Positions 1-64,000 of a stretch of DNA of 64,000 bases are shown in pieces (position 1 is the first letter of the stretch; each line of letters begins with the position of its first letter). The position numbers and the translations under genes were made by a program. Location: positions 2,294,001 through 2,358,000 of the forward strand of contig OX595991.1 in the NCBI GenBank assembly GCA_951394045.1, read 5' to 3'. Below the pieces are notes generated by a model. The model made no database searches. It was not told the DNA's origin and saw nothing but the letters and a program-made list of their open reading frames with translations. This stretch comes from Nitzschia sp. DOCU1. Taxonomy: Eukaryota; Bacillariophyta; Bacillariophyceae; Bacillariales; Bacillariaceae.

Positions 1-614
1 AGCGCCGCGGAAAAGGCTGGCCATGTGAGTCCCTGCTCCCCGTTTGAAAGCTCCTTTAGTCGGACGCTCATCTTAAATCTCGCCAACTTTTCCTTCCCGT
101 TCGCGAGTAGATCGAACAAGGCCTCTGCGGCGGTTGTATCCTCAATTTGACTTGCTGTGGCTCCAACGAAGGGTCCGCCGAGTGGAGGCGCGTATGACAT
201 ATCTACAATGGCCTTGACAAACTCTTCCTTTGTCACAGCGGGTCCGTTGGTGAAAATTTCGGTGCTCCATTTGGACTTGTGCTCTTTGTCCAGCCCAGCG
301 AATGAACGTTCTTCGTAAATAGGGATCCATTTCGGACGGCTAGCGCTTTGATCGGCCATACGGTAACCCCCATCCGGAAGTCGATATTCGCAGTCTTTGC
401 AAGCGCTGTAGCAGCACATGCCACCTGATTCGTCCAACATAATGTACTTTTCTGCCAGTCGTCCGAACAATTTCACTGCTTCCTTGGGTTCGACTGAAGT
501 GTCGGAAACCGTCGAAAACAAAGGAGAGGAACGAGCGCTGGATGGAAAGGTATTCGGAGCAAATGCCTGGGCACAACCGATTGCGATAAGAACTTGTATC
601 ACTCTCAACATCAT
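1..614 (-). CDS. Plastid-targeted protein with Cys-rich oxidoreductase-like motif (partial)
   Basis: Open minus-strand frame from ATG at 614 (a second in-frame ATG follows directly, and a TGA codon directly precedes the first) running off the left edge, about 204 codons. Residues 1-17 form a hydrophobic signal peptide ending in a Gln-Ala-Phe-Ala-Pro segment, the ASAFAP-type cleavage motif of diatom plastid pre-sequences. At about residues 65-75 lies a compact Cys cluster (GGMCCYSACKDCEYR) that resembles the short N-terminal oxidoreductase-like Cys motif family, probably binding metal or disulfide-active. The rest is soluble, with no membrane segment. The C-terminus lies outside the window. 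Plastid location is inferred from the pre-sequence; the biochemical role is unknown. Confidence 0.6.
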   Translation of the reverse strand, partial: MMLRVIQVLIAIGCAQAFAPNTFPSSARSSPLFSTVSDTSVEPKEAVKLFGRLAEKYIMLDESGGMCCYSACKDCEYRLPDGGYRMADQSASRPKWIPIYEERSFAGLDKEHKSKWSTEIFTNGPAVTKEEFVKAIVDMSYAPPLGGPFVGATASQIEDTTAAEALFDLLANGKEKLARFKMSVRLKELSNGEQGLTWPAFSAA

Positions 615-1097
615 TCAAGATTGTTACAAGTTTACAAAGGGGGGTATGCGAGAAAATGTGCTTTGTATCGTCGTCGCTCGAATAGATGAATTGTGAATCA
701 ACGTCATGGTCGTTAGTTTTCTTTTTGCGTGTCGTCGTCATCATCTCGTCGTCGGTGGGAGAAAACACGTCACATTAGTTGATCGGATAAGTCCTTGATG
801 TGAGGAATGAATGAATCATCATGTCTTCGGGCGCCGTACAGGCAATTTGGCGCGAAACCCGATCTGGATTTTGGAATTGGGGGAGAGTGGAAATCAGGGA
901 AGCACATATTCTTCGCGCTCATCGCTGCCAAAAGTCGAAGATTTGTGTTTGATTGAACGGCTCAACCCGATTTGCGGCTGTTGATGGGTCTTAGCATACA
1001 TTGAAAAGGTCACTTCTGTCCATTGCGGCACCTTTGCTCATCCCTTTGGTGCTCTATCCTTAGATTCTTCGTTTACTTGCCCACCTAATCATTCACG
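615..1097. other. Divergent intergenic region
   Basis: Lies between two divergently transcribed genes (starts at 614 and 1098), so it must carry both promoters. I see no clear TATA box, RNA gene or repeat in it. Confidence 0.4.
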
Positions 1098-1860
1098 ATG
1101 ATGAATTCACTTTTGCGGTCGGCGGCATCGGTTCGATGTTCGCGTTGGAATGGTGCGCGCACCCATGCAGTCGCCGCCTTTCATTCCTCGGCACCCTCGA
1201 GTGCCCATGAATATCATGGAACGACGATTCTTTGCGTTCGAAAGAACGGCAAAGTATGCATGATGGGTGACGGTATGGTGTCCATGGGTAGCATGATTGT
1301 CAAGCCAAACGCGGTTAAGATCAGGCGAATCATGGCTAAAGGGTCAGACGATCCTCAAAAGGGCACACTCGTGGGTTTTGCCGGAACAACGGCGGATGCA
1401 TTTACCTTGCTGGAACGGTTGGAAGGAAAATTGGATGAGTACCCAGGTCAACTCTCTCGGAGCTGTGTAGAATTGGCCAAGGGGTGGAGGACGGACAAGT
1501 ACTTGAGGAGATTAGAAGCAGCTCTGATTGTCGCCGATGAAAATGTGTCTTTGGAGATTACCGGAAATGGCGATGTGCTCGAAATGAGCGATGGAGTCAT
1601 CTCGGTTGGAAGTGGTAGTCCGTATGCACTTGGTAAGTTTCAGTGTCTTTTCGAAGGAAAAGGTTGCCTTTTTGATCTCAAATAGTTTGAACTCCCCGAC
1701 TATAGCTGCCGCTAGAGCCTTGATGAGCGTGGAGGACATGTCGGCGGAGGAAGTTGCGAGTCGCGCTATGAATGTGGCGGCAAATATGTGTGTGCATACC
1801 AATACAGAGTTTATCGTCCATACATTGGACGATAAGGGAAAGATCGAAGACCCAAAGTAG
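1098..1860 (+). CDS. hslV: Mitochondrial HslV (ClpQ) protease subunit, one intron
   Basis: Joined exons 1098-1632 and 1706-1860 give 229 aa; the 73-bp intron starts GTAAGT and ends TATAG, and splicing restores the HslV motif SPYALAAARALM across the junction. HslV is the threonine protease ring that works with the HslU ATPase. After a Ser/Arg-rich presequence of about 41 residues (mitochondrial type), the mature protein would start at Thr42 in [11 protein letters not shown], the expected N-terminal nucleophile. The following GDG and [17 protein letters not shown] blocks and [17 protein letters not shown] are family signatures. Length fits bacterial HslV (about 175 aa) plus presequence. Without splicing the frame stops at 1685 inside the intron. 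Bacterial-type HslV is known in mitochondria of several protist lineages. Very confident on family; location inferred. Confidence 0.93.
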
Positions 1861-2480
1861 CGTTTGTTCCTTTTTACTAGGAAAATTATTATATTGTTGG
1901 AGAACTATTACCGACTTTTCGTGCTCACAGTGCCCAATCATCCATTTCATTTCGATGTGGGTGAAATCACTGTTTATCGTTGCCGAAGGTCGATTCTTCC
2001 GCAACTAGAACCGGCAGACCGAACCAGTTGCACTGGCGCTCGAATCACTTTCCATGGCATGCTCGGTCTACGGCATCCATTCTCTCATTATCACCATGAA
2101 CACCAACATACATAGCTAGCAGCAGTACAATAGACATACTATAGCTCGATTCATTCAGCTCCATTCGAATTGCGCAACCAGACGATCTTCATTTAGCTGG
2201 GTCGGTATTTTGGTTGTTGGACTCGCTCGACCCGTCGGCGAGCACACGCTGCCTCCTCTCGCCAAAACCCCGAAAACTGCCTCCAACACAAAAGGCTGTC
2301 CCCCGAATGTTCACCTTGTCATTTTTCGTGGTTGTTCTGCGACTATTACGGTACAGCGTCGACCCGCTACCATCAGTTTGTTGTCTTCCATTAGTCCTTC
2401 TTGGGGTAATTCGACCATACCTGATTTGAATTCTATCTATATCACGAATCTTGGTCCAGAAGAGCGTATAGGACAATCGC
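1861..2480. other. Intergenic region, no gene seen
   Basis: 620 bp between HslV and the sulfotransferase-like gene. Several overlapping short frames exist (for example 2210-2803 and 2214-2429) but none shows a recognisable domain. It presumably holds the HslV 3' UTR and the next promoter. Confidence 0.35.
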
Positions 2481-3677
2481 ATGCTCACGAGCATGATCCG
2501 GTGGAGGAACAATGTCGGCCGTCGAACATTTGTTGGTTGGTGCCTCATTTGCGGCTTGATCCTCATGCTGTCGAGTCGATGTTGGGTGGTGCAACTGCAA
2601 GGCTACCCCAGTGGGTCATCGGTTGGCAAGGTGACGTCTGTTGTGCCTCGCAAGACACTGCCAATCGCAGCAGGGAATTTCACAAATTCCCTGCCGCTTC
2701 TGCCACTACCTCCACCGCCTCCGTCCACCAATGGGCTATCAACACGAAGTCATTCGGCAATTTATGTGCACGTGGGGAAAACTGGAGGCATCACCTTGGA
2801 TAAGGTTCTCCATTCAAATTGCATGTGGTATGAAGGTCAAGCAAGGCGTCGGAAGTGCCTTCGAACATTAACCAACGGCTCTCAAGTATCTGAAATTACA
2901 AAGGCCACGCTCCACTTCGGCCCCCGAAAAGATTACATCGAGTGGATGGATCACGCCAGCTTGTTTCTGATTACGCTTTGAAACCCCATTGCTCGGGCAG
3001 TGCCGGCCTTTGATTTTGATCATCCTAGCAATCAACTTCCGAGCCGGTACGGAGGGCAGAGCATGCCACCAGATGTCAAGCAGTTTTATATGGAGTGCTT
3101 TCCAACGATTCAGGACATGACGGACTTGCTAGAGCTGGCGGATCAACGAGGACGAGAAAAGTTCTCAAAGAAGCAGAAACACTGTTTGGATACTGCTAAG
3201 CGGACGCTGGCGGGGCAAGGTTCTACCATGGCAGCTTCGCACTTGAGAATGAATTATTTTTACGATCATCGCTTGAGTACAGCGATGCGTCCTAACCGGC
3301 CGGTGCTAGTCCTTTGCACGGAACAATTGTGGGATGATCTTTCTCGGGTCGATCGCATGCTTGGAGGAGCCGGTGTGTTTGACAGTGCCGGCATGATCTA
3401 TACTCATGGTAGTCAGTATCATGCGGTTCGCGGGAGGCTCTCCGCCACGGGAACTCAGGTGCTTTGCTGCTATTTGGTTCCTGAACTCCAGCTGTACGAA
3501 GAACTGCTTTGGCGTGCCGTCAATTTGCACAAATCCGAGAAGGAAGAAACCATGAGACGACTCTACCATGACTGCGGGGTGGATCGATCAGCAAACGAGG
3601 AAGGATCCTTTGCATGGGGCGAATGGGCTCAAGCAGCATGTCTTGCAGAAAAAGCTCTCCCCATTGATGATGAATAG
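2481..3677 (+). CDS. Golgi-type sulfotransferase-like protein, interrupted by in-frame TGA
   Basis: One frame of 398 sense codons from ATG 2481 to TAG 3677, broken once by TGA at 2979-2981 (codon 167). Residues about 15-40 form a hydrophobic signal anchor, and a Pro-rich stem follows. At about residue 95, YVHVGKTGGITLDK matches the 5'-phosphosulfate-binding loop of membrane sulfotransferases (family knowledge: transfer of sulfate from PAPS to glycans in the Golgi). The TGA falls exactly where the second PAPS motif reads ITL-stop-NPIARAVPAFDFDHP; the family has Arg at this place (RNPxxR), and CGA to TGA is one transition. Downstream sequence stays in frame and protein-like to the end. So this is either a recent nonsense allele or pseudogene, a sequence error, or a recoded stop. 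Convergent with the RAP gene 94 bp downstream. Confidence 0.65.
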
Positions 3678-3771
3678 GGACATGGCAGCTTCCGTTCAGC
3701 CCCCGCACTTCTTCTTGTCGCGTCGTAAGTGGTTTTCTTACCTGAAAAGGATGGGTCACTGGTAACTGAAG

Positions 3772-5840
3772 TTATTGGGTGGCCCGCATTTCTATTATCG
3801 CGTTCTTGAGCCTTCGAGCCAGGAGAGCCTTCTTTTCCGATACGGACGTCAAACAATCCCATTCCATGTATGAAATGTTGACCACTTTCCATCCAAGGCG
3901 CTCCAAAAATCGTCGCTTTACTTTGGTTGGTCCGTTCTCCCCCACCACTTCGCCAGTATGGGCGTCCAGGAGAAAGTGTGTCGGCCCATCGAATTCAATG
4001 GCAATCCTTTCTTTCTTGCAAGCAGCATCGATCGCCAGCACGCCGAGTACAAATGCATGATTGGGGAATGGAGAAGCCTCGGTATTGTGCGAAACCCCAA
4101 GCTGCTCAAGCACTTCCGACACTTCTCTCTGCGTCCGAGATTCCGAAATGTCCCCTTCGATCATTTCTCCTGTGGCCTTGAGCAGCTCATTCGGGGCCGG
4201 AATTTTGATAACCCGAGAGACCATGACAAATGTCTGTAAAATTTGTAGACAAGCCTCCCTCTGTAGGTTACTGTAGTCAATAGCAGTTGCTCGCTTCCAT
4301 AGACAGTGAAAGCCGGCCTCATGTGTCTTTGCTAAATCAAGAATAGCGATCGCGTAGCAAATGTTACAAATCTCTTGGTCCAACGCACGCTCGGACAGCC
4401 AGTCGGCCCGCTTCTCAATACAATTGAAGAGCATTTTTGAGTCGTAACCGAGTTTGGCAAATGCCAGTGCTGTATTTGCGATGGCCTGAGTGCTTCCGTT
4501 CTCCACGACGTAGGCTGCTCTTGCATCAATGGCCTGCAAAAGTGACGGACTTGTAACCCCCAGTGTCGCAAATGCCCATACGGTGTTTGCGATATTCTGC
4601 GGGGTTCCGTTCTCTATGATGATAGAGTGCCTTGCGTCAATTTCTTTTAGCAATGACGGACAAGGAATCCCCAAAGTGGCGTATGCCCACACAGTGTTTG
4701 AAGTTGCTTGCGGTCTTCCGCTCTCAACGAGAATTGAAGCTTTTGCGTCTACCAATTAAACAAAGCCGGGCACAGAACACCAAGTTTGGCAGCTGCCCAC
4801 ACGGTATTGGAGTAGTCTTGTGCATTTCCATTATTCACGAAATATGATGCTCGTGACTCGATACGTGTTAGCAGCCGTTGGCACGGGATCCCCATCGTCA
4901 CAAACGCCCAAACTGTATTTGAGATTGCATGAGGTGTTCCATAGTCCACAATCTCGTCAATCAGATCATCGCGTTGGAAAGCTTTCACTATTGCAACGGC
5001 ACCTTGGGACCGCCGTAGCTGAATTTTGGCAAGGGCATGAAATACATTAGCCAACTCCCTTGGGCTCCATTCGTGGCTCAACGACGGATCCTGTAGTTTG
5101 ATGCCGATCTCGGATACTAAATCTTCCAATCGAGGATCGTCCTTTCGAAACGATTGTATCCTGCTAAGTTGGCTCATTGCCGTCGAGTAGTTCACGGCAT
5201 TGAAATGCTGCCTTTCTTTCTGGAACGTGTCAAGAATCCCGTTCCAGTCATTCTTCGCCCCCAAAGCGGTGAGTTGGGCATTGACATCCTTTGCACGGAA
5301 GAAACCTTCAATGCTTTGTAACGTCTTTGAAGCACGCGGTGGCAGATCCATGGCTTGAAGTGATTTCCGAATGCTATTTAGGTCACGTCCTAAGATATTG
5401 TTGATCCCAAAGTCTTCAATCCACCTGGCCACATCCGATAGACAAGCTTCAACACGTTCGTCTTGGTAGTTCAAACGTTTGATACTTGACAGCTGGAATA
5501 ACATGGTGGAAATGTTAACAACATTGAAATCATCTTTCTCTTTCAGGTACAAATCAACAATTCTCTCCCAGTCCCGTGCCTTTCCCAAGTCGCTGATTCT
5601 GAAGTTCCGTTTTTTGGAACGAGCAAAATCATTGTCATCATCACTACTCTCTTGTCCAGCAGATACATCAACTAAGACAACTTTTCGGTGAAACTTGAGG
5701 TGGGCTTTGGCATTCTCCATTAAACGCACAGGGCGAATTTGGGTATTTGCAAAATATCCGTGAAAGCCTGCAACAAGCCTGCATATGATGAAGACAAGAA
5801 CCGCAAGTGACGGAAGTATCATCTGACGCCTTCGCCGCAT
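3772..5840 (-). CDS. RAP-domain protein with 38-residue helical repeats, one-base frameshift
   Basis: Two abutting minus-strand frames, 4749-5840 (363 aa) and 3772-4755 (327 aa), are halves of one protein. The N-terminus has a signal-like hydrophobic stretch ending VAGFHGYF, possibly plastid targeting. From about residue 270 there are tandem repeats of about 38 residues (consensus like NTVWAFATLG...P.LL..ID.RA....NG..Q.I), of the OPR/HPR type that binds organelle RNA. The C-terminal about 70 residues are a RAP domain: IAIEFDGPTHF, then NGPTKVKRRFLERLGWKVV. At 4754-4757 the repeat PALFN-(L)VDAKASIL passes from one frame to the other with one T missing, so the fracture is a single-base deletion inside an otherwise perfect repeat. 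Family role: organelle RNA stability, processing or translation. Either a pseudogene, a strain allele or a base-call error. Confidence 0.72.
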
Positions 5841-6344
5841 CTCGTTGGGCCCCGCTTTTGTATCGAAGCAAGCTAGTATGACTTCCTATCAATCCATAAT
5901 AGTTTCAGGGACAACGATTCAACAAGGCCATGTCTTCCCACACCAGCTCTATCACCATTGTTGTCGTCTCCATCATTTGCTTCCTCTCTCTCTCCTCTCG
6001 CTTGCCGATCTTTTTTCGTTTCGTCCGGTATCAAAATCGAACACACACGGACGCCTGATGGAGTTGACGGACGTTTGGTCTGTCTGTCATATGATTTAGC
6101 TCAATCCCATTTCAGTCGTGTTGCGACTAAATATCTACCAGATACCAGGTAGTACAGCAACGCGACCGTTGACCAAATCTTGCCTGCCATCGCCAAATCT
6201 TCCTCTGCTTCGCTCATCCTTTTCGCGATTTTGCCCGCTCCGGGCGCTATGTTTGCTTTGTTTCGCTTTCGAATCTGACCATTGAAATGCACACCGCAAC
6301 AAGCATTTCCACACGAGCTTGCTTTATCCCATCCTTTACCCACT
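5841..6344. other. Divergent intergenic region
   Basis: 504 bp between the RAP gene (minus) and the four-TM gene (plus), holding both promoters. It has C/T-rich stretches; I see no RNA gene or repeat. Confidence 0.35.
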
Positions 6345-6872
6345 ATGAGCGTTGAAAAGCCCGAAACCTCCTATGTCGATGCCTCGGCCCCTACCATGGC
6401 AGTGCCCCAAGGCCGGACGGCCCACCTTTGCTGCGGTTGCTGTTGTGACACTCGTCGAGCGACGATCATTGTCAACATTATCAACATTGTTTTGTCCATC
6501 TTTACACTGTGTGGTCTTGGGATGCTTACCAGTGATAAGTTTGCGGGCCAATTCGATGACGATGCGGTGAAGACTGAGCTTGCGATGCTATCTTCTGCAG
6601 CGTGGCTTGCGTACCTGGTTGCCGCTTTGTCGATTGTCTGCGGTGGACTGGGAATTTACGGTGCCAAGGAATACAAGGGATGGATGGTCCTCGTTGCCGG
6701 AATCTGGTTTGTTGTCAATTCCGTCTTGAGTCTGTTGGGAGGTGGTGTCGGCGGCTGCATCATGTCTGGATTCTTTGCCTATCCTCATTTCGTCTTTTAC
6801 CAAGAAATGAGGAAGGGAATCATGACAGAATCGAATTACCCTAATGAGATGCATTCCTGCTGCTGTGTCTAA
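6345..6872 (+). CDS. Small tetraspan membrane protein, Cys-rich termini
   Basis: 175 aa from ATG 6345; an in-frame ATG at 6282 would add 21 unremarkable residues, so the later start is preferred. After a short soluble N-terminus comes a Cys cluster (HLCCGCCCDTRRA), then hydrophobic segments IIVNIINIVLSIFTLCGLGM, WLAYLVAALSIVCGGLGIYGA, WMVLVAGIWFVVNSVLSLLG and a Gly-rich last helix ending near the Phe-Tyr-Gln segment. The protein ends CCCV. Four membrane segments with cysteine clusters at both cytosolic-type ends suggest palmitoylation. I do not recognise a named family and assign no function. Confidence 0.7.
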   Translation: MSVEKPETSYVDASAPTMAVPQGRTAHLCCGCCCDTRRATIIVNIINIVLSIFTLCGLGMLTSDKFAGQFDDDAVKTELAMLSSAAWLAYLVAALSIVCGGLGIYGAKEYKGWMVLVAGIWFVVNSVLSLLGGGVGGCIMSGFFAYPHFVFYQEMRKGIMTESNYPNEMHSCCCV

Positions 6873-7516
6873 GTGATGTCCTTGGAAGAGCAGTTGTCAG
6901 CAGAATCGTCTCCGCTAAGAGGCGCTAGTAGTACACTGAAAGAATCCTCGATTGGCAGCGAGATGAATGCAGAAAGTGCAGAATCCACTAAAAACATGGT
7001 AGTTCCAGAGAACTCAGTAAGACAAATTACATAAGATTGGAATTGATATTGTTGTCGAAACAGAATCCTGTGAAAGATCATGGGGTGCAGTAGTCCAATG
7101 TATTCGTCGACAAGTCCCTTTTCGAGTCGCTTCTTCATGTTGTTGCTCTTCTGCTATATTCATAATAAACGTTTTTGCTCTTTTGATCAGTCTAGCCTCG
7201 CGCAAAACTATATGTCAGCACTTGGAAGGGGACAAACTGATATGACGGAATCTACTACTGTGAAGCTGTACAGGTAAGACAGCTAGCCCCGTCGCGCAAT
7301 CCCATAAAATCAGGACGACGACCCACGAGATTTTTGTCGTATTAGTCGACATTTCGCCTGTCATCGCCCGGGTGGATGCTGGATCGCTTGCCAACCAAGA
7401 AAAAAATCCGCGCCGATGCAAAATCCCCTCTTTGCATTTCTTGTCATCTTTCTTTGAAACGAGACCCAACTGTATTTCATCACTAGATACCAACCAAATT
7501 CATCTTTCAGCCCAAA
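6873..7516. other. Intergenic region, no gene seen
   Basis: 644 bp. It has an AATAAA-like element (ataataaacg) near 7160 that could serve 3' end formation of the upstream gene. Short frames on both strands look like chance. It must contain the promoter of the WD40 gene. Confidence 0.35.
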
Positions 7517-10500
7517 ATGGTCCCGAAGAAACCGCAGCCGTCGGCTGTCGCTATTAACCATAAGATGAAGCAAGTTCTTGTGGCTGGAAATCTTCTTGGA
7601 AGTCGTCACCGAAACATTGCTTCCGACTTTGCTCCATGGGATAGATTTGAGCCTATCATAACTCCCGAGATTCGGCCCGAACGAAAAGGAGAACAGGCGC
7701 AGCGCTTTGTCCTATTGCCTCATTCCCACTACATTTCTGTGCTGGCCTATCAAACGGGACACCAAATTGCCACCCTGGTTCCCTTCATGAATGACGAAGA
7801 AGCCCGAGAGTCTTCAGATCAAGTGCTGATTGAGACGGTTTGTATATCAAAGTACAAAAGGAAACTTGCTGAAAGAACTGTTGAGAATGTTTTGAAAATG
7901 GACGAGGATGAGGATTCCGATGAAGAAGTGAAGCCCCAGCGAGCGCTGGAACAAATCGTCGACGAAGTGGTGGTTCTGGTTGGATGCCGCGATGGAACGA
8001 TTCGTGAATTTTCGCTGCAGACGCTGCAAGATTCATCAGCAAGTTATCGATCAGTGTTGTGTGGGTCATTTTATGTTGCTGGGACTTGCTATCGACCTCG
8101 CAGGATGATTCAAGTTACAAAAAAGGATCCCATCATGCATTTATCGGCGCCTCCGCTACGAGGCCTAGTTCACAAGGATGGGATCTTGACGTACATGACT
8201 GTTCGAACCAAGGACTTGGATGCTCCGACCGATTCCAAAAAGGAACCGTCGGAAAAATTAAACATTACGGTTCTTCGCGTGCTCATCCCCTTCTTTGATG
8301 GAAATTCGCAGGTCTCGCTTGCACGAAAAGAAAGGGGGGATATCCAACGAAAATGGAGAGTGGACCACTTCCGATGTCGCGTTGGAAAAGACAAGGTCGG
8401 TGGATTCATGAATACAACTCCCTTCCGCATGACTGCCGTATCCAAATCTGTAGCGAATGATTGCTCCATCTTCCTAGTCCTTGGGCGGGCCGATCGTGTT
8501 CATGTGTACTATGACCATGCGATTGCAGACGAACGATACCCTGGTTTGGAATTCTTTATTCCGGCCGAAAATCCCCTAACCGCTCTTTATGTATCCACAA
8601 ACAATGATGATATTGCGTGTGGCCACTATTTTGGAGAGATTTCTGTGATGAATGGTATTTTGTCCGAGATTGAACGGTACCACAAGGCTATTGCCAAGTC
8701 CGAGCAACATTTTGGAACCAAGCCAACCGGTTCTAGTCAACCACCTGACCCACGAAGCAATTTGATTACCTCCAAGGCTCACTGGCATGCTCACCCAGTG
8801 GGAAGTCTTGTCTATGACTCGATGAGTTCACCTATCGACCCCATTCTGTACAGCGGTGGGGCAGAATCTGTGCTTGTTACTTGGCAAATGGCTCAAGGCC
8901 GTTCCAAGCCATTGGATTTCTTACCACGAGTGTCGCTTGGGTCTATTATTCACATCGCAAGTTCGGATCGAGCTGACGATCGGCCTTCTAACGGGATACT
9001 AGTGTATTCGGACGACAATTCCCTTCAACTATTTGAAGCACATGGCAAGGGTAAACTTTGGAAAGTCCAGGGATTGTTTTGTGGTCTGAAAGATGAAAAC
9101 GACAGGTTAGAACAACAAACGCACATGGAAGTCGATCCGCGGGGCAGGGGGGCGAAGGATGCGCCCCTCGTGATTACTGGTCTCCCTGAGGCACCAGGCT
9201 TTATGTATTGGTACGACCCGTCCAAACGTCGCCTGACCTCATCGCTCGAAATTGTTCCATTCAACCGAATAAGCAAGACAGAGGCAGACGACGATCCCAT
9301 GCCTGCTCCCTCTGTTAACAACTATGCTTTTTGCAACGGCGGCAAGGAGTTGATCACTTTGGACGAGACTCCGACGGAGAATCTCTATGTGGGCGCATTT
9401 GATGATCAGGGCAAAAAGGGAACATACGGCATTGTCACGACGATTCGATTCTGGGCATTGAATAAAGAACCTGAATCCCAAAACGGATCGGTGTCGCAAA
9501 ACCCCTATACTCTCACTGCTGCTATGAGCTTTCCACACGGGCCAAAGAATCGAGTGTCGGCCTTGGCCGCGTCGAAGGATGGATCATTGGCCTGTACCGT
9601 TAGTAACGACGAAAAAGCCTTCCGGCTGTGGAAGAAGGTGGTCCCCGAGGATGTTGAGGACACACGACGAATGCCAGCATGGACTTGCCAGTACAAGGTT
9701 ACCATACCAGCGGGATTTTCCAACTTTGCCACCGCGAGAGATGGAGTAGCTTTCTCGGATGACGGTTCCACGTTAGCTTTGAGTTGCGGAAACATGGTAA
9801 CGCTATGGGACTGTGCCGAGGCGCGCCTCCTAACAAGTCTGCGACACCTCGACGGGGTCGGTACTATTGATATGGTGAAGTTCATTTCGTCGGGGTTACT
9901 TCAGGACGTTTTGCTGATCAAATCGGGGCTAGGGGTCACTTTGCAGTCCCCGTTTGGATCGCGATGTGGTTTCAAAGGGTGGAGTTGGGGGGTCCCCCCA
10001 ACTCTCAAGAGTGTCAAAGTTTCTGCTGCCGAGTTCGTGCCAAGCCACAATTGTGTTGCCATCACAGTCTTTCACACATCCTCGGGACGTAGCCGTCTAG
10101 TCATGATTGATGCAATCACTGGGGATCCAGGAATCAGTGGTTCCGGCCCAGCCGTTCTTGACGAAATCGATGGTTGCGTCATTTCCTTGTCCGCGGGAGG
10201 GAGAGCACCCACGATTTCGAACTGGGACAACGCACCATCGACGAAAGATAACATCATTCAATTATACAGCCTGTCGGACACAGGTAGTCTTTCTCTTTTC
10301 ACTGAAGCCCACGAAGAATCGGTTGCATCGTCCGATGCATTGAAGGATCAGAGGTTCCCTAGTGGGCCTACTCTGCCTATATCCACCGGCAGTAAGCGTC
10401 AACGCGAAGATGACGAGTTGGCAATGGTACAGATGGAACCAATCACCAAGAAGAGCGCCTTGGATATTTTCGGGCTTGTTTCGAACGACGACAACAAGGC

Positions 10501-10606
10501 CGCCGCTCCTTCCACGTCGGACCTACCGTCACTGAGCAGAAACTTTGTGCGCGCCTTTGTGGGACGGCGGTTACTGCAGGGGTCTAGTAACGAGGAAAGA
10601 GACTAG
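7517..10606 (+). CDS. WD40 protein, probable WDR75/Utp17 (Nan1) of the SSU processome
   Basis: Intronless 1029-aa frame from ATG 7517. It shows scattered beta-propeller signatures: VLVGCRDGTIREFSLQ about residues 155-170, ILYSGGAESVLVTWQM about 445-460, VSALAASKDGSLACTVSNDEKAFRLWK about 680-705, and a GVAFSDDGSTLALSCGNMVTLWD block about 745-770 typical of WDR75. A charged nuclear-type tail (KRQREDDE) and the C-terminal LPSLSRNFVRAFVGRRL segment fit Utp17/WDR75. That family is part of the tUTP subcomplex for rRNA transcription and 18S processing in the nucleolus. WD40 assignment is firm; the WDR75 orthology is inference from architecture. Its 3' end converges on the CRAL-TRIO gene with only 84 bp between stops, including an acaataaatt poly(A)-like motif near 10632. 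Confidence 0.7.
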   Translation: MVPKKPQPSAVAINHKMKQVLVAGNLLGSRHRNIASDFAPWDRFEPIITPEIRPERKGEQAQRFVLLPHSHYISVLAYQTGHQIATLVPFMNDEEARESSDQVLIETVCISKYKRKLAERTVENVLKMDEDEDSDEEVKPQRALEQIVDEVVVLVGCRDGTIREFSLQTLQDSSASYRSVLCGSFYVAGTCYRPRRMIQVTKKDPIMHLSAPPLRGLVHKDGILTYMTVRTKDLDAPTDSKKEPSEKLNITVLRVLIPFFDGNSQVSLARKERGDIQRKWRVDHFRCRVGKDKVGGFMNTTPFRMTAVSKSVANDCSIFLVLGRADRVHVYYDHAIADERYPGLEFFIPAENPLTALYVSTNNDDIACGHYFGEISVMNGILSEIERYHKAIAKSEQHFGTKPTGSSQPPDPRSNLITSKAHWHAHPVGSLVYDSMSSPIDPILYSGGAESVLVTWQMAQGRSKPLDFLPRVSLGSIIHIASSDRADDRPSNGILVYSDDNSLQLFEAHGKGKLWKVQGLFCGLKDENDRLEQQTHMEVDPRGRGAKDAPLVITGLPEAPGFMYWYDPSKRRLTSSLEIVPFNRISKTEADDDPMPAPSVNNYAFCNGGKELITLDETPTENLYVGAFDDQGKKGTYGIVTTIRFWALNKEPESQNGSVSQNPYTLTAAMSFPHGPKNRVSALAASKDGSLACTVSNDEKAFRLWKKVVPEDVEDTRRMPAWTCQYKVTIPAGFSNFATARDGVAFSDDGSTLALSCGNMVTLWDCAEARLLTSLRHLDGVGTIDMVKFISSGLLQDVLLIKSGLGVTLQSPFGSRCGFKGWSWGVPPTLKSVKVSAAEFVPSHNCVAITVFHTSSGRSRLVMIDAITGDPGISGSGPAVLDEIDGCVISLSAGGRAPTISNWDNAPSTKDNIIQLYSLSDTGSLSLFTEAHEESVASSDALKDQRFPSGPTLPISTGSKRQREDDELAMVQMEPITKKSALDIFGLVSNDDNKAAAPSTSDLPSLSRNFVRAFVGRRLLQGSSNEERD

Positions 10607-10690
10607 CTATCTACTGAATGATTTGCGTTCACAATAAATTTGCAGCACTAGTTTTAGTATCTACGGGCTCACAACCTTCACAGTCATTCT

Positions 10691-11719
10691 CTAGTCCCCT
10701 TGCGAAAACGTCCCTATTGGTTTGAAGTGATCCAGCCGATATTGTTCCATAATATCGAGCACATTCTCGTCAAGCGATATCATTAGCTTTTCTTTGGGTA
10801 GTGGTGCCGCTGTATCGGCGGGACCAGTAACAATGACCACCTTACTCAGAATTTCCAATCGAAATACTGCCTTGATGGCTGCGTAAATTCCCATTGCGGC
10901 CCACGGCAACGGAAAGACGACCAGAGAATTCAACCTTTCGGGATAGTGATGTTGAAGTTGCTGCGTGATGGTGCGGACGAACTTGATCATCATAAAAGCT
11001 GGCGGATTCGGCCAGCCTTCTCCCGCCCGCACATCGATGACGACTGTCATTTTTTCTTCGGACGACCGGTCGAACTTGCGGTCGAGATAAAAGCTCAGCG
11101 CCAAAGCATAGAAATCGGCTTGAGCCACCCGGCGGTTGATGAGCCCCGGCAAAACATGTAATACTCTGCAACCGGTCTTGTCCGTAACTGGATTTCCGTC
11201 CTTGTCCTTGTGCTGAAAGATGATTTGCGCCAGCTCCTTCTTTTTCTCTTCATCCGACATTTCCTTCAGGTCGTCCACTTCGCCCTCGTCCTTTTCTTTT
11301 CCGTCCGTGGTCTCCTCTTTTGACTCTTCCTTAGTATCGTTTCCTTCTGACTTTTGAGAATCCGAAAAGTCAATGTCATAATTCACGGGTGCCTTTTCCT
11401 CCTCCTCTTTCTTCACTTGTTCATCGGCCAGTTTCTTTTCGAGTTGTTTAGCCCGACGCAAGGACGCGCCGACTTCGAGTGACTTTTCAATGGCAAATTT
11501 CCAGTCATCAGCGTCTGTACTTTCCACACCTTCTTCCTTCTTGTAATCCAGTCCATAGCAACTCCTCCAATCCAAATAATCCTCTAGGACTTTTTCGGCG
11601 TCGGCCTTGATTGCATCGGCATCTTTACTGGGACCCTGACAAGCCCTGACGAAACGCTTAATCTCGGCCTCGGTCGCCTCGGGGAAGTCTGCTTTCAACG
11701 CAATCTCGATTCCAGACAT
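10691..11719 (-). CDS. CRAL-TRIO (Sec14-like) domain protein
   Basis: 342 aa. The N-terminal about 110 residues are helical with an EIKRFVRAC segment reminiscent of the CRAL-TRIO N domain. A highly acidic Lys/Glu linker (about 105-165) follows, then a Sec14-type lipid-binding domain at about 165-340: the strand TVVIDVRAGEGWPNPP, the helix FVRTITQQLQHHYPERLNSLVVFPLPW, and KVVIVTGP. The family binds and transfers small hydrophobic lipids such as phosphatidylinositol or tocopherol. There is no signal peptide, so it is probably cytosolic. The charged linker lengthens it relative to the typical core. Ligand cannot be told from sequence. Confidence 0.8.
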   Translation of the reverse strand: MSGIEIALKADFPEATEAEIKRFVRACQGPSKDADAIKADAEKVLEDYLDWRSCYGLDYKKEEGVESTDADDWKFAIEKSLEVGASLRRAKQLEKKLADEQVKKEEEEKAPVNYDIDFSDSQKSEGNDTKEESKEETTDGKEKDEGEVDDLKEMSDEEKKKELAQIIFQHKDKDGNPVTDKTGCRVLHVLPGLINRRVAQADFYALALSFYLDRKFDRSSEEKMTVVIDVRAGEGWPNPPAFMMIKFVRTITQQLQHHYPERLNSLVVFPLPWAAMGIYAAIKAVFRLEILSKVVIVTGPADTAAPLPKEKLMISLDENVLDIMEQYRLDHFKPIGTFSQGD

Positions 11720-12093
11720 GAGAATAAATTTGAATAATGGAAGGGAAGTTTGACAAGTGTTACGTTATGAAACTGGGTGACAAAAGCAGAGGAGCCTTTC
11801 TTTGCGTTCTCATCATCGCATGTCTTTTGTGTGGTCTTGGACGGCGGAGCCGATTTTGAAATGGGTCATTTGCATCCAAGACTTGAACCACGACTCCATT
11901 ATCCAATCAGAGCGACGAATACATATTCAGTTCTGGTCGGATGTGTCAAAAGATCCATTCCGCCGCCGCGCCGGCCGCCACACATGAGATGCATCTCACG
12001 CATTTTCGTTGTTGTCGCCCGCACTGTATTCATTCCACAGTCCGGTAGAATCTTGTTGTGCTGCTGAGAACCATTGCACAACTGAGCAACCCG
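11720..12093. other. Divergent intergenic region
   Basis: 374 bp between the CRAL-TRIO gene (minus) and RNase HII (plus). No recognisable gene, RNA or repeat; both promoters must lie here. Confidence 0.35.
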
Positions 12094-12906
12094 ATGTTTC
12101 ACGGCTGCATTCGCGTCTTGTGCTTGATCCTCTTCGGCGGAGTGATCGGCATTGGTAGCGTCATTGCAAGTTTTGTGCCACCCACGAAAACGTACTTTTC
12201 TCGACGGCGAGGGGCGCACCACGTATGTCACGCGAATAATAAACGTCGTCCCAAACAAAATGACGACCTTTTGTGGGTCGAAAAGAACTTAAAGTTGGAT
12301 CGTGGTTTCTTTCCCATTCTTGGCAGTGACGAGTCCGGCCGAGGCTGTGTGGCGGGTCCTGTAGTGGTCGCGACCTGCGCCATTCTATGTGAGAAATGGG
12401 ACGACTATACTCCAATCGCTAGTGTCAAGGATAGCAAAAAGCTGACTCGAGAAGAACGTCAATCCATTTACGACCAAGTGATATCGCAGCCTGATGTCTA
12501 TGTTTGGAGTGTGGCAGAGCAAAGCAATGCGGCCATTGATGAACTCAATGTTCTTCAGGCAACCATGGAATGCTTCAAGGATTCCATCGAACAAGTTGTA
12601 GCAAGGCTTCCAGAAGGTCACAATGCCTACAGCATTGTCGACGGCAAAAAGGGACCAAAGCTTTCGGTAGACGTTCCATCTCGACCGTGGGTTCAAGGCG
12701 ACAATGAAGTCTACTCAGTTGCTCTTGCTTCTATCCTAGCCAAAGTCACTCGGGATAACATGGCGGCAGAATGGCACAAACAGTATCCCGAATATGGATT
12801 TGATGTTCACAAAGGATACGCTACACCAGAACACGTGGAGGCGATTCATAAATTTGGTCCATGTCCGATTCATCGCCTCTCCTTTAAAACATTAAAGGGG
12901 CGTTGA
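12094..12906 (+). CDS. rnhB: Bacterial-type ribonuclease HII, organelle-targeted
   Basis: 270 aa from the first ATG at 12094 (the frame is open a little further upstream without ATG). Residues 1-26 are a hydrophobic signal peptide ending VIASFVPPTK, an ASAFAP-like site, so plastid import is likely. The catalytic domain begins at about residue 75 with the RNase HII signature GSDESGRGCVAGPVV (two acidic metal ligands), then SVKDSKKLT, SIVDGKKGP with the third Asp, and ASILAKVTRD with the last. It ends with YPEYGFDVHKGYATPEH and the helix containing HRLSFKTL. All catalytic acids are present. The enzyme nicks the RNA strand of RNA-DNA hybrids and removes single ribonucleotides. The form is the single-subunit bacterial HII rather than eukaryotic RNASEH2A, consistent with plastid endosymbiotic origin (inference). 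Confidence 0.9.
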   Translation: MFHGCIRVLCLILFGGVIGIGSVIASFVPPTKTYFSRRRGAHHVCHANNKRRPKQNDDLLWVEKNLKLDRGFFPILGSDESGRGCVAGPVVVATCAILCEKWDDYTPIASVKDSKKLTREERQSIYDQVISQPDVYVWSVAEQSNAAIDELNVLQATMECFKDSIEQVVARLPEGHNAYSIVDGKKGPKLSVDVPSRPWVQGDNEVYSVALASILAKVTRDNMAAEWHKQYPEYGFDVHKGYATPEHVEAIHKFGPCPIHRLSFKTLKGR

Positions 12907-13116
12907 CAAGTGCGAATTGCGAGATTCCGTGCTACTACTAGTAGCACTTCTTGTACCGCCATACCGCGAAGACCTCTTTTTACACCGGGCAGATTTCAAA
13001 ATTTCACATTTCAGTACTATCCAATCAGAAAAAAACGATCTTTGTCGAGGATTCAGATTTTCAGGGCACCCTTCTTTCTTGTGGTGTTACCTCATAGTTG
13101 GCAAGTGCCACAATCA

Positions 13117-13665
13117 ATGGGTGCTGGCCAAACCATCGTCCTCGATTGTTATATCATGATGGAATGTCCCAGTTGTCATAAAACGCTTCATTCTGACAAT
13201 GCGTTTCGTCAGCACTATCGAGTTAAGCACGGTGGACACATTTGTACGGATTGCCACAGGACATTTCGGTCGAGCCATGCACTACAACGACACTCTGAGC
13301 GCAATCATGCATCGAGAAATACTTCTTCCGGCGCTCGAGATCACTCTCATAACGACCCCTATCCTGGAATTGAAGGTTACTGGACGCCACGTCTTCAATA
13401 CCAAGGTACTAGAAAGAGCTTTGGGTCTTATGAGTGCTGCAGCTGTTCCAAGAAATGGTTGTCCGCCCATGCATACAAGAAATACAAACAAGGTTGCCAG
13501 GGTTGTGAAAACATGTCATTTCCATGTTGTCTATGGGTCAATTCGGACCAGGACCGGGATCGTAGCCCTCATGACAGACTAGACAACGGCGACCGCCCGC
13601 ACGATCGAGCCCGTTGTGAAGCATGTCGACGAGGAGTTTGCGATGCCTCCTCGTATGGTTATTAG
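13117..13665 (+). CDS. C2H2 zinc fingers joined to a 3CxxC (ZAR1/RTP-type) zinc finger
   Basis: 182 aa from ATG 13117 (start MGAGQT; the frame is open back to 12910 without conserved features, and MMECPSC slightly downstream is an alternative). Residues about 14-70 hold two C2H2 fingers: CPSCHKTLHSDNAFRQHYRVKH and CTDCHRTFRSSHALQRHSERNH. After a spacer comes SFGSYECCSCSKKWLSAHAYK, then QGCQGC, and at the end ARCEACRRGVC. The order C-x2-C, W-x-SA, Q-x-C-x2-C, then C-x2-C, is that of the 3CxxC zinc domain found in ZAR1 and receptor-transporting proteins. It is probably an RNA- or protein-binding nuclear or cytosolic factor. The combination with C2H2 fingers is unusual to my knowledge. Starts about 210 bp after RNase HII. 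Confidence 0.65.
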   Translation: MGAGQTIVLDCYIMMECPSCHKTLHSDNAFRQHYRVKHGGHICTDCHRTFRSSHALQRHSERNHASRNTSSGARDHSHNDPYPGIEGYWTPRLQYQGTRKSFGSYECCSCSKKWLSAHAYKKYKQGCQGCENMSFPCCLWVNSDQDRDRSPHDRLDNGDRPHDRARCEACRRGVCDASSYGY

Positions 13666-13869
13666 GATTAAGATACTGAAACGAAGTAGCAAGAGACGAT
13701 CAAACGCTAAATTACACTCTAGTAGAGTAGTAGGTCAACGATTTCAATTTATCTTACAAAAAGTGGCTTCCCCTCAAAACCGTAGTCCTCGATCGTGAAT
13801 GGTGTTGAAACGACAATAATCAGTCTAAAATGTATTTATATATGCAAAGGATGGCCTTCCCCGCACGTG
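13666..13869. other. Short intergenic region before tRNA-Tyr
   Basis: 204 bp; nothing recognisable. The promoter boxes of the tRNA are internal to it. Confidence 0.3.
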
Positions 13870-13956
13870 CTCGCTGTAGCTCAGTTGGCAGAGCGGTGGA
13901 CTGTAGTTTGACAACAGCGTATCCATCGGTCACTGGTTCGATTCCTGTCGGCGAGA
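13870..13956 (+). tRNA. tRNA-Tyr(GTA) with 14-nt intron
   Basis: Acceptor stem CTCGCTG pairs with CGGCGAG, discriminator A; the C1-G72 pair plus A73 is the eukaryotic Tyr identity set. D arm is GCTC...GAGC. Anticodon stem GTGGA/TCCAT encloses CTGTAG-A with anticodon GTA. The T loop is TTCGATT; its 5-bp stem has one T-T mismatch. Fourteen extra bases (TTTGACAACAGCGT) after the base 3' of the anticodon form the canonical-position intron, which eukaryotic tRNA-Tyr genes usually carry. Mature length is 73 nt before CCA. A second copy lies at 35224-35310 on the other strand. Confidence 0.95.
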
Positions 13957-14116
13957 CACTTTTTGGCCCGTTAAATTTAAATCCTCGCTCCGTGACCTGC
14001 TGCTGCCACAAACTCAGATTTCAATGTACCAGATACGTTTTTGCTGCTCTCATCACACCCGACAACAAATAACTATCGCATTGGAACCTTTTGTTGTCTA
14101 TCGGTAGAGTGCAAAC

Positions 14117-17100
14117 ATGGAGTACGGCTTCTCAGTCAATGGCGCTAACCAGGGGCAGATGGTTGCTGGGCAAACTAGTGGTAGACCTGGAGATCAAGCA
14201 CCAGCGAACAACCAGGCGATGAATTTTCAACAGCATCCGCAGCATCAATTTCCTCAGCACCCGGGAGTGGCTTCGTTTCCTCAACAAACCAATGCAATTA
14301 CTCACAATGGAGCGGCGTTTGCCTTATTAGCAATTGAGCAGTCACGGTTGGCGCTTCAAGCTCAATGGTCAATGCAGATGCAACAGAATTTGTCGAACCT
14401 CCCTCACGCTCAAATAGCAGCAGCATTGCAACGGCAGCAATTTAGCAGTCAACAACAGCCGATGCCGAGAGTCGTTGATATTCATCATTATTCAGACGAA
14501 ATGCTGTTTATCAGAGAACCCCAGGCTGATCGGGGGTCGTCTTCGTTTAGAGCCTCTTTTGCTTCTCTGTCTCCAAGTTATCAGTTTACCATCAAGGCCA
14601 TCAGGCCAATTGGATTTCGAGAAAAGCTAGCAACGCCACAAGAAGCACATGCTGGTATCAGGTTTACTCAACGTGCAGATTACTTACTGAATTTGCTCAA
14701 GACTAATGGAATAAAAGATTCCTATCGAAACCATGAAAACATTGTGGGGTTACAGTGTAAATATTGTGCCGGTTGCCAGACCTATGTCAAGGGCAGTGCC
14801 AGCTTTGTCTATCTTTCCCGTAACAAAGTTGCCAACGGAGTCCAAGATGCCGTTCAGACCCGATTGAAGCATTTGTTAGATTGCCCCAAGCTCCCCGTCA
14901 AAGTCAAATCATTCTTGAAGCAAAATCCTGGGTTCAAAAACGACCAGGACAGGATTACCTTGGCGAATTTCTCCAAGCATTGGTCGAATGCTTTCTTGGC
15001 GACTTTTTTCCCTCGTCTTTTGGCAGGTGGACCGTCAGTACCGAACCAGCCTGCAGCAATGCCGGGACCAGGGCGACCACAAACGCAGCCAGGAGCCGGA
15101 AGGCCGCCGGGCGGCGTATCCATGGAACGGGAGGACACTAGGAATTCGTCCCCACAACACACTGGCCCAAGAGAACCAGTTTCTTGCGATGAGCAGCTGC
15201 AGGATGCCGTTGCGCTTGCTTCTCGGCTAGTTCGAGACGGGATTCTGGCATTTGACGATATCCACGAAATGTCATTTTTGGGAATCTCGGCATTGGTGGA
15301 GTTATTCCTCCAGAATTATCAACTGCGAGTCACGCACTGTTTCGATACAAATCAGCATGGGGTAGCTTTATGCTGCTCCAACTGTCACGACGACGGTCAA
15401 TGCCTATCACTTCCAGCGCTTGTCTCTCAGAAGCCACTGTCAGAATCCTTGGGAAAGGATATCTACGACTTTGTGGTCTCACATACAAAGGCCTGTCCCT
15501 CGAGCTCTCGCTCGGTCAAGCGTATGGTTGCTCGACACGCAACTCCCTTCGAGCCGGATATTTGGAAGGCGTTTTGCCAGCGGTGTCAGGCGCATTTGGC
15601 CAAGATCCTTCGTTGCTTTGAAAAGAGTTCATCTCCCAAGCAGCTACACTGTGATCACTATCGTCCGTTAACAGTTTCGGACATGAAGGAATATGGTAAT
15701 TTGCCCTTGCTTGCAGTACCCAACCCGGATATACCCCAACCTAAAGCGCTGAAAACGGATCGACCCAGTATTATTGTTGTGGGCAATGAACTGTATCGGG
15801 ATCTAGAGGGGAATCGGTGGTTTCGTCGTGAAATATCAAAGCACCGTTCGCTCTACTTGGAACTTTCCGAGTCTCAGCAAGAAATGGTGGTTGATACTCT
15901 TTTAGGTTACGTTGCACGATCGGGCTATGATTTTGGAGAAGTAAGCGAGGGGGGCGACTGTGTAGAAGTTTCCGAGAGTCGAAAACAAGAGTACATACGG
16001 CAAGCGTTGAAGAATGGATTCCCCGGACTGTTATACCCTGCTGTGGCTCCTAAAGCGAAGAGCAAGGTCTTTGACGTGGAATGTGCTCCAAGAGTTGGTA
16101 TTTTCCATGGCGATATTACTTGGGATCATGCGATAGGCACGGACTTGATGCATACGCCTGTATTCGATAAGGAACAGGTAAAAGCGACGATACCAATCTG
16201 GGGCGAGAAAATGCACCCAACACCGAATGGGATTCTTGAAGCAATCGAAGCGAAGTACGGTAGTCCACCAAGCCGACCGCTATCCCACGCCCGTATCACA
16301 GTCACCCCAGCGGTCGCTTCGCTTCCGGAAGTCAGTCATCCAACTGCTCCTCAGAATGAGAATGGTCTCCTCTCGGTTCCGCAGGTCCCAACGGAGCGTT
16401 TTGCTTCTAGCCCCGCACAGAAGAAACAAAGAAGCGTCGGGCGAAACCAAGCTGCTGCTGCTGCTCCCATTTCACCCGCCAAAAAGCGCCCCCCTAGTTT
16501 GGCGTTTTGCAATGCCAAGGCTCTCCCCCCCAAAAGAGGACGAAGTTCCGATCCTCAGGGCCTTCCGCGGCCCTTCAATGGAAACAAAGAAAAATCTTCG
16601 CCCAAACAACCATTTGGACAAATTGAAAAGAAATCCCACGCGCAGCATCGACCAGTCACTGAAAGGCCGTCGGGCAATTCGACTCAGAGGAGGACGGTTG
16701 GCAACTCTGTAGGCAACAGACCTCGAGACAAGCACGGAACGGTTGATAAATTGAAAAGTTACAGTAAGTATTCTGCTTCCCAGGCGACTCCCTTGTCGAT
16801 CAAGGCCCGTGGTCCCACGCACAGTAAGAAGGTGACAGACATTGCCGACACTCCCCAAGCCGCCGCTCTTCAAGCTGGGGCTCCTTACGTCGAAAACTTG
16901 ACTGAGGAAAAGTTACCCAAAGTTGACAAGTCGAAGTCGGCATCTCAAACCGCCCAAAGACGCTATCAAGGAGTGTCAGAGGAATCTTTTCAGCGCTTTG
17001 CGAGAAAAACCCAAAACGACCCATCCGCTGTCGAGGACCCATTCAACTCTCCGCCAACTAGTCCCTGTTACGGGTCGTTGTCAGAAAGCAGCATATCGGC

Positions 17101-17761
17101 ACAACCGGAAGTCCATGCCCAGGTAGATGGAAAACGAGGCGTTGGAGACATGCTTCAAGTACCCCTCGGCGAGATCAATGTTGACGTACTAAATATCGAT
17201 GAGGTAGCGTCTGATATCGACGCGAATGACAGGAATATGAGTCACCAAAATACGGCTACCGGTACCACTCCCCCGACTAGTCGACGGCGTAGCTCTTTGT
17301 CAGAAAGTAGTGAGTCGTCGGGGGAACTGCATGAAGCACTGGCGGCATCCCCCCGTAAGAAGAGTGTTGGTCTCGAAAGGGTCGACAAGGCAGCTCGGGA
17401 TAATGACACGGCGGAAAGGAGTACGATCAAAATGCGGGTTGGAGGGTCGAGCGATAGCCCGCTTGTGTTGGACGAAAGTACTGACACTGAGTCAGAAAGT
17501 GCTTCATTGCAAATAAGCAAGCGGCCTGCCAGTACTAGTGGTGGTAGAGTGGTAGCGCCTTCCAAGCGCCCTCGCTTATCCAGGGACAGCATGGTGAGTT
17601 CAAGCTCCTACAGCGGACGAGGACCGTTAGCTGATGAGTCCTCCGAGGAAGGTGGAGGGGCCACGCCCAACGCGTCAGTTGTATTTGACATGGAACCCCT
17701 CTCTTCACCTGGAAACAAGGAAACCGCCCCAGAGGTCATCGTTTTGGGGGAGGACGTGTAG
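14117..17761 (+). CDS. Large nuclear-type protein of unknown function with CxxC-containing conserved block
   Basis: Intronless 1214-aa frame. Residues 1-120 are Gln/Asn/Pro-rich. A folded block at about 130-300 contains GFREKLATPQEA, a Cys cluster (LQCKYCAGCQTYV) and YLSRNKVANGVQDAVQTRLKHLLDCP, suggesting a Cys/His metal site; it recalls uncharacterised diatom protein families. A second ordered region at about 350-670 has paired cysteines (LCCSNCHDDGQC; FCQRCQAHL) and an HLAK...H pattern. Residues about 700-1214 are disordered, Ser/Lys/Pro-rich with basic KKRPP and SKRPRLSR stretches that look like nuclear localisation signals. Two hydrophobic-acidic clusters, SPLVLDESTDTESE and the extreme C-terminal PEVIVLGEDV, look like SUMO-interaction motifs. 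I do not recognise the family and give no function. Confidence 0.7.
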   Translation: MEYGFSVNGANQGQMVAGQTSGRPGDQAPANNQAMNFQQHPQHQFPQHPGVASFPQQTNAITHNGAAFALLAIEQSRLALQAQWSMQMQQNLSNLPHAQIAAALQRQQFSSQQQPMPRVVDIHHYSDEMLFIREPQADRGSSSFRASFASLSPSYQFTIKAIRPIGFREKLATPQEAHAGIRFTQRADYLLNLLKTNGIKDSYRNHENIVGLQCKYCAGCQTYVKGSASFVYLSRNKVANGVQDAVQTRLKHLLDCPKLPVKVKSFLKQNPGFKNDQDRITLANFSKHWSNAFLATFFPRLLAGGPSVPNQPAAMPGPGRPQTQPGAGRPPGGVSMEREDTRNSSPQHTGPREPVSCDEQLQDAVALASRLVRDGILAFDDIHEMSFLGISALVELFLQNYQLRVTHCFDTNQHGVALCCSNCHDDGQCLSLPALVSQKPLSESLGKDIYDFVVSHTKACPSSSRSVKRMVARHATPFEPDIWKAFCQRCQAHLAKILRCFEKSSSPKQLHCDHYRPLTVSDMKEYGNLPLLAVPNPDIPQPKALKTDRPSIIVVGNELYRDLEGNRWFRREISKHRSLYLELSESQQEMVVDTLLGYVARSGYDFGEVSEGGDCVEVSESRKQEYIRQALKNGFPGLLYPAVAPKAKSKVFDVECAPRVGIFHGDITWDHAIGTDLMHTPVFDKEQVKATIPIWGEKMHPTPNGILEAIEAKYGSPPSRPLSHARITVTPAVASLPEVSHPTAPQNENGLLSVPQVPTERFASSPAQKKQRSVGRNQAAAAAPISPAKKRPPSLAFCNAKALPPKRGRSSDPQGLPRPFNGNKEKSSPKQPFGQIEKKSHAQHRPVTERPSGNSTQRRTVGNSVGNRPRDKHGTVDKLKSYSKYSASQATPLSIKARGPTHSKKVTDIADTPQAAALQAGAPYVENLTEEKLPKVDKSKSASQTAQRRYQGVSEESFQRFARKTQNDPSAVEDPFNSPPTSPCYGSLSESSISAQPEVHAQVDGKRGVGDMLQVPLGEINVDVLNIDEVASDIDANDRNMSHQNTATGTTPPTSRRRSSLSESSESSGELHEALAASPRKKSVGLERVDKAARDNDTAERSTIKMRVGGSSDSPLVLDESTDTESESASLQISKRPASTSGGRVVAPSKRPRLSRDSMVSSSSYSGRGPLADESSEEGGGATPNASVVFDMEPLSSPGNKETAPEVIVLGEDV

Positions 17762-18129
17762 GCAGACTGCCTTGAAATGCACATAAATCATTTGCTTTTG
17801 CGGTTTGCTTTTGCGGTTTCCGAGATAGAACATATCCAGCGCTGACATAGTCTACTGATAGTACCATAGAACAGAGGACTCGCATTTACAGCACCATTGA
17901 TGAAATTGCAGTACATACTATTAAGAGCAGCGATTGTCATACTTTTATTCGACTAGAAAATATTGGCCGGTACTTGCTGTCTCCAACCGGGAAATAATAT
18001 TGGTGCCAAATGACTGCAATCACTTCTACAGGTATACTGGCACCTTGTTAAAGCGTCGGCGCAAAGCTAAGAAACGAGATGGCTTAAGAAAAAACACTCT
18101 TAACTTGCTTGCAAGCCCACTTCGACTAC
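17762..18129. other. Convergent intergenic region
   Basis: 368 bp between two converging genes; it holds their 3' ends. A direct duplication tttgcttttgcggt is seen near 17791-17818. Nothing else recognisable. Confidence 0.35.
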
Positions 18130-20133
18130 TTAATTGCTGGAGCGGACCACAACCAACAGCCCTCCCACATCGATGTCGAAGGATTCAACAGTGGATAGTA
18201 AGATATAGTATATCATTCCCTCGACGCTGCTTTCGATGTAAAAGATAGTACTACATCCGGCAACCACCCCGCCACCCATACAGATTGGATCCACCTCAAC
18301 GAGCAAGCACTCCAAACTGCCACACACACCGCCAAAAAGGTGCACCCTGACGGGAGTGAGGGTCGACCAGGATACGTTGATTTCAATACGACCTCCATCG
18401 CCGGTGACAGTATACCAAATGCCAATCGGGTAATCTTCGCCAGGATTTTCCACGTCGCAATACCTTGTTTCAGGGTCATGCGACGCGCCGATGAAATCAA
18501 ACATTTCAGTCGCATTGACTTCAATTGCTGTTTCGCAAAAGTCGTTTTCTCGCCGGTCTGCATCACCTGACAACACAAGCTCAAAGTCACCAGTTGCACC
18601 GTCGGTTCCATGAACAAGAATATAGTACGTTTCACTTTCCACCGAGGCCCAGGCCACCGTACTTTGTAGGCCACAGAAATCATTGTTTCCGTTTACGCAC
18701 ACAAGCCCATCGCAACTTCCTCGAAAGACAGAAACCTGGGTATCAAAGTTCGTGTTCTCGTTACAGGTGCTGACACTGATGGCTTTTCCGGTTCCGGTGA
18801 CAGTGTACCACACACCAGGACCATTGGGTTGAGAGGCGCCTCCACAGTCACCGGCATGGTAAATCGCAGCTATATCTGTAGTGTCATCTGTGGTGGTGTA
18901 GGCATAGACAGAGCCCGTCGACGTTGCTTCTGCCAGGCCAAATGCGTATTGGCACTGGGAATGGTCCACGATCTTGATCGAGTAGTCAGAAGCTGTTTCT
19001 GGTGTTTCCCTTGTTGCATTAGTTGGATTAGTCTCCAAGAGGACCTGATACTGGAACCCAGCCTCAGCCATCCAAGACACGGAATCTCCATCGCAATCGT
19101 CAACATCTCCGTAATCCATGGTGTCAAATAGACAGTTCAGCGAGTCGGGGCCTGGCGTAACGAAGACTTGCAAGGAAGCACCGCAAGAAACCACGGTTAC
19201 TGGCCCCGATCGTTTCGCTCGATATATATACCATAGTCCAAAACTCTCCAGCAAAGCCACGGGGCCACAATCTACGAAGTATGTTAGCTTTGCTTGGGCA
19301 TTCGAGGAGTCCACCAAGTATGGATCGGCACCAAGCACGAGCGGGTGTGCCTCCTCAAAACGTGAATTATTGAGATTGGCGATTGAGATCGTGGGGGCCG
19401 AAGTCGGCTGCATCGAAGGTTCAGGAGATGCAACATTAATTTCTGTGGTTTCCGTTGCTCCCTTCGAGGGTTCGTCTTGATCAGCTGCGCGAATTGCAAG
19501 CACAGAAGCAACCACAACGCCAATGACCGCCAACAGAATGGCTAGTGCGGCAGCAACGTAATAGTTACGGCGAGATCCATTTCGCCTTTTGTCCTCTATG
19601 GGGGCTGCTTCCACGAAGACTGAACCTCCAAGAATTTCACTAACGATTTCCTCTCTCAGCTTCTCGCGATCTTGCTCCATCATGACGCCATCTTCTACAA
19701 GAGTCGCTTCCAGGGCCACAACAACCTGCTGCGGCTCCAGGGCATTGTCGTTGTCTTCTTCTTCATTCGTTGTAGGGGCTGGCAAGTCATTGACTTGAAT
19801 ATTCAGGCCCCTTTCTTCGTCGCATGAGGCAGAAGCAAGCCTAAGTTGCTGGTTGGTCTTGCTGCCAGTAAGCCTGGCTATGCTCGTGCGTGATGTGAAA
19901 GATGCATCCATATCGGCTACCCGTGGATCCAACGGTGGGGCCAGGCGCAATTTTCCGCTGTCGCTGAATTTCCGACCAACTGAGACGTCACTTGTTCGTT
20001 TTGTGCCCAGCACTGCTGAAACCGCACCTGGAGACGTGGGAAGCATGTCATCATCTGTTATGTACTCAGGGCCGCCAATGGTATCTTCCTCATTGTTTTT
20101 CTCTGTCGTACTAACCCGTTCTGATGGTGCCAT
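18130..20133 (-). CDS. Single-pass membrane protein with PPC-like extracellular repeats
   Basis: 667 aa. Residues 1-195 are an acidic, Ser/Thr-rich cytosolic N-terminus without a signal peptide. One strong membrane helix, YYVAAALAILLAVIGVVVASV (about 192-215), is followed by a Thr/Ser/Pro spacer and an ectodomain of four related modules of about 120 residues. Each module has a GP.VWYTVTG-like strand and a VSTC or INVSW strand, with paired cysteines such as GSCDGLVC and GVCGSLECL. The fold pattern resembles bacterial pre-peptidase C-terminal beta-sandwiches. Such proteins are common in diatoms (my general knowledge) and are thought to sit at the cell surface; no ligand can be stated. Its start codon lies 268 bp from the retrotransposon 5' LTR, so the insertion is in or near its promoter. 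Confidence 0.72.
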   Translation of the reverse strand: MAPSERVSTTEKNNEEDTIGGPEYITDDDMLPTSPGAVSAVLGTKRTSDVSVGRKFSDSGKLRLAPPLDPRVADMDASFTSRTSIARLTGSKTNQQLRLASASCDEERGLNIQVNDLPAPTTNEEEDNDNALEPQQVVVALEATLVEDGVMMEQDREKLREEIVSEILGGSVFVEAAPIEDKRRNGSRRNYYVAAALAILLAVIGVVVASVLAIRAADQDEPSKGATETTEINVASPEPSMQPTSAPTISIANLNNSRFEEAHPLVLGADPYLVDSSNAQAKLTYFVDCGPVALLESFGLWYIYRAKRSGPVTVVSCGASLQVFVTPGPDSLNCLFDTMDYGDVDDCDGDSVSWMAEAGFQYQVLLETNPTNATRETPETASDYSIKIVDHSQCQYAFGLAEATSTGSVYAYTTTDDTTDIAAIYHAGDCGGASQPNGPGVWYTVTGTGKAISVSTCNENTNFDTQVSVFRGSCDGLVCVNGNNDFCGLQSTVAWASVESETYYILVHGTDGATGDFELVLSGDADRRENDFCETAIEVNATEMFDFIGASHDPETRYCDVENPGEDYPIGIWYTVTGDGGRIEINVSWSTLTPVRVHLFGGVCGSLECLLVEVDPICMGGGVVAGCSTIFYIESSVEGMIYYILLSTVESFDIDVGGLLVVVRSSN

Positions 20134-20401
20134 GGTGGTTGACTCGTTGATTTATTGATTCCACGTAGCTGCCCGAGAAAAGTCAATGTCGATGGAAATC
20201 GAGTACAAGAATCGGAAGGTGGTGCATACCGGTGATGAATCTACGATGCGAACTGCACCGACAGTTGTTCCTGAGATGGGCGGAACTCAATCAAGGGAAA
20301 TGAGATACCGGTATGTGGGATATCGGGTTCGTCTCTTTTGTTGTTGTGGATAGAGGTATCTGTCGCCGCTGATGTCCCGGTAGTTATCTTTAGTCGCACA
20401 C
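20134..20401. other. Promoter-side flank of the surface-protein gene up to the LTR
   Basis: 268 bp between the surface-protein start and the retrotransposon. No gene seen. The last five bases (CACAC) may be one copy of the target-site duplication. Confidence 0.35.
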
Positions 20402-20543
20402 TGTGATGCGCCACGTGTCTCTTACGCACCTCTAGACTGACGTACGAGGATGTCAAACCTCATTCAAGATCGCTCGTCGGCCTCCATGCCTACTCGTAGC
20501 CCTCATAATAATGGATAGTTGATTGCTTCACACGCGTAGTTCA
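20402..20543 (+). repeat. 5' LTR of the gypsy element
   Basis: 142 bp, TG...CA ends, matched base for base by eye with 25250-25391. Short for an LTR. Followed at once by a 12-bp palindrome rather than an obvious tRNA-complementary TGG primer site. Confidence 0.92.
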
Positions 20544-20671
20544 CTCTGAATTCAGAAGCAAGTTCGCGTACAATCTGTACTATCCCCTACGTAAGGAAAA
20601 TCGAAAATCGATTCACCTGTCAAGCTAATAACATCCTCTCTCTATTGCGAGTTTGTCTAACTTCTCCTCAC

Positions 20672-21898
20672 ATGAATCCTTCGGCTACTGCTGCAGCTAC
20701 TCGAGCGCCTGTCATTCCGCTTCGATCGGAGTTGACTATGGCAGAAGTAAGACATGCACATGTTGTTCATACGGTGAACATTGGCACGGCAGCCAATCCG
20801 GTTCGTGAGAAACGTAAAATGGAAGTTCCAATGGCCGATAAGCTCAATATCGAGCTTATTCTTCGGACCGTTGAAGAATTCAACGATGTCGCAAGCGCCG
20901 GGCGACTCAACCTGACGAATGGACCGCTCAGGTTTGCCAAGTTTCGCGAATGCCTTGGTGGCCCGATTCGTGATCAGTGGGACGTCGTCAAGGTGCTACA
21001 AGAAACAGAGACCTTAGATACATTCAATGCGGCTATTGCAGATTTTATTTCGAAGTTCCTACGGGACTCCGATCTAATGAAGCAGAAGTTGTATATGGAT
21101 ACGACGCCAAAGCCGTTCCGTCTCTCTTGCAAGGAACTGGCTGCAAGATACATGTTTTTGAACAATCTTATGAGGTGGTTTCCCTCGGCGAATGGGAACA
21201 AGCCTTACGATGACAACGCCCTCAAGTTTCTCTTTCATACGGCGATGCGACAGACTTGGAAGGACAGCTTTGCGCGGAGCAACCTGAACTTTCAGTCGTC
21301 TTTTGAGACGATTGTAGATTACTTTGCGGAGCAAGAAGAAATTGAAAATCGCATTCGCAGCAACAACAATGATACACGTGGTGGCCGAGGGCGTGGTCGC
21401 TATCAAGGAAATCAAGGACGCGGCTTTCAAGGCCGTGGTTACTATCGTGGTACTTATCAAGGACGAGGTGGTTACTATGGCGGCTATCAAGGCCGCGGTA
21501 ATTACACTCAACATCAAGGAACTCCAGGAAATGTGGCATACGCTACACCTCCGAATCAATATCGTCGTTTGAACACCCCTCCTTCTCGTGTGTCGACAGG
21601 ATCACAAGGTTCTAGTCAATCTCCGGGGCGTTTTGCCGGTTACCCTGGACGTTTTGGCGGAAACCGTGGTGGCGGTCGTTTTCAACGAGTTGCTGTTCAA
21701 GGCGCCCACTATGTGGATGATGGGGCGGGTTACGAAGAACACCCAAATGAAAACATTCAGGGTCAAGACAATTATTTGGCAAGCTCTGGTGCCAACAATC
21801 AAGATGAAGATTATCAAGAAGAAATTCCAGATCAAGAAGCTTACTTCGCGAATGGATATGAAGAAGAAGAAGAGTACTATGGTGAAGACCAGTGGTGA
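20672..21898 (+). CDS. gag: Gag protein of gypsy element, RGG-type RNA-binding tail
   Basis: 408 aa from the first ATG at 20672 (frame open from 20645 without ATG) to TGA 21896-21898. Residues about 40-240 form a helical gag/capsid-like domain with a segment WDVVKVLQETETLDTF and LSCKELAARYMFLNNLMRWFP. Instead of the usual CCHC zinc knuckle, residues about 245-350 are Gly/Arg/Tyr-rich with many GRG and RGG boxes (GRGRYQGNQGRG, YQGRGGYYGG), which can bind RNA. The tail is very acidic (EEEEYYGEDQ). It assembles the virus-like particle. Pol follows in the same frame just past the stop codon. Confidence 0.88.
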   Translation: MNPSATAAATRAPVIPLRSELTMAEVRHAHVVHTVNIGTAANPVREKRKMEVPMADKLNIELILRTVEEFNDVASAGRLNLTNGPLRFAKFRECLGGPIRDQWDVVKVLQETETLDTFNAAIADFISKFLRDSDLMKQKLYMDTTPKPFRLSCKELAARYMFLNNLMRWFPSANGNKPYDDNALKFLFHTAMRQTWKDSFARSNLNFQSSFETIVDYFAEQEEIENRIRSNNNDTRGGRGRGRYQGNQGRGFQGRGYYRGTYQGRGGYYGGYQGRGNYTQHQGTPGNVAYATPPNQYRRLNTPPSRVSTGSQGSSQSPGRFAGYPGRFGGNRGGGRFQRVAVQGAHYVDDGAGYEEHPNENIQGQDNYLASSGANNQDEDYQEEIPDQEAYFANGYEEEEEYYGEDQW

Positions 21899-21904
21899 CA
21901 GCCG

Positions 21905-24900
21905 GTGCGACAAGTTGATGTTCTCGTGGGGGAGAACATGACTGAGTTGGACTATGTCCCCGTTACTACATTATCATTCGAAAACAAAAATAAAAATCAT
22001 ACATTACATGTTCTCCTGGATTCTGGTTCTACTACGTCTTGGATCAAGCGCTCGGTTCTTCAGGGGAAGGACCTTCAGATCTTCAAGGTTCCCGCCATCA
22101 CAGGCTCCACGTTGGCAGGGAAATTCAAGGCAAACGAGTTAATCTGGCTCAAAGATACAAGGCTACAAGAACTGGATCCTCACCGAACCGTGTTAGAAAT
22201 GGGTCTACACGTGTTCGATGCACCATGCCGATACGATGCCGTTATTGGCCGCAAGGTGTTAATCGAGTTGGGTATTATTCTCGATTTCAAACAAAAGATC
22301 ATCGAATGGGACGATAAGATTTTACCGATGCAAGAGAATAAGATGGTGGTTGTTCCCTCGCTCTCCAAACAGAATGACGACCTTTATCGGTCTGATACGA
22401 TTGGAAGAGTCGATGCCTCTGGCTACCATTCGAAAACGATTTCGGAAAGTAATTACAAGAAAGTCGATGTGACGGAAGTTGTAAATGCGTGCTCTCACCT
22501 ATCGTCTTCTCAAAAACGAGATCTTAAACGAGTTCTACAGAAGTATACGAAGCTATTCGATGGAAAGTTGAAGGTTTTTCCAAATGAGCAAATTGATTTG
22601 GAGCTGGACCCTACCGTTCCAGCTTATCGTGCTCGCACGTATCCAGTGCCTCGAACGCATTTGGACGTGTTCAAGAAAGAACTAGATCGGTTGGAAAACG
22701 AAGGTGTTCTGTCTCGAACCGGTCCATCAGAATGGATCGCGGGATCATTTATAATTCCCAAGAAGGACGGCAGCGTGCGCTGGATATCGGACTTTCGAGC
22801 TTTGAATAAAGCTATCAAGCGAAAGGCGTATCCGATTCCACGCATTGGTGATATCCTCTCTCGTCGAACGGGATATAAGTTCCTGACGAAATTGGATATA
22901 TCCATGCAATACTACACTTTCGAACTCTCGGAACAAGCCAAGAATCTCTGCGTTATTGCTACGCCGTTTGGATTGTATCGTTACAATCGTCTGCCTATGG
23001 GATTGTCGATTAGTCCCGATGCGGCTCAAGAAATCATGGAAAGAGTCCTAGCGGCAGTCAAAGACATCGAGATCTACATCGATGATATTGCTTGTTTCAG
23101 CAATTCTTGGGACGAGCATGTCGCGCTATTGGATAAAGTTCTAACGATCCTGGAACAACATAATTTCATGATCAATCCAAGAAAGTGCGAGTGGGCGGTC
23201 AAGGAAACGGACTTCCTCGGTTACTGGCTTACGCCGACAGGAATCAAACCTTGGAAGAAAAAAGTTGATTCGATCCTCAAGATGCAAAAACCGAAGAACG
23301 TGAAGGAACTCCGATCCTTCCTAGGATTGGTTAATTTCTATCGAGATATGTGGCCAAGGCGTTCTCATGTTCTTGCTCCCCTTACAGCGCTTACAGGGAA
23401 GACTACGTTTGAATGGACGCCTGCTTGTGACAAAGCTTTCGAAGAAATGAAATCGTTAGCTGTTATGGATACTCTACTGCGTTATCCTGACCACAACAAG
23501 GGTTTTTCAATCGAAACTGATTCCTCGGATTACCAATTGGGTGCGGTGATCCTACAAGAAGGTCATCCAGTTGCATACTACTCTCGCAAGTTGACCGCTG
23601 CTCAGATGAATTATACGACAATTGAGAAAGAACTTTTGAGTATTGTCGAAACTCTGAAAACGTTCCGAACAATGCTCTACGGTGCAAAACTTGATGTTTA
23701 CACCGATCACAAGAATCTTACTTACTCGATGACTCAGTATACCACACAACGTGTCTTGCGATGGCGATTGTTATTGGAAGATTTTGGGGTTACCTTTCAT
23801 TATAAAAAGGGCAAGGACAATGTTGTGGCTGACGCTTTGAGTCGTGTTCCACGTTCGGACGATGTGTCTCCCACGGTTGGGGAGAGAACGACTCCAAATG
23901 AATCGTTGTATGCCGACGATGAAGAAAAACGAACCGATGAGTATTACTTTGGACCGTTCGCTGAACCAGATTGTTTACTCACCGATTGTTTGTTGTTTTA
24001 TCCCCGTTTTGATAACGAAGATCGATATCCCTTCGACTTTAATACCATCGAACATTATCAGAACGCGGATGCGACATTACAAGCGATGCTTTTGGAACAA
24101 CCTGAAATATATAAAAAACGTCCAATGGGCGGAGCAGAGATCATCTGCGTCGGTGAATCCGACTCTGGCGATGCCAGTGGGCTGATAGCCTTACCACGAG
24201 CAATGGTGGTACCATTATTGAAATATTATCATGGGCTGTTGGGCCACGCCGAAGCGGCGACAAAGTTGGAAAAAACGGTGCGACGGCACTTCTCTCATCC
24301 GAATATCGGTATCGAAGCAAAACGGTTGGTTGCTGAGTGCGACTTGTGTAAAAGAATGAAACACTCACACTTGAATTACGGCGAATTGCCGATCCGCGAG
24401 ATCTCTCATGTTTTGCCCTGGCAGCAGGTACATGTTGATATGATTGGGCCGTGGAAGGTGAAAGTTAACAAGACCTCGCTGGATATCAAGGCGTTGACCT
24501 GTATCGAACCCGTATTGAATCTGTTGGAAATTTATCGCTGCAATGACAAGAAAGGCCTCACTGTCGCCAAGGCTTTTGAAAATGGCTATCTTTCGCGGTA
24601 TCCCCGTCCGCTCGAATGCGTCCACGACAACGGACCAGAGTTTATTTGTGAAGAGTTCCAATCGTTGCTCAAGAAGGCTGGTATCAAACGCAAGCCGACG
24701 ACTTCGAACAATCCGCAGGCGAACGGTGTGATTGAATCTGTCCATAAGACCGTTGGACAAGTTTTGAGAACTTATGTCGAGTTAAAACCGCCACAGAAAC
24801 AAGACGAAGTTGACACGATGATTGAAAGCGCATTGGCCACTGCCATGCATGCGACGCGATGTTCGGCACACCTTTCTCTCGGTGGTTTCTCCCCTGGTGC

Positions 24901-25207
24901 TTTGACCTTTGGACGAGACATGCTCCTAGACATTCCGTTGATTGCTGACATTCAGACGCTCAAGCAAGCTCGTCAAGCTCAAATCGATGTTCGTCTTCTT
25001 CGTGCCAACCGTAAAAGGAAACCCGTTGACTTTCGTGTTGGGCATCAAGTCTATTTGGAACGCCCGCGCAAACCTGGTGATAAGTTGAGACCTCTGTTTA
25101 CTGGGCCTCACGAGATCACTCGTGTTCATGCGAACGGAACTGTGACAATTCGACGTGCTCCTAACTTGATGGAACGCGTTAACATTCGACGCATCAAACC
25201 GGTTTAA
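21905..25207 (+). CDS. pol: Pol polyprotein (PR-RT-RH-IN) of gypsy element
   Basis: 1100 codons open after the gag TGA in the same frame; no good ATG lies at the front, the first being MTELDY near 21938, so the real 5' end may be in gag. Domains by residue: aspartic protease with LLDSGSTT near 36-44; reverse transcriptase with WISDFRALN near 290, LPMGLSISP near 365 and the YIDD box near 392; RNase H with ETDSSDYQLGAVI near 538 and TDHKNL near 600; integrase with H-x-H then CDLCK zinc motif near 775-818, and catalytic D (VHVDMIG), D (HDNGPEF) and E (VIESVHK), the last two 35 residues apart. A C-terminal GPHEITRV segment matches the GPY/F module; no chromodomain is seen. All catalytic residues are intact. 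Confidence 0.93.
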   Translation: MRQVDVLVGENMTELDYVPVTTLSFENKNKNHTLHVLLDSGSTTSWIKRSVLQGKDLQIFKVPAITGSTLAGKFKANELIWLKDTRLQELDPHRTVLEMGLHVFDAPCRYDAVIGRKVLIELGIILDFKQKIIEWDDKILPMQENKMVVVPSLSKQNDDLYRSDTIGRVDASGYHSKTISESNYKKVDVTEVVNACSHLSSSQKRDLKRVLQKYTKLFDGKLKVFPNEQIDLELDPTVPAYRARTYPVPRTHLDVFKKELDRLENEGVLSRTGPSEWIAGSFIIPKKDGSVRWISDFRALNKAIKRKAYPIPRIGDILSRRTGYKFLTKLDISMQYYTFELSEQAKNLCVIATPFGLYRYNRLPMGLSISPDAAQEIMERVLAAVKDIEIYIDDIACFSNSWDEHVALLDKVLTILEQHNFMINPRKCEWAVKETDFLGYWLTPTGIKPWKKKVDSILKMQKPKNVKELRSFLGLVNFYRDMWPRRSHVLAPLTALTGKTTFEWTPACDKAFEEMKSLAVMDTLLRYPDHNKGFSIETDSSDYQLGAVILQEGHPVAYYSRKLTAAQMNYTTIEKELLSIVETLKTFRTMLYGAKLDVYTDHKNLTYSMTQYTTQRVLRWRLLLEDFGVTFHYKKGKDNVVADALSRVPRSDDVSPTVGERTTPNESLYADDEEKRTDEYYFGPFAEPDCLLTDCLLFYPRFDNEDRYPFDFNTIEHYQNADATLQAMLLEQPEIYKKRPMGGAEIICVGESDSGDASGLIALPRAMVVPLLKYYHGLLGHAEAATKLEKTVRRHFSHPNIGIEAKRLVAECDLCKRMKHSHLNYGELPIREISHVLPWQQVHVDMIGPWKVKVNKTSLDIKALTCIEPVLNLLEIYRCNDKKGLTVAKAFENGYLSRYPRPLECVHDNGPEFICEEFQSLLKKAGIKRKPTTSNNPQANGVIESVHKTVGQVLRTYVELKPPQKQDEVDTMIESALATAMHATRCSAHLSLGGFSPGALTFGRDMLLDIPLIADIQTLKQARQAQIDVRLLRANRKRKPVDFRVGHQVYLERPRKPGDKLRPLFTGPHEITRVHANGTVTIRRAPNLMERVNIRRIKPV
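23875..23886 (+). promoter_or_regulatory. Putative central polypurine tract
   Basis: The 12-mer GGTTGGGGAGAG occurs here inside pol, between the RNase H and integrase regions, and again exactly at the 3' polypurine tract before the 3' LTR (25238-25249). An internal copy of the plus-strand primer tract would act as a second plus-strand start, as known for Ty1 and lentiviruses. Confidence 0.5.
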
Positions 25208-25237
25208 AGATTTCAAAAACGATTCGATGCTTCTCAT

Positions 25238-25249
25238 GGTTGGGGAGAG
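25238..25249 (+). promoter_or_regulatory. 3' polypurine tract
   Basis: GGTTGGGGAGAG directly abuts the TG start of the 3' LTR, the expected place of the plus-strand primer. Confidence 0.8.
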
Positions 25250-25391
25250 TGTGATGCGCCACGTGTCTCTTACGCACCTCTAGACTGACGTACGAGGATG
25301 TCAAACCTCATTCAAGATCGCTCGTCGGCCTCCATGCCTACTCGTAGCCCTCATAATAATGGATAGTTGATTGCTTCACACGCGTAGTTCA
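25250..25391 (+). repeat. 3' LTR of the gypsy element
   Basis: 142 bp, appears identical to 20402-20543. Followed by CACAA and, eight bases on, a 9-bp inverted repeat. Confidence 0.92.
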
Positions 25392-25398
25392 CACAAAC

Positions 25399-25438
25399 CA
25401 CCACCAGTTTTGATAGGTACAAACCATACCTGGTGGTG
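25399..25438. repeat. Short inverted repeat downstream of the 3' LTR
   Basis: CACCACCAG at 25399-25407 and CTGGTGGTG at 25430-25438 form a 9-bp perfect stem; an inner AGGTA/TACCT stem is possible. It lies in the promoter region of the dihydropteridine reductase gene. Function unknown. Confidence 0.45.
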
Positions 25439-25674
25439 TACCTGGCTACGAAATTCGGAAGAGTCGAATGAGTCACTCATTCACTCGACCACAAAGACCC
25501 ATCACCAACCATTTATGCCGCCCTTTTTCATCTTTTGGAAAATCAGAATTCGCTGTTGATGCCAGACTGATGCTGTCGTCGCAGTTGTCAAACTTACTCG
25601 AGACGATCAAATCATTTCCATTCTCACAACGATCTATAAAGAGATATCTATTCGCCGTGTGTTATCACCACGAA

Positions 25675-26699
25675 ATGAGCCTTATTCTGGGGAGACGATG
25701 CCCATTGCTCATTGCTGCTGCCAAGAGATCTTTTACTCAGTCATTGGTCCGAGGATTCTCAAGTTACAGTAGTGACAATGATCGTCAAAAGATTGCCCTT
25801 GTCGTCGGCTCTTCGGGGTGTCTCGGAAGGTCGGTCGTCCAACATTTGAGAAAAGATTTGGGTATGCAAGTGGTTGGAGCGGATGTGGTTCCTTCTCCCA
25901 AAGACGACGGCGGCGCCTCACTCGACAAGTACATTCAGCTTCCAACATTTTCTCAGCCAGCCGCCGTATCGGATGTCACCGCAGCCCTGGTGGAGGGACT
26001 TTCAGGTGCACTAGCAGATGATGAAGAAATCGATGCCATCATATGCGTTGCGGGTGGCTGGAAGGGAGACCCTCCTCTGCCCAGGCCTGATTGTTCGGAT
26101 GAAGAATTCATGACGAGTATCAAAGATTACGGGGATACTATCAACTCGATGCTGGAGATGAACCTTTATCCAGTCCTTGCTGCGGGGTACGCGGCGAATC
26201 GGTTTATGGCGGATGAAGGTGAGTGTCGTTTTTCATTCAATAGTTTCAGGGGATCAAACGTACCAACTTGCACTCGAATTCACAAATATCAGGTCTGTTT
26301 GTGGCCATCGGAGCGACAGTTGCCCTTTCTGCGACCCCTGGAATGTTGGCTTATGGCATGAGCAAGGCAGGAACGCATCATTTTCTTCAGACATTGGGCG
26401 AAACGACGGGAAAAGCTGCGACCACCCGTTCGAAGCGCCAAAAAGCTCGTCGACTACGGAAGAATAGCGAATATCTTGACACTTTGTCGGTGGTAGGTAT
26501 TCTTCCAACGACCATCGACACACCCTCCAATCGGAAGGCCATGCCAGACGCCGACTTCGACACCTGGACCAAGCCCACGGATATTGCAAGAGAAATTGGT
26601 ACTTGGATTGAAAAGCCTCCTCTTCGACCACACTCAGGTGCACTGGTCAAGGTTCATCCAGCAAAGGGCGGCGGAGCTGCTTTTACACTGGCACGATAA
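25675..26699 (+). CDS. Dihydropteridine reductase-like short-chain dehydrogenase, one intron
   Basis: Exons 25675-26218 and 26293-26699 give 316 aa; the 74-bp intron is GTGAGT...ATCAG and splicing gives DEG-LFVAIGATVALS in frame. The N-terminus (Arg/Ser-rich, FTQSLVRGFSSYSS) looks mitochondrial. The Rossmann motif GSSGCLGRSVV is at about residue 47, ICVAGGWKGDPP at about 125, MLEMNLYPVLAA at about 160, and the catalytic YGMSK (Tyr-x3-Lys) after the intron. The GGWKG and NL..V..A pattern is typical of quinonoid dihydropteridine reductase, which regenerates tetrahydrobiopterin with NADH. A 20-25-residue basic insertion follows the YxxxK helix. The gypsy 3' LTR ends 283 bp upstream of the start. 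Confidence 0.82.
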
Positions 26700-26791
26700 A
26701 GTAAAAGTTGACTGCGCGGTGAATTTTTATGCTTTAAAATACATGGTGTTCTAGCAGCATTAATACATCGACAACACTGAGAACATTGACG

Positions 26792-28198
26792 TTAGTTGAA
26801 GAATCCCTTCTTGGACTTCTTTTTGTCGCGGATTTCTTTCAGCTGATTGATCAATTCTTCTTCCTCTTTGCTAATATCCTTTGGAATTTCAACTTTCATA
26901 GTAACGTAGTGGTCACCCCTCTGGCTGGGATTTCCCAGTCTTGGGGCTCCATTGCCTCGTACCCGCATAACTTGACCGGGTTGTGTTCCAGGTGGCACCT
27001 TGATGGTGACTTCGCCGTCGACCACAGGAGTCTTGATCGAATTTCCGAGAATAGCATCAATATAACTAATCTTTTCTTCCGAGTAAATTTCGGGACCCTC
27101 GCGTCGGAAGATGGGATCTTCCTTTACTCTCAGGAAGATGTATAGATCTCCAGGTGGGCCTCCGTTGGGACCGACATCTCCTTCACCACGGACTCGGAGC
27201 TTGTTGCCGTCTTCCACACCTGCCGGAATGGTGACCTTGATTTGCTTTGTCTTTTGGTTGACTCCCTGTCCCCCACACGTCCCACAGTATTCGTCGATCT
27301 TTTGACCAGTTCCTCGACAAGTTGGGCAAGTCTGTTGCGTCTGGAAGTTTCCTAGTGGTGTTCGGGTCACTTGGACAGTAACACCGGTTCCGCCGCATGT
27401 ACTGCATGTGCTAATCTTGCTTCCGGGCTTGACACCATTTCCTTCGCAGGTATCGCAAGTCTCTAAATGGCGAATTCGAACCTTTTCTTCTCCTCCGAAT
27501 ACTGCCGTCTTGAAGTCGATTTCCAAATCAAACCGAAGATCGTCTCCCACAACAGGTCCCCGTGCTCGGGCTCGTCCAGGGCCTCCCATACCACCCATAC
27601 CTCCACCAAAGAAAGAATCAAAAATATCCCCCAAATCAACCTCTTGCCCAAAACCACCACCAAAGGGAGACCCAGCAGCTGAATCACTGGCAGCTGATGT
27701 GCCGATTCCTTGTTCACCGAACATGTCATACTTTCGCTTCAAGTCAGGATCTCTGAGGACCTCATAGGCACGGTTGACTTCTTGAAATTTCTCAGTAGTA
27801 TCTTCGCCTGGGTTGGCATCTACACAAACGCCATATGAAAAAGAGAGCAATCAGCAACTAGATTTTTTCAAGATCCCAAGGCAAAGGAAAATCCATAACG
27901 TACCTGGGTGGTATTTCTTGGCCAGCTTTCGGTAGGCACTCTTAATCTCTGCGTCATCGGCATTCCTTGATACGCCCAAGATTGCATAGAAATCACGTCC
28001 TGTCTGGTTTCGAGTAGACATGAACAAGGCAGTGCTAACTCTACTCTTCGAGCCGGAAAAGACAGTGCCTGAGCCGATCAGCGGCGTGCTGGTCGTTGCC
28101 GAACGCCCTACGGCATTCATGCCGGAAGGAGTAAATGCACTCACATTACTCGCAACCAGCAGCATGGCCGAAACGGTGGCCGCCTTGAACAATGTCAT
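26792..28198 (-). CDS. dnaJ: Plastid DnaJ (type I Hsp40), one intron
   Basis: Exons 27904-28198 and 26792-27819 (minus) give 440 aa; the 84-bp intron (GTACGT...TGTAG) splits the codon after the J-domain HP so that splicing restores HPD. The start [12 protein letters not shown] begins a signal peptide ending [10 protein letters not shown], an ASAFAP motif, so plastid targeting is well supported. The J domain spans about 75-140, then a Gly/Phe segment ([18 protein letters not shown]). A zinc domain follows with four repeats [24 protein letters not shown] and CGTCGGQG, then the C-terminal substrate domains. It stimulates Hsp70 and delivers clients in the stroma. Stops converge with the reductase gene, 92 bp apart. 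Confidence 0.93.
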
Positions 28199-28770
28199 CG
28201 TCCAATCGTTGCTTGCAATCAATTGTCTAAACAAAACTTGGAGACAAACAAAATGTATTCCCGTCGGCGGCGATGATCGTCAGAGATACGAAGGTCGAGG
28301 GAGCCTGATTTTCTTAGAAAAGAGAGATGAGTTGGTGCAATCGTCGTCGCTCTTCCTTTTTGCGTGGTGATGGATGCGTTGGGCTTGGCGGCAGTTGCTG
28401 CCACGTGGCGTAGATCTCATCGCGATGGCAAGGTCTGGTACTCGTTCTACGAAGTACTCTACGGAACGATTTCAATCGTATCCAACGACGGCAAGACCGA
28501 TCATTGACGGTGACGTCAGAAAAGTCAATCGAGTCAGTCAATTAATGGCGGGAAGAAGTGTGAAAAACATCACATCCATGAAGTTCGAAAATCGATCTGA
28601 AATCCTTTTGGAAGCACCGCGACGACCGAACTTCTTCTCTCTCCATACAACCTCATCGCTTTTACTTTCAAGTTCCAAAACACGGAAAGGCAACGGTCAT
28701 CATTCATTATGTTTATCGATACTCTTGAGAGCGAAGAGTGATGCCATTTTCCGTATAACTTCGTCTTCCT
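28199..28770. other. Divergent intergenic region (DnaJ / lipase)
   Basis: 572 bp carrying two divergent promoters. A 166-codon frame at 28374-28874 runs through it and overlaps the lipase start in another frame; its Ser/Arg-rich product shows no domain, so I treat it as non-coding. Confidence 0.4.
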
Positions 28771-29904
28771 ATGCTAAACATGCAGAGCATGATTTCTCGG
28801 GTGCCGTTGCAACGGTTCGGCCGCGTAACTTCGGGCAGGAGGATGGTTGCGACGAAGCATTCCGACACAAATAATGTGAAACATGATGTGGAATTTATGT
28901 GGAGAAATAAAAAGTCGGTGCAGCTTGCATTGGGCATTTTCGCCACTGGCTACGTTGGTGTCAGTCTCTACATTCGTCACTGGAGGGCGAAACAGCTCCA
29001 AGAGCTCAAGCCTGTGACAAGTCTGCCAGCGGAGCGTAAAGATTTACTGGAGCTTATGGCACGAACAGGACAAATGGGAAAATCAGGTGCCAAGAGTGTC
29101 AAGGCAGAGCTCGATGATATTCGAAAGTGGCATATAGAGCATGGCTACAAGGGCGGTTTGGTTCTGCGAGAACTCACCAAACCACTGTTTGTCGAATCGT
29201 CGGGCATTATAGAGGGTTTGGAAGGGCTGGCTATGGATCCAATGCAGTTGGCTCGACGCGAATGTTATTATTTGTACTATGAAATTACGGGTATCGGCGA
29301 GATCAAACAGCAGATATTTTGCCGCGGGACAACTTTGCTTGTCGACATTTTGACTTGTTTGTCGTTTTGGATGGTCTATGACGAGGAGTTGGAATGCAGA
29401 ATACATTTAGGATTCCGAAACCAAGCGGACCGTATCCTACAGGACATTGAGCCACTTTTGGCTCCTGCTTCAGACAAGCGCACAACAATTGAAGTCTCTG
29501 GGCATTCACTTGGGGGTTCAGTGGCTTACATAATAGCAGCAAAGCTGCGCAAACGAGGATATCGAGTGACGCGGGCAACTGCCATTGCAGCGCCACGGTT
29601 CTGCGGTTCTGTGTCCTCTGCAGAAGTAGTCGAGTCTTTGCTACCTCGCGACAACCTTCGGATAGAGAGCGAGATTGACTTTGTCCCGTTCCTCCCTCCG
29701 TTCGGACACCATGTAGGCAACAAGCTTTACCTCGTGGATGCATCCAACAAGATGTACTACGTGCCAACATCCGACGCCAGTCTTTCCTGGCTGGATAGCG
29801 TCTTTCTAAATTGCCGCGTCTGGGAGATCGTTGCTGCCATGGGCAAGCCGCACCGCGTACCATACCATATATCACAAGTTCAAAAGGCTCTAACGGTCAA
29901 TTGA
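28771..29904 (+). CDS. Class 3 lipase (alpha/beta hydrolase)
   Basis: 377 aa. The basic N-terminus and a hydrophobic stretch (LALGIFATGYVGVSLYI, about 52-68) suggest a membrane anchor. The lipase domain has an RGTTLLVD strand, where the oxyanion region is expected, and IHLGFRNQADRI. The nucleophile elbow EVSGHSLGGSVAY has Ser at about residue 245, the Asp lies in ESEIDFVPFLPP, and a His candidate lies in VPYHIS near the C-terminus. This is the Lipase_3 (triacylglycerol or diacylglycerol lipase-like) arrangement with the full Ser-Asp-His triad. Substrate and compartment cannot be read from sequence. Diatoms use such lipases in storage-lipid turnover (general knowledge). Confidence 0.88.
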   Translation: MLNMQSMISRVPLQRFGRVTSGRRMVATKHSDTNNVKHDVEFMWRNKKSVQLALGIFATGYVGVSLYIRHWRAKQLQELKPVTSLPAERKDLLELMARTGQMGKSGAKSVKAELDDIRKWHIEHGYKGGLVLRELTKPLFVESSGIIEGLEGLAMDPMQLARRECYYLYYEITGIGEIKQQIFCRGTTLLVDILTCLSFWMVYDEELECRIHLGFRNQADRILQDIEPLLAPASDKRTTIEVSGHSLGGSVAYIIAAKLRKRGYRVTRATAIAAPRFCGSVSSAEVVESLLPRDNLRIESEIDFVPFLPPFGHHVGNKLYLVDASNKMYYVPTSDASLSWLDSVFLNCRVWEIVAAMGKPHRVPYHISQVQKALTVN

Positions 29905-30336
29905 TTCTCATCAAAGATCCGACAGAGAAAGCAATCGCCCGACACTTCTGATAGATTAGTAAACACTCAGACTAAACAGTAATGGAAGTACCATGCTACA
30001 GGGAGCTACTAGTAGCTGGACGATGTTTGCAAGCTCCAAAGCTAAGATTTGCTGCAAAAGACTACTTTTGGTGATAGACGGTTGATGGCAAGGATAGCAA
30101 CGACATGGATCATGCTGTGAGTCATATTTTAATCCGACAAGGGGTTTCGTGAATGCCATTGCTTAGTGAATGTAGGACTAGCAAGATAAGGCTTTACTGT
30201 GACAATGTGGCGCATACACCCAAATGTTAAGATATAGTATGGCCTAGTGAATGGGCGAAATAGTTGGTTTTAGATGGCATGCTTTCTCAAAGCCATCCAT
30301 ACCCACACGCAGTTGTTCGTGCTGATTCTTGCGTTG
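29905..30336. other. Convergent intergenic region
   Basis: 432 bp holding the 3' ends of the lipase and of the gene on the other strand. No feature recognised. Confidence 0.35.
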
Positions 30337-33300
30337 TTAGTGATTAATCATGAAGCGCTGACGACGCTCACGTTTAATTGTCTGGACACGAACGAGGTCG
30401 TGAACATACAATGAACCGAAGCCAACGACGGACACGGCAAAGAGTACCTTGAGAATCCGAGCAAAAGAAAAGATCTTGCTGGATTTTGCGCGGGCCTCGA
30501 CAAGGACCATCGTCCCTTCGAGTGGGACAATGTCATCGATATTGTCAGGTAGAATAGGAATATTCTCAGTGGTGTCGATCAACTGCACCGCTGCATCAGA
30601 TTCTGCCGAAGCATGGACAGTGGGCAAATCAACGGTCTTTGTGACCTTAGCCTGATCGTGCCTCTCCAAGTCCGCCTTCGAATCCAAATCTGTATGGCTC
30701 TTGGCGGCTGGCAGGAGGGCAGGTGGACCATCAATTTTTGTTTTTCCAAAATCGATTTCTCCGCGCCACGGAGACACCGGTGTGTCAGGTGGAACAGAAA
30801 TATTCTCAGTGGTGTCGGTCAACTGCACCGCTGCATCAGATTCTGCCGAAGCATGGGTAGTGGGCAAATCAACGGTTTCTGTGACCTGAGCCTGAGCGTG
30901 CCCGTCAAAGTCTGCCTTCGACTCCAACTCTGCATTGCTCTTGGCGGCTGGCAGGAAGGCAGGTGGACCATCAATCTTTGTTTTTCCGAAATACATTTCT
31001 TCTAACCACGGAGACACTCGCTTCTCGGGTGCGTTCTCCTCTTGGCCCTTGTTCAGAGCACACGCATCAACCCCGGTAGGCGCCGCTACAATTTGAGCTT
31101 TGGTGGGCGAATCAACGGTCTTGGTCTGAGCATGAGCGTGCCCTTCCAAGTCTGTCTTCGCCACCAACTCTCCAGTGCTCTTGGCAGCTGACAGGGGGGC
31201 AGGTGTACGATCAATGCTCGCTTTTCCGAAATTGATCACTTCTAGCCACGGAGACACTCGCTTCTCGGGTGCATTCTCCTCTTGGCCCTTCGTCAGAGCA
31301 CACACATCTACCCCGGTATGCGTCGCTGCATTTTGGGTTTTGGCCGCTTTCCTCGTGGCCAAAAGGTCCTTCATTCTCTGCCTTCCTTGCTTCCACTGGC
31401 TGCGCATTGCTCGTTTTGCGACCCTGATATCCTCCTTTGTAACACGAAAAGGTGATCCCACTGCCGGTGCAGCGTCCACGGGGGCATCACCGCCTCGGGA
31501 ATCAGGCACCACTGCACCATGAACTTTGAGACTTGTTTCAGCGACCACCCTCTCTGCCTGCTCTACAGCTAGACGAACCTCGTTCCAGCCTTTCTCGTGT
31601 TCCGCGAGCTCAGCAGCGTGCCCCTTGTTTTTGGCATCAATGGTTTGCCTCGACAAACGAGTTCTATGTTTGCCGTCCTTGGATATAGTGTACATCATGG
31701 ACCTGTTTCCCCGGGATGTAAAGATCACGCTTCTGTGCCTTCCGTCTTCAGGTGGAACAAGAATGTCAAATAGGTCATCATCCTCAACATCCAAACTGTC
31801 CTGCGTCTTTATGGTTCCTACCAAAACCTTTTCGATCTGAGCTGCACTTCTGAGTGCCTCAAGAACAATGGCTGGTGCCTCGATGCATTCGTCAAGATAC
31901 CCAAGGACTCCGTGCTGGCCCTTCATCACCTTCATCATTTCATCAGAATAGATTCTGTTGACGGGCTTTATCTCTTCGACAACCGTTATATTGATGGGAA
32001 TACCCTGTTCCTCAAGAATGGACCGGTATAGCAAATCGTAGTCTTCCTTGCATTGAACGATATAGCTTTTGAGGTCGGCGTCTTTGATGAATCGCCTCAA
32101 GTACGAAGCAACGGGTTCGCTCTTTGTTGTGATTTCGCCCATGACTGGACCAAACACCGGCTTTCGAAACATTGCACGATTCTTGCTCAGCCACTCGGAT
32201 ATTTTGGCTATGTCTTGTTGCTGCTGGAACTTCCCAGAAAAATGATTGAGCCTGGAAGGCGCCTTTGCAATTTTGGTCGCCTTCGCCTTCCTCATCGCCA
32301 TTCGTTCCCTTAGTGTCAACCGCATAAACTCCACCTCATTGCGCATTGCCTTTCCTGCGACTTTCATATCCTCCCATGTACGACTAAGACGAGAAGGTGA
32401 TCCCACTGCCGGTGCAACGTCCACGAAGGCACCACCGCCTCGTGAACCAGGCGGTGCCGCACCATCAACTACGCCAGTCTTCGAATCACAAGACTCTCGA
32501 GCTTCTGGTGAGAGGTCTTCCTTGGCATTTCCCACCGGCTTAGCAGCATTCTTGGTGCACGTGCTTTCGGAAGCAGCAATTCTCTCCATAGCTGCGGGTG
32601 GTTTACTATCAGCGTTGTTCACGGTAACACTGCTTGCCGCTACAGGCGATGAAACCGGGCTTGGCTCTTTCACCTCTTCCTTCTTTGCAAGGTTGACCAA
32701 AAAGTCGCCTGAAGGAATGCTAGCGTTGAATAGGCGGCCTTTGTCCCCCACAAATCGAAGATTGAAAGGTGATGTGCCCCTGTTCTTCTCCTTCTCAGCT
32801 TCAGGCGACAAAGGATCTCGACAATCGTCCTTGCGTTTCTGTTTTTCCAGAGCAGGCTTCGCTTGAGGCTTGGAGTTTGATCCGTTGATAAGTTGATACA
32901 CCCGCTCTACTTTCTTACAAAGCTCTGTCTCTGTGATAGCCTTGACAAGGGGGCTTTCCTCTTGAGAAGCAGGCGGGGTTATCGTGGCGGTGGGATTCTT
33001 GGCCGGTGGCGAGGACTTGAGCTCCGTGGACTTCTTTGCAGCACATCGCCCCGAACCCTCCTTTCGAGCCACCTTCGCATCTCGAGCCACGGGATCCTGG
33101 GTGGCGGGACGCTTGCGATCATTCTCATCCGCATCTTTGAGGCTGTTTTTCAAAGCCAGCGTGAGGTTTTGACGAAATTCTTTCTCCAGAGGGTCCAAAG
33201 AAGACTCGTCAAAGTCATCACCGCCATCGGTCAAATCGATAGGGCTGGAGGGGTCGCGACCCTTCCACTCGTAGTCTTCCTCGTTCAAAAGGAACACCAT
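30337..33300 (-). CDS. Tail-anchored protein with SMC5-like hinge domain and internal repeats
   Basis: Intronless 987 aa. The N-terminus has an acidic SPIDLTDGGDD, a SUMO-interaction-like motif. A long low-complexity part leads to a helical segment (MRLTLRERMAMRKAKATKI). At about residues 370-560 is a folded domain beginning SEWLSKNRAMFRKPVFGPVMGE, with YIVQCKEDYDLLYRSILEEQG, GVLGYLDECIEAPAIVLEAL, KVLVGTIKTQD and a final MYTISKDGKHRTRLSR. Order and motifs match the hinge of SMC5. A short coil (EHEKGWNEVRLAVEQAERVV) follows. No Walker A, Walker B or ABC signature is present. Residues about 650-930 are three near-identical modules of about 80 residues (SPWLEEMYFGKTKIDGPPA...). A hydrophobic helix at about 942-962 near the C-terminus predicts tail anchoring. 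The neighbour at 33823-34851 is a relative. Confidence 0.72.
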   Translation of the reverse strand: MVFLLNEEDYEWKGRDPSSPIDLTDGGDDFDESSLDPLEKEFRQNLTLALKNSLKDADENDRKRPATQDPVARDAKVARKEGSGRCAAKKSTELKSSPPAKNPTATITPPASQEESPLVKAITETELCKKVERVYQLINGSNSKPQAKPALEKQKRKDDCRDPLSPEAEKEKNRGTSPFNLRFVGDKGRLFNASIPSGDFLVNLAKKEEVKEPSPVSSPVAASSVTVNNADSKPPAAMERIAASESTCTKNAAKPVGNAKEDLSPEARESCDSKTGVVDGAAPPGSRGGGAFVDVAPAVGSPSRLSRTWEDMKVAGKAMRNEVEFMRLTLRERMAMRKAKATKIAKAPSRLNHFSGKFQQQQDIAKISEWLSKNRAMFRKPVFGPVMGEITTKSEPVASYLRRFIKDADLKSYIVQCKEDYDLLYRSILEEQGIPINITVVEEIKPVNRIYSDEMMKVMKGQHGVLGYLDECIEAPAIVLEALRSAAQIEKVLVGTIKTQDSLDVEDDDLFDILVPPEDGRHRSVIFTSRGNRSMMYTISKDGKHRTRLSRQTIDAKNKGHAAELAEHEKGWNEVRLAVEQAERVVAETSLKVHGAVVPDSRGGDAPVDAAPAVGSPFRVTKEDIRVAKRAMRSQWKQGRQRMKDLLATRKAAKTQNAATHTGVDVCALTKGQEENAPEKRVSPWLEVINFGKASIDRTPAPLSAAKSTGELVAKTDLEGHAHAQTKTVDSPTKAQIVAAPTGVDACALNKGQEENAPEKRVSPWLEEMYFGKTKIDGPPAFLPAAKSNAELESKADFDGHAQAQVTETVDLPTTHASAESDAAVQLTDTTENISVPPDTPVSPWRGEIDFGKTKIDGPPALLPAAKSHTDLDSKADLERHDQAKVTKTVDLPTVHASAESDAAVQLIDTTENIPILPDNIDDIVPLEGTMVLVEARAKSSKIFSFARILKVLFAVSVVGFGSLYVHDLVRVQTIKRERRQRFMINH

Positions 33301-33822
33301 GGCTACTTCCCAGAGTCAATCTCAACTTATATGCTACAACACAGGGCACCGAACGAGTTGTGTTGTTATGGTTGATACCCACGGCGGATGATGATCTATG
33401 ATGGGGAAACTGCGTGTTCTGTGGCGAAAGATTTCCGCATCAGCGGGTTTCAGATTTTCGCGTGTATTTTATTCATTCCACGCAAGATACTTTTATGTTT
33501 TATACGTACCTGAATAGTTGGATAATGATAGGTAGGAGTCATGTTGATCGCGTTGCGTACGTTTTTTTGCGCAAAGTAAGGAGGAATCCCGCAGGGATTC
33601 GACTGTGCTATCTACAACTCCTAATAGTTTGCGTACTTGAGTAAAGTCAAAAATGAACTAATATGCATACTACTATTAAAGCATCATAGTAGAGAACGCT
33701 TAGCAACTAACTAGCGACTGTCGATGGAGTGGGAGACGCTTTGTCCCTGCGGGACATATGATGGTCTTCTCGAGGAGTGGCAGCAGCACATTATAGAACA
33801 TTGCGAATTGGCTATGTACATT
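33301..33822. other. Intergenic region between the two tail-anchored paralogues
   Basis: 522 bp on the promoter side of the 987-aa gene and the 3' side of its paralogue. Short frames only; nothing recognised. Confidence 0.35.
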
Positions 33823-34851
33823 CTACATGTCCTGTGATTGGTCGAAGCAAGTCTCCCAGAAGCTAGCCGAGACCGGCCCAAAGCCTAGCAGGAGTTCGTC
33901 GATTTGCTGCAGAATCTTGCTGCGATGGTCGTAAAGATAAAGAGCGCCGAAAGTAACAACCCCCAAGGCACCTAGCCCTGTAAACACCCGGGCACCGGTA
34001 AAGAATCGAGACCTCTTGGTAGAAGAATTATCCACAAGAATGGAATGAGAAACCTTAGCTGAACCGGCCAAAGAATCGAGAGGCTTCAGCAGTTGATCGC
34101 AACTGTGTTGGTCCGGCGACAAACCGGAAACAAACGATTTGACTGCTGTCCTATCAGCACCAACTTTGTTGTCAGTCATATCATTAGATTCATTGGTGTC
34201 ATTGTGAATCCCTAGCTGGTGGCTAATTGACGATACGTCATTCCCAAAGGGATTGCCAATTGTTTCTTCGACTGCGTCACCATTTTCTGTAGCCGTTGCA
34301 GACAATCCCAAATTGACAGCTTCTCGTTCCATACTTCTAGCAAATAGTTGATTAGGAGCATACACCAAAATATCTCTCCCCAAATTGCCCTGACAGGATT
34401 GCTCGACGCCGTCGAATGACTCTGCAGGAGGTGGTAGCAACTTGGTGGTAAAGTCATCGCAAGATGCCTCTTTCACGCCCATAGTAGCAGCTGCCACGTT
34501 GCTTCCAGAATCTAATTTGTAGGTATCCTTGTTTGGCTGTTGCAAGACCCGTGCCATCTTGGCATCTCGGGGGCTCGCCGTCGCCGCTGCAGGCAACTTT
34601 CTTTTGGACGCATCACCCGCTTCCGGTTCTTCGACATTCTTCTCTCCACCCTGCTTAGAGATTTCTGGTAGCTGATAATGGACCAACATTTCTGGTAGCT
34701 GATAAGGGACCAACCGAAATTCCGAATCAACATCTTCTAGAGGCGCTTCCACTTCTTCGCCATTGTTCATGTTACTGTCGTTGTTGTCTCCGGTAAGATC
34801 GATCAATAGAGACTCCTTCTTGGGAACCTCCTTGTCAGAAGAGAATGACAT
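33823..34851 (-). CDS. Tail-anchored paralogue with SUMO-interaction-like motif, no hinge
   Basis: 342 aa. It shares its ends with the 987-aa neighbour: SLLIDLTGDN versus SPIDLTDGGDD at the N-terminus, a short element RDAKMAR versus RDAKVAR near residue 100, and a C-terminal hydrophobic helix (FTGLGALGVVTFGALYLYDH versus VLFAVSVVGFGSLYVHD). The middle is disordered and acidic, without the SMC-like domain or the 80-residue modules. A duplicated YQLPEM...YQLPEI pair lies at about 49-63. Membrane tail anchor and SUMO-interaction motif are inferred. Function unknown; probably a duplicate of the neighbour that lost or never gained the hinge. Confidence 0.6.
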   Translation of the reverse strand: MSFSSDKEVPKKESLLIDLTGDNNDSNMNNGEEVEAPLEDVDSEFRLVPYQLPEMLVHYQLPEISKQGGEKNVEEPEAGDASKRKLPAAATASPRDAKMARVLQQPNKDTYKLDSGSNVAAATMGVKEASCDDFTTKLLPPPAESFDGVEQSCQGNLGRDILVYAPNQLFARSMEREAVNLGLSATATENGDAVEETIGNPFGNDVSSISHQLGIHNDTNESNDMTDNKVGADRTAVKSFVSGLSPDQHSCDQLLKPLDSLAGSAKVSHSILVDNSSTKRSRFFTGARVFTGLGALGVVTFGALYLYDHRSKILQQIDELLLGFGPVSASFWETCFDQSQDM

Positions 34852-35223
34852 TGTTCGTTCTGAAATGGCAAACCTTCCAAATGTTTCAGAAATGAATGAA
34901 TGCCTTCTTGCCGAGTCAAGGAGTATTGGGATTGCAATTTTACATCTCCACGCCTATCATAGGAGTGCACAGTACAGTCGGTGCCGCAAAATTTGGATTT
35001 TACGCATTTGACAGCTTCTCGAATCGCCTCAAATTTTTGGGCGCGCCATATCTTGCCCTGACGAAATGAATGCCACAATGACTGGATTCAGGTATTACTG
35101 CATTTCCTCATGCCAAGCATTCTGCTACAGTCAGAGCAACTAAGGTAGCAGTAATATGGTAGAAAACATGATGGAGAGCATCGTTCGAATGCACAATCTT
35201 GTCTCTGTGGAGAGGTAAAAAAG
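34852..35223. other. Intergenic region up to tRNA-Tyr
   Basis: 372 bp, promoter side of the 342-aa gene. No other feature recognised. Confidence 0.3.
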
Positions 35224-35310
35224 TCTCGCCGACAGGAATCGAACCAGTGACCGATGGATAAGCTGTTGTCAAACTACAGTCCACCGCTCTGCCAACTGAG
35301 CTACAGCGAG
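35224..35310 (-). tRNA. tRNA-Tyr(GTA) with 14-nt intron, second copy
   Basis: Exons match the 13870-13956 gene base for base; only one intron base differs (TTTGACAACAGCTT here). It is in opposite orientation, 21 kb away. Flanks show no shared sequence, so it is a dispersed gene copy rather than part of a recent large duplication. Confidence 0.95.
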
Positions 35311-35488
35311 ACATCGTACAAACTCAGGTGAAATTTAACTACATAAATACTTTTTGAGGACCCCGAATGTTTGCACATCACTATGGACGACGGCGACAGT
35401 CAGTGGGCAATGCAATAGTACCATTACTTTGTGCAGGAACAAGCATTTGGACTATCACTGCTGCACAATTCCCTCTATCACAAGCAGC

Positions 35489-38400
35489 ATGTTTCCCAGT
35501 GTCTCACTGGTAGCATGGGCTCTTTTGAGTTCGTCTTCTACGTTAGTGGAAGCAAATCCTGCTTCCAGACCGTACATTCCCTTTCGGACATCGCCCTTCA
35601 ATCACTCGCATTTGCACCACACCTTGTCCTGGGATGACCCCGTGCCTCCCACCAACACCAAAATATCAAGTTATGATGCCGATGCGGCTGTCCCGGATCC
35701 TCATTGTCCCCTCAAATTCTCCTTGGGCGTGAGTCATCGCCATCATCATGCGGCACCTGGTCTCGGCATTGTGGAACCTCCCGTGATCTTTCCCATTTTG
35801 CCCGAACTGGGGCCGGGCCGCCAAGTCATGTACACGACGCATTATGAGCATTTGGATTTACTGACGCCATTGCATATGATAAAGCAAGAAGTCGTAAAAG
35901 AGGGATTGATCCAGCACATGGAGTATCCATTGTTGTTTGAATCCAGTGCCTTTTTGACGTCCCCCATACTTCGAGATGTGAATATGGATGGCATTGTCGA
36001 TGTGATTTTGGTGGACTATGACGGGGGCATTTATGCCATGGGAACAAAAGTGTCACCGAACAATAACAAACGGTACTTTCACAAGGCGCAAGTCCCTCGT
36101 TTACATGTGCGGCGGCAGTGGATGGAATCCAGGGTCAATGAAACACTGGGAATTGAAGTCAAACCTCAACCAGAAGACAAGGAGACTAAAGAAAAGGAGG
36201 AACCGATTCCCATGACGGATGATATTCCCATGAATAAGTATCGTAGTCATGGAGACAAACCCTATGATCCGTATCACTCGTATTTTGAGTATACCTATGG
36301 ATCGATGCATGAACATGAAACGATTCTACGAGGCGTACCAGCCAATGTTCTGAAGCAAGACCAAGAACATGTAGTTGGCTTGGAAGAAAGGCGCAAGCGC
36401 AAAATCAAACATCATCATCATGGTGGGGAAGGGACGGAAAGTGAACCGGGTGCACTCTTGGAAGATGGAGGCGATGTTGAGAGTGGCGACAGTATCGAAG
36501 AGGAAGCAGTGGAGGGAGGGGCAATGGATATTTCTGGCGACGGCGGAGTGATGGAAGAGGACCACCGTCGTCTGATGGAAGTATTGCCAGTAGACCATTC
36601 CCACCGGCGCCTCCAAGAGGCGGAGGAACTTCATGACGGCCAAGGACAACAAGATCCAGTTGATACTGCGGCTGAGGGCGTCAAGTCAGAGTCAGTCGAC
36701 GAGCACGCGAAGGCTGCAAACGAGGATGAAGCAGCCCATGCTGACGCCAATGCGCACCAAGAAGAATTTCGTGAAGGCGAAAAAGGAGCTGTTGCGGACA
36801 ACAAGGAGCAAGAGTCAGATGAGGGCGAGCATGGCGAGGAGAATTTGGGTGAGCAAAATGAACTGGACTCCTTCGATGGCGGCCGACCGGCCGACGACGA
36901 TGTGGGGATATACCGGGGTAATTACGGCGACGACATGTTGGATCCACCCATGGATGTGGTGATGCAGGATAAGACGGACGATACTCCGCCCACCATTGGA
37001 GACGATGATCGTCCTCGTTACGATGATGCCTATCCCAACAACAGGTACGATGACTACTACGGGCGATACAAGAACTCCGAACACGACGACTACTACAATG
37101 ACAAGCACTATGTGAGGATTCCGCCCCACATTTTGTGTGCGCCAGTAGCAGCGGATTTGCCCAAGTTGTACAGTCAAAATGGCGAGATGGAAACCCTGCT
37201 GTTTCTCGCCGTCTCGTATTACTTGGACGAAGATGAATACGAAGGCTTCTTTTCGTACAAGCGGTTCCGAGATCGAGATCAAGGAGATGAAACTGAAGTC
37301 CAACGGGGAATGTACGTTGCCAACGCGATCATGGTCTATCAATACGGAGACTCCCCTCGCTGGGGGCGTCAAGAGCATTTGGATTTGAGCGCTGATCACT
37401 CCGCGCCCATCAACACAACACTTGTGGGTTCTATACCGCTTCAGCAAGACAATACAAAGATGGGAGCCTTCGCTCTGGCGAGCCCGACGGTTGCTGATCT
37501 AGACGGCTCGGGGAGCCCCGACGTAATCATGGGGACCAGTATGGGTCTCCTCTATGTCATGGATGCTCGAAATCTCTACACCCGAGATGGCTGGCCCGTC
37601 CAATTCCAGAGAGGCATTGAATCAAGAGTCTTGGTGGAAGATGTTCGAGACGATACCAACTTGGAATTGTTCGTTGCTGATGTGGGCGGTACGGTCACAT
37701 GCTTGAACCACAAGGGCGAGAAGCTGTGGCATCGCAATCTTGTGGAGAGTGTTGCCACTGATGGCCAGGAAGCCACCATTCTAGCGGCCTCTCCTATGGT
37801 GCTGGGGGACATAGATGGCGATGGGATGCTCGATTTGGTACAGCTACTTCAGATTCGAGTTGCTGATGGGGTTGGGATACTCTATCTATTCGCAATGTCT
37901 GCTGACACTGGAAAGGATCTCAAGGTCTTCCCGAAGCGAATCGACAAGAGCGAAGATCAGCCCAAGAACGACAGCCAAGAATTCGTCATTCAAAAGCTTC
38001 CTGCTCCACTCTTGGTGGACCTACATTCTGACCAGAGCTGGCTAGAATCCTATCTCCATCGTGGCGGTACAAGCTATACCAAGCCTTCACAATCCCATTC
38101 TGGCGATAAGGCCCCACATGGAGGGCGCAATATCGGACTTCATGTTGTGTTCCCCGTGGAAAATAGCGTCGTAGTTATGGAAGGCGCATCTGGGTGCGCT
38201 CAAACTATTTCCATCGGTGACGAAGTTCTTGCCATGGTACAGGCAGATGACGTTCACGGTACGGGCGGCTTGGATTTGGTCATTACGACAGTCTCTGGTA
38301 ACGTCATCACGCTGGAAAGTCCCGCTCCGTACCATCCGCTTAATGTCTGGAACAATGGCGAGATGCGAGGTAGAACGAACAATTTCGCCCACGGATACGG

Positions 38401-38878
38401 AGCGTCGCAAGGCATTTTTGTACACCCAGTTAGCCGAGAGTACCGGGACATCTTTGGCGTTTACATTCCTGTTACCTTTGAGATCTTTGACAACCGCCCT
38501 AACATCCGCAACGAACCGGACAAGCGCGTCTACTTGGTTGAAATTCGCGTGGGCACTTCCCTGCCCATATTCCGTAAGACCTACAACCAGGTGGGGGTAT
38601 TTACCGAGCGCATGTACATCCCTCACGGCCCTGGGTACTACCAAGTGACCGCCATGCTCAAGTCAACCCATGGGATAATCTACGAGGACACTTTCCACCT
38701 TGGGTACAACGTCAACTACATGAAGGGATTTTCATTCATGCTTTGGCTGCCCCTCCTTTTTGCCTCGGTATCGATTTTCCTTTGCGGTACAAGAAAGACT
38801 CACTGGGACGATGATGACTATGATGGCGACGATCTGAATGGGCGACAAGGCATCTTGGGTGGCCCACTTCCAGAATAA
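35489..38878 (+). CDS. DEX1-like integrin-alpha FG-GAP repeat membrane protein
   Basis: 1129 aa from ATG 35489; this start gives a clean signal peptide (MFPSVSLVAWALLSSSSTLVEA), whereas the frame back to 35354 does not. FG-GAP/calcium-loop repeats are seen as DVNMDGIVDVILVDYDGG (about 157), DLDGSGSPDVIMG (about 671), and DIDGDGMLDLVQLL (about 774). A very acidic, His/Asp-rich insert separates the first repeat from the others. A single membrane helix (FMLWLPLLFASVSIFLCG) and a short acidic cytosolic tail (WDDDDYDGDD) end the protein. Architecture and IPPHILCAPVAADL resemble plant DEX1, a surface and endomembrane protein needed for exine patterning. A secretory or cell-surface, calcium-binding role is inferred. 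Confidence 0.8.
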   Translation: MFPSVSLVAWALLSSSSTLVEANPASRPYIPFRTSPFNHSHLHHTLSWDDPVPPTNTKISSYDADAAVPDPHCPLKFSLGVSHRHHHAAPGLGIVEPPVIFPILPELGPGRQVMYTTHYEHLDLLTPLHMIKQEVVKEGLIQHMEYPLLFESSAFLTSPILRDVNMDGIVDVILVDYDGGIYAMGTKVSPNNNKRYFHKAQVPRLHVRRQWMESRVNETLGIEVKPQPEDKETKEKEEPIPMTDDIPMNKYRSHGDKPYDPYHSYFEYTYGSMHEHETILRGVPANVLKQDQEHVVGLEERRKRKIKHHHHGGEGTESEPGALLEDGGDVESGDSIEEEAVEGGAMDISGDGGVMEEDHRRLMEVLPVDHSHRRLQEAEELHDGQGQQDPVDTAAEGVKSESVDEHAKAANEDEAAHADANAHQEEFREGEKGAVADNKEQESDEGEHGEENLGEQNELDSFDGGRPADDDVGIYRGNYGDDMLDPPMDVVMQDKTDDTPPTIGDDDRPRYDDAYPNNRYDDYYGRYKNSEHDDYYNDKHYVRIPPHILCAPVAADLPKLYSQNGEMETLLFLAVSYYLDEDEYEGFFSYKRFRDRDQGDETEVQRGMYVANAIMVYQYGDSPRWGRQEHLDLSADHSAPINTTLVGSIPLQQDNTKMGAFALASPTVADLDGSGSPDVIMGTSMGLLYVMDARNLYTRDGWPVQFQRGIESRVLVEDVRDDTNLELFVADVGGTVTCLNHKGEKLWHRNLVESVATDGQEATILAASPMVLGDIDGDGMLDLVQLLQIRVADGVGILYLFAMSADTGKDLKVFPKRIDKSEDQPKNDSQEFVIQKLPAPLLVDLHSDQSWLESYLHRGGTSYTKPSQSHSGDKAPHGGRNIGLHVVFPVENSVVVMEGASGCAQTISIGDEVLAMVQADDVHGTGGLDLVITTVSGNVITLESPAPYHPLNVWNNGEMRGRTNNFAHGYGASQGIFVHPVSREYRDIFGVYIPVTFEIFDNRPNIRNEPDKRVYLVEIRVGTSLPIFRKTYNQVGVFTERMYIPHGPGYYQVTAMLKSTHGIIYEDTFHLGYNVNYMKGFSFMLWLPLLFASVSIFLCGTRKTHWDDDDYDGDDLNGRQGILGGPLPE

Positions 38879-38986
38879 ATAATCCCTGAAAACGGTCTAG
38901 TCTAGCTAACTTTGAAATAAACGCAGCGATTTGATTTCGTACACCTGGCGACTGAAACCATTTGAAATCACCATTACTGTCCCTGT

Positions 38987-39977
38987 TTATTTAGATGGCT
39001 TCTTGACGGAAATTCCATCCGATCCAGCAATGATGACAGCAGTGGACATGTCGCAAAAGAGGCCGTGGTCGACGACACCGCATACATTCTTCAAGTCGGC
39101 AGCCATCTTTCTGGGATCCTTAATGGGCTTGTCGAAATGAAGGTCGACAATGTAGTTTCCATTGTCAGTGACAGCGATTTCATCACCGTCAGGCTTGTTG
39201 GTAGACGACGATCCCATTCGGAGGACGGGCTTGCATCCCGCGCAAGAAGGAAGTGCGGCAACCTGTCGCATAGTGTGTTCATGGCAGAAAGGAGTGATTT
39301 CGACTGGGATCGGAAATCCAGGTCCAAGTCCATCAGTGAGCTTAGATTCATCAACTGAAGTTTAGAGGTGAGAATGACAGAATCTTAGCGCTCCAGGTTC
39401 ATACACCAAAAATCTTTGCTTACCGATGACAATGAATTTATCGGCCATAATCTCGACCATCTTTTCCCGGAGAAGAGCTCCTCCACCACCTTTTACCAGG
39501 TTAAGATCCGGATCCACTTCGTCCGCTCCATCGATGGCAACATCCAACTTGGAGTGGGTGTCCAAGGTAACAAGAGGGATTCCCAAGCTCTCGGCTTGCT
39601 CCTTGGTTCGGATGGAGGTGGGAATAGCGAGAATATCCTTCAATTCCCCAGATTTTAGCTTCATGCCGACTCGTTCAACAGCGAAGTAGGCAGTGGAACC
39701 TGTTCCAAGACCAACGACCATGCCACTTTTGACGTAGTCATCGACAGCCTTGTAACCGAAAACAGGAACGCAAACACGTTAGATGCCCGAGCGTCTTGGA
39801 CTTCATTTTTCAAAGTCGTCTTACCTTGTAACCGACCTGTTTCTTCAGTTCATCTTGTGACACCATGCTGCTGCTAAGCGTTGTAAAAGACTTGAAAGCA
39901 GGGCGAGTGGTAGGAGCAAAAGCAGTGAACGCGTTCGCAGTGGCAACAGAAAGGAGGGCAACAGAGAGGACTCTCAT
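38987..39977 (-). CDS. rpiA: Plastid ribose-5-phosphate isomerase A, two introns
   Basis: Exons 39825-39977, 39424-39748 and 38987-39354 (minus) give 281 aa; introns of 76 and 69 bp are GT-AG and all joins keep frame. The start MRVLSVALLSVATANAFTAFAP is a signal peptide plus Phe motif, giving plastid targeting. Motifs of RpiA: GLGTGSTAYFAVERV at about 62, AIDGADEVDPDLNLVKGGGGALLREK at about 130 with the catalytic acids and Lys, FIVIVDESKLTDGLG across the second splice, and PVEITPFCHEH. The enzyme interconverts ribose-5-phosphate and ribulose-5-phosphate in the Calvin cycle and pentose phosphate pathway. The first intron is flanked by a 12-bp direct repeat. Converges with the DEX1-like gene, 108 bp apart. 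Confidence 0.95.
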
Positions 39978-40394
39978 GGTGGAAGACAGAGAAGATCCGA
40001 TGGCTAAAAATGAAAATGCGGGAAACTTTTTTACTTTGATTTTTTAACGCGAAACTGAGCTGGTGGGTCGGATTAGTCATTCAGACACATTTTCTACGAC
40101 ACGCCACGTACGTACGTGTTCGGCTTTTCGCATGGATGAATGACGTTTGTCGACGGGCAAAAGATACCGTTTTAGTGTGTCCTTTGGGATACAAGGCTCG
40201 ACTTTCCATTCTTTTCTCCAAGCTTTTGTGTTTTGAAGACCGTTTTGAAGGAGACCAGGACTTAGCACTGAAGCTCCCAAGATGCTTGACGGCGGTCGGA
40301 TCCTCCTTGATATGCTGATGGTGGGATTACGACGAATGCTACACGATACTACACGATGACTGCATAGACTACGACAACCCGGAGTGACGAGAAT
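39978..40394. other. Intergenic region, no gene seen
   Basis: 417 bp between rpiA start and the 3' end of the aminotransferase-like gene. It contains a tandem acgtacgtacgtg near 40107. Nothing else recognised. Confidence 0.35.
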
Positions 40395-41906
40395 CTATGT
40401 TGGTGTTTTAGACATTGATTGTACTTCTTCGCCGCGAGACCAAAGGTCTTCTGCTGCTCGCTCAAAGCTCGCTACAAAGTCATCGGCGTCCTTTTTTGAG
40501 AACACAAGAGGAGGCTTTATCACGATCACGTTGTCGTGAAGACCGTCAATGCTGGAAAGGATTGAGTACTTCTGCTTAAGTTGAGTACAAATGAAGCTTG
40601 TCTCGAGAGTAGCAGGAGCCTTTGTTTCACGATTACGAACGAGTTCGACGCCGAGAAATAAGCCAGATCCCCGGACGTCACCAATTAGGGGAAGCCTTGA
40701 CATCAGATCCCGAAACTTTGTTTGCAAATAGTTTCCGACGTTCAAGGCGTGCTCCTGTAGACTTTCATTCTCCACAACATCAAGCACAGCAAGGCCAGCT
40801 GCTGCTGACACAGGGTTTCCTCCAAAGGTGGCGAAGTATTCCACTCCCATATTTTCAAATGCATTTGCGATCCTTTGGGTCGTGATCACGGCTGCAAGGG
40901 GCATACCATTTCCAAAAGGTTTCCCCACAGTCACAATATCAGGAACCACACCATGATCACCATACTCAAACGCCCAATAACAAGAGCCAAGTCTGCCGAA
41001 TCCTGTCTGAACTTCATCGGCGATGTAGACGCCGCCAGCTTGTCGGACTGCTTCCACGCTTTTCCTTAGGTACTCCCGCGGGGGTAAGATCACTCCGGCC
41101 ACGCTCATTCCGCCCTCAATAATAAACGCTCCCACATTTTCTCCTCGATTCATATAGTGTTGACAGGCATCTTCTACGAACTTGGCATACTTCCCCCCGG
41201 CATCCTGATCACCGTAAGCGCCGCGGTAAACATCAGGGCATGGAACCTTCCAAATGTGCTTTCCGGGCGTGGAATAATTACCATTTTTTGTTAATGTAAA
41301 CTCTTTACTGTGCTCATATTTGTAGGGAGAGACTTCTAGCACCGACAAAGTATGACCATGATAAGCTCCATCGACCACAATCGTATTCTTGGACCCGGCG
41401 TAGCAACGCGCCAGTCTTAGCGCCAAGTCATTTGCCTCGCTCCCGGAGTTGACAAAGATCACTTTATTCAAAGAATTGGGCAATTTCTCGCCGAGACGTC
41501 GAGCTAGCTCCACCACGTTCGGATGCAGGTACCTGGTGTTGGTATTCAACTTTGCTACTTGTTTCTGAATTGCTTGAACCACCACCAGATTTTCATGCCC
41601 TACATGCGCCACATTGTTTCTAGTATCCAAATAGGATCGTCCTGATTCATCAATCAACCGTGAGCCTTCCCCTCTGACAATCATAAGAGGACCCGAGTTG
41701 GCATAAGATGCACTAACGTTCTTGACGAAATGCTTGCCCCTGAGATTCATGACCTGTTCTTTGGTCATTGTCTCGGCGTCATCGCAGCTACTGGGGCTCA
41801 TGTGCAGCGAACGAAGTCCCAAAATGCGTCGAATCCCCTTCGAACGTGAGGGTAACATCAAAGCAACCGACGAGGCAAAGGCAAGGAGAGACCACGTCGT
41901 CGCCAT
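40395..41906 (-). CDS. Class III PLP enzyme, AGXT2L (ethanolamine-phosphate phospholyase) type
   Basis: 503 aa. Residues 1-50 are a hydrophobic then basic leader, perhaps mitochondrial or membrane. The fold is class III aminotransferase: [19 protein letters not shown] (about 165), a [20 protein letters not shown] block, [13 protein letters not shown] with the PLP-ring Asp, and [17 protein letters not shown] with the Schiff-base Lys at about 327. [20 protein letters not shown] follows. The GKPFGNG and DGAYHGHT variants are those of AGXT2L1/2, which are lyases acting on phosphoethanolamine or phosphohydroxylysine, rather than of ornithine or GABA aminotransferases. Full length, with the catalytic motifs present. 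Class firm; exact substrate is inference. Confidence 0.82.
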
Positions 41907-42321
41907 GATTATAGTGATTTACTCAACACCATTCAATATGGATTACGACGGAGACTACGACGAGGCGTCGGCATCATGCACTCATCGAAGCACGGGAAAA
42001 TCTGCTCCCGCGTATCTTTTTTGGGAGAAAGCGATCGCAGATCAGGAGCAGTCGGCTTGGTCAAATTTGACCGTCCGTCTTGCTTCGTAGGAAGTTGAAC
42101 TTTGCGCGCGGGTGGGAACGTACGTGATGGACACCCAGCAACAGAATCTTCCATCCGACAACATGCCAGCAAGCGATGGTTCGACGATGATGTGAATGAG
42201 AGTCGCGACCCTCACAGCCAAGACAACGCCGCATTAGGGACGTTGTCTAAACCTTATATAGAAAAGAGATCTTGAGATTTCGCCATACCCAGTGCAGCGA
42301 ATTCATCTCCTTAACATTTTC
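41907..42321. other. Divergent intergenic region
   Basis: 415 bp between the aminotransferase-like gene (minus) and the prolyl hydroxylase gene (plus). Short frames crossing it look like chance; nothing recognised. Confidence 0.35.
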
Positions 42322-43316
42322 ATGGCACTTTTGCTTAAAACATTGCTGGTGATCCTGGCGACGTCTTCCTCTACGGCACAACAGGCTGGGGTTTGTGAGA
42401 ATCGTCCTGAACCAGCTGCACTAATTAATGGCAAGTTTGTCAAGATCAATGAAGAAAACTTTTCTAAATACTATGGGGCCTTCCCTCCTGGTCGTGCACA
42501 CGAGCAAGTCACGGGGCCACACGACAATGCCTACTTCGTGCTGAACAAGGAAAAGCCAGTTCTCTACGTTTCCGACTTTTTGAACGATACAACAATCAGT
42601 GAATTAAAAGAGTTTTGCATTTCAAGCCAGCGCTTCACTAGAAGTCCAGTAAGAGGTCATGGGAATGATCCATCTGTGGCCCAAAGTGATATCCGGACGA
42701 GGTGAGCCTTGTAAAGTTGGCAGGGACTGTGATGAAAGCGGTGCCTCAATTTGCGCTTCCCTTCCTCGTTTCGTTTGAAAGTGAATCCTGTACACTTGTG
42801 CCAGCTTCCATATATCTTTCTAGCGCCAAATATCGGGATATGATAAGTCAAGACCCGATGCCGCCAGAGGTGGCCAATATTGCGAGGGAAGTCGACCTTT
42901 CCTGGGATATCGCCGTTCGTGCCGCTGGATTGTTGCGTGTTGAACCCAATCTCGTCGAAGCCTTACAATTGGTCCGATACACAACTCCGGATGCCCAGTA
43001 CAGATTGCATCACGATCATGGGGGATTTTATGGCAAACAAACAGAACACCGGCCTTGGACTATGCTGATCTTTCTCAACGACGTGTCTGACGAAAATGGA
43101 GGCAAGACGGCGTTTCCCAAACTTGGTTTAGAGGTTATTCCGAGGGGTGGAGATGCGATCATTTGGTCTAACACAAAGATCACTGGAGAGGTGGATCCCG
43201 ATATGGTTCACATGGGAAAGCCTCCAAGTAAGGAGGGCGTTGAGAAGTATGCTATGAACGTTTGGTTTGGAGGCGAATCTTTCTTAACTCGATCAAAGGA
43301 ATGGGCGCAATGGTAA
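42322..43316 (+). CDS. Prolyl 4-hydroxylase alpha-like 2-oxoglutarate dioxygenase, one intron
   Basis: Exons 42322-42701 and 42824-43316 give 290 aa; the 122-bp intron is GTGAGC...TCTAG and splicing restores SDIRTS-AKYRD, the family segment before the double-stranded beta-helix. The first ATG (42322) opens a signal peptide (MALLLKTLLVILATSSSTAQQ), so the protein enters the ER. Iron ligands are seen as LHHDHGG (His-x-Asp) and later VHMGKP (His); Lys in GVEKYAMNVWF would bind 2-oxoglutarate. MLIFLNDVSDENGGKTAFP is a typical core strand. The family hydroxylates proline in secreted proteins or cell-wall glycoproteins. Without splicing, both halves are open in different frames. Confidence 0.88.
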
Positions 43317-44109
43317 TTCTCACCCGATGGCATGGAGAGATCACGAATGATCGATTGACGAACCATAAAATCATCATGGTCTCGTCACCAATGACTCAGT
43401 AGCACATTGCTGACGATCGCATAGATACTTCGTGTTGTCTATCAGCGTCCCAGATGCCTTCTTCTAGATTGCTTCCCAAGGACAGGCCATCGATTTTCTT
43501 CTTCCTTGTCATGGAGCTTGATCGCTGACTCTACTAGCCCCCACGTCATTTTCGTCCTCCGTAGCTAAGCGCGCCATAGTGTTGATGTCCATGCACATCA
43601 TCGTTTCAGAACTCTGGAGCGAACGAACGAAAAGTGCTCGTTGCCGGCAGCTTTCATCTTGGTATCGAGGCAAAGGATCTTTGAAGAAAGAGGTGATGTG
43701 TTTTTTGTTGGTTGCCCAGTCATGGATATGGACCAATGAAAACATCAGGGCAGGTGTTTTCGACAGAACTCCATGGACTTGAAAGGCATACGAAAACCAG
43801 ACAAAAAGCGTCTGGACGTTTACCCGTAAAAACACGTTTTAATCGACATTTTTGTTCGTATGTTTTTCAAGATTGCAGAACGGCAAGACAATATTGATGG
43901 GATCCCCAAGATTCAGAACCTCATGCGAAAACGGATGACGTCAATTAGGAGGAAGTTTCTGACTCACACCTCTTTTTCTTTCGTCGGTCGATGGACTCTG
44001 CCGCGCTCTACCGTAGTACTGTAGCGTTGCTGGACCCATCACCTCTTGGAAGCAGACCACACCACGTAATGCCATAAATTGGGATCTTTCCTCTTTAGCA
44101 ACAACTACC
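43317..44109. other. Intergenic region, no gene seen
   Basis: 793 bp. A 108-codon minus frame at 43509-43835 shows no domain and is probably chance. The last part is the promoter of the plastid gene at 44110. Confidence 0.35.
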
Positions 44110-44669
44110 ATGAAGACTTCCATCGTTCTCGCTGCTGGCCTTGTTGCCTCGGTCCAAGGATTCACTCCTGCCCCCCAACAGGCACGAGCTGGAACTCAGC
44201 TGTCTGAATCCCTCTTCGACAAGATCTTTGGCATGGATTTGTTCACTCCCGTCGCTGACCAAAACAATTACGGAGCCCGCAACAAGAAGAACGTAAGTTG
44301 ATTGAAGTTGTACCATTTCTTGAACGTCGGCAAGATATTTCGCTCATGGTTTTCCTTTCCTTCTTCATTTTACAGCTCAAGATTGGTGAGATCAAGGAAG
44401 GAGCTTCTTACATTCCTGCTGGATTGAGCGCTGCCGAATACAACAAGTTCCGTGCCGCCGAGGCCGCCAAGAAGAAGGCCAGGTACGAGGCCAACGTGAA
44501 GAAGGCCGGTGTCTTCGAGGACTACACTGAATGGTACAAAAAGCGTGGAACTGACACCAGCCAAGCCTGGAAGAAGACCGCCACCAACGGTCACCGCATG
44601 GCCAAGACCAAGTATGACTGGTCTGGACTCAAGGACAAGCCCTTGTGGGCGAAGGTTCCCAAGAAATAA
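44110..44669 (+). CDS. Small Lys-rich plastid-targeted protein, one intron
   Basis: Exons 44110-44292 and 44376-44669 give 158 aa; the 83-bp intron is GTAAGT...TACAG. The N-terminus MKTSIVLAAGLVASVQGFTPAPQ is a signal peptide with an ASAFAP-type Phe site. The mature part has SLFDKIFGMDLFTPV, then a helical basic stretch (EYNKFRAAEAAKKKARYEANVKKAG) and a C-terminal WSGLKDKPLWAKVP. There is no membrane helix. Codons are strongly biased to C/G-ending and AAG forms, as in highly expressed diatom plastid genes. It looks like a small peripheral photosystem, antenna or lumen/stroma structural protein, but I do not recognise the family. Confidence 0.78.
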
Positions 44670-44967
44670 ACATCTTGGCATGTAAACTCTGTAATTCAAT
44701 TTAGCTATTTAAAGTCTAGAGCAGCTCTTGCTCCTACGATTTATTAAATAGGACGAGACAGCAAAACTAAATCTCTTACCCACAGCAAGAACACAAGCAG
44801 AACGCGATACCCTTCTTCCAAATTGCATTGCAGCCTTCACATTACTGAATGTTGGGCACGTTGGACTTCTGTGGTACAAGGCCAAACGATGGGGTTTCGA
44901 GTAGCCAGGCACTCCAACCGAATGAGAACGTCCTTTTTCATTGATCGATCGAAGGAAAGGGACGCAT
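44670..44967. other. Intergenic region left of the recombinase unit
   Basis: 298 bp, ending in the left half-site GGACGCAT-AC of the element. Nothing else recognised. Confidence 0.35.
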
Positions 44968-44976
44968 ACTTAGTCC
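44960..44976 (+). other. Left outer att-like site
   Basis: GGACGC-AT-ACTTAGTCC. The right part equals the start of every unit; the left part is host flank. Compare the internal junction form GGACGC-CTCT-ACTTAGTCC. Confidence 0.55.
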
Positions 44977-45315
44977 TGCATCGTATAGGTATATACATAC
45001 GCTCATTCCGTAGACTCATAAACGATATAGGCATAACCATATATTATGCAAGGATCCCGTGGGGGAGTCTTGCTAACAAATTCCGTTGAGGTTTTTGAGT
45101 CCCTTTGGTACTCGCCGCAAAATATATGATGTGGCGGGAAAAAATTAATACCGATTTGGTACTCTCGGAACGACTGGCACGAACCAACAGGAAAATACAC
45201 GACTCATGCGAGCATGGCCATCTGAGCATTCAAAATTGTTTCACGACAAATTTTGCGACGATGCGTCTGATCGATAGCTACTTCTGTCGACGCGGACGCT
45301 GCTACTATCAAATGG
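44968..45315. repeat. Diverged 5' end shared with the 1,491-bp units
   Basis: Aligns by eye with 48482-48770 of the array: shared blocks include ACTTAGTCCTGCATC, TATGCAAGGATCC versus TTTGCAAGGATCC, GGCGGGA.AAAA, and CGACTGGCACGAA. Identity is moderate with small indels, so this copy is far older than the array copies are from each other. It lies directly 3' of the recombinase gene. Confidence 0.8.
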
Positions 45316-45344
45316 GCTAATATTAAAATAATAAACGATTCACG

Positions 45345-48254
45345 TTAAGATATAAAATGATCCGTGCCATTATTTGGCAGATCTTGCAGTCTATTTTGAA
45401 ATGCAAGGCGCTCAAAAGTAGATAAATTCCCATTGTTCGGTGGGACCCTGTTGTCTGGCTGATGACGGAGCCACAGGGCATGACCTTCGGTGCCAACAGC
45501 ATCGCCAACTCGCCGTCTATAATCCGCTTCAGCCTCCATGTCTTCCTTCCTTTCCTCTGCCCCCTCTGCTAAAATCTGGCGGTCCAGCTGTGTCATGTGC
45601 TCCGTCATTTCAACTTCCCCAAATGCAGCAGCAAAGGCACCCGACGTGTCATTTGTGTTGCTTATTCGACGACGACGACGGTGATGGCCACGGGACTGCT
45701 GCTGATTGCTGGCATCATCTTCGCTCTGGTCGGTATCATCACTCTGGTCAGCATCATCGCAACAATCAACATCATCGGCCGCAGCAGCAGCAGTATTTCT
45801 TTGCATCGTTCCGGAATTTCTGGGGGTCTGTCTTCGGGTTGCTGCATCTTTGGCTTTCCTCTTCCGTTTTGCAGTTTTTCTTGGGCGAGAGTTACTTGAA
45901 AGAGGGGGCAAATTTGAGATGTCCAGTGCCTCCCCACCCTTTTGAATGCTTGATGGGAGTGCATGGCGTGACCAGGTAGCAAGCTTCCATTCCAGGGGCT
46001 TCTTGCGCCTGTTTTTGAAGACGTAAGTCATTCTTTGACTTTTCAAGTAGTCAAAGCCCACTTCGAAAACATTGTCCAATTCGTCTGCAGAAATTGTTGT
46101 GCACTCCGGAATGGTGATGCCTGGAGCAGCAAAAAAGAGTTCCATGATTGGTCTCCAGTGTAGTTGATATAGTTGTTTGACTTTCAGGGGTAACAATTTA
46201 GGTTGTAAAAGTCGAAATGGACGAATGGGTGCAGCCCTTGCGTCTCTAGTTCTTGTAGGATCTGCCGTCTGATATCCCGGCATCCCTTCCAGCCACATAC
46301 GAACAGCTGTTCGCAGTGGAATATCGGTAGGAAGTACAAATTCAGCAGGCACATGCCACATCTTGCCCCCGTGGGCATAAAGCCGAAATGACTGAGCCGG
46401 TTCATTGTTGTCCTCGTCCCCATCGGCAAAAGGCATCTCCCCTGCATCGTCGTCATCCTCGTCATCATGAGGATTGACTGCAGTAGTGCCGTAGTTACCC
46501 AAAGAAGGCCTCATCTCTCTTAGACGCTGAACCTTCTCATCTAAAGCATCAAATCGAGATGCCAAAGACGCATTTAGCTCATCAAGCATGTGGCGCATAC
46601 GATCCGCTGTCATATGGCCATTTGCCTGTGCTCTTTGTTCATAGGCTTCTTCGACTGCACTCCGAACTTCAGCTGATAAATTCCCAACAGTGGCCAGCGT
46701 TGATTCAGCCACATCAATCATTTTTTTCATCTGCACCGAATGTCGAATGTGGGGAGGGATTCCGGTTGCTATTCGCATTGATTCTGAGGGCTCAGTGGTG
46801 ACGAGAGCCTTCAAACCAGAAAGCATGTCACGTCGCTGGAGTAGCGGTATATTTGCAAATAAGTGCCCTGGTTTTTCTCGCATCCAAGTATCAAGAAATT
46901 CAGAATGATAAACAACAGCTGGCAGAACTCGCAACAATAATCCAGTTGGGTTTGCATTCGTTGGTTCTTCGCCCCATCGTTGAAGAATTGGCCCATACAT
47001 CAAACCCATCGCTTCTTTGATCAGGTCGTTACCCATTGGGTTGGAAGGAATGAAGTGGGGGGGCAGAGTGGCAAATTTGTCGTCCAATGGGTCCAATCCT
47101 GCCAATATGCGCCCCAAATATGTGTCGGCCGGATCATCCAAATGTAAGTACAGGTCGAACACACGACCAAGGCTCCACTCACCACGACCAGCTGTAGCAG
47201 TAGCTGGAGGTGGGCAGGTGGTGCCGGATTGTGAATAAGTCCCTGATCCTTTCCGAATGGAGTGCGTATTCGCATGATTGGGGCGCATGTAGTGCACCAC
47301 TGAATCATGGTGCTTCTTTAAAATCTCATTAAGTTGAGTGCAGAAACGCCCTGATGCGGCATCAGAAAGAGTGTCATCGGACCGAAACAAGTCTTCGTGG
47401 TCTGAGAAGTTGGTTGGATCAATCGACAGCCAAATGCCCAAGGCAAGGAAAAGATCCAAGACAGGATCTAAGGGATTTGCGAAGAGGTGCTTGTCGTGAC
47501 AAGACTCTCCTGCTTGATCCGCCTTGTGGCTGTCGTAGCGGATAATTATGTTGTCTTCGCCTACTCGAAAGTTGTGAAAGCACAGAGTCCCAACACTGAT
47601 AGACCGCGCCATCAGATTCCACTGTAGTAATGCGAAGACCCAAACATAGAGATTATTGGCTTCTAACGACCACTCCAACCAGTGGCGAAACATAGTGAAT
47701 GGAACAGGATCAGCTTCGCTCTCATCAAGTCGACCATCCCTTGCACCAATGCGAGTTTCCTTTCTGTATGAATTGAGCCACTTTTCTATTTCTTCATGGA
47801 AATTGGTGGGTAGACGTTCTTTTGCACACTCAGCACCCCACAAAATGGCATCCCGGTATTTTCGAATGTTGTTGAAGCTTTGGAGCTTCCCGTTTGCCTT
47901 GTTCTTTTTCTGACCTAAGAATACTTTAACAAACTCAACGTTCATGCCCTCGTACTTTAGGTCGTACGTGTTTTTGTGATGGAAAACATTGCTTGTGTCA
48001 AGCACGACAACCACGCCACCAGCATCGCAGTAGTCCGGGTATTTTTCCTGCAGGAATTCGTATATGTGCTTAATACGATTCCTATAGCCTTCTTTCGTCT
48101 TCAGCTTTCGGTCATGCCCCTCAGTGGCTTGAACTGAAAGACGATGATCCTCGTTGATGGCGATGGTGGCACCAATGATAGGAACATCATCATTGGTGTC
48201 CCGTTCATGCGGACGAATGCGCCCCCTAGCAACAGTAGCCCCACCTCTTGGCAT
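45345..48254 (-). CDS. Crypton-type tyrosine recombinase, catalytic set intact
   Basis: Intronless 969 aa. Residues about 50-200 form a helical core-binding-like region. The catalytic domain has Arg217 (LMARSISVGTLCF), Lys244 (YDSHKADQ), His331 and Arg334 (NTHSIRKGSG), Trp360 and Tyr369 (EWSLGRVFDLY). The 26-residue gap from Arg334 to Trp360 and the nine from Trp to Tyr fit the tyrosine recombinase fold. A coil-like segment (about 530-600) follows. At about 660-790 is a Trp/Leu-rich module that may correspond to the GCR1_C DNA-binding domain of cryptons. The basic RPRKTAKRKRKAKD is a likely nuclear signal, and the tail is Asp/Gln-rich. No reverse transcriptase is present nearby, so it is not DIRS or Ngaro. 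Cryptons integrate as circles with short direct repeats (established). Confidence 0.82.
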   Translation of the reverse strand: MPRGGATVARGRIRPHERDTNDDVPIIGATIAINEDHRLSVQATEGHDRKLKTKEGYRNRIKHIYEFLQEKYPDYCDAGGVVVVLDTSNVFHHKNTYDLKYEGMNVEFVKVFLGQKKNKANGKLQSFNNIRKYRDAILWGAECAKERLPTNFHEEIEKWLNSYRKETRIGARDGRLDESEADPVPFTMFRHWLEWSLEANNLYVWVFALLQWNLMARSISVGTLCFHNFRVGEDNIIIRYDSHKADQAGESCHDKHLFANPLDPVLDLFLALGIWLSIDPTNFSDHEDLFRSDDTLSDAASGRFCTQLNEILKKHHDSVVHYMRPNHANTHSIRKGSGTYSQSGTTCPPPATATAGRGEWSLGRVFDLYLHLDDPADTYLGRILAGLDPLDDKFATLPPHFIPSNPMGNDLIKEAMGLMYGPILQRWGEEPTNANPTGLLLRVLPAVVYHSEFLDTWMREKPGHLFANIPLLQRRDMLSGLKALVTTEPSESMRIATGIPPHIRHSVQMKKMIDVAESTLATVGNLSAEVRSAVEEAYEQRAQANGHMTADRMRHMLDELNASLASRFDALDEKVQRLREMRPSLGNYGTTAVNPHDDEDDDDAGEMPFADGDEDNNEPAQSFRLYAHGGKMWHVPAEFVLPTDIPLRTAVRMWLEGMPGYQTADPTRTRDARAAPIRPFRLLQPKLLPLKVKQLYQLHWRPIMELFFAAPGITIPECTTISADELDNVFEVGFDYLKSQRMTYVFKNRRKKPLEWKLATWSRHALPSSIQKGGEALDISNLPPLSSNSRPRKTAKRKRKAKDAATRRQTPRNSGTMQRNTAAAAADDVDCCDDADQSDDTDQSEDDASNQQQSRGHHRRRRRISNTNDTSGAFAAAFGEVEMTEHMTQLDRQILAEGAEERKEDMEAEADYRRRVGDAVGTEGHALWLRHQPDNRVPPNNGNLSTFERLAFQNRLQDLPNNGTDHFIS

Positions 48255-48481
48255 GGTGATAAAGAGACTTTGCTGATTAATAGGGGGTTATTCGAATTGT
48301 GTTCTGATGGTGGGTTGTTGGGGCAGCATTGGTGGTTGGTTGTCGGCGCGCATTTTTGGTCGTGTACGAGGACTTCAAAATTATTCCCAAATTACTCCCC
48401 ACTACATATTACTTAGGTAGTAAGATAATAACAGTGGTATAACACGTACTGACAAATGTTATACTATGCGCGGACGCTCCT
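48255..48481. other. 5' flank of recombinase gene and shared 3' end of its unit
   Basis: 227 bp before the array. From about 48370 it aligns with the end of each 1,491-bp unit: CTACATATT..TTA.GTAGTAA, GGTATAACACGTACTGA, CTTATACGATA-like and GGACGC. It must also hold the recombinase promoter. That promoter-containing end is kept in the short units. Confidence 0.65.
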
Positions 48482-48490
48482 ACTTAGTCC
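48473..48490 (+). other. Junction site between recombinase unit and array
   Basis: GGACGC-TCT-ACTTAGTCC. Identical junctions with spacer CTCT start at 49963, 51454, 52945, 54436, 55927, 57418, 58909 and 60400. The four-base arms GGAC and GTCC are inverted repeats. The right outer half-site GGACGC-CTCT-AC is at 61891-61902. Confidence 0.6.
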
Positions 48491-51400
48491 TGCATCATAT
48501 AGGCATGTACATATATTTGTGACGTAGAGTCAGCGAACTATATAAGAAAATCATATATTTTGCAAGGATCCTGGGAGGGAGTTCTGCCTAGCAATTCTCA
48601 TGGGAATTTTGAAGTCCTTCAGGTACTCCCCGCATGATATAATCAATGGCGGGACAAAAATTATACAGACTTGGGATTCCCTGCCGGCCGCTTGGTACGA
48701 CTGGCACGAATAATACGACACGACTGCATGCGAACAAGGCCACGCCGCCGCCGAAGCCGACGCTACTATGAAATCGTCGGCACCACTATTTCTACTGCTA
48801 AGTTCCCACCCGCCATTTGCCCTTGTGCATGGCGGCGATGTGCAAGAAGCACCCCCCTCAACTATACTGCCCCCAGGAAGCAAGATTACAAACTCGTCCT
48901 AGATTATAGGCGGTACTAATAGTGGCTGGGCCTCCGTTCTAAGAATAATCTAGTACCTAGTCAACCCGTTAAAACTAAAGCTAGAGAGCATCAACTTTGG
49001 CAGCCTTCATTGTTGCTGGTTGTCATCTTATTAGGAGTCATTGTTCTTGTCCATCCTTGTTATGCTGCTGCCGACTCCAGGCGACCTGCCCCTTTCTTGT
49101 TCTTCATTCGTTCGTTCCTTTTCTTTACAATGGAATCAGGATTCCTGTGCGCCGTCATCATCGTTCTCTAATTCTTTTGAGACTTTCAATATGCCAAGTA
49201 TGGAAGGTGCTCAGCAATTTTGACAAGCACAAAAAGCATCCCCCGTTTGCATGCCACCGTTTCCCAGAAGGAATAAAAGCGAGAACTGCTATGTTGGTTG
49301 TGATTCCTGATTGGCTACACCCGTCATTTGTTTGCCTTATTCTTCCATTAATGGATGATTGTTGTCGGGTGGAACAATATTCCTGATGGCTTGTTTCATT
49401 ATTTCGTAACTTGTCCCGCATTACATCGTTCAGAATAGCAAAGACAAACGCAGTGAGTAAAGGAGTGGTGGGTGAGCAATTCGATCCGCATATGCGTCAT
49501 CCAAATACTGAATCCAACTCATCATGCTTACCTTTGGTACAACACGATTTCCCGCCGCCATTGCGTGTTTGACTCGACTTGACCGAAGGCATTGGTGGTG
49601 GAATGGTCATTGGCAGAAATGCTCATCCCTTTTGTCTTGCAGTAGAAAGCTGGCGAGAAGGGAGTTATTGGGCGCGGATGCAACATGACTGCCCCCTTCT
49701 TATACACTACAGGCAGACCAATTAATTGTCTTGAATTCACACTTGCTCATAGTCCATAACAATAAAGATGACAAGATGCATTGTCGTTCTTAATGTTTTC
49801 TTTGTGTGGTTGAGATACACGTAATATTTAGCGCGCAGGGACTCTCCTCTATAACGGTTCTCAGTAGTAAGAACTTCGTTATTCCGATCCATCCTCTCCT
49901 CTACATATTTCTTAAGTAGTAATAACGGTATAACACGTACTGAAAAATCTTATACGATACTCGGACGCCTCTACTTAGTCCTGCATCATATAGGCATGTA
50001 CATATATTTGTGACGTAGAGTCAGCGAACTATATAAGAAAATCATATATTTTGCAAGGATCCTGGGAGGGAGTTCTGCCTAGCAATTCTCATGGGAATTT
50101 TGAAGTCCTTCAGGTACTCCCCGCATGATATAATCAATGGCGGGACAAAAATTATACAGACTTGGGATTCCCTGCCGGCCGCTTGGTACGACTGGCACGA
50201 ATAATACGACACGACTGCATGCGAACAAGGCCACGCCGCCGCCGAAGCCGACGCTACTATGAAATCGTCGGCACCACTATTTCTACTGCTAAGTTCCCAC
50301 CCGCCATTTGCCCTTGTGCATGGCGGCGATGTGCAAGAAGCACCCCCCTCAACTATACTGCCCCCAGGAAGCAAGATTACAAACTCGTCCTAGATTATAG
50401 GCGGTACTAATAGTGGCTGGGCCTCCGTTCTAAGAATAATCTAGTACCTAGTCAACCCGTTAAAACTAAAGCTAGAGAGCATCAACTTTGGCAGCCTTCA
50501 TTGTTGCTGGTTGTCATCTTATTAGGAGTCATTGTTCTTGTCCATCCTTGTTATGCTGCTGCCGACTCCAGGCGACCTGCCCCTTTCTTGTTCTTCATTC
50601 GTTCGTTCCTTTTCTTTACAATGGAATCAGGATTCCTGTGCGCCGTCATCATCGTTCTCTAATTCTTTTGAGACTTTCAATATGCCAAGTATGGAAGGTG
50701 CTCAGCAATTTTGACAAGCACAAAAAGCATCCCCCGTTTGCATGCCACCGTTTCCCAGAAGGAATAAAAGCGAGGACTGCTATGTTGGTTGTGATTCCTG
50801 ATTGGCTACACCCGTCATTTGTTTGCCTTATTCTTCCATTAATGGATGATTGTTGTCGGGTGGAACAATATTCCTGATGGCTTGTTTCATTATTTCGTAA
50901 CTTGTCCCGCATTACATCGTTCAGAATAGCAAAGACAAACGCAGTGAGTAAAGGAGTGGTGGGTGAGCAATTCGATCCGCATATGCGTCATCCAAATACT
51001 GAATCCAACTCATCATGCTTACCTTTGGTACAACACGATTTCCCGCCGCCATTGCGTGTTTGACTCGACTTGACCGAAGGCATTGGTGGTGGAATGGTCA
51101 TTGGCAGAAATGCTCATCCCTTTTGTCTTGCAGTAGAAAGCTGGCGAGAAGGGAGTTATTGGGCGCGGATGCAACATGACTGCCCCCTTCTTATACACTA
51201 CAGGCAGACCAATTAATTGTCTTGAATTCACACTTGCTCATAGTCCATAACAATAAAGATGACAAGATGCATTGTCGTTCTTAATGTTTTCTTTGTGTGG
51301 TTGAGATACACGTAATATTTAGCGCGCAGGGACTCTCCTCTATAACGGTTCTCAGTAGTAAGAACTTCGTTATTCCGATCCATCCTCTCCTCTACATATT

Positions 51401-54400
51401 TCTTAAGTAGTAATAACGGTATAACACGTACTGAAAAATCTTATACGATACTCGGACGCCTCTACTTAGTCCTGCATCATATAGGCATGTACATATATTT
51501 GTGACGTAGAGTCAGCGAACTATATAAGAAAATCATATATTTTGCAAGGATCCTGGGAGGGAGTTCTGCCTAGCAATTCTCATGGGAATTTTGAAGTCCT
51601 TCAGGTACTCCCCGCATGATATAATCAATGGCGGGACAAAAATTATACAGACTTGGGATTCCCTGCCGGCCGCTTGGTACGACTGGCACGAATAATACGA
51701 CACGACTGCATGCGAACAAGGCCACGCCGCCGCCGAAGCCGACGCTACTATGAAATCGTCGGCACCACTATTTCTACTGCTAAGTTCCCACCCGCCATTT
51801 GCCCTTGTGCATGGCGGCGATGTGCAAGAAGCACCCCCCTCAACTATACTGCCCCCAGGAAGCAAGATTACAAACTCGTCCTAGATTATAGGCGGTACTA
51901 ATAGTGGCTGGGCCTCCGTTCTAAGAATAATCTAGTACCTAGTCAACCCGTTAAAACTAAAGCTAGAGAGCATCAACTTTGGCAGCCTTCATTGTTGCTG
52001 GTTGTCATCTTATTAGGAGTCATTGTTCTTGTCCATCCTTGTTATGCTGCTGCCGACTCCAGGCGACCTGCCCCTTTCTTGTTCTTCATTCGTTCGTTCC
52101 TTTTCTTTACAATGGAATCAGGATTCCTGTGCGCCGTCATCATCGTTCTCTAATTCTTTTGAGACTTTCAATATGCCAAGTATGGAAGGTGCTCAGCAAT
52201 TTTGACAAGCACAAAAAGCATCCCCCGTTTGCATGCCACCGTTTCCCAGAAGGAATAAAAGCGAGGACTGCTATGTTGGTTGTGATTCCTGATTGGCTAC
52301 ACCCGTCATTTGTTTGCCTTATTCTTCCATTAATGGATGATTGTTGTCGGGTGGAACAATATTCCTGATGGCTTGTTTCATTATTTCGTAACTTGTCCCG
52401 CATTACATCGTTCAGAATAGCAAAGACAAACGCAGTGAGTAAAGGAGTGGTGGGTGAGCAATTCGATCCGCATATGCGTCATCCAAATACTGAATCCAAC
52501 TCATCATGCTTACCTTTGGTACAACACGATTTCCCGCCGCCATTGCGTGTTTGACTCGACTTGACCGAAGGCATTGGTGGTGGAATGGTCATTGGCAGAA
52601 ATGCTCATCCCTTTTGTCTTGCAGTAGAAAGCTGGCGAGAAGGGAGTTATTGGGCGCGGATGCAACATGACTGCCCCCTTCTTATACACTACAGGCAGAC
52701 CAATTAATTGTCTTGAATTCACACTTGCTCATAGTCCATAACAATAAAGATGACAAGATGCATTGTCGTTCTTAATGTTTTCTTTGTGTGGTTGAGATAC
52801 ACGTAATATTTAGCGCGCAGGGACTCTCCTCTATAACGGTTCTCAGTAGTAAGAACTTCGTTATTCCGATCCATCCTCTCCTCTACATATTTCTTAAGTA
52901 GTAATAACGGTATAACACGTACTGAAAAATCTTATACGATACTCGGACGCCTCTACTTAGTCCTGCATCATATAGGCATGTACATATATTTGTGACGTAG
53001 AGTCAGCGAACTATATAAGAAAATCATATATTTTGCAAGGATCCTGGGAGGGAGTTCTGCCTAGCAATTCTCATGGGAATTTTGAAGTCCTTCAGGTACT
53101 CCCCGCATGATATAATCAATGGCGGGACAAAAATTATACAGACTTGGGATTCCCTGCCGGCCGCTTGGTACGACTGGCACGAATAATACGACACGACTGC
53201 ATGCGAACAAGGCCACGCCGCCGCCGAAGCCGACGCTACTATGAAATCGTCGGCACCACTATTTCTACTGCTAAGTTCCCACCCGCCATTTGCCCTTGTG
53301 CATGGCGGCGATGTGCAAGAAGCACCCCCCTCAACTATACTGCCCCCAGGAAGCAAGATTACAAACTCGTCCTAGATTATAGGCGGTACTAATAGTGGCT
53401 GGGCCTCCGTTCTAAGAATAATCTAGTACCTAGTCAACCCGTTAAAACTAAAGCTAGAGAGCATCAACTTTGGCAGCCTTCATTGTTGCTGGTTGTCATC
53501 TTATTAGGAGTCATTGTTCTTGTCCATCCTTGTTATGCTGCTGCCGACTCCAGGCGACCTGCCCCTTTCTTGTTCTTCATTCGTTCGTTCCTTTTCTTTA
53601 CAATGGAATCAGGATTCCTGTGCGCCGTCATCATCGTTCTCTAATTCTTTTGAGACTTTCAATATGCCAAGTATGGAAGGTGCTCAGCAATTTTGACAAG
53701 CACAAAAAGCATCCCCCGTTTGCATGCCACCGTTTCCCAGAAGGAATAAAAGCGAGAACTGCTATGTTGGTTGTGATTCCTGATTGGCTACACCCGTCAT
53801 TTGTTTGCCTTATTCTTCCATTAATGGATGATTGTTGTCGGGTGGAACAATATTCCTGATGGCTTGTTTCATTATTTCGTAACTTGTCCCGCATTACATC
53901 GTTCAGAATAGCAAAGACAAACGCAGTGAGTAAAGGAGTGGTGGGTGAGCAATTCGATCCGCATATGCGTCATCCAAATACTGAATCCAACTCATCATGC
54001 TTACCTTTGGTACAACACGATTTCCCGCCGCCATTGCGTGTTTGACTCGACTTGACCGAAGGCATTGGTGGTGGAATGGTCATTGGCAGAAATGCTCATC
54101 CCTTTTGTCTTGCAGTAGAAAGCTGGCGAGAAGGGAGTTATTGGGCGCGGATGCAACATGACTGCCCCCTTCTTATACACTACAGGCAGACCAATTAATT
54201 GTCTTGAATTCACACTTGCTCATAGTCCATAACAATAAAGATGACAAGATGCATTGTCGTTCTTAATGTTTTCTTTGTGTGGTTGAGATACACGTAATAT
54301 TTAGCGCGCAGGGACTCTCCTCTATAACGGTTCTCAGTAGTAAGAACTTCGTTATTCCGATCCATCCTCTCCTCTACATATTTCTTAAGTAGTAATAACG

Positions 54401-57400
54401 GTATAACACGTACTGAAAAATCTTATACGATACTCGGACGCCTCTACTTAGTCCTGCATCATATAGGCATGTACATATATTTGTGACGTAGAGTCAGCGA
54501 ACTATATAAGAAAATCATATATTTTGCAAGGATCCTGGGAGGGAGTTCTGCCTAGCAATTCTCATGGGAATTTTGAAGTCCTTCAGGTACTCCCCGCATG
54601 ATATAATCAATGGCGGGACAAAAATTATACAGACTTGGGATTCCCTGCCGGCCGCTTGGTACGACTGGCACGAATAATACGACACGACTGCATGCGAACA
54701 AGGCCACGCCGCCGCCGAAGCCGACGCTACTATGAAATCGTCGGCACCACTATTTCTACTGCTAAGTTCCCACCCGCCATTTGCCCTTGTGCATGGCGGC
54801 GATGTGCAAGAAGCACCCCCCTCAACTATACTGCCCCCAGGAAGCAAGATTACAAACTCGTCCTAGATTATAGGCGGTACTAATAGTGGCTGGGCCTCCG
54901 TTCTAAGAATAATCTAGTACCTAGTCAACCCGTTAAAACTAAAGCTAGAGAGCATCAACTTTGGCAGCCTTCATTGTTGCTGGTTGTCATCTTATTAGGA
55001 GTCATTGTTCTTGTCCATCCTTGTTATGCTGCTGCCGACTCCAGGCGACCTGCCCCTTTCTTGTTCTTCATTCGTTCGTTCCTTTTCTTTACAATGGAAT
55101 CAGGATTCCTGTGCGCCGTCATCATCGTTCTCTAATTCTTTTGAGACTTTCAATATGCCAAGTATGGAAGGTGCTCAGCAATTTTGACAAGCACAAAAAG
55201 CATCCCCCGTTTGCATGCCACCGTTTCCCAGAAGGAATAAAAGCGAGGACTGCTATGTTGGTTGTGATTCCTGATTGGCTACACCCGTCATTTGTTTGCC
55301 TTATTCTTCCATTAATGGATGATTGTTGTCGGGTGGAACAATATTCCTGATGGCTTGTTTCATTATTTCGTAACTTGTCCCGCATTACATCGTTCAGAAT
55401 AGCAAAGACAAACGCAGTGAGTAAAGGAGTGGTGGGTGAGCAATTTGATCCGCATATGCGTCATCCAAATACTGAATCCAACTCATCATGCTTCCCTTTG
55501 GTACAACACGATTTCCCGCCGCCATTGCGTGTTTGACTCGACTTGACCGAAGGCATTGGTGGTGGAATGGTCATTGGCAGAAATGCTCATCCCTTTTGTC
55601 TTGCAGTAGAAAGCTGGCGAGAAGGGAGTTATTGGGCGCGGATGCAACATGACTGCCCCCTTCTTATACACTACAGGCAGACCAATTAATTGTCTTGAAT
55701 TCACACTTGCTCATAGTCCATAACAATAAAGATGACAAGATGCATTGTCGTTCTTAATGTTTTCTTTGTGTGGTTGAGATACACGTAATATTTAGCGCGC
55801 AGGGACTCTCCTCTATAACGGTTCTCAGTAGTAAGAACTTCGTTATTCCGATCCATCCTCTCCTCTACATATTTCTTAAGTAGTAATAACGGTATAACAC
55901 GTACTGAAAAATCTTATACGATACTCGGACGCCTCTACTTAGTCCTGCATCATATAGGCATGTACATATATTTGTGACGTAGAGTCAGCGAACTATATAA
56001 GAAAATCATATATTTTGCAAGGATCCTGGGAGGGAGTTCTGCCTAGCAATTCTCATGGGAATTTTGAAGTCCTTCAGGTACTCCCCGCATGATATAATCA
56101 ATGGCGGGACAAAAATTATACAGACTTGGGATTCCCTGCCGGCCGCTTGGTACGACTGGCACGAATAATACGACACGACTGCATGCGAACAAGGCCACGC
56201 CGCCGCCGAAGCCGACGCTACTATGAAATCGTCGGCACCACTATTTCTACTGCTAAGTTCCCACCCGCCATTTGCCCTTGTGCATGGCGGCGATGTGCAA
56301 GAAGCACCCCCCTCAACTATACTGCCCCCAGGAAGCAAGATTACAAACTCGTCCTAGATTATAGGCGGTACTAATAGTGGCTGGGCCTCCGTTCTAAGAA
56401 TAATCTAGTACCTAGTCAACCCGTTAAAACTAAAGCTAGAGAGCATCAACTTTGGCAGCCTTCATTGTTGCTGGTTGTCATCTTATTAGGAGTCATTGTT
56501 CTTGTCCATCCTTGTTATGCTGCTGCCGACTCCAGGCGACCTGCCCCTTTCTTGTTCTTCATTCGTTCGTTCCTTTTCTTTACAATGGAATCAGGATTCC
56601 TGTGCGCCGTCATCATCGTTCTCTAATTCTTTTGAGACTTTCAATATGCCAAGTATGGAAGGTGCTCAGCAATTTTGACAAGCACAAAAAGCATCCCCCG
56701 TTTGCATGCCACCGTTTCCCAGAAGGAATAAAAGCGAGGACTGCTATGTTGGTTGTGATTCCTGATTGGCTACACCCGTCATTTGTTTGCCTTATTCTTC
56801 CATTAATGGATGATTGTTGTCGGGTGGAACAATATTCCTGATGGCTTGTTTCATTATTTCGTAACTTGTCCCGCATTACATCGTTCAGAATAGCAAAGAC
56901 AAACGCAGTGAGTAAAGGAGTGGTGGGTGAGCAATTCGATCCGCATATGCGTCATCCAAATACTGAATCCAACTCATCATGCTTCCCTTTGGTACAACAC
57001 GATTTCCCGCCGCCATTGCGTGTTTGACTCGACTTGACCGAAGGCATTGGTGGTGGAATGGTCATTGGCAGAAATGCTCATCCCTTTTGTCTTGCAGTAG
57101 AAAGCTGGCGAGAAGGGAGTTATTGGGCGCGGATGCAACATGACTGCCCCCTTCTTATACACTACAGGCAGACCAATTAATTGTCTTGAATTCACACTTG
57201 CTCATAGTCCATAACAATAAAGATGACAAGATGCATTGTCGTTCTTAATGTTTTCTTTGTGTGGTTGAGATACACGTAATATTTAGGGCGCAGGGACTCT
57301 CCTCTATAACGGTTCTCAGTAGTAAGAACTTCGTTATTCCGATCCATCCTCTCCTCTACATATTTCTTAAGTAGTAATAACGGTATAACACGTACTGAAA

Positions 57401-60400
57401 AATCTTATACGATACTCGGACGCCTCTACTTAGTCCTGCATCATATAGGCATGTACATATATTTGTGACGTAGAGTCAGCGAACTATATAAGAAAATCAT
57501 ATATTTTGCAAGGATCCTGGGAGGGAGTTCTGCCTAGCAATTCTCATGGGAATTTTGAAGTCCTTCAGGTACTCCCCGCATGATATAATCAATGGCGGGA
57601 CAAAAATTATACAGACTTGGGATTCCCTGCCGGCCGCTTGGTACGACTGGCACGAATAATACGACACGACTGCATGCGAACAAGGCCACGCCGCCGCCGA
57701 AGCCGACGCTACTATGAAATCGTCGGCACCACTATTTCTACTGCTAAGTTCCCACCCGCCATTTGCCCTTGTGCATGGCGGCGATGTGCAAGAAGCACCC
57801 CCCTCAACTATACTGCCCCCAGGAAGCAAGATTACAAACTCGTCCTAGATTATAGGCGGTACTAATAGTGGCTGGGCCTCCGTTCTAAGAATAATCTAGT
57901 ACCTAGTCAACCCGTTAAAACTAAAGCTAGAGAGCATCAACTTTGGCAGCCTTCATTGTTGCTGGTTGTCATCTTATTAGGAGTCATTGTTCTTGTCCAT
58001 CCTTGTTATGCTGCTGCCGACTCCAGGCGACCTGCCCCTTTCTTGTTCTTCATTCGTTCGTTCCTTTTCTTTACAATGGAATCAGGATTCCTGTGCGCCG
58101 TCATCATCGTTCTCTAATTCTTTTGAGACTTTCAATATGCCAAGTATGGAAGGTGCTCAGCAATTTTGACAAGCACAAAAAGCATCCCCCGTTTGCATGC
58201 CACCGTTTCCCAGAAGGAATAAAAGCGAGGACTGCTATGTTGGTTGTGATTCCTGATTGGCTACACCCGTCATTTGTTTGCCTTATTCTTCCATTAATGG
58301 ATGATTGTTGTCGGGTGGAACAATATTCCTGATGGCTTGTTTCATTATTTCGTAACTTGTCCCGCATTACATCGTTCAGAATAGCAAAGACAAACGCAGT
58401 GAGTAAAGGAGTGGTGGGTGAGCAATTCGATCCGCATATGCGTCATCCAAATACTGAATCCAACTCATCATGCTTCCCTTTGGTACAACACGATTTCCCG
58501 CCGCCATTGCGTGTTTGACTCGACTTGACCGAAGGCATTGGTGGTGGAATGGTCATTGGCAGAAATGCTCATCCCTTTTGTCTTGCAGTAGAAAGCTGGC
58601 GAGAAGGGAGTTATTGGGCGCGGATGCAACATGACTGCCCCCTTCTTATACACTACAGGCAGACCAATTAATTGTCTTGAATTCACACTTGCTCATAGTC
58701 CATAACAATAAAGATGACAAGATGCATTGTCGTTCTTAATGTTTTCTTTGTGTGGTTGAGATACACGTAATATTTAGCGCGCAGGGACTCTCCTCTATAA
58801 CGGTTCTCAGTAGTAAGAACTTCGTTATTCCGATCCATCCTCTCCTCTACATATTTCTTAAGTAGTAATAACGGTATAACACGTACTGAAAAATCTTATA
58901 CGATACTCGGACGCCTCTACTTAGTCCTGCATCATATAGGCATGTACATATATTTGTGACGTAGAGTCAGCGAACTATATAAGAAAATCATATATTTTGC
59001 AAGGATCCTGGGAGGGAGTTCTGCCTAGCAATTCTCATGGGAATTTTGAAGTCCTTCAGGTACTCCCCGCATGATATAATCAATGGCGGGACAAAAATTA
59101 TACAGACTTGGGATTCCCTGCCGGCCGCTTGGTACGACTGGCACGAATAATACGACACGACTGCATGCGAACAAGGCCACGCCGCCGCCGAAGCCGACGC
59201 TACTATGAAATCGTCGGCACCACTATTTCTACTGCTAAGTTCCCACCCGCCATTTGCCCTTGTGCATGGCGGCGATGTGCAAGAAGCACCCCCCTCAACT
59301 ATACTGCCCCCAGGAAGCAAGATTACAAACTCGTCCTAGATTATAGGCGGTACTAATAGTGGCTGGGCCTCCGTTCTAAGAATAATCTAGTACCTAGTCA
59401 ACCCGTTAAAACTAAAGCTAGAGAGCATCAACTTTGGCAGCCTTCATTGTTGCTGGTTGTCATCTTATTAGGAGTCATTGTTCTTGTCCATCCTTGTTAT
59501 GCTGCTGCCGACTCCAGGCGACCTGCCCCTTTCTTGTTCTTCATTCGTTCGTTCCTTTTCTTTACAATGGAATCAGGATTCCTGTGCGCCGTCATCATCG
59601 TTCTCTAATTCTTTTGAGACTTTCAATATGCCAAGTATGGAAGGTGCTCAGCAATTTTGACAAGCACAAAAAGCATCCCCCGTTTGCATGCCACCGTTTC
59701 CCAGAAGGAATAAAAGCGAGGACTGCTATGTTGGTTGTGATTCCTGATTGGCTACACCCGTCATTTGTTTGCCTTATTCTTCCATTAATGGATGATTGTT
59801 GTCGGGTGGAACAATATTCCTGATGGCTTGTTTCATTATTTCGTAACTTGTCCCGCATTACATCGTTCAGAATAGCAAAGACAAACGCAGTGAGTAAAGG
59901 AGTGGTGGGTGAGCAATTCGATCCGCATATGCGTCATCCAAATACTGAATCCAACTCATCATGCTTACCTTTGGTACAACACGATTTCCCGCCGCCATTG
60001 CGTGTTTGACTCAACTTGACCGAAGGCATTGGTGGTGGAATGGTCATTGGCAGAAATGCTCATCCCTTTTGTCTTGCAGTAGAAAGCTGGCGAGAAGGGA
60101 GTTATTGGGCGCGGATGCAACATGACTGCCCCCTTCTTATACACTACAGGCAGACCAATTAATTGTCTTGAATTCACACTTGCTCATAGTCCATAACAAT
60201 AAAGATGACAAGATGCATTGTCGTTCTTAATGTTTTCTTTGTGTGGTTGAGATACACGTAATATTTAGCGCGCAGGGACTCTCCTCTATAACGGTTCTCA
60301 GTAGTAAGAACTTCGTTATTCCGATCCATCCTCTCCTCTACATATTTCTTAAGTAGTAATAACGGTATAACACGTACTGAAAAATCTTATACGATACTCG

Positions 60401-61900
60401 GACGCCTCTACTTAGTCCTGCATCATATAGGCATGTACATATATTTGTGACGTAGAGTCAGCGAACTATATAAGAAAATCATATATTTTGCAAGGATCCT
60501 GGGAGGGAGTTCTGCCTAGCAATTCTCATGGGAATTTTGAAGTCCTTCAGGTACTCCCCGCATGATATAATCAATGGCGGGACAAAAATTATACAGACTT
60601 GGGATTCCCTGCCGGCCGCTTGGTACGACTGGCACGAATAATACGACACGACTGCATGCGAACAAGGCCACGCCGCCGCCGAAGCCGACGCTACTATGAA
60701 ATCGTCGGCACCACTATTTCTACTGCTAAGTTCCCACCCGCCATTTGCCCTTGTGCATGGCGGCGATGTGCAAGAAGCACCCCCCTCAACTATACTGCCC
60801 CCAGGAAGCAAGATTACAAACTCGTCCTAGATTATAGGCGGTACTAATAGTGGCTGGGCCTCCGTTCTAAGAATAATCTAGTACCTAGTCAACCCGTTAA
60901 AACTAAAGCTAGAGAGCATCAACTTTGGCAGCCTTCATTGTTGCTGGTTGTCATCTTATTAGGAGTCATTGTTCTTGTCCATCCTTGTTATGCTGCTGCC
61001 GACTCCAGGCGACCTGCCCCTTTCTTGTTCTTCATTCGTTCGTTCCTTTTCTTTACAATGGAATCAGGATTCCTGTGCGCCGTCATCATCGTTCTCTAAT
61101 TCTTTTGAGACTTTCAATATGCCAAGTATGGAAGGTGCTCAGCAATTTTGACAAGCACAAAAAGCATCCCCCGTTTGCATGCCACCGTTTCCCAGAAGGA
61201 ATAAAAGCGAGGACTGCTATGTTGGTTGTGATTCCTGATTGGCTACACCCGTCATTTGTTTGCCTTATTCTTCCATTAATGGATGATTGTTGTCGGGTGG
61301 AACAATATTCCTGATGGCTTGTTTCATTATTTCGTAACTTGTCCCGCATTACATCGTTCAGAATAGCAAAGACAAACGCAGTGAGTAAAGGAGTGGTGGG
61401 TGAGCAATTCGATCCGCATATGCGTCATCCAAATACTGAATCCAACTCATCATGCTTACCTTTGGTACAACACGATTTCCCGCCGCCATTGCGTGTTTGA
61501 CTCAACTTGACCGAAGGCATTGGTGGTGGAATGGTCATTGGCAGAAATGCTCATCCCTTTTGTCTTGCAGTAGAAAGCTGGCGAGAAGGGAGTTATTGGG
61601 CGCGGATGCAACATGACTGCCCCCTTCTTATACACTACAGGCAGACCAATTAATTGTCTTGAATTCACACTTGCTCATAGTCCATAACAATAAAGATGAC
61701 AAGATGCATTGTCGTTCTTAATGTTTTCTTTGTGTGGTTGAGATACACGTAATATTTAGCGCGCAGGGACTCTCCTCTATAACGGTTCTCAGTAGTAAGA
61801 ACTTCGTTATTCCGATCCATCCTCTCCTCTACATATTTCTTAAGTAGTAATAACGGTATAACACGTACTGAAAAATCTTATACGATACTCGGACGCCTCT
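48482..61900. repeat. Nine near-identical 1,491-bp tandem units
   Basis: Unit starts (ACTTAGTCCTGCATC): 48482, 49973, 51464, 52955, 54446, 55937, 57428, 58919, 60410. Differences I can see are few: A instead of G at 49284 and 53757 (units 1 and 4); C instead of A at 55494, 56985 and 58476 (units 5-7); T at 55446 (unit 5); G at 57287 (unit 6); A at 60013 and 61504 (units 8-9). Short frames in each unit (up to 129 codons) repeat only because the DNA repeats; none has a domain. A satellite-like but element-derived array. Confidence 0.95.
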
Positions 61901-62330
61901 ACGCATTCGTTTCGCTTGACAGAAGTTGACCTCGCTCTTTCCTCGCCTTGCGCGTTGGAGGCAGCGGGGCCAGATGATACGTGACGGCCTTCTGTTGGGC
62001 CTAATTTGGGGATGTTGGTTGATATGCCACTTTTCCTTCCCTGCCCCGAAATTAATTATGCTGGACTTTCAACACTATGGTCACATAAAGTGTACAGTAT
62101 CTATTAGACGTGAGTAAGTGGATACCTGGTACGGAAATCCCCGGCAATCACCGAGGAAGCGGCGGAGACAACAATAATACTGTAGGCCGACTGCGACACA
62201 CGATGATGATATTGCATCCACAGGCAGATCTTTTTGAATTGTATCTCCGCAACGATAGAGGCTGTACGCTAGATATCACAATTGACTCCATCTTTGATGC
62301 ATTGTACATACCCTCTTAGGAAAGCCGAAA
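61901..62330. other. Intergenic region right of the array
   Basis: 430 bp of unique sequence between the last unit and the acetyltransferase start. Short frames (61926-62117, 62110-62319) show no domain. It must hold the acetyltransferase promoter and 5' UTR. Confidence 0.4.
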
Positions 62331-64000
62331 ATGAGCAAAGAATCAGAATCCGAAGCGGACGCAACGTCCAGCAAGAAAAGAAAGGCCGAAGACGATCTTC
62401 GCGACGCCACAGAAACGTCGGATGATGCCGACGCCGACAAACCCGCAGAGTCTTCCGAAGACCCAGTCGATAAGGCGAAATTAGAAGCCGACTCTCAGGG
62501 CGATGAAGGGGGATCCAAGAATGTCGGCGAGGGGGGTGAGAAGGGGGACCAGATGGAGGTCGATGAAAATGGCAAAACCTCTGAAAAGGGAGATGAGGCT
62601 GCGGAAGGCGCCACGAATGTTAATGACGACCTTGTCACAACGGGAGACCAGCCCAAGGAAACAAGTGACAAAAAATCAGAGGAAAAGGGAAAAGAAAATG
62701 GTGTTCCAGCTCCTTTGTCCGGCGAAACTAAGGGGGCTTCCGAAGGCCATTCTAAAAAAGCTGACAGCGGGCCGAAGAAAAATCCCTATGAGCAGTTGCG
62801 ATGGACAATGATCAAGAATGATGGAAGACCGGAGTCTCTGATAAAACTGATCGCTTTGAAGTCGCTTTTTGCCAAACAGCTTCCCAAAATGCCTCGCGCA
62901 TATATTGCTCGTTTGGTCTTTGACCGAAGGCACATTTCGTTGGTGATTCTAAGTGATGATCCCAAGGTCAAGGATACCGACAAAGAAGTGATTGGATCCA
63001 TCTGTTACCGGCCGTTTCCAGAGATGCGTTTTGCCGAGATCGCCTTTTGTGCCGTCAATTCCGATCATCAGGTTAAGGTAAGTCAAAACGCATTGAATAT
63101 TGTTCCCGCCCGAGCCAACGCTTTCTAAAATTATATTGCCGACGCATTCTTCCAGGGTTACGGAACCAAGCTGATGAATCTAGTAAAGAAGGAGGGAGCC
63201 CGAACTGGCATCGAATATTTCATTACCTATGCCGACAACTATGCTATTGGTTATTTCAAAAAACAGGGGTTCTCCAAGACGGTGTCAATGCCCAAGGGGC
63301 GATATCAAGGTTTGATAAAGGATTACGACGGCGGAACCATGATGGAATGTTATGTGCATCCCTCGGTCGACTTTACACGGATCCCAGAAATGCTAGAGGC
63401 TCAACGAAAATTTATTTTGAGTCGGATCCGCCTCAAGGCTAACTCGACCAAGGTGTATGATCCTTTACCAAAGGGTTGGAGTCCCAACTTGGAAGGAGTC
63501 TCACGAGCAAACGAAACGGCGGCCCGGGCCATGGCCATTCCAGGGATGGTAGAAGCAGGTTGGACCATGGCAGACTTAATGGCTGCGACAGGACAAGGGA
63601 AAGATGCCGATCGGGCCAAGAATGCTCTTAAAAACGAACTTCAAAGCATTGTGCGGAAGGTGGATGAACAACAGTTCGCCTGGCCGTTCCGTGAGCCGGT
63701 GGATACGACCGAAGTAAAGGTAAGAACGTCATGCGTGGAAGGCGACAGTCCAGCGAACCGAAGGATAGGAACTCATGGTTTAATTTCTTGCAGGACTATC
63801 TGGAGGTGATCAAAGAGCCGATTGATCTGTCAACCATTCAGAATCGGATTCGAAAGGGTGATCATTACAAGTCGAAGAAGATGCTCCTCAACGATCTCCA
63901 GCTTATGTGTAACAATTGCAAGCTTTACAACGAGCCAGCAAGCACCTACGTCCAATGCGCAATTAGTTTGGAGAAGTTCTTGAGCACCTTGTTCGTAAAT
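62331..64000 (+). CDS. GCN5/PCAF-type histone acetyltransferase with bromodomain (partial, two introns)
   Basis: Exons 62331-63077, 63156-63719 and 63794 to the window edge, all joins in frame; introns are 78 and 74 bp, GT-AG. Residues 1-155 are very acidic, Lys/Glu/Ser-rich and disordered. The acetyltransferase domain runs about 160-320: FDRRHISLVILSDD, GSICYRPFPEMRFAEIAFCAVNSDHQVK, then GYGTKLMNLVK (the acetyl-CoA loop, just after intron 1) and FITYADNYAIGYFKKQGFSK. A linker leads to a bromodomain beginning WPFREPVDTTEV and DYLEVIKEPIDLSTIQ, with the acetyl-lysine-binding YNEPAS in the last exon. This order is that of GCN5, the SAGA-complex H3 acetyltransferase. Only the end of the bromodomain is lost at the edge. 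Confidence 0.95.

What the first reader, a model, noticed from the sequence alone, without database searches (positions are those of the whole stretch)
44968..61900. A tyrosine-recombinase element followed by nine stacked non-autonomous derivatives that share both its ends
Seen: a 3,514-bp unit with an intact recombinase gene is joined head-to-tail to exactly nine 1,491-bp units. The short units start and end with the same segments as the recombinase unit but replace its interior. Known: cryptons and other tyrosine recombinases move as double-stranded circles and recombine short identical sites. Inference: a circularised deletion derivative is inserted again and again at the element's own junction site, building an array driven by the neighbouring recombinase. 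I know of no described crypton locus with this autonomous-plus-array layout. It could be a eukaryotic analogue of cassette stacking by integron or conjugative-element recombinases.
Basis: partly seen in the sequence, partly recalled or inferred. Interest (0 to 1): 0.9.

Follow-up and report, generated by a model that had tools for sequence, protein, structure and literature searches.

The report
Self-stacking mobile DNA in a diatom
A diatom chromosome carries a mobile element that encodes its own DNA-rejoining enzyme, joined exactly end to end with nine shorter copies that lack the enzyme; similar end-to-end stacks occur elsewhere in this genome in several families of such elements and their short derivatives, so the window looks like one case of a general behaviour.

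Summary
44968-48481 is an intact tyrosine-recombinase (YR) element (A). It is followed without a gap by nine 1,491-bp units with no long ORF (48482-61900) that share A's two ends (about 70-75% and 80% identity) but not its interior.

The host is a diatom. Single copies of A and of the unit occur elsewhere with the same ends, and joined flanks of two insertions match uninterrupted copies exactly, so insertion was precise. The pattern is genome-wide: YR families A, B, C and E each have short derivatives sharing only the ends, and I found 22 head-to-tail stacks (17 of derivatives, 2 to 13 units; 5 autonomous dimers). Sixteen were read at a junction; six are inferred from abutting match coordinates. 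Every junction read is exact.

"Inserted again and again" is less likely: units in the five fully read arrays are almost identical, which points to one founder and local duplication. A beside its units is the only mixed stack seen.

Most likely these are Crypton-like elements whose right-end/left-end junction is itself a recombination site, comparable to tandem accretion of bacterial integrative elements. Circles were not shown, and the arm symmetry of the junction is only partly supported.

The parts
44968..48481 (-). Autonomous tyrosine-recombinase element A (3,514 bp); strand given is that of its gene
   Evidence: two other full copies with the same ends, one (C1:1382792) differing by a few bases at the extreme right end
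45345..48254 (-). Recombinase ORF, 969 aa; R217, K244, H331, R334, W360, Y369
   Evidence: 100% identical ORF at C1:467813
46806..47726 (-). Predicted YR catalytic domain (residues 177-483)
48482..49972 (+). Non-autonomous unit 1
49973..51463 (+). Non-autonomous unit 2
51464..52954 (+). Non-autonomous unit 3
52955..54445 (+). Non-autonomous unit 4
54446..55936 (+). Non-autonomous unit 5
55937..57427 (+). Non-autonomous unit 6
57428..58918 (+). Non-autonomous unit 7
58919..60409 (+). Non-autonomous unit 8
60410..61900 (+). Non-autonomous unit 9; host DNA resumes at 61901 with ACGCAT
48460..48502 (.). Heterotypic A|unit junction: right-end arm 48460-48475, spacer 48476-48486 (GCTCCTACTTA), left-end arm 48487-48502; proposed assembled recombination site
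   Evidence: sequence; gapped arm test (A right end with A left end p~0.0035; unit with unit p~0.45; mispaired ends of other families sometimes score as well)
44928..44967 (.). Left host flank of the stack
61901..61940 (.). Right host flank; over 21 insertions read, this place begins ACG in 14 and AC in 18

Best explanation
Element A is a Crypton-like DNA transposon that moves by tyrosine-recombinase strand exchange; the 1,491-bp units are relatives without a long ORF that keep the ends the enzyme acts on. Shown: precise insertion at scattered sites (empty sites for A, its unit and family C); short direct repeats of 2-7 bases at the ends; exact right-end/left-end joining in every junction read; the same in autonomous dimers of families B-E and in derivatives of families A, B, C and E. 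Inferred: when a right end meets a left end (in a circle or in a stack) two inverted arms form a complete recombination site, better than ordinary host targets, so a later insertion, or an exchange between sister chromatids, lands exactly on the element boundary and makes a head-to-tail stack. A joined the unit array (or the first unit joined A) by such a site-specific event. Each homotypic array then grew locally from one founder, by recombinase-mediated unequal exchange, by entry of a multimeric circle, or, once two units existed, by ordinary unequal crossing-over. Supply of recombinase in trans by A is inferred from the shared ends.
For: Recombinase: R217, K244, W360 and Y369 in 43 of 43 aligned sequences, R334 in 42 of 43; YR fold. 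Precise insertion: the 100-bp joined flanks of A at C1:467586 match 33 listed places at 100/100, those of a unit match C1:4930318 at 100/100, and a family-C insertion lies beside an uninterrupted copy of its target in a host minisatellite. Stacks: autonomous dimers of B, C (two), D and E, 1-2 mismatches between the two members; arrays of derivatives 13x1617, 11x1498, 9x1491, 7x1336 and 6x1288/1261, all read in full with 1-5 SNP positions each; family-specific target motifs such as CCTNNNGGT (CCT in 8 of 9, GGT in 9 of 9 right flanks of family B). A single element is not expected to be duplicated exactly at its ends by homologous recombination, since the direct repeats are only 2-7 bases (reasoning). 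Junction arms: p about 0.0035 (A), 0.0045 (B), 0.04 (C, E) by shuffling; ungapped test 0 of 500 shuffles for B, D and E.
Against: No circle was observed. Arm symmetry is weak at the window's own unit|unit junction (p~0.45) and in D (p~0.21); an ungapped test did not single out A (39 of 500), C (26), the units (399) or A|unit (312), and the D match it found spans 62 bases. In the mispaired-end control the window unit's own junction scores below 6 of the 7 mispaired ones in its row, and the right ends of the C3 unit and of a C10 unit pair score higher with the left end of A (the C3 unit also with that of C) than with their own, so the arms are not family-specific in A-type units. That A mobilises the units is inferred only. 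Near-identity inside arrays can also be homogenisation by ordinary unequal crossing-over. Only one mixed stack was found, so stacking by incoming elements rests on a single locus. Confidence was lowered from 0.72 to 0.68 when the mispaired-end control was written in.
Confidence: 0.68

Rival explanations
1. Repeated insertion: each unit was a separate circle that entered the resident junction one after another, drawn from copies anywhere in the genome.
For: The A|unit junction joins two elements of different sequence at exact ends, which needs at least one such event. The family-B left end carries part of its host target motif (CCTTAAAGT against CCTNNNGGT).
Against: Within-array units match each other better than other loci: the C3 array differs at 20 columns from its closest single but has 2 SNPs and one deletion inside; the two C dimers differ from each other by 2.6% but by 1 mismatch within; window SNP types run mainly in neighbouring units (order a00acccdd, permutation p 0.027) and occur in none of the three near-identical singles.
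Confidence: 0.2
2. Plain satellite expansion: after a chance duplication the units grew by unequal homologous crossing-over, and the recombinase plays no part.
For: Near-identity of units and neighbour-shared SNPs; the alternating 27-bp length variant in the C-type array looks like duplication of a two-unit block.
Against: It does not explain why stacks in five families start, join and end exactly at transposon ends, nor the A|unit junction between elements that share only ends of 70-80% identity.
Confidence: 0.12
3. Concatemer entry: circles multimerise before insertion (by replication or circle-circle recombination), and a whole array enters in one event. This is one of the growth routes that the best explanation leaves open.
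For: In the C3, B-type and E-type arrays nearly every variant is private to one unit, as expected for a single burst followed by mutation. A public protein (P0001, one residue shorter than the window's and one substitution) lies on a 3,541-bp contig, which equals 3,511 + 30 and would fit a closed 3,511-bp cycle assembled with 31-base words (assembly word length recalled, other indels unknown).
Against: Shared SNPs in neighbouring window units need duplications after mutation. The contig-length argument is a single coincidence and could be chance; searches with B and C gave no second case.
Confidence: 0.25
4. Assembly artefact: collapsed or invented repeats.
For: Near-identical units are hard to assemble, and exact unit counts may be wrong. 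No raw reads were available.
Against: The five fully read arrays each carry at least one distinguishing SNP or indel, and stacks in several families show the same exact junction logic.
Confidence: 0.04

Closest known systems
Cryptons (YR DNA transposons; Kojima and Jurka 2011, PMC3212892)
   Same: Single YR gene, short direct repeats at the ends, presumed circular intermediate; CryptonS is reported from oomycetes and one diatom (passages and section 7 seen).
   Different: No DUF3504 or GCR1_C match in Pfam; none of the A-E ends read has the TATGG termini of most CryptonS. 'Tandem' occurs once in that text and only in its reference list.
Tandem accretion of bacterial ICE/IME with cis-mobilizable elements (CIME), and tandem SGI1 arrays (up to 6 copies), review PMC5704250
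   Same: Integrated elements whose att sites recombine head to tail; autonomous and non-autonomous members stacked; for SGI1, concatemer entry or repeated entry are both discussed there (passages seen).
   Different: Bacterial, conjugative or mobilizable, usually at fixed chromosomal sites (recalled); here eukaryotic, many dispersed sites, up to 13 units.
Integron cassette arrays
   Same: YR-driven building of arrays of non-autonomous units beside a recombinase gene (recalled).
   Different: Here units within an array are near-identical and without long ORFs, the recombinase is itself inside an element of the stack, and for 16 of 17 stacks of derivatives no recombinase element was seen next to them.
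Tandem Helitron arrays; tandem MITE arrays of corals (CMITE)
   Same: DNA elements in head-to-tail arrays (passages of PMC4067079 and PMC2872659).
   Different: Bypass of a termination signal (Helitrons), or piggyBac-related MITEs with replication slippage proposed; the passages seen do not speak of recombinase sites at the junctions.

Membership tests
Crypton superfamily | Tyrosine recombinase with R-K-[H/Y]-R-[H/W]-Y catalytic set (labels recalled) | tested here: met
   43 of 43 for R217, K244, W360, Y369; R334 42 of 43; position 331 H 28, Y 14, C 1 of 43
Crypton superfamily | YR catalytic fold | tested here: met
   (predicted model, mean pLDDT 76)
Crypton superfamily | No reverse transcriptase or DDE transposase in the element | tested here: met
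   no Pfam family over its cut-off in the 969-aa ORF; the only other ORF of 150 aa or more inside A overlaps it on the other strand (not scanned)
Crypton superfamily | Short (4-6 bp) direct repeats at the ends, no longer target duplication | tested here: met
   repeats of 2-7 bases by family and site; empty sites for A, a unit and C, for B, D and E read from flanks only. The 2- and 3-base cases fall below the published range; 3 of 21 A-type right flanks do not begin with AC
Crypton superfamily | DUF3504 or GCR1_C domains (some groups) | tested here: inconclusive
   no Pfam match in A or in one protein each of B, C, D and E; GCR1_C is absent from CryptonS by the paper
Crypton superfamily | Circular double-stranded intermediate | not testable with these tools
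   no reads; no junction in viral contigs, which need not hold diatom DNA
CryptonS | TATGG termini (reported for the majority) | tested here: not met
   ends of A-E; section 7 seen
Bacterial ICE/CIME accretion | Head-to-tail stacking at att sites, including non-autonomous members | tested here: met
   (stacking at element ends; that the ends are att sites is inferred)
Bacterial ICE/CIME accretion | Conjugation or mobilisation genes | tested here: not met
   only the recombinase ORF and one overlapping opposite-strand ORF of 150 aa or more in A; no Pfam family over its cut-off in the recombinase. It works like accretion but is not a member
Helitron | Rep/helicase protein | tested here: not met
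   Pfam, A; predicted YR fold
Ordinary satellite DNA | Unit boundaries arbitrary, no dispersed single copies with the same ends and empty sites | tested here: not met

The most novel reading that the evidence does not exclude
This diatom runs a genome-wide accretion system: several Crypton-like recombinases use their own end-to-end junction as the preferred recombination site, so they and the short parasites that copy their ends build, lose and probably shed arrays (up to 13 units) by site-specific recombination. It would be a eukaryotic counterpart of tandem accretion by bacterial integrative elements and a route by which transposons become satellite DNA.
Probability: 0.47. Interest if true: 0.82.

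Novelty: new variant of a known kind. Interest (0 to 1): 0.72.

Why it matters
How Cryptons move has been proposed by analogy with prokaryotic YR elements (PMC3212892, passages seen). Here joined ends, empty sites and family-specific targets are readable, so the recombination site of a eukaryotic YR transposon can be written down and tested directly. The stacks also suggest how transposons can seed satellite arrays without ordinary homologous recombination at the first step. Five autonomous families in one small genome, four of them shown to have end-sharing derivatives (the fifth, D, was not searched for them), give natural replicates, and their recombinases could be tested for site specificity.

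Tried and rejected
Rfam search of A plus two units at E 0.5: no match. Short ORFs in the unit (up to 129 aa with TTG starts) were not scanned for families. In seven derivative units of four families the longest ATG ORF is 69-122 aa, and tblastn with all 222 proteins held gave only a weak 39-residue match in the E-type unit (best E 0.005). A profile search of PDB sequences found no tyrosine recombinase: 7 matches at E 0.0015-0.65, probably low complexity, one of them a retroviral integrase at E 0.65, so the fold rests on the predicted model. The ungapped inverted-repeat scan was uninformative for A; the gapped version and its mispaired control are reported with good and bad values. Viral contigs gave no relative of the recombinase and no junction pattern. 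No exon carrying the C-terminal Cys/His stretch of relatives was seen by eye in three frames downstream of the A stop codon. Homologue searches with B and C were meant to repeat the contig-length hint for circles; no near-identical full-length protein was listed (best for B 97% over 55% of the query), so the P0001 coincidence stays a single hint. Literature: no title or abstract opening in the listings describes tandem or head-to-tail Crypton arrays; of the Crypton papers listed only passages of PMC3212892 were opened, and most subscription journals are not held, so this is not proof of absence. Considered and rejected: integron membership, Helitron, plain satellite.
Full report
The stack. The window holds a 3,514-bp unit at 44968-48481 and nine 1,491-bp units at 48482-61900, joined without spare bases. 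The short units vary at five positions in total. A and the units are alike only at the ends: about 190-260 bp on the left at 70-75% and about 83 bp on the right at 80%; the outermost 15 left-end bases are identical. The unit interior gave no match to the recombinases held or to Rfam; its longest ATG ORF is 87 aa.

The host. The assembly has 52.08 Mb in 63 contigs. Silicon-transporter exons (PF03842) match at 18 places, all over the cut-off, and the named relatives of the recombinase come from diatoms (Fragilaria, Skeletonema, Thalassiosira). It is a diatom; the species is not known to me.

Mobility. Full copies of A occur at C1:467586 (100%) and C1:1382792 (98%). Among the 42 matches listed for the unit, three are single copies 99.87-99.93% alike. 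The complete relatives of 71-85% begin with AC[TA]TAGTCC and end with GGACGC plus TCCT or CTCT; exceptions are ACGTAG at the C8 single and a right end a few bases different at the C1:1382792 copy of A; partial and interrupted copies also exist. Of 21 right flanks read, 18 start with AC and 14 with ACG. Of 16 insertions whose joined 50+50-base flanks were searched, A at C1:467586 matches 33 listed places perfectly, one unit (C1) matches one place perfectly, two units (C15, C10) find places 93-96% alike, and 12 have no match in the listing, which scored 40 of 122 candidates. At the family-C insertion on C3 an uninterrupted target lies next to it in a host minisatellite. Insertion is therefore precise where it could be checked. 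Short direct repeats read from ends and flanks are AC or TCCT (A), CCT (B), ATG (C), ATCT (D) and AAGATCC (E).

Stacks are general. Searching the genome with the protein found four more autonomous families. B, D and E each have one exact dimer and C has two, with 1-2 mismatches between the members. B: 1 dimer in 6 loci (two of the six damaged); C: 2 in 5 loci read, with further C loci at C14:270311 and C2:750149 and fragments not read at their ends; D: 1 in 2; E: 1, beside single copies on C15 and C1 and damaged ones on C14, C4 and C6. Searching with the DNA of E, B and C (D was not searched) showed that each also has short derivatives that share only its ends, many in arrays: B-type 13x1617 (C2), 4x1283 (C9), 3x1608 (C1) and pairs on C8, C4 and C47; C-type 6x1288/1261 and 5x1710 (C10) and pairs on C7 and C1; E-type 7x1336 (C10), 3x1423 (C6) and a pair on C11. 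A-type: the window's nine, eleven on C3 and two pairs on C10. That makes 17 stacks of derivatives and 5 autonomous dimers. At least one junction was read in sequence for 11 of the 17 and for all 5 dimers; the other six rest on abutting match coordinates. C4 and C47 hold equal pairs and may be the same locus assembled twice. Counts are lower bounds because the searches score only the best candidates. Of these 22, only the window was seen to combine an autonomous element with derivatives. Seven units from four families were checked: longest ATG ORF 69-122 aa, and similarity to the autonomous elements at the two ends only.

How stacks grow. Five arrays were read completely: window 9 units (5 SNP positions), C3 11 units (2 SNPs, one 14-bp deletion), B-type C2 13 units (3 SNPs, one 3-bp insertion), C-type C10 6 units (1 internal SNP, a 27-bp length variant missing from units 2 and 4, and a G/A difference at the left edge), E-type C10 7 units (1 SNP). 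The C3 units differ from their closest single at 20 columns. In the window the SNP types run a-0-0-a-c-c-c-d-d (permutation p 0.027) and none is found in the three near-identical singles; these singles differ from the units by only 1-2 bases, so this last point is weak. Together this favours one founder per array and local duplication. It does not tell whether the duplication was by recombinase exchange between sister chromatids, by entry of a multimer, or by ordinary crossing-over once two units existed. The first doubling, and the A|unit junction, most likely need site-specific chemistry, because direct repeats of 2-7 bases are too short for homologous recombination (reasoning).

The junction as a site. 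Right end and left end together place inverted arms around a short spacer: A with itself, TATACTATGCGCGGAC - GCTCCTACTTA - GTCCTGCATCGTATAG; B, GTGTATACGATTCCGAC - 14 bp - GTCGGAATTTTATACAC. Gapped comparison with shuffles gives p about 0.0035 (A), 0.0045 (B), 0.008 (one C10 unit pair), 0.02 (C3 units), 0.04 (C, E), 0.21 (D) and 0.45 (the window's own units). As a control, right ends were also paired with left ends of other families: own pairs score best in their row for A, B, C and E, but not for the window's unit (6 of 7 mispaired score higher), the C3 unit or the C10 pair, and D ties. An earlier ungapped test gave 0 of 500 shuffles for B, D and E, 26 for C, 39 for A, 57 for the C10 pair, 162 for the C3 units, 312 for A|unit and 399 for unit|unit. 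Family B inserts before CCTNNNGGT (CCT 8 of 9, GGT 9 of 9), and its own left end reads CCTTAAAGT, so the element end resembles its target.

Circles. None was seen. A public protein, P0001, is one residue shorter than the window's (and has one substitution) and lies on a 3,541-bp contig, which is what a closed 3,511-bp cycle would give with 31-base words; this is one coincidence and the word length is recalled.

Comparison. The elements behave like Cryptons, but membership in a named Crypton group is not shown: no DUF3504 match and no TATGG ends. Stacking resembles tandem accretion of bacterial ICE and CIME and tandem SGI1 arrays (passages of PMC5704250). The listings (titles and abstract openings) show no paper on Crypton tandem arrays.

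Noticed in passing
G000:C10:1745731-1756882: An A-type unit (minus strand) and the 7-unit E-type array lie about 300 bp apart, so different families cluster here.
   Followed up: no
G000:C1:984726-986117: A C-type derivative of only 696 bp per unit stands as a pair (abutting match coordinates), the smallest unit seen.
   Followed up: no
G000:C16:1093902-1096904, C4:3413484-3416504, C1:4925249-4927589: Three A-type units are split by inserts of about 0.8-1.5 kb, two of them near unit position 95; the inserts showed no similarity over 60 bases to one another or to other loci held.
   Followed up: partly
G000:C1:467586 flank: One copy of A sits in a host repeat of which at least 33 places match the 100-bp flank query perfectly; the nature of that repeat was not determined.
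   Followed up: no
window 30543-31343: A roughly 240-bp tandem repeat (83-88% alike).
   Followed up: no
window 20402-20544 and 25250-25392: A 143-bp direct repeat, 100% identical.
   Followed up: no
window 13865-13964 and 35217-35317: A roughly 100-bp inverted repeat, 95% identical.
   Followed up: no
C-terminal end of relatives of the recombinase: Families B, C and D and many homologues end in a Cys/His-rich stretch (by eye and in the consensus; Znf_SCAND3 over its cut-off only in homologue P0031, weak in C and D, none in B); the window's protein lacks it.
   Followed up: partly
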